A stretch of 21,381 nucleotides of DNA from a virus: positions 1-21,381 of IMG/VR virus record IMGVR_UViG_3300008113_011188; one strand, written 5' to 3'. The position numbers were made by a program, and so were the translations under genes. The notes below the pieces were generated by a model. It saw only the letters and a list, made by a program, of their open reading frames with translations. It searched no databases and was not told the origin of the DNA. Each line of letters starts with the position of its first letter. Within the stretch, counting starts at the first letter, position 1. Shown here piece by piece: positions 1 to 21,381 of this stretch.

Positions 1-1
1 C

Positions 2-418
2 ACTGGAGTAGGAGCAGTATTAAATAATGGTTTCAATTATCAGCAAGTTGGGAACGTTGTCGGGGTTATCAAGTGTTATAGCACCTATGTTGGAGCTAAA
101 GGATACCAAAAAGACGACGAACGATTTGAAATGTTGCGTGAGATTGGTCAAGAATACGGAGCTACAACAGGACGGCCAAGACAAATCAACTGGTTAAATC
201 TCGATGAAGTAATTACTGCATGTCAAATGAATGGTGTTACAAAACTTATTATCAATAAAATGGATGTTCTTCGACAAGTTGACAGTGCTTGGAATTATTA
301 CAAGGACAATATATTGGTTTCTTGTGCAAATGAAGATACATTTGTTTCTAATATTTGGAAAGAAGTTGGAAATGTACTTCCTGGTGTATATATCCAATTC
401 CAGGGGCAACTTCATTGA
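2..418 (+). CDS. Adenylosuccinate synthetase family protein (PurA/PurZ-like), 3' part only
   Basis: This is the C-terminal 138 residues of a GTP-dependent ligase that joins aspartate to IMP (PurA) or, in some phages, to dGMP (PurZ, the first step towards 2-aminoadenine). The 5' end lies outside the window; the frame is open from base 2. Visible landmarks are the aspartate-binding loop in EYGATTGRPRQ (bases about 152-184) and the guanine-binding NKMD, followed by VL, near base 257. Only about 47 residues follow NKMD, whereas bacterial PurA has roughly 100 more there. This fits the short archaeal/phage type. The usual GWFD after the loop is NWLN here. It ends in TGA, overlapping the clamp's TTG start by four bases (TTGA), so the two are probably translated together. 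The family call is firm. Whether it is PurZ cannot be decided without the N-terminal catalytic residue. Confidence 0.85.
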   Translation, partial: TGVGAVLNNGFNYQQVGNVVGVIKCYSTYVGAKGYQKDDERFEMLREIGQEYGATTGRPRQINWLNLDEVITACQMNGVTKLIINKMDVLRQVDSAWNYYKDNILVSCANEDTFVSNIWKEVGNVLPGVYIQFQGQLH

Positions 419-633
419 AAATATCTATAGACACATTTAAAGCTAATAAGATTTTCAAGAAAGCTAAACTTACTTGTAATACTGCATTAAAAGGTACTGC
501 AGATGCTGAATTTAACTTTTTTAAAGAAGATGGGCTTTTGCATATTCAGACCATTAATGATTATTGTCAGCAAATCATTAACACTGAAATTCAACTTGAA
601 GAAGATTTTGAATCTTTTTCTTGTTTGATTTAG
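415..633 (+). CDS. dnaN: Sliding clamp (DnaN-like), N-terminal part before an apparent -1 frameshift
   Basis: This is the first domain of a bacterial-type DNA polymerase III beta clamp, the ring that tethers the polymerase to DNA. The start is TTG at 415, inside the stop of the upstream gene, with an AGGGG ribosome site at 402-406. It gives MKISIDTFKANKIFKKAKL, a typical clamp opening strand and helix. The frame stops at TAG 631-633 after EEDFESFSCLI, too early for a clamp (about 366 residues in bacteria). The rest continues at once in the -1 frame from about base 612. Adding one T to the T5 run at 615-619, or a -1 slip there, would give a single protein of about 381 residues. It may be a sequence error, a real mutation or programmed frameshifting. 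Confidence 0.72.
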   Translation: MKISIDTFKANKIFKKAKLTCNTALKGTADAEFNFFKEDGLLHIQTINDYCQQIINTEIQLEEDFESFSCLI

Positions 634-1559
634 GAGTAAGTTGTTCTGACGACCATTGCTTTTCTATCGATAGTAGCTCATTTTTCAACGCAATATCAAA
701 CTTTCCCGTAGATGAAATACAGTTTGCTTATGTAAGTGATAAAAATTCATTAATTCTTGGAAACAAAAAGACCAAAGTTGTTCTAGAAACATCTTCTCCT
801 GAAGATGTTGAAAAGTCATACATGGATGCTTTTGTAGTAGCTTCAGAATACAATGAACTCAATTCAAAGAACCTACATGAAGCAATCACTAATACTGTAT
901 TCTGTACAGCTCCAGAATATGATGAGTTTCCTTATTCAAGTTTATTGCTATTTGAAGAAGAAGATCTATTTCACAGTGTAACTTCAGATAAACACAGGAT
1001 AGCTATTTTTGGAAATAGCTACTCTGAACAAAAATCTCTTTTATTGTCTAAGATTTCCTGTGACTTGATTACTAGTGTGTTAGGTTTTTCAGAAGAACAT
1101 GAATATTCATTTGCTAAAAATAAATTGTTTATGAAATGGCACAATGGAATATTCTTCACATCTTGCGAAAACAATACTTATCAATCAGTATTTCAAAATC
1201 TAGTAAACTTTTTTCAGGAAGCTAAAGATATTTTTAGTGTCTCAATACCTAGAGATGAGTTACAGAAATCAATGAAATTTATTTCGTCTATTTCTAGTTC
1301 TCACGTAGTAAAATTCACTTTCAAAAATAATACTCTTAATTTGTCAGCAGTAACTTCTGGTAAAGGTGGAGCATCTGATAAAATAACACTTGAAGAGGAA
1401 GTTATTGATTTTGAAGCTACTTATCTGACAAGTCATCTGATAAAGCTACTGGATCACGTAGAGAAAAATGTTGTGTTTCATTTCAAAAATTACAACGATT
1501 TCTCCCTACTAGTTGTTGAATCTAAGAATACAAAATACTTAATTTTCCCAATGCAATAA
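621..1559 (+). CDS. dnaN: Sliding clamp (DnaN-like), main part after the frameshift
   Basis: This is the remainder of the beta-clamp gene, domains 1-3. The frame is open from base 612; TTG at 621 is only the first start-like codon and has no ribosome site, so independent initiation is doubtful. A typical clamp segment, IDSSSFFNAISNFP, follows the junction. The C-terminus ends YLIFPMQ, matching the YVVMPM-type tail that closes bacterial DnaN and helps form the partner-binding pocket. As a ring the clamp would give processivity to the phage polymerase and could act as a platform for late transcription. One base separates its TAA from the next gene, a delta-like clamp-loader subunit, which is consistent with the assignment. 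The family is inferred from fold pattern and tail; overall similarity to cellular DnaN is low. Confidence 0.72.
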   Translation: MFDLGVSCSDDHCFSIDSSSFFNAISNFPVDEIQFAYVSDKNSLILGNKKTKVVLETSSPEDVEKSYMDAFVVASEYNELNSKNLHEAITNTVFCTAPEYDEFPYSSLLLFEEEDLFHSVTSDKHRIAIFGNSYSEQKSLLLSKISCDLITSVLGFSEEHEYSFAKNKLFMKWHNGIFFTSCENNTYQSVFQNLVNFFQEAKDIFSVSIPRDELQKSMKFISSISSSHVVKFTFKNNTLNLSAVTSGKGGASDKITLEEEVIDFEATYLTSHLIKLLDHVEKNVVFHFKNYNDFSLLVVESKNTKYLIFPMQ

Positions 1560-1560
1560 A

Positions 1561-2562
1561 ATGTCAAGAATATATATCGGTTCTATAAACTTGGTTAAAG
1601 CTAAATTGAAAGATGAGTTTCCTAATAAGAAACTCATCTTTGTTGATCGTACTGAAGAAAATAGCTTAAGTTTTTCCGTATTCTTTGACACTAGTAAAAT
1701 ATTTCTCCACATCAATCCTAACATTGATAGCTTGAAAATAATTGCTTCTGATGTTGAAAAGCAGCGTGGTATGCATTTCTTATATTATGAAGAAGACAAT
1801 TTTGATGGAAGAAACTCACTAATACAATCTATTAAGAAATCTGGAAATATTTTTGATGTTTCATTCCCTTTATTTGGAGATGTAAACAATTTCAAAAGAC
1901 AACTCAACAATTATTTATCTAAAAAAGAGATGTCAATAACTTCAGATGCTATGACATGGATAACTAGTAATCCTCCAATATTACGCATTAAGTCAAAAGC
2001 AGCAAACAACAAAAAAGAACTTTTAGCTTATGACTTGGACTTGTTGTTTCAGGAAATAGATAAGATTTCTTCTTACTCTAAAACTATTAATGTTGAGGAC
2101 TTTTCAAACTGCTTATTCAAATCAGAAACAGACATTTTTGATTTTATTGAAAGTATATTTGATAAAGACATTGACAAGGTTCTGCAAAAATATGAAGAAA
2201 TGATTGAAGCTGTTACAGATCAAGGTTTACTTATGATCCTACTGTATCAACTACATTTCTTATTAGTTTGCTCTGACTGCAAAGAAAAGAATATTTACAA
2301 TTCTGAAACAGTTTTGTCTATGCTTGAATTAGAAGACATTTTAGGAAAGTATTTTGACAGTGATTATAAGTCTGTCTCATACACAAAGAAATCTCAAAAT
2401 CCTATTCGTGTAAAAATAGAGATGAATAAAAAGCGCGATTTATCTTCACAAAATATTTCTTACATGATAGAGCAAGTTGTAAATACCATAGTAGATTTGA
2501 GAGACTTTGGCAACAAGGATTATGCTCTTCCGTTTCTCTTTCATAAACTTGTAACTGTATAA
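1561..2562 (+). CDS. Clamp-loader delta subunit-like protein (HolA family)
   Basis: This is likely the subunit that opens the sliding clamp during loading. It has 333 residues, close to E. coli delta (343). Matches to HolA lie in the second half: LLAYDLDLLFQEIDKIS (about 154-170), equivalent to the segment where delta's AAA-like module ends, then FDFIESIFDKDIDKVL (193-208) and LLMILLYQLHFLLV (223-236), which resemble the collar-domain pattern with a small helix followed by a leucine-rich helix. No Walker A motif is seen, as expected for delta. The ATG sits one base after the clamp stop and lacks a clear ribosome site, so translational coupling is likely. Context strongly supports the call. 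The N-terminal third is too divergent to recognise. Confidence 0.65.
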   Translation: MSRIYIGSINLVKAKLKDEFPNKKLIFVDRTEENSLSFSVFFDTSKIFLHINPNIDSLKIIASDVEKQRGMHFLYYEEDNFDGRNSLIQSIKKSGNIFDVSFPLFGDVNNFKRQLNNYLSKKEMSITSDAMTWITSNPPILRIKSKAANNKKELLAYDLDLLFQEIDKISSYSKTINVEDFSNCLFKSETDIFDFIESIFDKDIDKVLQKYEEMIEAVTDQGLLMILLYQLHFLLVCSDCKEKNIYNSETVLSMLELEDILGKYFDSDYKSVSYTKKSQNPIRVKIEMNKKRDLSSQNISYMIEQVVNTIVDLRDFGNKDYALPFLFHKLVTV

Positions 2563-2569
2563 GTTCTTT

Positions 2570-3139
2570 ATGACTGAAGACAAGTATGAAATTATAAATG
2601 ATCTAATTAAAGAATATAAAGAGAAAAAAAATCAAGCCTTATTGTTTGAGTTATTAGATTTTTATAAACCTTTATTCTTGTCTTCTGTCAAAAGATGCAT
2701 TCAAAAAGACAATAGATTATCAAGACATAGAGAAGATTTTTCACAAGAATTTATTTTTGTACTAAAGAAACTTGTTGATAACTATGATCCTGATTTATCT
2801 TATTTTTCTTATTACTTATCCACAAGAATTGATATTAATCTTTTTAGGTACTTAACTGATAAGTATTTTTGCAAAGAAGAATTAATTGAGGAAATTAGTT
2901 TTGAAGAAAAATATGAGGATCCTTTCAATAACATAAATACTGTCATTACTTTACATGAAGCAGTAAATCAATTAAGTGAAAAAAATAGAGAAGTAATTCA
3001 AATATACTTCTTTCATGAACTAGATCAAAAAGAAGCTGCAGAAAAACTTGAAATCACTCAAGGAGCATTTTCTAAAAGATTATCAAAAGCTTTGGAACAA
3101 CTTAGAGGTATATTAGGTGAAGATTTCTTATTTGACTAG
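2570..3139 (+). CDS. Sigma-70 family RNA polymerase sigma factor
   Basis: This 189-residue protein probably redirects host RNA polymerase to phage promoters. Region 2 spans about 25-97 (LLFELLDFYKPLFLSSVKRC, then the acidic EDFSQEFIFVLKKLVDNYDP and a YFSYYLSTRIDINLFRYL segment resembling the -10 binding helix). Region 4 spans about 129-180: LSEKNREVIQIYFF, then the helix-turn-helix DQKEAAEKLEITQGAFSKRL, then ALEQLRG. Region 3 is short or absent, as in small phage and sporulation-type sigmas. It is the last gene before the late packaging genes and follows the clamp and clamp loader, so control of late genes is a reasonable inference. There is no clear ribosome site before ATG 2570, seven bases after the previous stop. 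Confidence 0.85.
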   Translation: MTEDKYEIINDLIKEYKEKKNQALLFELLDFYKPLFLSSVKRCIQKDNRLSRHREDFSQEFIFVLKKLVDNYDPDLSYFSYYLSTRIDINLFRYLTDKYFCKEELIEEISFEEKYEDPFNNINTVITLHEAVNQLSEKNREVIQIYFFHELDQKEAAEKLEITQGAFSKRLSKALEQLRGILGEDFLFD

Positions 3140-3197
3140 GAATATTTTTTAAAGTTTTTTGTATTATGTAATTATGTTCCACCAAAACTCCTAAGAC

Positions 3198-3229
3198 AAC
3201 CCAAAAATGTCTGGGGGTTATTTTCTTTT
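3198..3229 (+). terminator. Possible weak terminator after the sigma gene
   Basis: AACCC at 3198-3202 can pair with GGGTT at 3215-3219 across a 12-base loop, followed immediately by the T-rich stretch ATTTTCTTTT. The stem is short, so termination or attenuation is only a possibility. It separates the replication/sigma genes from the next gene. Confidence 0.35.
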
Positions 3230-3230
3230 A

Positions 3231-3237
3231 AGGGGAG
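3231..3237 (+). promoter_or_regulatory. Ribosome binding site that selects a GTG start
   Basis: AGGGGAG lies eight bases before GTG at 3246. The in-frame ATG at 3207 has no such site and lies in the loop of the possible hairpin, so GTG 3246 is the better start. Confidence 0.65.
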
Positions 3238-3245
3238 AAAATAAA

Positions 3246-3959
3246 GTGTCTGAAAATAATCCAAATGACATGATTTACAACTGGCGTAATGAACTCAAAT
3301 CTCATCATGATGGCGCTTATGTTGTAGCTAGTAGTCAAGCTCAAAAATTAAAAAATCAAGGTTTTGATAAGTCTGAGATTGTTGAATTGTTGGCAGCTGA
3401 TAACTATGATTTAGATTTAGCTAATAGAGTTGCATCTAAATTATTTGATGATACTAGTGTCCAAGAAACAAACTCGGTTGTCGAAGTTTCTGTTGTTCCT
3501 ACTAAGTATTCAGATTGTGCTCCAATTATTGAAAAAACCTTATCAAAAGTTAGTGCAAGAGAATTTGCTAAAAGACTTTGTTCAGGTTCATATGCAATCG
3601 TAAAGACTGATGACAGAGGATTGAATTATTGGCAAAGAATGGCTGAACTTGCACAAGGTTCATCTGTTGGAATGAAGAATTTACACTCTGCCTTGAAACC
3701 ACATGTTGAAGAAACATTATTAAATAGTGTATTAATTGCACAATCACAAGAAGCTGAAGTTAAGACAGCATCCAAGAATAAGTATGTTGTTTCCATGAGA
3801 AAAGGATCTGCAGACGTAGATCTTTCAAATGCAACTTCTACAAGTGAAAAGTTTACATTGGGAAATTATTCTAGTTTTGGTTTAGCAGATGAATTTATGG
3901 TTAAAGCTGCTGACACTGTTTCTCCTTATGCAAGATTAAAAAGAGCATTAAGAGATTAG
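3246..3959 (+). CDS. Hypothetical late protein
   Basis: This 237-residue protein (from GTG 3246) is not recognised. It is largely helical, with an N-terminal segment MSENNPNDMIYNWRNELKSH, then a helix pair around KLKNQGFDKSEIVELLAADN. A VKTAS motif near the two-thirds point is the short motif repeated in many neighbouring virion-type proteins. The C-terminus is basic (YARLKRALRD). It stands alone between a weak hairpin and a strong inverted repeat, so it may be its own transcription unit. There are no membrane segments or cysteine clusters. Its position just before the terminase genes suggests a late role, but nothing in it shows a function. Confidence 0.6.
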   Translation: MSENNPNDMIYNWRNELKSHHDGAYVVASSQAQKLKNQGFDKSEIVELLAADNYDLDLANRVASKLFDDTSVQETNSVVEVSVVPTKYSDCAPIIEKTLSKVSAREFAKRLCSGSYAIVKTDDRGLNYWQRMAELAQGSSVGMKNLHSALKPHVEETLLNSVLIAQSQEAEVKTASKNKYVVSMRKGSADVDLSNATSTSEKFTLGNYSSFGLADEFMVKAADTVSPYARLKRALRD

Positions 3960-3974
3960 TTTTTATTTTTCGCA

Positions 3975-4008
3975 CTAAACAAGCCGCTTTTTCAAGCGGC
4001 TTGTTTAG
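3975..4008 (+). terminator. Perfect 15-bp hairpin, likely terminator
   Basis: The arms at 3975-3989 and 3994-4008 are exact reverse complements (CTAAACAAGCCGCTT) with a TTTC loop. Downstream is CTTTGTAT, a weak U-tail; upstream is TTTTATTTTT, which would serve a terminator on the other strand. It lies between the hypothetical gene ending at 3959 and the small terminase. Confidence 0.75.
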
Positions 4009-4026
4009 CTTTGTATAACACTTAAA

Positions 4027-4707
4027 ATGGAACAAAACAAACAAACTATTGATGCAATAATGGTTCCTGAAGATGGTCCAAAGAAACCATCAAGATTATT
4101 CAGGGATATCAAAGAGGGAGAACAACCTTTAGTTCCACTTCCTCCTGATAATATGACTGATATTTCTTATCCTCAGTTTATAGAACCAAGATGTGTTATT
4201 TGTACTTCTCACTTAAGAGATATGGTGGAACACGTATATCTTGATTCAGGAAAGAAAAATCAAGCTGTAATTGCTTTTTTTGCAGAACATTATGATGCAA
4301 AATTAAACTGGATGCAAGTTAATACTCATATGGAGATGCACTGTGATTTTAAAAAAATCTCCATATCAGGTCTCAAAAACTACGAGCAAAGAGAAGAACT
4401 AATTGCTCCTTGGATTTTTAGAGAACATCAACTTGCATTAACAGCACTTCTAGTAGAACTAGATGATGTAAGAGGTATTGACTGCTCAAGAAATAATGAA
4501 ATGAAATTAAAAAGAGCAGCAATGGTAGAAAAACTTATTACAAAAATCATGATGCTCAAAGATTCAAGAGATAATCAAGGCATTTATAATATAAATATAT
4601 TTGAAATTTTAGCAAAACTTCATGAGCAAATGGAATCTGAAGCTGATAAGAAAAGAATTAGAGAAGAAATTCAAGTATTGAAGCTCAAAGTTCAACAAGA
4701 TAACTAA
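4027..4707 (+). CDS. Probable terminase small subunit (zinc-HTH DNA-binding protein)
   Basis: This 226-residue protein overlaps the large terminase gene (TAATG). Residues 55-106 follow a pattern common in phage DNA-recognition proteins: C56-x2-C59, a helical segment (HLRDMVEHVYLDSGKKNQAV), then a second helix pair ending H101-x3-H105-C106. This suggests a zinc-stabilised helix-turn-helix that would bind the packaging site. The C-terminal third is strongly helical and charged (EILAKLHEQMESEADKKRIR), suitable for a coiled coil or oligomer. The start is ATG 4027, 18 bases after the hairpin, with no obvious ribosome site. Small terminases are poorly conserved, so the call rests on domain type plus position directly before TerL. 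Confidence 0.65.
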   Translation: MEQNKQTIDAIMVPEDGPKKPSRLFRDIKEGEQPLVPLPPDNMTDISYPQFIEPRCVICTSHLRDMVEHVYLDSGKKNQAVIAFFAEHYDAKLNWMQVNTHMEMHCDFKKISISGLKNYEQREELIAPWIFREHQLALTALLVELDDVRGIDCSRNNEMKLKRAAMVEKLITKIMMLKDSRDNQGIYNINIFEILAKLHEQMESEADKKRIREEIQVLKLKVQQDN

Positions 4708-6818
4708 TGAGAAAACCAAATACAGCTAAACAATCTCAACTCGATCTAAGAACTCAATTATTACAACAAGCAAACTCAGTAACAGATTTTCTAAAAGAAT
4801 CTGGATATGCTTCAGAGTTCCTAGAAGAAGTATTACCTGCTACAAGATCTGAAGTTGCTCCTCCTTCTCTTCCTGAAAAATCCAGGTTTAATCCAGATCA
4901 AATTGTAGATATTATTACATTTATTGAACATCCATATTTTTGTAATCTAAAACCTTATCCTTGGCAGAAACTTATTCTCAAATGTTTCTATATGGGTCAA
5001 GAAGGTAATACAAATCTAGAAATAAATGATAAAGAAAACCAAGTTGATTGTCAAGGTTGTGTTTGGAACTATATCAATCAAAACGAACAAGCATTTCATA
5101 AAAACTATCAAGAGGGAAAACAATTTAAGACTATATTTTCAGTAGTCAACTCCCCTTGTTTACAGTGCAAAAGACAAGACAATTCAATCAAAACATCACG
5201 ATATCAATCAGCTAAAGATGAAGCTACAAACCCTGATGCAGAGAGACAAGTTACATTATTAGAAGAAAGACCAATCATTGACAATTATCAATCTGAAATG
5301 GATCTGATTAACTCTGAAGAGTTTGATCCAAAACTCAGAATGCAAGTTTTAGAAAAATGCGAAAATAAATACAAATTTCAAGAACTTGTTTTGGTATTAG
5401 GTAGACGTTCTGGAAAATCATTCTTAGTGTCAGCAATGGCACTTTATGAACTATATAGATTAATTTCTATGGGTCATCCTCAATCTAGATATGGATTGAT
5501 GGAATTTGATGAAATAGTTTTGCTTAATGTTGCTAGAAATGAAGAACAGGCTAAGAAAGCTATCTTCTCCAAAATCAAACAAACAGTTCTAGCTTCTCCA
5601 TTCTTTGCTCCTTATATTGGTAAAGATACAGAACTTGAAATGCGTTTTTACACTGAACATGACAGAAAAGAAAATGAGAGAAGATCTGAACAAGGTCTAA
5701 ATCCTTTTGCTGGTAGTCTTGTTCTTAGATGTGGTAGTAGTAACGCATCTGGTCTTGTTGGTCTTACTTGTTGGACTATTATCATGGACGAAGTTGCAGC
5801 TATGGCAGGAGATAATCCTGATTCTGGTGTTGACTATGCACTTTATGATGACCTAAAACCATCTCTTGCTACATTTGGAAGAGATGGGAAAATGATGATG
5901 CTTTCTAACCCTAAAGGACCTATTGGATTGCTTTATGATCTTCATGAGAATAGACTTGAAGACCATACTACTCTAGTAATGAAACTACCAACATGGCTTA
6001 CTAATCCAAATATTGATAAAGCTTGGCTAGATGATCAAAAGAAGAAAAACCCTGTTGAATTTCAAATGCAATATGGAGCTGAATTTGGAGCATCTTCTTC
6101 AGATCCTATGTTCGTACAAGATGATATAGAAAGAATGTTCAGAAGTATGTCGATGATAAAAAGAAAAGAAATGGCTTCTGGATTTTTTGATTATTTCTGT
6201 CACTTAGATCCTGCTAGAACTTCTGATTATTATGCTTTAGTTGTTGCTCATACAGAAAATATGTATGGAAGTATAGGACCAGATTTTAAACCCTTAAAGA
6301 GAGTTGTCATTGATCATATTCATTTCTGGAACCCAATGACAAAAAATCAGCCAGTAAAAGAAAAAGATGTTGAAGAATATGTCATAGATTTACATAGAAA
6401 ATTTCGCTTTAAACAAGTTTCTATTGATCAATGGAACTCTCAATCATCTTTAATAAAACTACAATCTCATGGAGTACCTATTGTAGAAAGACAATTCAAT
6501 AAAGAGTATAAAGAGAAAATATACACAGAATTATCTCAACTCATTAGAGATGATCGTGTTGATATTTATGATTTGTCTGGTGGTAGCTATTATGATCTTG
6601 ATAATAAGTTAGTACCTCTCAATGAAATACAAGAAGCTAAAATTCAATTTTTATTCTTACAGAAGAAGTGGAAAGGAAAGAGATATTACATTGAAGCATT
6701 ATCAGGATACAAAGATGATATTTGTGATGCTGTAGCTGCTGTAAGTTATGAGTGTTTAACTAATAAGATAATACAAAGATTACCTAAATCTAAAATGGTT
6801 AATTTAAACAGAAGATAG
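4707..6818 (+). CDS. terL: Terminase large subunit (TerL)
   Basis: This is the packaging motor ATPase and headful nuclease, 703 residues. The ATPase has Walker A GRRSGKS at 232-238 (K237) and Walker B TIIMDE ending in D361-E362. The nuclease domain has an RNase-H-like acidic set: HLDPARTSDYYAL with D501, SIDQWNS with D574, and YKDDICDA with D670/D671/D674. The domain order is standard. An unusual feature is a pair of C-x2-C motifs (C115/C118 and C151/C154) before Walker A, probably one zinc site in an N-terminal insertion. Translation probably starts at the ATG overlapping the TAA of the upstream gene. It works with the portal encoded some 7 kb downstream. All key residues are present, so it looks functional. 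Confidence 0.97.
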   Translation: MRKPNTAKQSQLDLRTQLLQQANSVTDFLKESGYASEFLEEVLPATRSEVAPPSLPEKSRFNPDQIVDIITFIEHPYFCNLKPYPWQKLILKCFYMGQEGNTNLEINDKENQVDCQGCVWNYINQNEQAFHKNYQEGKQFKTIFSVVNSPCLQCKRQDNSIKTSRYQSAKDEATNPDAERQVTLLEERPIIDNYQSEMDLINSEEFDPKLRMQVLEKCENKYKFQELVLVLGRRSGKSFLVSAMALYELYRLISMGHPQSRYGLMEFDEIVLLNVARNEEQAKKAIFSKIKQTVLASPFFAPYIGKDTELEMRFYTEHDRKENERRSEQGLNPFAGSLVLRCGSSNASGLVGLTCWTIIMDEVAAMAGDNPDSGVDYALYDDLKPSLATFGRDGKMMMLSNPKGPIGLLYDLHENRLEDHTTLVMKLPTWLTNPNIDKAWLDDQKKKNPVEFQMQYGAEFGASSSDPMFVQDDIERMFRSMSMIKRKEMASGFFDYFCHLDPARTSDYYALVVAHTENMYGSIGPDFKPLKRVVIDHIHFWNPMTKNQPVKEKDVEEYVIDLHRKFRFKQVSIDQWNSQSSLIKLQSHGVPIVERQFNKEYKEKIYTELSQLIRDDRVDIYDLSGGSYYDLDNKLVPLNEIQEAKIQFLFLQKKWKGKRYYIEALSGYKDDICDAVAAVSYECLTNKIIQRLPKSKMVNLNRR

Positions 6819-6863
6819 CTACACATCAAAGGTTATTGATATTTATAATAAGAAAAAATCATT

Positions 6864-7832
6864 ATGTCTAAGAATGTAAGAACAGCTCAATTTGGTGGTG
6901 TTGGTGGAGGAGGAACTCCTTCTCCTTTTACTCCTGGCAATGAAGATGACAACTTTGAAAAAATCATCAGTAGAACTCATCAAGATGCTGAGTATAACGA
7001 TGATAACTTAGAAACAAAACTTACTATGTTTCACACACAAAATGTAGAAATGGGTTTTATTAATTATGAATTAACCCCTCTGCAAAGAATGCAAGCTAAA
7101 TACAGAGCAATTCTTCATAACTACAAAGAAAACTTAGAAAAAGAAGCTGATAGTCTACTCAAAAACTCCCCTGCTTATATCAAGGAACATAATAAAACTG
7201 ATAAAAAGCATCTTATGACTATGGAGCAAAGTTTAGAAGAAAGGCATAAATATAAAAAAGATACAGAATTTCCTAGAGAGAAGTATTCAGATCCAGATCC
7301 ACCTTCTAGAAGTCATTTTGCATTATCAGAAGATCAAATGATGCGTATAGCATTTGAAGTTTCAAATGATGACAAACAAGATTATGAAGTTGGACAAAGA
7401 GGAAGAATTACTAAAGACTATCCTAATGATGAAAGAAATAAAATAGATAACTATAGATTTCGTCACGTTCCAGAAATGTCATATATTACTTTAGATGGAG
7501 ATGATGGCTTTCAAGGATTTGAAAATTATTTAGATAACTCAGCTAAATCCAATCGTGATGGATTTTCTTCATCTTGGAATGAACCTACTATACAAGACTA
7601 TCCAAATCCTGATGGTAAAGCAAATGTTAGTCCTGCTCAATTAGAAAATAAACCTACTCCTGGTAGTCAGTACTTAAACGCTAATGACCCGAACATGACT
7701 ACTGAAGAAAAATTAAATAAAAATAAAATGCCAACCACCTACTATGATTTCAATGGTAATGAAAAGGAAGATAGAGGTGTTGAAGATATCTACAATACAC
7801 TTGGTTATGGCATATCAGGACATACAGTTTAA
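6864..7832 (+). CDS. Hypothetical late protein
   Basis: This 322-residue protein is not recognised. The N-terminus is NVRTAQFGGVGGGGTPSPF, a glycine-rich tail after a K/R-T-A motif like those in neighbouring proteins. The middle is helical and charged (about 65-140). The rest is hydrophilic and rich in Asp, Asn and Pro, likely flexible. There are no cysteine clusters or membrane segments. ATG 6864 follows a 45-base gap containing an AT-rich TATAATA but only a weak ribosome site. Its TAA overlaps the next gene's ATG (TTTAATGA), so they are translationally coupled. Lying between TerL and the portal, it is probably a virion or head-assembly protein by context only. Confidence 0.6.
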   Translation: MSKNVRTAQFGGVGGGGTPSPFTPGNEDDNFEKIISRTHQDAEYNDDNLETKLTMFHTQNVEMGFINYELTPLQRMQAKYRAILHNYKENLEKEADSLLKNSPAYIKEHNKTDKKHLMTMEQSLEERHKYKKDTEFPREKYSDPDPPSRSHFALSEDQMMRIAFEVSNDDKQDYEVGQRGRITKDYPNDERNKIDNYRFRHVPEMSYITLDGDDGFQGFENYLDNSAKSNRDGFSSSWNEPTIQDYPNPDGKANVSPAQLENKPTPGSQYLNANDPNMTTEEKLNKNKMPTTYYDFNGNEKEDRGVEDIYNTLGYGISGHTV

Positions 7833-8299
7833 TGAAATCTAAAACAGTTTTAAGTATATTAAATATTTGTAATTTTTTAGATAAGAATAACAAATTTGCT
7901 CTTTCTGACAAATTGTTTATTAAGGTTTCTCAGTATCATCCACAAACTAGTATTGATGTAACAGAAAATACCAATCATCAAGTTGAATGGGAAGAAATAG
8001 AAGAAGAAAACAAAGAACTAGACAAAGGTAGACAAGGTGAGCCTACTTCTTCTGGTTGGGTTAATCCAAGAAAATTAGAACCAGAAGGACATGGACAAAA
8101 TGTTTCTGCTGATGAAATGAATTCCATAGAAGCACAAAATCATCCTGATCAAGTGGATGGTTCTGGAGCTAAAGTAATCATTCCAGATACATTAGGAAAT
8201 TCTGCAATTAATGATCCAACATTCCTTGACAGATTTGAAGATGAAAATAAATCAGATGACCCAGCAATTAATAGATTGCCAAATAATAGAGTTATTTAG
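7832..8299 (+). CDS. Hypothetical late protein
   Basis: This 155-residue protein is not recognised. Residues 1-34 (MKSKTVLSILNICNFLDKNN and on to KLFIKVSQ) form an amphipathic two-helix leader ending in a KVSQ that resembles the K-x-A-[ST] motifs elsewhere in this module. The remainder is acidic and probably disordered, with Pro/Gly/Asn-rich stretches. ATG 7832 overlaps the stop of the upstream gene. Leader-like ends of this sort on several proteins of one module would fit removal by the prohead protease, which is inference only. Confidence 0.55.
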   Translation: MKSKTVLSILNICNFLDKNNKFALSDKLFIKVSQYHPQTSIDVTENTNHQVEWEEIEEENKELDKGRQGEPTSSGWVNPRKLEPEGHGQNVSADEMNSIEAQNHPDQVDGSGAKVIIPDTLGNSAINDPTFLDRFEDENKSDDPAINRLPNNRVI

Positions 8300-8308
8300 G
8301 AGAAAATT

Positions 8309-8797
8309 ATGCCAATACCAATCAAACCAGTACATTCATTAGATTTGCATGCTGAACTTTTCGATGGTCCTTCTATGGAAGGGTTAGGATTATCAGACAT
8401 TCAAATTCAACTTTTGGGTATTACACCAACTACTACTAGAGAAGCATCAAAAATCAGCACTTCTTATATTGAAATGCTTAGAACTATTGATGCAAGCACA
8501 GATGAACTAGTTACTGCTGCTAGTCAAATGGCTCTTAATAAAGATGGTAAAGTTTGCTCAGTTCCAAGCAATATCACAGACAATGATCTTTTAGCACTTA
8601 AGACTGCAGGATTAGTTACTGGATATGGTAGATCTGTTGAGCTTACTGAAAAAGCTAAATTAGCATTAAGAGATCATTATTTAAGCACAAATACTGTTAA
8701 TGAATTTAGAAAAGGTAGATCTAAAGATAGATTTGATCTTGAAGAAGCTAGAAGTGTAAAAGCTAGTTCTAGCAGATTTAAGAAAGTTGCTGGCTGA
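8309..8797 (+). CDS. Hypothetical protein with winged-helix-like C-terminal half
   Basis: This 162-residue protein starts at ATG 8309 with a good ribosome site (AGGAG at 8299-8303). Residues about 85-130 (NDLLALKTAGLVTGYGRSVE, then LTEKAKLALRDHYL) have the shape of a winged helix: helix, turn, then a beta-wing and a final helix. This would suit DNA binding or a protein interface. The C-terminus carries VKASSSRFKKVAG, again with the recurring K-A-S pattern. It ends in TGA, one of only two TGA stops among the genes here, and the same frame remains open after it into the DUF192 protein. A readthrough product is therefore conceivable. Function unknown. Confidence 0.55.
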   Translation: MPIPIKPVHSLDLHAELFDGPSMEGLGLSDIQIQLLGITPTTTREASKISTSYIEMLRTIDASTDELVTAASQMALNKDGKVCSVPSNITDNDLLALKTAGLVTGYGRSVELTEKAKLALRDHYLSTNTVNEFRKGRSKDRFDLEEARSVKASSSRFKKVAG

Positions 8798-9181
8798 CTG
8801 TCCAGTGATGAACCTAGTTTAGAGTTCGATATTAGATTTATAGCAGACAATGACAAAATGAGATCTAAAGGCTTAATGCATGCAGATCCATTAGAAGAAA
8901 ACGAAGTAGCTTTTTTTGTTTTTGATTATCCAGATTGTTATTCATTTTGGAATAAAAATGTGGATTTTGGTTTATCTTTAGCATTTTTAGATAAAGATTT
9001 TAAGATCCTAGATATCAAAGACATGGATGCTCATAGTGAAAAATCTTGTGTTCCCAAATCAAATAATGTGCAATTTGTTGTAGAAGCAAATCAAGGAACA
9101 TTTGAAAAACAAAATGTAAAAATAGGAGATAAGCTTCTTTTGAAGGGAAAAAAGCTTATTTTAAATAAAGATACTAATTAA
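8798..9181 (+). CDS. DUF192 family protein, non-canonical start
   Basis: The family pattern is clear: an opening strand FDIRFIADND, the hallmark KGLMHADPL, then FFVFDYPD, SFWNKNVDFGLSLAFLDKDF, KILDI, and a closing VVEANQG with KIGDKLLLKG. DUF192 proteins are small beta-rich domains of unknown role. The first ATG in frame (8858) would cut off the conserved first strand and has no ribosome site. The frame is open back to the preceding TGA (8795-8797) with no ATG, GTG or TTG, so the listed start is CTG 8798, directly after that stop. The alternatives are UGA readthrough from the upstream gene or a truncated product from 8858. There is no signal peptide, unlike many cellular members. Its presence inside a head-gene cluster is unexpected. 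Confidence 0.75.
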   Translation: MSSDEPSLEFDIRFIADNDKMRSKGLMHADPLEENEVAFFVFDYPDCYSFWNKNVDFGLSLAFLDKDFKILDIKDMDAHSEKSCVPKSNNVQFVVEANQGTFEKQNVKIGDKLLLKGKKLILNKDTN

Positions 9182-9202
9182 ATACTTACAGGATTTTCTA
9201 TT

Positions 9203-9210
9203 TTTAAATA
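9203..9210 (+). promoter_or_regulatory. Candidate late promoter element TTTAAATA
   Basis: TTTAAATA ends 43 bases before the ATG at 9253, in the 71-base gap after DUF192. It resembles the T4 late consensus TATAAATA, and the same octamer sits at the same distance before the 1392-aa gene. AT-rich DNA makes chance matches likely. Confidence 0.35.
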
Positions 9211-9252
9211 AGAAATCTTTAATGTATTCTTTCTTGAGGAGAAAAAATAATT

Positions 9253-10314
9253 ATGGCAGATAGAATTTTCCCAAACAGAATTCAAGAAGAAGCTCTTGAT
9301 TCTGACCTTGTATTCCAAGGTATCGATTGGGACAACTTTAATGAAAGATTAGCCAAAGCAAAAGAACCTAAGCCAATGCCTAAAGAAGTTGAAGATATGC
9401 TTAAGGAAAAAGGCAAAGCTAACCAACCATCTGAAGATGATAGAAAAAAACTTGATGATGTTCCTAAAGGTCTTCGTGATCATGTAAAAAAAATGCAACA
9501 AAAGTCTAAATCTAAGAAATCTAAAAATGAAGATGAAGATGAAAAGTGCCCAGAATGCGATTGCGATCCTTGCGAATGTGATGAAGATGAAGATAAAGCT
9601 TCAATGGATCACAAAGATATGGTCAGAAAAGGACCAAAAGCATCTAACAAAAAGGCTTCTGTTCATTTTACAAATCCTTCACAACTTTCAGCTGAAGCAG
9701 TTGAAGCAGCACTTGCTGCTGGTGATAAGGCATTAGCTAACACAATTTTAGCTGCAAGACATGAAAGAAGAGTCAGATTAGCATCACAAATTCAAACAAG
9801 AGTTGCTGCTGAAAATGACAAGAATGTCAAGCTTGCACAAAGAAGAGCTTACAGAGAGCAACTTGTAAAGATTGCAGAAGAGAAAGAAACTGAAGCAATG
9901 GAAAAGAAGTGTGAAGACTGTGGCAAGAAATATGCTGGTGAAAGCTGTGGATGCACTGCTGGTAAAGAAGCTGGTTGGGCTAAAACTGAGACTGAAATGA
10001 AAAAAGCATCTTCATTGTCAATCAATGCTAAGAAAGCATTTGCTGCAAAAGCATTAGCAGAGGGTTTCCCTGTTGAATATGTTGAAGCAATGTTAGGAAA
10101 TACTGCTGCTACAGATAACTTGAAAGAAATCAAGAATGTCATGGCATCAGAACTTGAATCAAATGTCAAGATTGCTGCAGTTTCTTCAATGGTCAAGACT
10201 GCTACTTTAACAGATGCTGATTATTCCAGATTAGTTGATTACTGGAAGAATGAGTTAGGTTACGGTGATCAAGAGTGGATCGACGCACTCTTTACCAAAA
10301 AGTACGATAAATAA
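9253..10314 (+). CDS. Hypothetical Cys-cluster, Lys/Ala-rich late protein
   Basis: This 353-residue protein has a strong ribosome site (GAGGAG about 14 bases before ATG 9253). Residues 40-95 are lysine/glutamate-rich and disordered. A tight cluster CPECDCDPCEC (C99-C109) and a second group C220/C223/C232/C234 look like metal-binding sites. The middle (about 145-215) is alanine-rich helix. The recurring K-x-A-[ST] motif is most frequent here: KASM near 115, KKASV 133-137, VRLAS 174-178, KKASS 250-254 and VKTAT 314-318. The C-terminal 35 residues are compact and aromatic. It is followed by a strong hairpin. Composition suggests an abundant virion or internal head protein, but no family is recognised. 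Confidence 0.6.
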   Translation: MADRIFPNRIQEEALDSDLVFQGIDWDNFNERLAKAKEPKPMPKEVEDMLKEKGKANQPSEDDRKKLDDVPKGLRDHVKKMQQKSKSKKSKNEDEDEKCPECDCDPCECDEDEDKASMDHKDMVRKGPKASNKKASVHFTNPSQLSAEAVEAALAAGDKALANTILAARHERRVRLASQIQTRVAAENDKNVKLAQRRAYREQLVKIAEEKETEAMEKKCEDCGKKYAGESCGCTAGKEAGWAKTETEMKKASSLSINAKKAFAAKALAEGFPVEYVEAMLGNTAATDNLKEIKNVMASELESNVKIAAVSSMVKTATLTDADYSRLVDYWKNELGYGDQEWIDALFTKKYDK

Positions 10315-10329
10315 TTCCTCAAGAAATAT

Positions 10330-10355
10330 CGTCCCAGGAGATTTCTCCTGGGACG
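10330..10355 (+). terminator. Perfect 11-bp GC-rich hairpin, likely terminator
   Basis: CGTCCCAGGAG (10330-10340) and CTCCTGGGACG (10345-10355) are exact reverse complements around an ATTT loop. It lies 16 bases after the 353-aa gene. There is no U-tract (TATCTTAG follows), so it could terminate weakly or protect or process the 3' end. Confidence 0.7.
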
Positions 10356-10384
10356 TATCTTAGAGTAATACCAGGATAAAAAAT

Positions 10385-11197
10385 ATGAGTAGATTTAGAA
10401 AAGTAAACGAAACAGAAAATATCCCAAGTTTCATTGAAAAAAGATTTGTAGGATCTCAAGTTAATATTGAAGATGATCCTTATGCTGAGTTAAGAAACAA
10501 CTCAGCTGAAAATCAATTTAAGATCTCAAAAGAAACTATTGGTCTAAAAAAAGAAGCTTCTAATTTCGAAAAATCCTGGGAAAAGATTTCTGGAGCTTCA
10601 ATGTATCAAGATCATAGAACTGAGAGCATTGCAGACAGAATTCTTTCTCAAGAATTAGGTGCTATCAAAAGAGCTGACTATGGAACCGATGAGGGTTTGA
10701 ATGCTAGAACTACTACAAGTGGTTTGAAAGCTTTTTCAGCTGATGATTATATGAATGCTATGCTTTCTAAATCAGCTTCTATTTTCAATCCTGATATGAT
10801 TGCAATTTCAGAAGAATTCTTAACAAGCCAAACACAGAGCAGTGAACAATCTGTAGTTGAAATGCAAAGAAGAAGAGAAGCTAAGGCATCTAGACATCAA
10901 AGCTGGGAAGAAAAGCAAATTAACAACTTAAGAAAATCTCAAGTTGTTAATTCAAGAGCTCATAATATTTTAAGAACATCAAATGATTTAGAGCATACTT
11001 CACAATTTGGAATGGTTGATCCTGAAGCTTTAGATGCAAGAGAAGCACAAAGAGTTGCTTCACAAAACACAGCTAGAGAAGCAAGATTAGCTATCAAGAA
11101 AAATATCAAAGAAGAATTTGAAACCAAAGCTCAAAACAGAGCTCAAACAATCTCAGACATTTACAGCAGTATTGACATTAATTTCGATATAGACTAA
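10385..11197 (+). CDS. Hypothetical late protein, helical and charged
   Basis: This 270-residue protein is not recognised. It starts at ATG 10385 after AGGAT at about 10373-10377. It is mostly predicted helix, with long charged segments near the C-terminus (EAREAQRVASQNTAREARLA) likely to form coiled coil. Motifs of the K-x-A-S type occur repeatedly: LKKEAS, SKSAS, EAKAS, QRVAS. There are no cysteines and no membrane segments. Its TAA overlaps the ATG of the next gene, so they are coupled. It lies in the terminase-to-portal interval and is probably a virion component by context. Confidence 0.58.
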   Translation: MSRFRKVNETENIPSFIEKRFVGSQVNIEDDPYAELRNNSAENQFKISKETIGLKKEASNFEKSWEKISGASMYQDHRTESIADRILSQELGAIKRADYGTDEGLNARTTTSGLKAFSADDYMNAMLSKSASIFNPDMIAISEEFLTSQTQSSEQSVVEMQRRREAKASRHQSWEEKQINNLRKSQVVNSRAHNILRTSNDLEHTSQFGMVDPEALDAREAQRVASQNTAREARLAIKKNIKEEFETKAQNRAQTISDIYSSIDINFDID

Positions 11198-12147
11198 TGA
11201 GAAAAAAATCCAATTTTGAAATGCCCCTAGCATCAAGCCCAGGAGGACCTAATAATATTCCTCTCAATGGTGATGGTGATGAAGGAGTTACTAAAGCTGA
11301 TTTAAAGAAACTATTAGATGATGTAGTATCTAGTAAAGATCCAAATAATCTAGTAGAAGAAATAAATACAGCAGCTGACAGTATTCAAAATAAAGATTTA
11401 CAAAGTAGATTATATCATTTAGTAGATGCAATTCACATGGCAAGTGATCCAAGAAAAAGAACAAAGGATCCACAAACAGATGAATATGACCCTACTCATG
11501 TTGAATATGCTGAAAAAATTAAGAGAGAATTTTTAGCAGAGGTCAAGACAGTGTACAATTTCAGACAAGCACAGCAAGTTCAAAAAAGAAAAAAGAAAAC
11601 TAGAGGCAATCCTTTTAGAGTTTTAATGGGTAAAGTTGGAAAATTGCTTGACCACGGTATCGAAAAGAACGATATTGTTAGATATATTGCTAAATTAAAA
11701 TATTGGGATAAAGAAACAATTGAACGTGCTGTTGAAATTGTAAAAGAATACAACAGAAAGAAAGAGCAAAAAGATGATAACTCTAATGAAAAAACTGCTC
11801 TTAATGAAAAAACTGTAAATCTTGATGAATTGCAAGAACAGAATCAAGAAGTCAAAGAAACTTTAGATAAATTAAAAGATTTAGCATCAAAAGGCAAAAA
11901 CACTAAAACAGCAGCTATTGATTATGACAGAAAACCAGATTTCAAGAAAAGATCAACTGGAGAATTAATAGCAAGAGTATGTTTCCTTTTAGATTTACAA
12001 GACTATGGTAAATCAACAAAACAAGGTGATTTTAAAGAAGCTGTTGACAAAAAAGGTGTTACTGAAGAACTCAAACAAATCAAAAGTGCATTGGTAGATA
12101 GAGGCTTTGATAAAGAAGAACTATCAATGTTAGGATTGGGAAAATAA
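11197..12147 (+). CDS. Hypothetical late protein, helical
   Basis: This 316-residue protein begins at an ATG overlapping the previous stop. The N-terminal 30 residues are Gly/Pro/Asn-rich and probably flexible. The middle includes a basic stretch (QKRKKKTRG, about residue 130) that could contact nucleic acid, followed by helices (LLDHGIEKNDIVRYIAKLKY). A coiled-coil-like segment (ELQEQNQEVKETLDKLKDLA) comes before TKTAAIDYD, one of the recurring K-T-A motifs. A compact helical domain closes the protein (about 255-316). There are no cysteine clusters. No family recognised. Confidence 0.58.
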   Translation: MRKKSNFEMPLASSPGGPNNIPLNGDGDEGVTKADLKKLLDDVVSSKDPNNLVEEINTAADSIQNKDLQSRLYHLVDAIHMASDPRKRTKDPQTDEYDPTHVEYAEKIKREFLAEVKTVYNFRQAQQVQKRKKKTRGNPFRVLMGKVGKLLDHGIEKNDIVRYIAKLKYWDKETIERAVEIVKEYNRKKEQKDDNSNEKTALNEKTVNLDELQEQNQEVKETLDKLKDLASKGKNTKTAAIDYDRKPDFKKRSTGELIARVCFLLDLQDYGKSTKQGDFKEAVDKKGVTEELKQIKSALVDRGFDKEELSMLGLGK

Positions 12148-12189
12148 TATGGAAAAGGGATACAAAATCGAAACAATCCTTTAGAAGAT

Positions 12190-13677
12190 ATGGATCATTC
12201 CCATTTTGATATGGGTAGTCCTATTGTAATTGATTTTATGAATTCTGGTGGTCCTGATCTATTAGGCAAAATTCTTAAATGCTCAAACTCTGAAGCATTA
12301 ACAAAATTAGCAAATTTAGAAAAAAGATTTATCAATATTAAAGTTGCAGAAGAAAGAAATACTCTTCGTTTTGCTTACATGGCATTGCAAAACTTTTTAG
12401 ATAAAAATAATGAAGCAGCTAAAATGGAAAGAGTTGCTTACAAAAATAATGAAAAATCTTCTGGATACTGGCAAATCGAAGCTGTAAATGCTTTTGATAA
12501 ACTAAAGTCTTTTGCTAACAATGAAAGAAAAAATAAGTTTGTCAAAGAAGCTAGACAGATTATTCTTTCCAATGATAAGAAAGTGATCGCTATGGTAGCA
12601 AAATCACTTCATAATTGGTATTCTGAAATCACTCCAAAAGAAAATAGAAGAGTTGCATATACTACTCTTTCAACACAAGCAAATGAACCTTTTTTACTCT
12701 GTCCTAAAGGTAAATTCCAAGGTTATAAAGCTCCTGTACCAATGGAGATTTCTAAATGTGTCAACAACTGTATTGACAGCAGATTAGACAAAGATGGACA
12801 TGTTACTTGTGGATATCAAGATTGGTTGAAAGTAGCATTCCAAACACATGATGAAGTTATGGCAAGATTAGATGTTCATACTCATCCAGATAATGAAGCT
12901 AATGCTCTTGAACTTAAAGAAGGTGAAAGATCTAAGAAATTAACCGAAGGTGAAGTAGGTTATGAAGCTAGATTTAATATGAGCACTCAAGGTGCTAATA
13001 AGTTAAGAGAAAAAGCTAACTACGAAGATTCAATTGAAACTCAATTGTCAGATAATAAAGCTTCCAAGTGGGGTCATCAACAGGATGATAAACCTGTAAA
13101 GAGACCTAAACAAGCACAATCAGATCACAATAGAGTTATCAATGATCAATTATCTCCAGAAAGAAAAAATCAAGATGGTGCAAAATATCTTGAAGAACTC
13201 TTGAGAAAATTAAATACTCATGTTTCTGACACTGAGCGTGTTAGAGAAGACCAACTTGATGATGCTGACTTAATGGGTCATCGTGGAGAAATGGAAACAC
13301 CATACTCTGAACAACTCCTAAGTAAGAAATCAAAACCTATTTATATTCCAGAAGAAATCAATAGTAAAGCAGCTGATGGAGATGATATGACAGTCTCTCA
13401 GCATTTGAATAAATCTGCTAGTAAAGTTGAAAAAAATCAAGAACAACTCTTAGAAGAAAACAGAAAGAAAAGTGTTATGGACATCTTAAGAGAAGAACAA
13501 CTTGAAGAAAGAAGAACAAACAAAAAAGATGTCAATAAAACTATTGAACAACTTTTATCAGATAACAAAGAAGATTGGGGACACCAATATTCTGATGATG
13601 ACTTGAAAAACTTTGCACACGAATTAGGTTTAGATTACAATTTAGAGGATCTCAGAGAAGATAACGATGTGGTATAG
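12190..13677 (+). CDS. Hypothetical protein with zinc-type Cys motif and QL repeats
   Basis: This 495-residue protein is not recognised by family. The helical N-terminal region (about 20-160) is followed by a probable zinc site C171, C190, C194, C207 (CVNNCIDSR and HVTCGYQDWL), then LDVHTHPDNEANALEL. From about 280 to 470 it carries irregular repeats built on an E-x-QL-x3-[NKR] core: IETQLSDNK, INDQLSPERK, REDQLDDAD, SEQLLSKKS, QEQLLEENR, REEQLEERR and IEQLLSDNK. The first and last repeats also share a downstream WGHQ. ATG 12190 has a poor ribosome site, and the frame is open upstream to the previous stop without another ATG, GTG or TTG. Its stop overlaps the next small gene by 11 bases. Confidence 0.6.
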   Translation: MDHSHFDMGSPIVIDFMNSGGPDLLGKILKCSNSEALTKLANLEKRFINIKVAEERNTLRFAYMALQNFLDKNNEAAKMERVAYKNNEKSSGYWQIEAVNAFDKLKSFANNERKNKFVKEARQIILSNDKKVIAMVAKSLHNWYSEITPKENRRVAYTTLSTQANEPFLLCPKGKFQGYKAPVPMEISKCVNNCIDSRLDKDGHVTCGYQDWLKVAFQTHDEVMARLDVHTHPDNEANALELKEGERSKKLTEGEVGYEARFNMSTQGANKLREKANYEDSIETQLSDNKASKWGHQQDDKPVKRPKQAQSDHNRVINDQLSPERKNQDGAKYLEELLRKLNTHVSDTERVREDQLDDADLMGHRGEMETPYSEQLLSKKSKPIYIPEEINSKAADGDDMTVSQHLNKSASKVEKNQEQLLEENRKKSVMDILREEQLEERRTNKKDVNKTIEQLLSDNKEDWGHQYSDDDLKNFAHELGLDYNLEDLREDNDVV

Positions 13678-13933
13678 AACCGTTCAAGCAAGTTTCGGTG
13701 GAGGAGCTGTTCAGAAATCTGATTTAGTATCTGTAATAGCTCCTGAAACTTTACAAGTTCTACATCCTAAAAATGTTTCTGTAATATACAATACTTCTGA
13801 AGATAATCAAGAAGAACCAGAAGCTAATTTAGAGCAACAATTATCTCAAATTAGAGACGAAAATGATGTTGATGTAAACATGTCAACTAGAGAAAGAGGA
13901 AATGGTGCTCAGTATCTATTGAATGGCAAGTAA
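13667..13933 (+). CDS. Small hypothetical protein, or N-terminal piece of the portal gene
   Basis: This 88-residue frame starts MWYRTVQASFGGG, a short aromatic leader with an [KR]-T-x-Q end. It continues with LEQQLSQIRDEND, which matches the QL repeat of the preceding protein, and ends GAQYLLNGK. Its ATG lies inside the end of the upstream gene. The portal frame, offset by -1, is already open from 13891 under the last 14 codons of this one and continues without a canonical start. The 88 residues are therefore either a separate small protein or the portal's own N-terminus, joined by a frameshift. Neither can be proved from the sequence. Confidence 0.5.
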   Translation: MWYRTVQASFGGGAVQKSDLVSVIAPETLQVLHPKNVSVIYNTSEDNQEEPEANLEQQLSQIRDENDVDVNMSTRERGNGAQYLLNGK

Positions 13934-13968
13934 CAGGTGAAGGATCCAAAACAAGTAGCGGAGATGAA

Positions 13969-16242
13969 ATTAAAAGAAGTTACGCAAATAGTAGAATAGG
14001 ATTAGGTTTAGGACCTTCAGTAAAAACTGCTAGCGTAAATACTATTACGACTGCCCCTAACTTTTACTCCCCTTTTCTTACTCCTTCATCATTTCAAATA
14101 CCTAACGCTAGACGTGAAGTTTATTTGTGGGCAAACTGGTGGAGAAACAACGAACCAAAAGTTGCAGCTGCCATAAACTTTTACACTAACTATCCTTTTT
14201 CTGGATGGAAGTTAGAGTGTTCATCAGCATATGTAAAAGACTATTTTGAAAAGTTAGTAGAAAAACTTAACTTTCAAAAATGGCTTCCTGAAATTTCCAA
14301 AACTTATCACTTACTAGGTGACTGTTTTCCTTTACTTTCTATTGACTGTCCTCATTGTCACGGTACAAACTGGGATGAAAAGAAAAATGAAGAATGTAAG
14401 CATGATGGTGCTACATGGAAATCAGTTACAATATTAAATCCTGACAATGTAATTAAATCATCAGGAATGATTGATACTGCAGCTTCTTATGCTTACAGAC
14501 CATCAGCAGAAGAAGTAAGAATTGTAAATGAAAGACATCCTAAAGAAATTTACAATCAAATTCCAGATGAAGTAAAGAAAATGATACTTAGGAATGAGCC
14601 AATTAAGCTTAGTCCTATTTCAGTTTATCATTTCAAATATGGATCAAACTCCTGGGAAGATTATGGAGTTTCCATGATACGTCCATTGTTTCCTATTCTT
14701 ACATATAAGGATAAGTTGAGACAAGCACAGTTCATGATTGCTGACAGATTGATTATTCCTATCAAAGTTGTCAAAATTGGTAGTGATGTAAGACCAGCAT
14801 CTCAAGAAGATATCGATAATGTTCAAGATGAGTTAGCATCTATTGCTAATGATCCAAACTTAACACTTGTAACTCACCATAACTTTGATATGGAATGGTA
14901 TGGAGCAACAGGAAAAATTCATCCTCTTACTGGTGAGTTTGAATTAATTGAACAAGAAATCTTAGATGGTGTCATGTTGAATAAAGCTCTTCTTAATGGA
15001 GAGGGACCTACTTATGGTAATGCTCAAGTTGGTCTTTTGGCAATGGCACAAAGATTAGAAACATTTAGAAGAGAAGTAGCTCACTGGATTGAGAACTGTA
15101 TCTTTAAGCCTGTCGCAGAATGGAATGGATTTGTTGTCGAAGGTGAAAGAGGACAAGACGAGTTCGTTTATCCAAAAATTAAATTTGATGATCTTCAACT
15201 CAGAGATGATACTGGAAAGTTGCAGATGCTTGTTACTGCAAATCAAAATGGAGTTATTTCAAATGTTTCTTTGATTGAAGCATTTGGATTAGATTCAGAT
15301 CAAGAAATTGAAAGATTAAGATTTGAACAAGGTGCTAATTTCATTAATGATCAAAACTTTGGAACTCCTAATTTTTCCTTAAACTTCTCTAGTGGTCCAG
15401 TAACAGGTCAAGGATTTACTGGTGGAGATGCTGGGTTAGGAGGAATGCCTCCTCCAATGCCACCTGAAGCTGGTGGTGGTGGAATGCCTGGTGAAGGAGC
15501 TCCTCCTGGTGGTGGTGCACCTCCTGCTCCTACTGCTGCTCAGAGAGATAAGATGTACAAACTTGCATCTTCAATTTTGAATGAAATTTACCAAGATAGA
15601 TTGGAAGAAAAGATTTCAAAAGATAATACAAGAATTGCATCTAAAAGAATTAAATCAGCAGCACATGAAGGTTTCTTGAAATCAATGCAACCTGTAACAG
15701 GAAGAGCATTATTAGGACCTTTACCACAAGAGTATGATGGTTTGTACGGTGTTTTGAGAACTCCATTATTTGGAGGAAACAATTCAGTTCCATTGAACTA
15801 TGAAGCTCAAGAAGAATTAAGATTAGCATCTGTAAGTGATGATGAATATGTTAGAACAGTCATTGCTAAAAAAATAGAAAGACCTCAACCAAAGATGTTT
15901 ACTAATCTTGAAAAGAAATTATATTCATTAGTAGGATCTGTCAATATGCCATATCCTTTGTATGCTCAATATTCTGCTGGTCCAACAATGGATTATCAAC
16001 TTGATGCAGCTATTCCACAACTAAAAATTGGACTTGAAGCTGATGGTGAGATTTGGCACAACAATCAAGAAAAGATTTCCAAAGACAAAAGAAGAGATTC
16101 AGAATTAGCATCTAACGGTTGGATAATTGTTAGATTTACAGATAAAGAGATTAATGATCATCCACAAGATTGCTTAAACGTATTGATTAAGGCAATCAAG
16201 AAAAGATCAGGAGTTTCAGATTCTGGTGAAGAATATTTATAA
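13969..16242 (+). CDS. Portal protein with C-terminal DUF559/Vsr-like nuclease domain
   Basis: The portal is the ring at the head vertex through which DNA enters and leaves. Portal landmarks are NFYSPFLTPSSFQIP and VYLWANWWRNNEPKVAAAIN (about 14062-14180) and the conserved core up to about 15380, including a zinc-type CPHC...C-x-H insert (14347-14406). A Gly/Pro linker (about 15418-15535) leads to a helical segment with KLAS, RIAS and RLAS motifs. The last 90 or so residues match DUF559/PD-(D/E)xK nucleases: YQLDAAIPQLKIGLEADGEI, then KDKRRDSELASNGWIIVRF. The frame is open from 13891, but the first standard start (TTG 14125) falls inside conserved sequence. ATT 13969, with GGAG five bases upstream, is listed as the most workable start; ATT 13918 or a frameshift from the 88-aa frame are alternatives. 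Confidence 0.85.
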   Translation: MKRSYANSRIGLGLGPSVKTASVNTITTAPNFYSPFLTPSSFQIPNARREVYLWANWWRNNEPKVAAAINFYTNYPFSGWKLECSSAYVKDYFEKLVEKLNFQKWLPEISKTYHLLGDCFPLLSIDCPHCHGTNWDEKKNEECKHDGATWKSVTILNPDNVIKSSGMIDTAASYAYRPSAEEVRIVNERHPKEIYNQIPDEVKKMILRNEPIKLSPISVYHFKYGSNSWEDYGVSMIRPLFPILTYKDKLRQAQFMIADRLIIPIKVVKIGSDVRPASQEDIDNVQDELASIANDPNLTLVTHHNFDMEWYGATGKIHPLTGEFELIEQEILDGVMLNKALLNGEGPTYGNAQVGLLAMAQRLETFRREVAHWIENCIFKPVAEWNGFVVEGERGQDEFVYPKIKFDDLQLRDDTGKLQMLVTANQNGVISNVSLIEAFGLDSDQEIERLRFEQGANFINDQNFGTPNFSLNFSSGPVTGQGFTGGDAGLGGMPPPMPPEAGGGGMPGEGAPPGGGAPPAPTAAQRDKMYKLASSILNEIYQDRLEEKISKDNTRIASKRIKSAAHEGFLKSMQPVTGRALLGPLPQEYDGLYGVLRTPLFGGNNSVPLNYEAQEELRLASVSDDEYVRTVIAKKIERPQPKMFTNLEKKLYSLVGSVNMPYPLYAQYSAGPTMDYQLDAAIPQLKIGLEADGEIWHNNQEKISKDKRRDSELASNGWIIVRFTDKEINDHPQDCLNVLIKAIKKRSGVSDSGEEYL

Positions 16243-16268
16243 AGTGAATAGGTAGATTGTATGTACAA

Positions 16269-16294
16269 TAAACCCGTCGAAATCGACGGGTTTA
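16269..16294 (+). terminator. Perfect 11-bp hairpin, likely terminator
   Basis: TAAACCCGTCG (16269-16279) and CGACGGGTTTA (16284-16294) are exact reverse complements around AAAT. It is followed by GGATTTTAAA, which is not a real U-tract. It separates the portal from the protease gene. Confidence 0.7.
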
Positions 16295-16317
16295 GGATTT
16301 TAAAGGACTAAACAGTC

Positions 16318-16325
16318 TTTAAATA
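16318..16325 (+). promoter_or_regulatory. Candidate late promoter element TTTAAATA
   Basis: TTTAAATA lies just after the hairpin and ends 43 bases before ATG 16368, the same sequence and spacing as at 9203-9210. It resembles the T4 late promoter consensus TATAAATA. Start-site mapping is absent, so this is a candidate only. Confidence 0.35.
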
Positions 16326-16367
16326 GAACAACAACAATTAGTAACTTTAACTCTAAGGATAATATAT

Positions 16368-19300
16368 ATGTACAAGGTTGCAAAAGGAGGAGCTATCACA
16401 TTAGATAGCTTTCTCAGTGAAAAAGACCGAAATATAGCAAGAGATCACATTATTAAAACTGCTTCTGTAAATATGCGAGAAGCAGCAAAAATTGGCTTGC
16501 AATCACTATATGCTGATCCTAAAGAAGTACTTGAAAAATACAAAGATTTTGACATTGTTAAGGAAATGCAAGCTCGTAAAGGTGCAAAACTTTTATGGGT
16601 AAGAGCTAGAGCAATTGACGCTGATGTTGTCAATGCTAATGGTGACTTATTTTCCAAAGAAGAATTATTAAAAGAACAAGATATCAAAGGTCAAAAAATT
16701 CCAACTTACAAGACTTTTGAAGGTGTTCCCATTTATACAAACCATAAAAATGACGATATCGAACAAGCTAAAGGTATGGTTGTTTATGCTGAATGGGACG
16801 AAAAAGAAAACTGTGTATATTGTACTTTTTTCGTTGATGAAGAAGCATATCCTGACATTGCTAGAAATATCAGAACAGGTGTAATCCATGATGTTTCAAT
16901 GGGAGCCAGTGTTGAATCAGGTGTATGTTCAATTTGTGGCAATAAAGCTTACACTGAAAAAGATTATTGTGAACACTTAAAGAAATACAAAGGCAAAATA
17001 CATCCTGAATCTGGCAAAAAAGCTTATGAAAAAAACTACGGTGTAAAGTTTATTGAACTTTCATGTGTAGGTGATGGTGCTTTTGAATCTTGTGAAATTC
17101 AAGAAATCTACGATGTTGATGAAGTTTTAGATGCTGCAACAAATATTGAGAAAAAAGCAAATGAAATTTTATCCAACATTGTTTTAGCTCATCAGGGTTC
17201 TCCAACAAGTCCTGAAACAAGAAATGAATATGAAAATTGCTTAAGAGTAGCTAAAAATACTGCTAACACTGCAGTAAGATTAGCTCAACAAGCTGGGACA
17301 CTAGTTGGAGGTCCATTACTAGCGGGAGCAGGAGCTAATCAAAACTCAACTGTTTCTGCTATTTTACAAGCATTAGGAATTGATCCAAGATCAGGTTTGA
17401 ATATCTTGGATATGATTAATCTTTCGCTTAACTTCCTTGAAGTTGCTGTTTTGAATATGTTTGCAAGAAAAGACAATGTTGATCTTGCTCATGTAGGAAA
17501 AATAACAAAAGCTATGGCTGATCTTCAGGGAACAATGCAAGATATGATTGATGATGGTATTGACGTTGGATCAGGTCAAGCACCACAAGCAATTAATCAA
17601 CCTACTGGACAAGCTCCACAAGCACCACAAGCTCAACAAGCACCTGCTGCACAAATGAGAAACGTAGGACTTGCTGATTATTCTCCAACTGATAGTGTTG
17701 GAAGAATTATGGAATTAACAAATCCTACACAAAATAATCAAGCAATAGGTGGTGGTGTTGCTCTTGCATCTTCTGATGTTCATTTTGTATGGGCTTCAAA
17801 AGATGGAAGAAGAGAAGTTTTTGCTAGTACAAGTACTAGTAGAAAAAGCAATGTTTTGAATTTCACAGAAAATCTACTTAACTTGAAAAATAGTTTAGTT
17901 GGAACAGAACAGATTCAAAATAGCATTGATAAAGTCATTAGAGTTGCTAATGAAAGAAATAAAAACATAAAAACAAATACGCCTAATGGGGCGGGAGGCA
18001 GAAATCAAATGGATCATTTTGCAAAGATTGCATCTGAACAAAGAAAGAAGATTGCTGCTGCAGTAACCATTGACTTTAAGGTCGAGGATAGTGCAGGTAA
18101 CAGAGTTGTTCTTTCAACAGATGGATCTATTACAGGTTACACAAATGGCAAAAAGACTGGTTGGGATCCAATTCTTAATGAAAATCAAATTCACTTGATG
18201 GAGAATGGTCAAGGAACAAGAGTAGCTGCAGAGCTCCTCAAAGAATACTCATCTTTTGTCAAAACCGCCTTGTTGGATGTTAAGCATAGAGATGGTGTAA
18301 GAGAAGATTTACTTGATGAAGTCAGATCTGGTGAAGGTTACGATAGCAAGTCTTTAGGTGATGGCTTAAGAGCTCATCATAAAGGTGAGACATCAAAGAC
18401 TAGAAACGAAGAACTTGAATTAAAAAGAACTGGTGAAGATACAGAAGTCAAGGAAGTTTTACTTGAAAAAGCTGGTCTTTATGCAAGAAGAGTTGACGAT
18501 AGTGCAGTTACCAAGGGTTTATCTGAATTAGTCAATGAAGTTGTCAAGGGATGCCCTACAGAAGTTTTAGAAATGCAACTTGCTGTTTGTAGAGTTGATG
18601 GTAAAGCTACTGCTCATGAAGTAATGTCTGCAACTATTCAAGCACTTGCAAAGGCAGTTGTTTCTGCAAAAGAACATCCTAATCATATTATGAGAATTGC
18701 TCAAGCATTAGCAGGAGAAGAAAATCTTCCTGAAATGATTGGTGCTGGTGCTGCAGCTTCTTCTGTTGATACTGATGCAAATGCAGATTTCTTCAAGCAA
18801 GAAAAGTCTACTGAAAATCCTGTCACAGCTGTCTTGAAGCAACTTGGTTCACAAGTTACTGCAGATGTTACAGCTGCAAATTTAGCAGATGCACTTTCTG
18901 TAGCTGTTGAAGAAGGTGAAATTACTAAGGAAGGAGTTGAAAGACTTGCTTCTACAATGTTAGAAACATCTTCTGCTTCTGCTGATGATATGAATATTGA
19001 TGCTGCTCCTTCAAAATCAGAAGAATTAAGAAGTGCACTCAAGACTGCTGTAGATTCAAGTGATTCATTGATTTCAAGTGCAGAACTTAGATCAGTTATT
19101 TCTGGTTTAGCAATGTCTGCAAGCGAACAACAAGTTACTCCTGAAGAAGTTGTTGCTGCTGTTGAAAGCATGAATGAAAGAATTCTTATTGCATCCATTG
19201 ACAGAGCTAAAACTCCAACTGCAACTGAAGCAAGATTAAGAGAAAGAAACAGAAGAGAATTCTGGGGTATCAAGACTGCTTCTACTAAGAATATTGAAGG

Positions 19301-20546
19301 CAATATTATTGGATGGCTTGCAGACTACTCAAATAACTTTGACATTGGCTCAAAGAAGATTGCTTTAGCTGCTAAAAGATTGTGTGAAGACTTCAATGTT
19401 GCAGAGAAATTGGTATCAAAAGCTATTGATGTCAAGAAAAGTGCAGAAAGAACTGCAGCAATGTCTGTTACACAAAATAAATCAGAATGCTTAAGATTTG
19501 TTTGTACTAAAGATGATTTAGGTGGAATGAATCCAAGTGATGATAGTTTTGAAGATACATTCAAGCAAAAAGCTATCGAAGTTCTTCAACAGCATGGATT
19601 TACAGTTGATCCAGGTACTTTCTCATTTACTGATCTTCATGTAAGTGAAAATGGAGATGTTACTGCAAGTGTTTCAACATCTGTAAGTAAATCATTCAAA
19701 GTTGATGAAGATATGACTGAAGCACCTGCTATGGATGAATCAGTAATTGAAGATGCTCCTGTAATCATGACTGATGCAGCTAGAATTGCAAGAAAAAACA
19801 GAAGAGACTACATCCTCAATAAGTATGCTATGGGTCCTGGTATGGGTGCTCCTGGTATGGGTATGGGTGGAGGAATGGGTGCTCCTGCTCCTCAAGGTCC
19901 AGCAGCTGGTCCTGTTGATCCAGGTTTAGGTGCTGCTCCTACTGCAGGTGGAGATCTTGGTCTCTCAGCTATGACTGGTGGTGTTGATGATATGAACGCT
20001 GCTCCAGATGTAGATGCAGTTTCCGAACCAGGTAAGAAGAAACCATGGGGTTCTGTTTGTCCTATCTGTGGATCTGACAATGTAGATGTTGCAGACAGCA
20101 AGGGATCCTGTAATGCATGTGGAACATCATTCGAAATTGAAATGATGATCAAGTTACTTTCTGATGGCACAGGTGGTGCTGGAGCAGAAAGCAAAGAAGA
20201 AGCTCCTGCTGATGACTTAGCAGCTCCTGCAGGTGGTTTAACTCCTGATCAAGGTTTAGGTGCTGCAACAGCTCCTATCACTGCTTCTAATGTCAAATCA
20301 ATGATTAGATTGTCATCAACAGTTGACTCTGATGTTTATCTTAGAACAGCAATGGCTGATTTTGACAGAAATAATGAAAAAATGTTACCTATTGGAATGG
20401 TTTGCCCTTCATGTGGTGACAGAGAAGTAAATAAGGTCAAAAACAACTCATTCTGCCATGCTTGTGGTAACTACAGTAAGACCACTATCAAGACTTCAGC
20501 AAAAGACCCATCGAAGCTTGATGTAAGCATTGTTTGGATTGATTAA
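16368..20546 (+). CDS. Giant prohead maturation protease fused to long scaffold-like region with two zinc ribbons
   Basis: This 1392-residue protein has a ribosome site AAGGA at 16354-16358. Residues about 70-250 match phage head maturation proteases: RARAIDADVVNANGDLFSKE, candidate nucleophile-relay His126 in PIYTNHKND, and candidate catalytic Ser177 in VSMG, with a zinc-type insert C187/C190/C201/H203 and a closing FIELSCVGDGAFES strand. Typical members have 200-300 residues. The remaining 1100 include helical regions, Gln/Ala/Pro-rich (about 400-430) and Gly/Met-rich (near 1160) linkers, a small beta domain (about 566-600), QL-type repeats near 644, and two C-terminal zinc ribbons (C1231/C1234/C1248/C1251 and C1346/C1349/C1363/C1366). 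KTAS-type motifs recur, starting with IKTASVN at 29-35. It may be a self-processing protease-scaffold polyprotein. The protease call is firm; the rest is inference. Confidence 0.85.
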   Translation: MYKVAKGGAITLDSFLSEKDRNIARDHIIKTASVNMREAAKIGLQSLYADPKEVLEKYKDFDIVKEMQARKGAKLLWVRARAIDADVVNANGDLFSKEELLKEQDIKGQKIPTYKTFEGVPIYTNHKNDDIEQAKGMVVYAEWDEKENCVYCTFFVDEEAYPDIARNIRTGVIHDVSMGASVESGVCSICGNKAYTEKDYCEHLKKYKGKIHPESGKKAYEKNYGVKFIELSCVGDGAFESCEIQEIYDVDEVLDAATNIEKKANEILSNIVLAHQGSPTSPETRNEYENCLRVAKNTANTAVRLAQQAGTLVGGPLLAGAGANQNSTVSAILQALGIDPRSGLNILDMINLSLNFLEVAVLNMFARKDNVDLAHVGKITKAMADLQGTMQDMIDDGIDVGSGQAPQAINQPTGQAPQAPQAQQAPAAQMRNVGLADYSPTDSVGRIMELTNPTQNNQAIGGGVALASSDVHFVWASKDGRREVFASTSTSRKSNVLNFTENLLNLKNSLVGTEQIQNSIDKVIRVANERNKNIKTNTPNGAGGRNQMDHFAKIASEQRKKIAAAVTIDFKVEDSAGNRVVLSTDGSITGYTNGKKTGWDPILNENQIHLMENGQGTRVAAELLKEYSSFVKTALLDVKHRDGVREDLLDEVRSGEGYDSKSLGDGLRAHHKGETSKTRNEELELKRTGEDTEVKEVLLEKAGLYARRVDDSAVTKGLSELVNEVVKGCPTEVLEMQLAVCRVDGKATAHEVMSATIQALAKAVVSAKEHPNHIMRIAQALAGEENLPEMIGAGAAASSVDTDANADFFKQEKSTENPVTAVLKQLGSQVTADVTAANLADALSVAVEEGEITKEGVERLASTMLETSSASADDMNIDAAPSKSEELRSALKTAVDSSDSLISSAELRSVISGLAMSASEQQVTPEEVVAAVESMNERILIASIDRAKTPTATEARLRERNRREFWGIKTASTKNIEGNIIGWLADYSNNFDIGSKKIALAAKRLCEDFNVAEKLVSKAIDVKKSAERTAAMSVTQNKSECLRFVCTKDDLGGMNPSDDSFEDTFKQKAIEVLQQHGFTVDPGTFSFTDLHVSENGDVTASVSTSVSKSFKVDEDMTEAPAMDESVIEDAPVIMTDAARIARKNRRDYILNKYAMGPGMGAPGMGMGGGMGAPAPQGPAAGPVDPGLGAAPTAGGDLGLSAMTGGVDDMNAAPDVDAVSEPGKKKPWGSVCPICGSDNVDVADSKGSCNACGTSFEIEMMIKLLSDGTGGAGAESKEEAPADDLAAPAGGLTPDQGLGAATAPITASNVKSMIRLSSTVDSDVYLRTAMADFDRNNEKMLPIGMVCPSCGDREVNKVKNNSFCHACGNYSKTTIKTSAKDPSKLDVSIVWID

Positions 20547-20551
20547 TCAAT

Positions 20552-20586
20552 GATAAAGAGGAGAATATTTTATTCTCCTCTTTATT
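20552..20586 (+). terminator. Long hairpin after the protease gene, likely terminator
   Basis: Bases 20553-20567 and 20571-20585 pair perfectly (15 bp, extendable by one G-T wobble) around a TTT loop. It contains GAGGAGAATA on the left arm. It begins six bases after the stop and is followed by TCAAAAAA, not a U-tract. Confidence 0.75.
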
Positions 20587-20630
20587 CAAAAAAGGTGTAA
20601 AACCTAAATATATAGAATACAAAAAACGTT

Positions 20631-20638
20631 TATAAATA
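20631..20638 (+). promoter_or_regulatory. Candidate T4-like late promoter TATAAATA
   Basis: There is an exact TATAAATA between the hairpin and the last gene, 60 bases before its ATG; a near copy TATAAATT follows at 20643-20650. The match to the T4 late consensus, next to genes for a clamp and a sigma factor, is suggestive, but the octamer is expected by chance a few times in DNA this AT-rich. Confidence 0.4.
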
Positions 20639-20697
20639 ATCTTATAAATTAGACTTTGATAAAAGAACAATTTTTATTAAGGGAAGCAGCAAATAAA

Positions 20698-21381
20698 ATG
20701 AATAAAAATTCGAATATTGCCAAAAATCAAAGCAGATTAGCTGCAATGAGATTAGCTGAGCTTAATGCAACTGATAAGGAAGATCTTATTAATTGTGCTT
20801 CTGATATGACTAAAACTGCATCATTAGATAACAGTGAAGCATTGGTAGTAGCACAAGCAATTAGAGCAAAATATCTTCCAAATATTGCAAAGCAAGCTGG
20901 TCTTGTTATGAGCGGTCTTGACCTTGAAAATGGTAAAGAGACTGTTGACTTCGCAAACGATAGTTCTGATGATGATGAAAATGATTTAGAATTTCATCAC
21001 TTTGAGAGTGATGATGATTCAGATGATGTAGAAATGGATGACATGTCTGATGACATGGATGACGAAGACGAAGTAGATGATAGTGATGATGTCGCCACTT
21101 TTGAAATTGAAGTTCCCGCTGACATGGTTGACGCAGCGCAGCAAGCTGTGCAAGAAGCGCTTGATAATCTTCTAGGCGGAGAAGATATGTCTGAAGACAT
21201 GGATGAAGAAATGTCTGATGATGATATGTCCGATGATGATATGTCTGATGATGAAATGTCTGATGACGATGAAGTTACTTATATGCATAAAAACAGCAAT
21301 GAGGTTAGAAAAATGACAAAACAAGCATTAGCTGAGCGCAAGGCACAGAGAGAAGCTCTTCTCAGAAGAGCTGAAAGAGAA
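20698..21381 (+). CDS. Acidic head-associated protein (scaffold- or capsid-precursor-like), 3' end outside the window
   Basis: The first 228 residues of a gene that runs off the window. ATG 20698 follows AGGGA, about 13 bases upstream. The N-terminus is helical and includes TKTASLDN, the recurring K-T-A-S motif, then RAKYLPNIAKQAGLVMSGLD. Two very acidic stretches (about 83-125 and 162-192) flank a short ordered element, ATFEIEVPADMVDAAQQAVQ. The second acidic stretch is a tandem MSDDD repeat. The last visible residues are basic and helical (RKMTKQALAERKAQREAL). Acidic, helical proteins directly after the protease are often scaffolds or capsid precursors with removable N-terminal domains. That is the best guess from position, not a family match. 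Confidence 0.6.
   Translation, partial: MNKNSNIAKNQSRLAAMRLAELNATDKEDLINCASDMTKTASLDNSEALVVAQAIRAKYLPNIAKQAGLVMSGLDLENGKETVDFANDSSDDDENDLEFHHFESDDDSDDVEMDDMSDDMDDEDEVDDSDDVATFEIEVPADMVDAAQQAVQEALDNLLGGEDMSEDMDEEMSDDDMSDDDMSDDEMSDDDEVTYMHKNSNEVRKMTKQALAERKAQREALLRRAERE
21211..21270 (+). repeat. 15-bp tandem repeat, four copies, encoding MSDD[DE]
   Basis: Units ATGTCTGATGATGAT at 21211, 21226, 21241 and 21256 differ at only one base each from the consensus or match it. They are in frame and encode MSDDD, MSDDD, MSDDE, MSDDD. Looser copies lie just upstream (DMSEDMDEE). Such a repeat can change copy number by slippage without breaking the frame. Confidence 0.85.

Follow-up and report, generated by a model that had tools for sequence, protein, structure and literature searches.

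Portal proteins are generally treated as passive conduits and sensors, and the locus described here raises the question of why one of them should end in a nuclease domain. We analysed a 21,381-base stretch of an IMG/VR virus record (the window), whose head-gene block runs from sliding clamp-like and sigma-like genes through the large terminase subunit (TerL) and several unassigned genes to the portal and the prohead protease (Table 1). The protease occupies the N-terminal part of a 1392-residue protein, near whose end lie two CxxC pairs resembling zinc ribbons (CPICGSDN and CPSCGDRE). The open frame of the portal in the window spans 14125-16242, and its true start lies upstream of 14125. Compared with two relatives that retain the portal start codon (L002:5755, L003:5755), 133 bp are absent at 13928 (13926-13930); this segment would hold the start codon and codons 1-16, which are missing from the window contig, and the frame enters the portal at 13927. 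A second gap, of 113 bp near 12175 (12173-12176) relative to close relatives, splits the gene starting at 12148. Both gaps shift the frame and are probably assembly errors, or possibly the mark of a defective or damaged strain. In relatives the whole portal-nuclease protein is uninterrupted and 783-786 aa long.

In sequence and fold, the N-terminal part is a Caudoviricetes portal protein. It matched PF06074 (Portal_Mu) with 35.9 bits, over the cut-off, and the phrog_16240 portal family with E 3.6e-34; the model of the equivalent portal from the relative L012 matched the lambda, T4, HFTV1 and many other portals in Foldseek. The first-pass annotation had read the portal frame as running on through a Gly/Pro linker into a nuclease, and there is indeed no stop codon between them. 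Across relatives the tether is composed of 30% G, 15% P, 13% A and 9% M, and the equivalent stretch of the L012 model has pLDDT below 50. It is longer in the window's clade than in the sister clade (92-141 aa), where the middle segment that follows it is also shorter or absent. The full-portal AlphaFold model reached a pTM of 0.45, with a C-terminal half too weak to position the nuclease.

Table 1. Positions of the portal-nuclease segments and of neighbouring head genes in the window.
Feature	Position	Residues (P0001)	Strand	Basis
Large terminase subunit (TerL)	4707..6818		+	phrog_2, E 5e-26; own nuclease residues intact
Portal core (wing/clip/stem/crown)	13927..15384		+	PF06074, phrog_16240, Foldseek
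Gly/Pro/Met/Ala-rich flexible tether	15385..15534	~421-470	+	Sequence, composition, low pLDDT
Middle segment, poorly conserved, fast evolving, with [KR]xAS motifs	15535..15885	471-585	+	dN/dS 0.45
KLAS, between core and nuclease; candidate motif for the prohead protease or for recognition	15559..15570	479-482	+	[KR]xAS enrichment
RIAS, second motif of the KLAS kind	15631..15642	503-506	+	[KR]xAS motif
RLAS motif, linker region	15820-15831		+	Sequence
DUF559/Vsr-like PD-(D/E)xK nuclease domain	15904..16209	594-695	+	Pfam, AlphaFold2, fold comparison
Active-site set	15910..16098		+	E596 (15910), D627 (16003), E638 (16036), D640 (16042), H645 (16057), D654 (16084), R657 (16093), D658 (16096)
Prohead protease with long C-terminal extension, gene 3' of portal	16368..20546		+	phrog_18299 head maturation protease, E 6e-22

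We examined the identity of the C-terminal domain by family, profile and fold comparison. The last 120 residues alone matched PF18741 (REase_MTES_1575) with 39.2 bits (cut-off 38.2) and PF04480 (DUF559) with 34.8 bits (cut-off 20.6), and both families were matched by all 25 diverse relatives that were aligned. A six-frame scan of the whole window placed the nuclease match at the portal C-terminus only (E 2e-10). When the domain was used in a profile search of the PDB, it matched 3hrl (E 1e-7) and I-Bth0305I (E 2e-6). Its AlphaFold2 model (pLDDT 84.7) has secondary structure in the order H-E-E-E-H-E-H, and model and alignment together contain the alpha-beta-beta-beta-alpha-beta core with D...E-x-D. 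The best structural match was the Neisseria DUF559/MTES_1575 protein 3hrl (Z = 13.8), followed by the catalytic domain of the EDxHD enzyme I-Bth0305I (3r3p; Z = 13.7, rmsd 2.1 over 96 residues) and E. coli Vsr (1cw0 and 1vsr; Z = 11.7 and 10.5). In the profile alignment to Vsr, E596 corresponds to E25, W644/H645 to W68/H69 and D654 to D97. Vsr differs in having F62-T63-H64 where the portal nuclease has the DUF559 E-x-D, and the NCBIfam vsr model (TIGR00632) scored 20.0 bits on a short stretch, far under its cut-off of 97.85. The acidic residues that had been picked out by eye at bases 16003, 16036 and 16042 are D627, E638 and D640, exactly at those bases, and the KDKRRDSEL...NGWIIVRF stretch lies at P0001 653-671. 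The proposal that a DUF559/Vsr-like PD-(D/E)xK nuclease is fused to the portal is thus backed by Pfam, profile and fold comparisons. The top rows of a BFVD fold search were free-standing DUF559 and homing enzymes, with no portal named; a search of a genome collection for a bacterial source returned only other DUF559 proteins, mostly actinobacterial.

The same arrangement was sought in related portals, as the first-pass annotation had proposed. At least 115 distinct portal-nuclease fusions were found in IMG/VR phages, on contigs of up to 494 kb (L270), the count being deduplicated by comparing the last 90 residues of new fusions with those of old ones. A chance or frameshift artefact is out as the source of the fusion, as these relatives encode it too. 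Because two of the IMG/VR scans were keyed on portal sequence, nuclease-free portals could have been found. The nuclease-free cases in the first of these scans were only contig-end truncations (IMG/VR contigs may be fragments) or phage-G-type portals, and the scan of the sister clade returned 75 fused portals, 5 cut at a contig end and 0 without nuclease; no intact portal lacking the domain was found within either fusion clade. One contig (L131:3689-3691, the same as L162:4686-4688) has portal and nuclease divided by an in-frame TGA codon within the linker, which may reflect a sequencing error, read-through or a real split. A phage-G-type portal without nuclease (L073:3599-6646) carries a different C-terminal extension of ~400 residues with a CPIC...HESC motif. 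Among 50,697 cultured-phage records, 231 matched the portal, none of them over 80% of its length, and 31 matched the nuclease; where annotated, the latter matches were located in other genes, none annotated as portal.

Within the group, the two halves of the protein have been inherited together. In a maximum-likelihood tree one change suffices for the entire fusion group (branch SH-aLRT 98), so the fusion represents a single gain on the tree. Core and nuclease distances were strongly correlated (Mantel r 0.952; 0/999 permutations), and all eight related genomes or large contigs had one DUF559 match each, which was the portal. The median dN/dS was 0.13 for the nuclease, 0.09 for the core and ~0.45 for tether and middle segment; selection on the nuclease domain is purifying. 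A variable, exchangeable toxin domain of the MuF type was not encountered, as one constant domain recurs in the 115 distinct fusions. This constancy, the single copy and the co-inheritance fit a housekeeping step better than they fit a weapon that varies or a mobile element. Judging from sequence and models, we favour, at a probability of about one half, a nuclease with a housekeeping role at the packaging vertex, which would process phage DNA during packaging or head completion.

The main competing explanation is that the prohead protease frees a C-terminal fragment inside the head, and that this fragment travels with the DNA into the next host, where its target would be the DNA of the host or of a rival, or where it would process the genome that has just entered. 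The KLAS, RIAS and RLAS motifs on which the first-pass annotation based this idea are all present in the linker region. [KR]xAS occurs 20 times in the window proteins against 4.6 expected; the roughly fourfold enrichment is confined to presumed virion proteins (window ORFs 3207-20656), and the TerL, sigma and clamp proteins of the window contain none. The motif is also enriched around the phage-G portal and most of the sister-clade portals tested. These counts suggest that [KR]xAS is perhaps the cleavage specificity of the prohead protease, apparently common to phage G. Its placement differs between the clades. In the long-tether fusions of the window's clade it lies between core and nuclease in 39 of 43 (5.0 expected) and never behind the nuclease, whereas the short-tether fusions of the sister clade have no copy in the tether (0/51) and carry the motif instead behind the nuclease, in 21 of 51 tails (1.1 expected). 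If [KR]xAS is the protease site, the nuclease would be freed in one clade and kept in the other, and release is not general. The part of the proposal that concerns release by the protease thus has statistical support in the window's clade only. In the jumbo phage SPN3US a prohead protease is known to cleave the portal, removing an N-terminal propeptide (PMC10052503), and nuclease toxin domains occur on phage MuF proteins (PMC5576092). Unlike those polymorphic toxins, the portal nuclease is constant, with no swap or loss seen. Release and injection are possible, chiefly in the window's clade, but as an account of the fusion we rate them well below the housekeeping reading.

We examined whether the portal nuclease could take over work usually done by other enzymes. 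The TerL nuclease motifs HLDPA, D(Q/H)W and KDDxxDA (the DDxxD aspartates) were largely kept in seven fusion genomes, which indicates that the portal nuclease is an additional one and rules out that a lost TerL nuclease was replaced by it. The reading in which the portal enzyme, rather than TerL, makes the cut that ends packaging has in its favour the inferred position at the vertex and the intact active site; it is improbable, given the retained TerL residues and the fact that the terminase works on the outer side of the ring. Resolvases gave a similar picture. RusA was matched in four of the seven fusion genomes tested (two below the cut-off) and endonuclease VII in a fifth, while RecU gave no match and RuvC, present in phage G (which is without the fusion), was absent from the fusion genomes; in the search for T7 endonuclease I no control matched, so that it has no bearing on presence. 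With resolvase matches in five of seven genomes, two of them sub-threshold, the nuclease does not correlate with a missing resolvase and is rejected as a stand-in for one; a resolvase role is possible for it and not required.

The active site itself bears on whether the domain still cuts. E596, D627, E638, H645, D654, R657 and D658 were invariant in all 63 distinct fusions compared, and D640 was kept in 60, with C or E in its place in three (L169, L186 and L200). In four complete sister-clade fusions an intein of 371-387 residues sits between E638 and D640, with Intein_splicing and LAGLIDADG matches below the curated cut-off, and a fifth such fusion is cut by the contig end. Splicing of the intein would leave E-C-D in the catalytic motif, and the Cys replacements of D640 might be traces of an intein site that was lost or lies nearby. 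Inteins favour and persist at conserved active-site motifs, so their presence inside E-x-D is separate evidence that the catalytic motif matters. A retired nuclease that only binds or grips DNA inside the head would fit the D640 replacements and the existence of related folds that are non-catalytic RNA-binding RAP domains (FASTKD4 and mitoribosome matches). We consider this very unlikely in view of the invariant residues and the intein in the active site of some members. The domain appears catalytically competent, as judged by its residues and modelled fold; the two findings that the first-pass annotation said would overturn its proposal, a predicted structure without the PD-(D/E)xK fold and core residues lost in relatives, were not what we observed.

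The portal genes of the sister clade contain up to four large insertions at recurring sites, several with intein or LAGLIDADG matches (L326:3630-9782, L325:2260-7665, L322:277-5883, L203, L176 and L232), and one recurring site is the nuclease active-site motif. The TerL genes of the related genomes L242, L243 and L245 are interrupted at the ATPase P-loop by a large insertion, apparently an intein, whose end reads THN|S. That the nuclease is itself a selfish homing endonuclease, an EDxHD enzyme whose mobile element has joined the portal gene and spreads it, draws on I-Bth0305I as one of its closest solved relatives, on the match of the domain to the PADLOC homing-endonuclease model and on the portal gene as an intein hot spot; we reject a homing or intein remnant as the main reading and give this least credence of all, because the clades show no presence/absence polymorphism, core and nuclease are co-inherited with one change on the tree, a Pfam search of the portal-nuclease found no second DNA-recognition domain, and the inteins bear LAGLIDADG domains of their own.

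For the preferred housekeeping nuclease, the architecture of the portal suggests a place of action. Known portals are dodecamers whose C-terminus comes after the crown and points into the capsid, and the domain therefore most likely encounters DNA as it enters or fills the head. Up to twelve tethered nuclease copies would sit on the ring at the DNA entry point. These may nick or cut aberrant DNA, whether branches, mismatches, damaged or wrongly modified stretches or the last-packaged end, which would allow a genome of several hundred kb to be loaded and closed. As the head matures, the prohead protease of the window's clade may cut the nuclease off the ring at Y-[KR]-x-A-S, and the freed domain would then be loose within the head; the sister clade seems to keep it on the ring. 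Nuclease activity, placement within the head, proteolysis, substrate and timing are all things we infer. Of the functions first listed for the domain, resolving branches or processing DNA at packaging fits the housekeeping conservation. Several points count against a processing role. A branch in the DNA should be held up on the side of the terminase, whereas the portal C-terminus lies inside, so that for debranching the domain would have to work at another place or at an earlier time. A second difficulty is that the packaged genome must somehow escape cutting, and the replacement of D640 in 3/63 fusions is a third. A more daring picture, which we hold only tentatively and consider rather unlikely, makes the portal an enzyme with up to twelve nucleases, freed by the protease in one clade, tethered in the other and gated by an intein in some members, with assembly, proteolysis and splicing timing DNA cutting in head maturation.

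Parts of this arrangement have counterparts in known systems. The core is homologous to that of the Bacillus phage G portal gp14 (28.7% identity over 57%), which also has a Gly/Pro-rich C-terminal tail but ends after it with no nuclease, and to the SPbeta portal YonE (9pha, E 5e-7). I-Bth0305I aligns with the portal nuclease over the strand-E-x-(D/N)-G and KDKR region; it differs as a free-standing mobile enzyme with a long DNA-recognition region, N at the position of D640 and no part in a virion protein. Known DUF559/MTES_1575 members are likewise stand-alone or fused to other domains. In T4 the resolvase gp49 (endonuclease VII) binds the portal gp20 (PMC9958956), and packaging depends on the DNase activity of the head-completion nuclease gp4 (PMC7824862). 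Like the fusion, both act at the portal, head or packaging step, but they are separate, unfused proteins of other or more distant families. MuF polymorphic toxins place a C-terminal nuclease on a head protein beside the portal (PMC5576092); they involve another head protein, variable toxin domains and temperate phages, in contrast to one constant domain on the portal. The open-access literature searched did not describe a portal-nuclease fusion, nor did the searched passages of two jumbo-phage reviews (PMC7824862, PMC13282480) and a moraphage paper (PMC12619734).

The presence of this nuclease throughout the clade, with no loss seen, in a large uncultured group of giant phages points to a step of DNA processing, during packaging or launch, that has so far gone unrecognised. 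It offers a testable way into the loading and closure of very large, possibly branched genomes, and it supplies a nuclease that is compact, tethered and fixed at a defined site.
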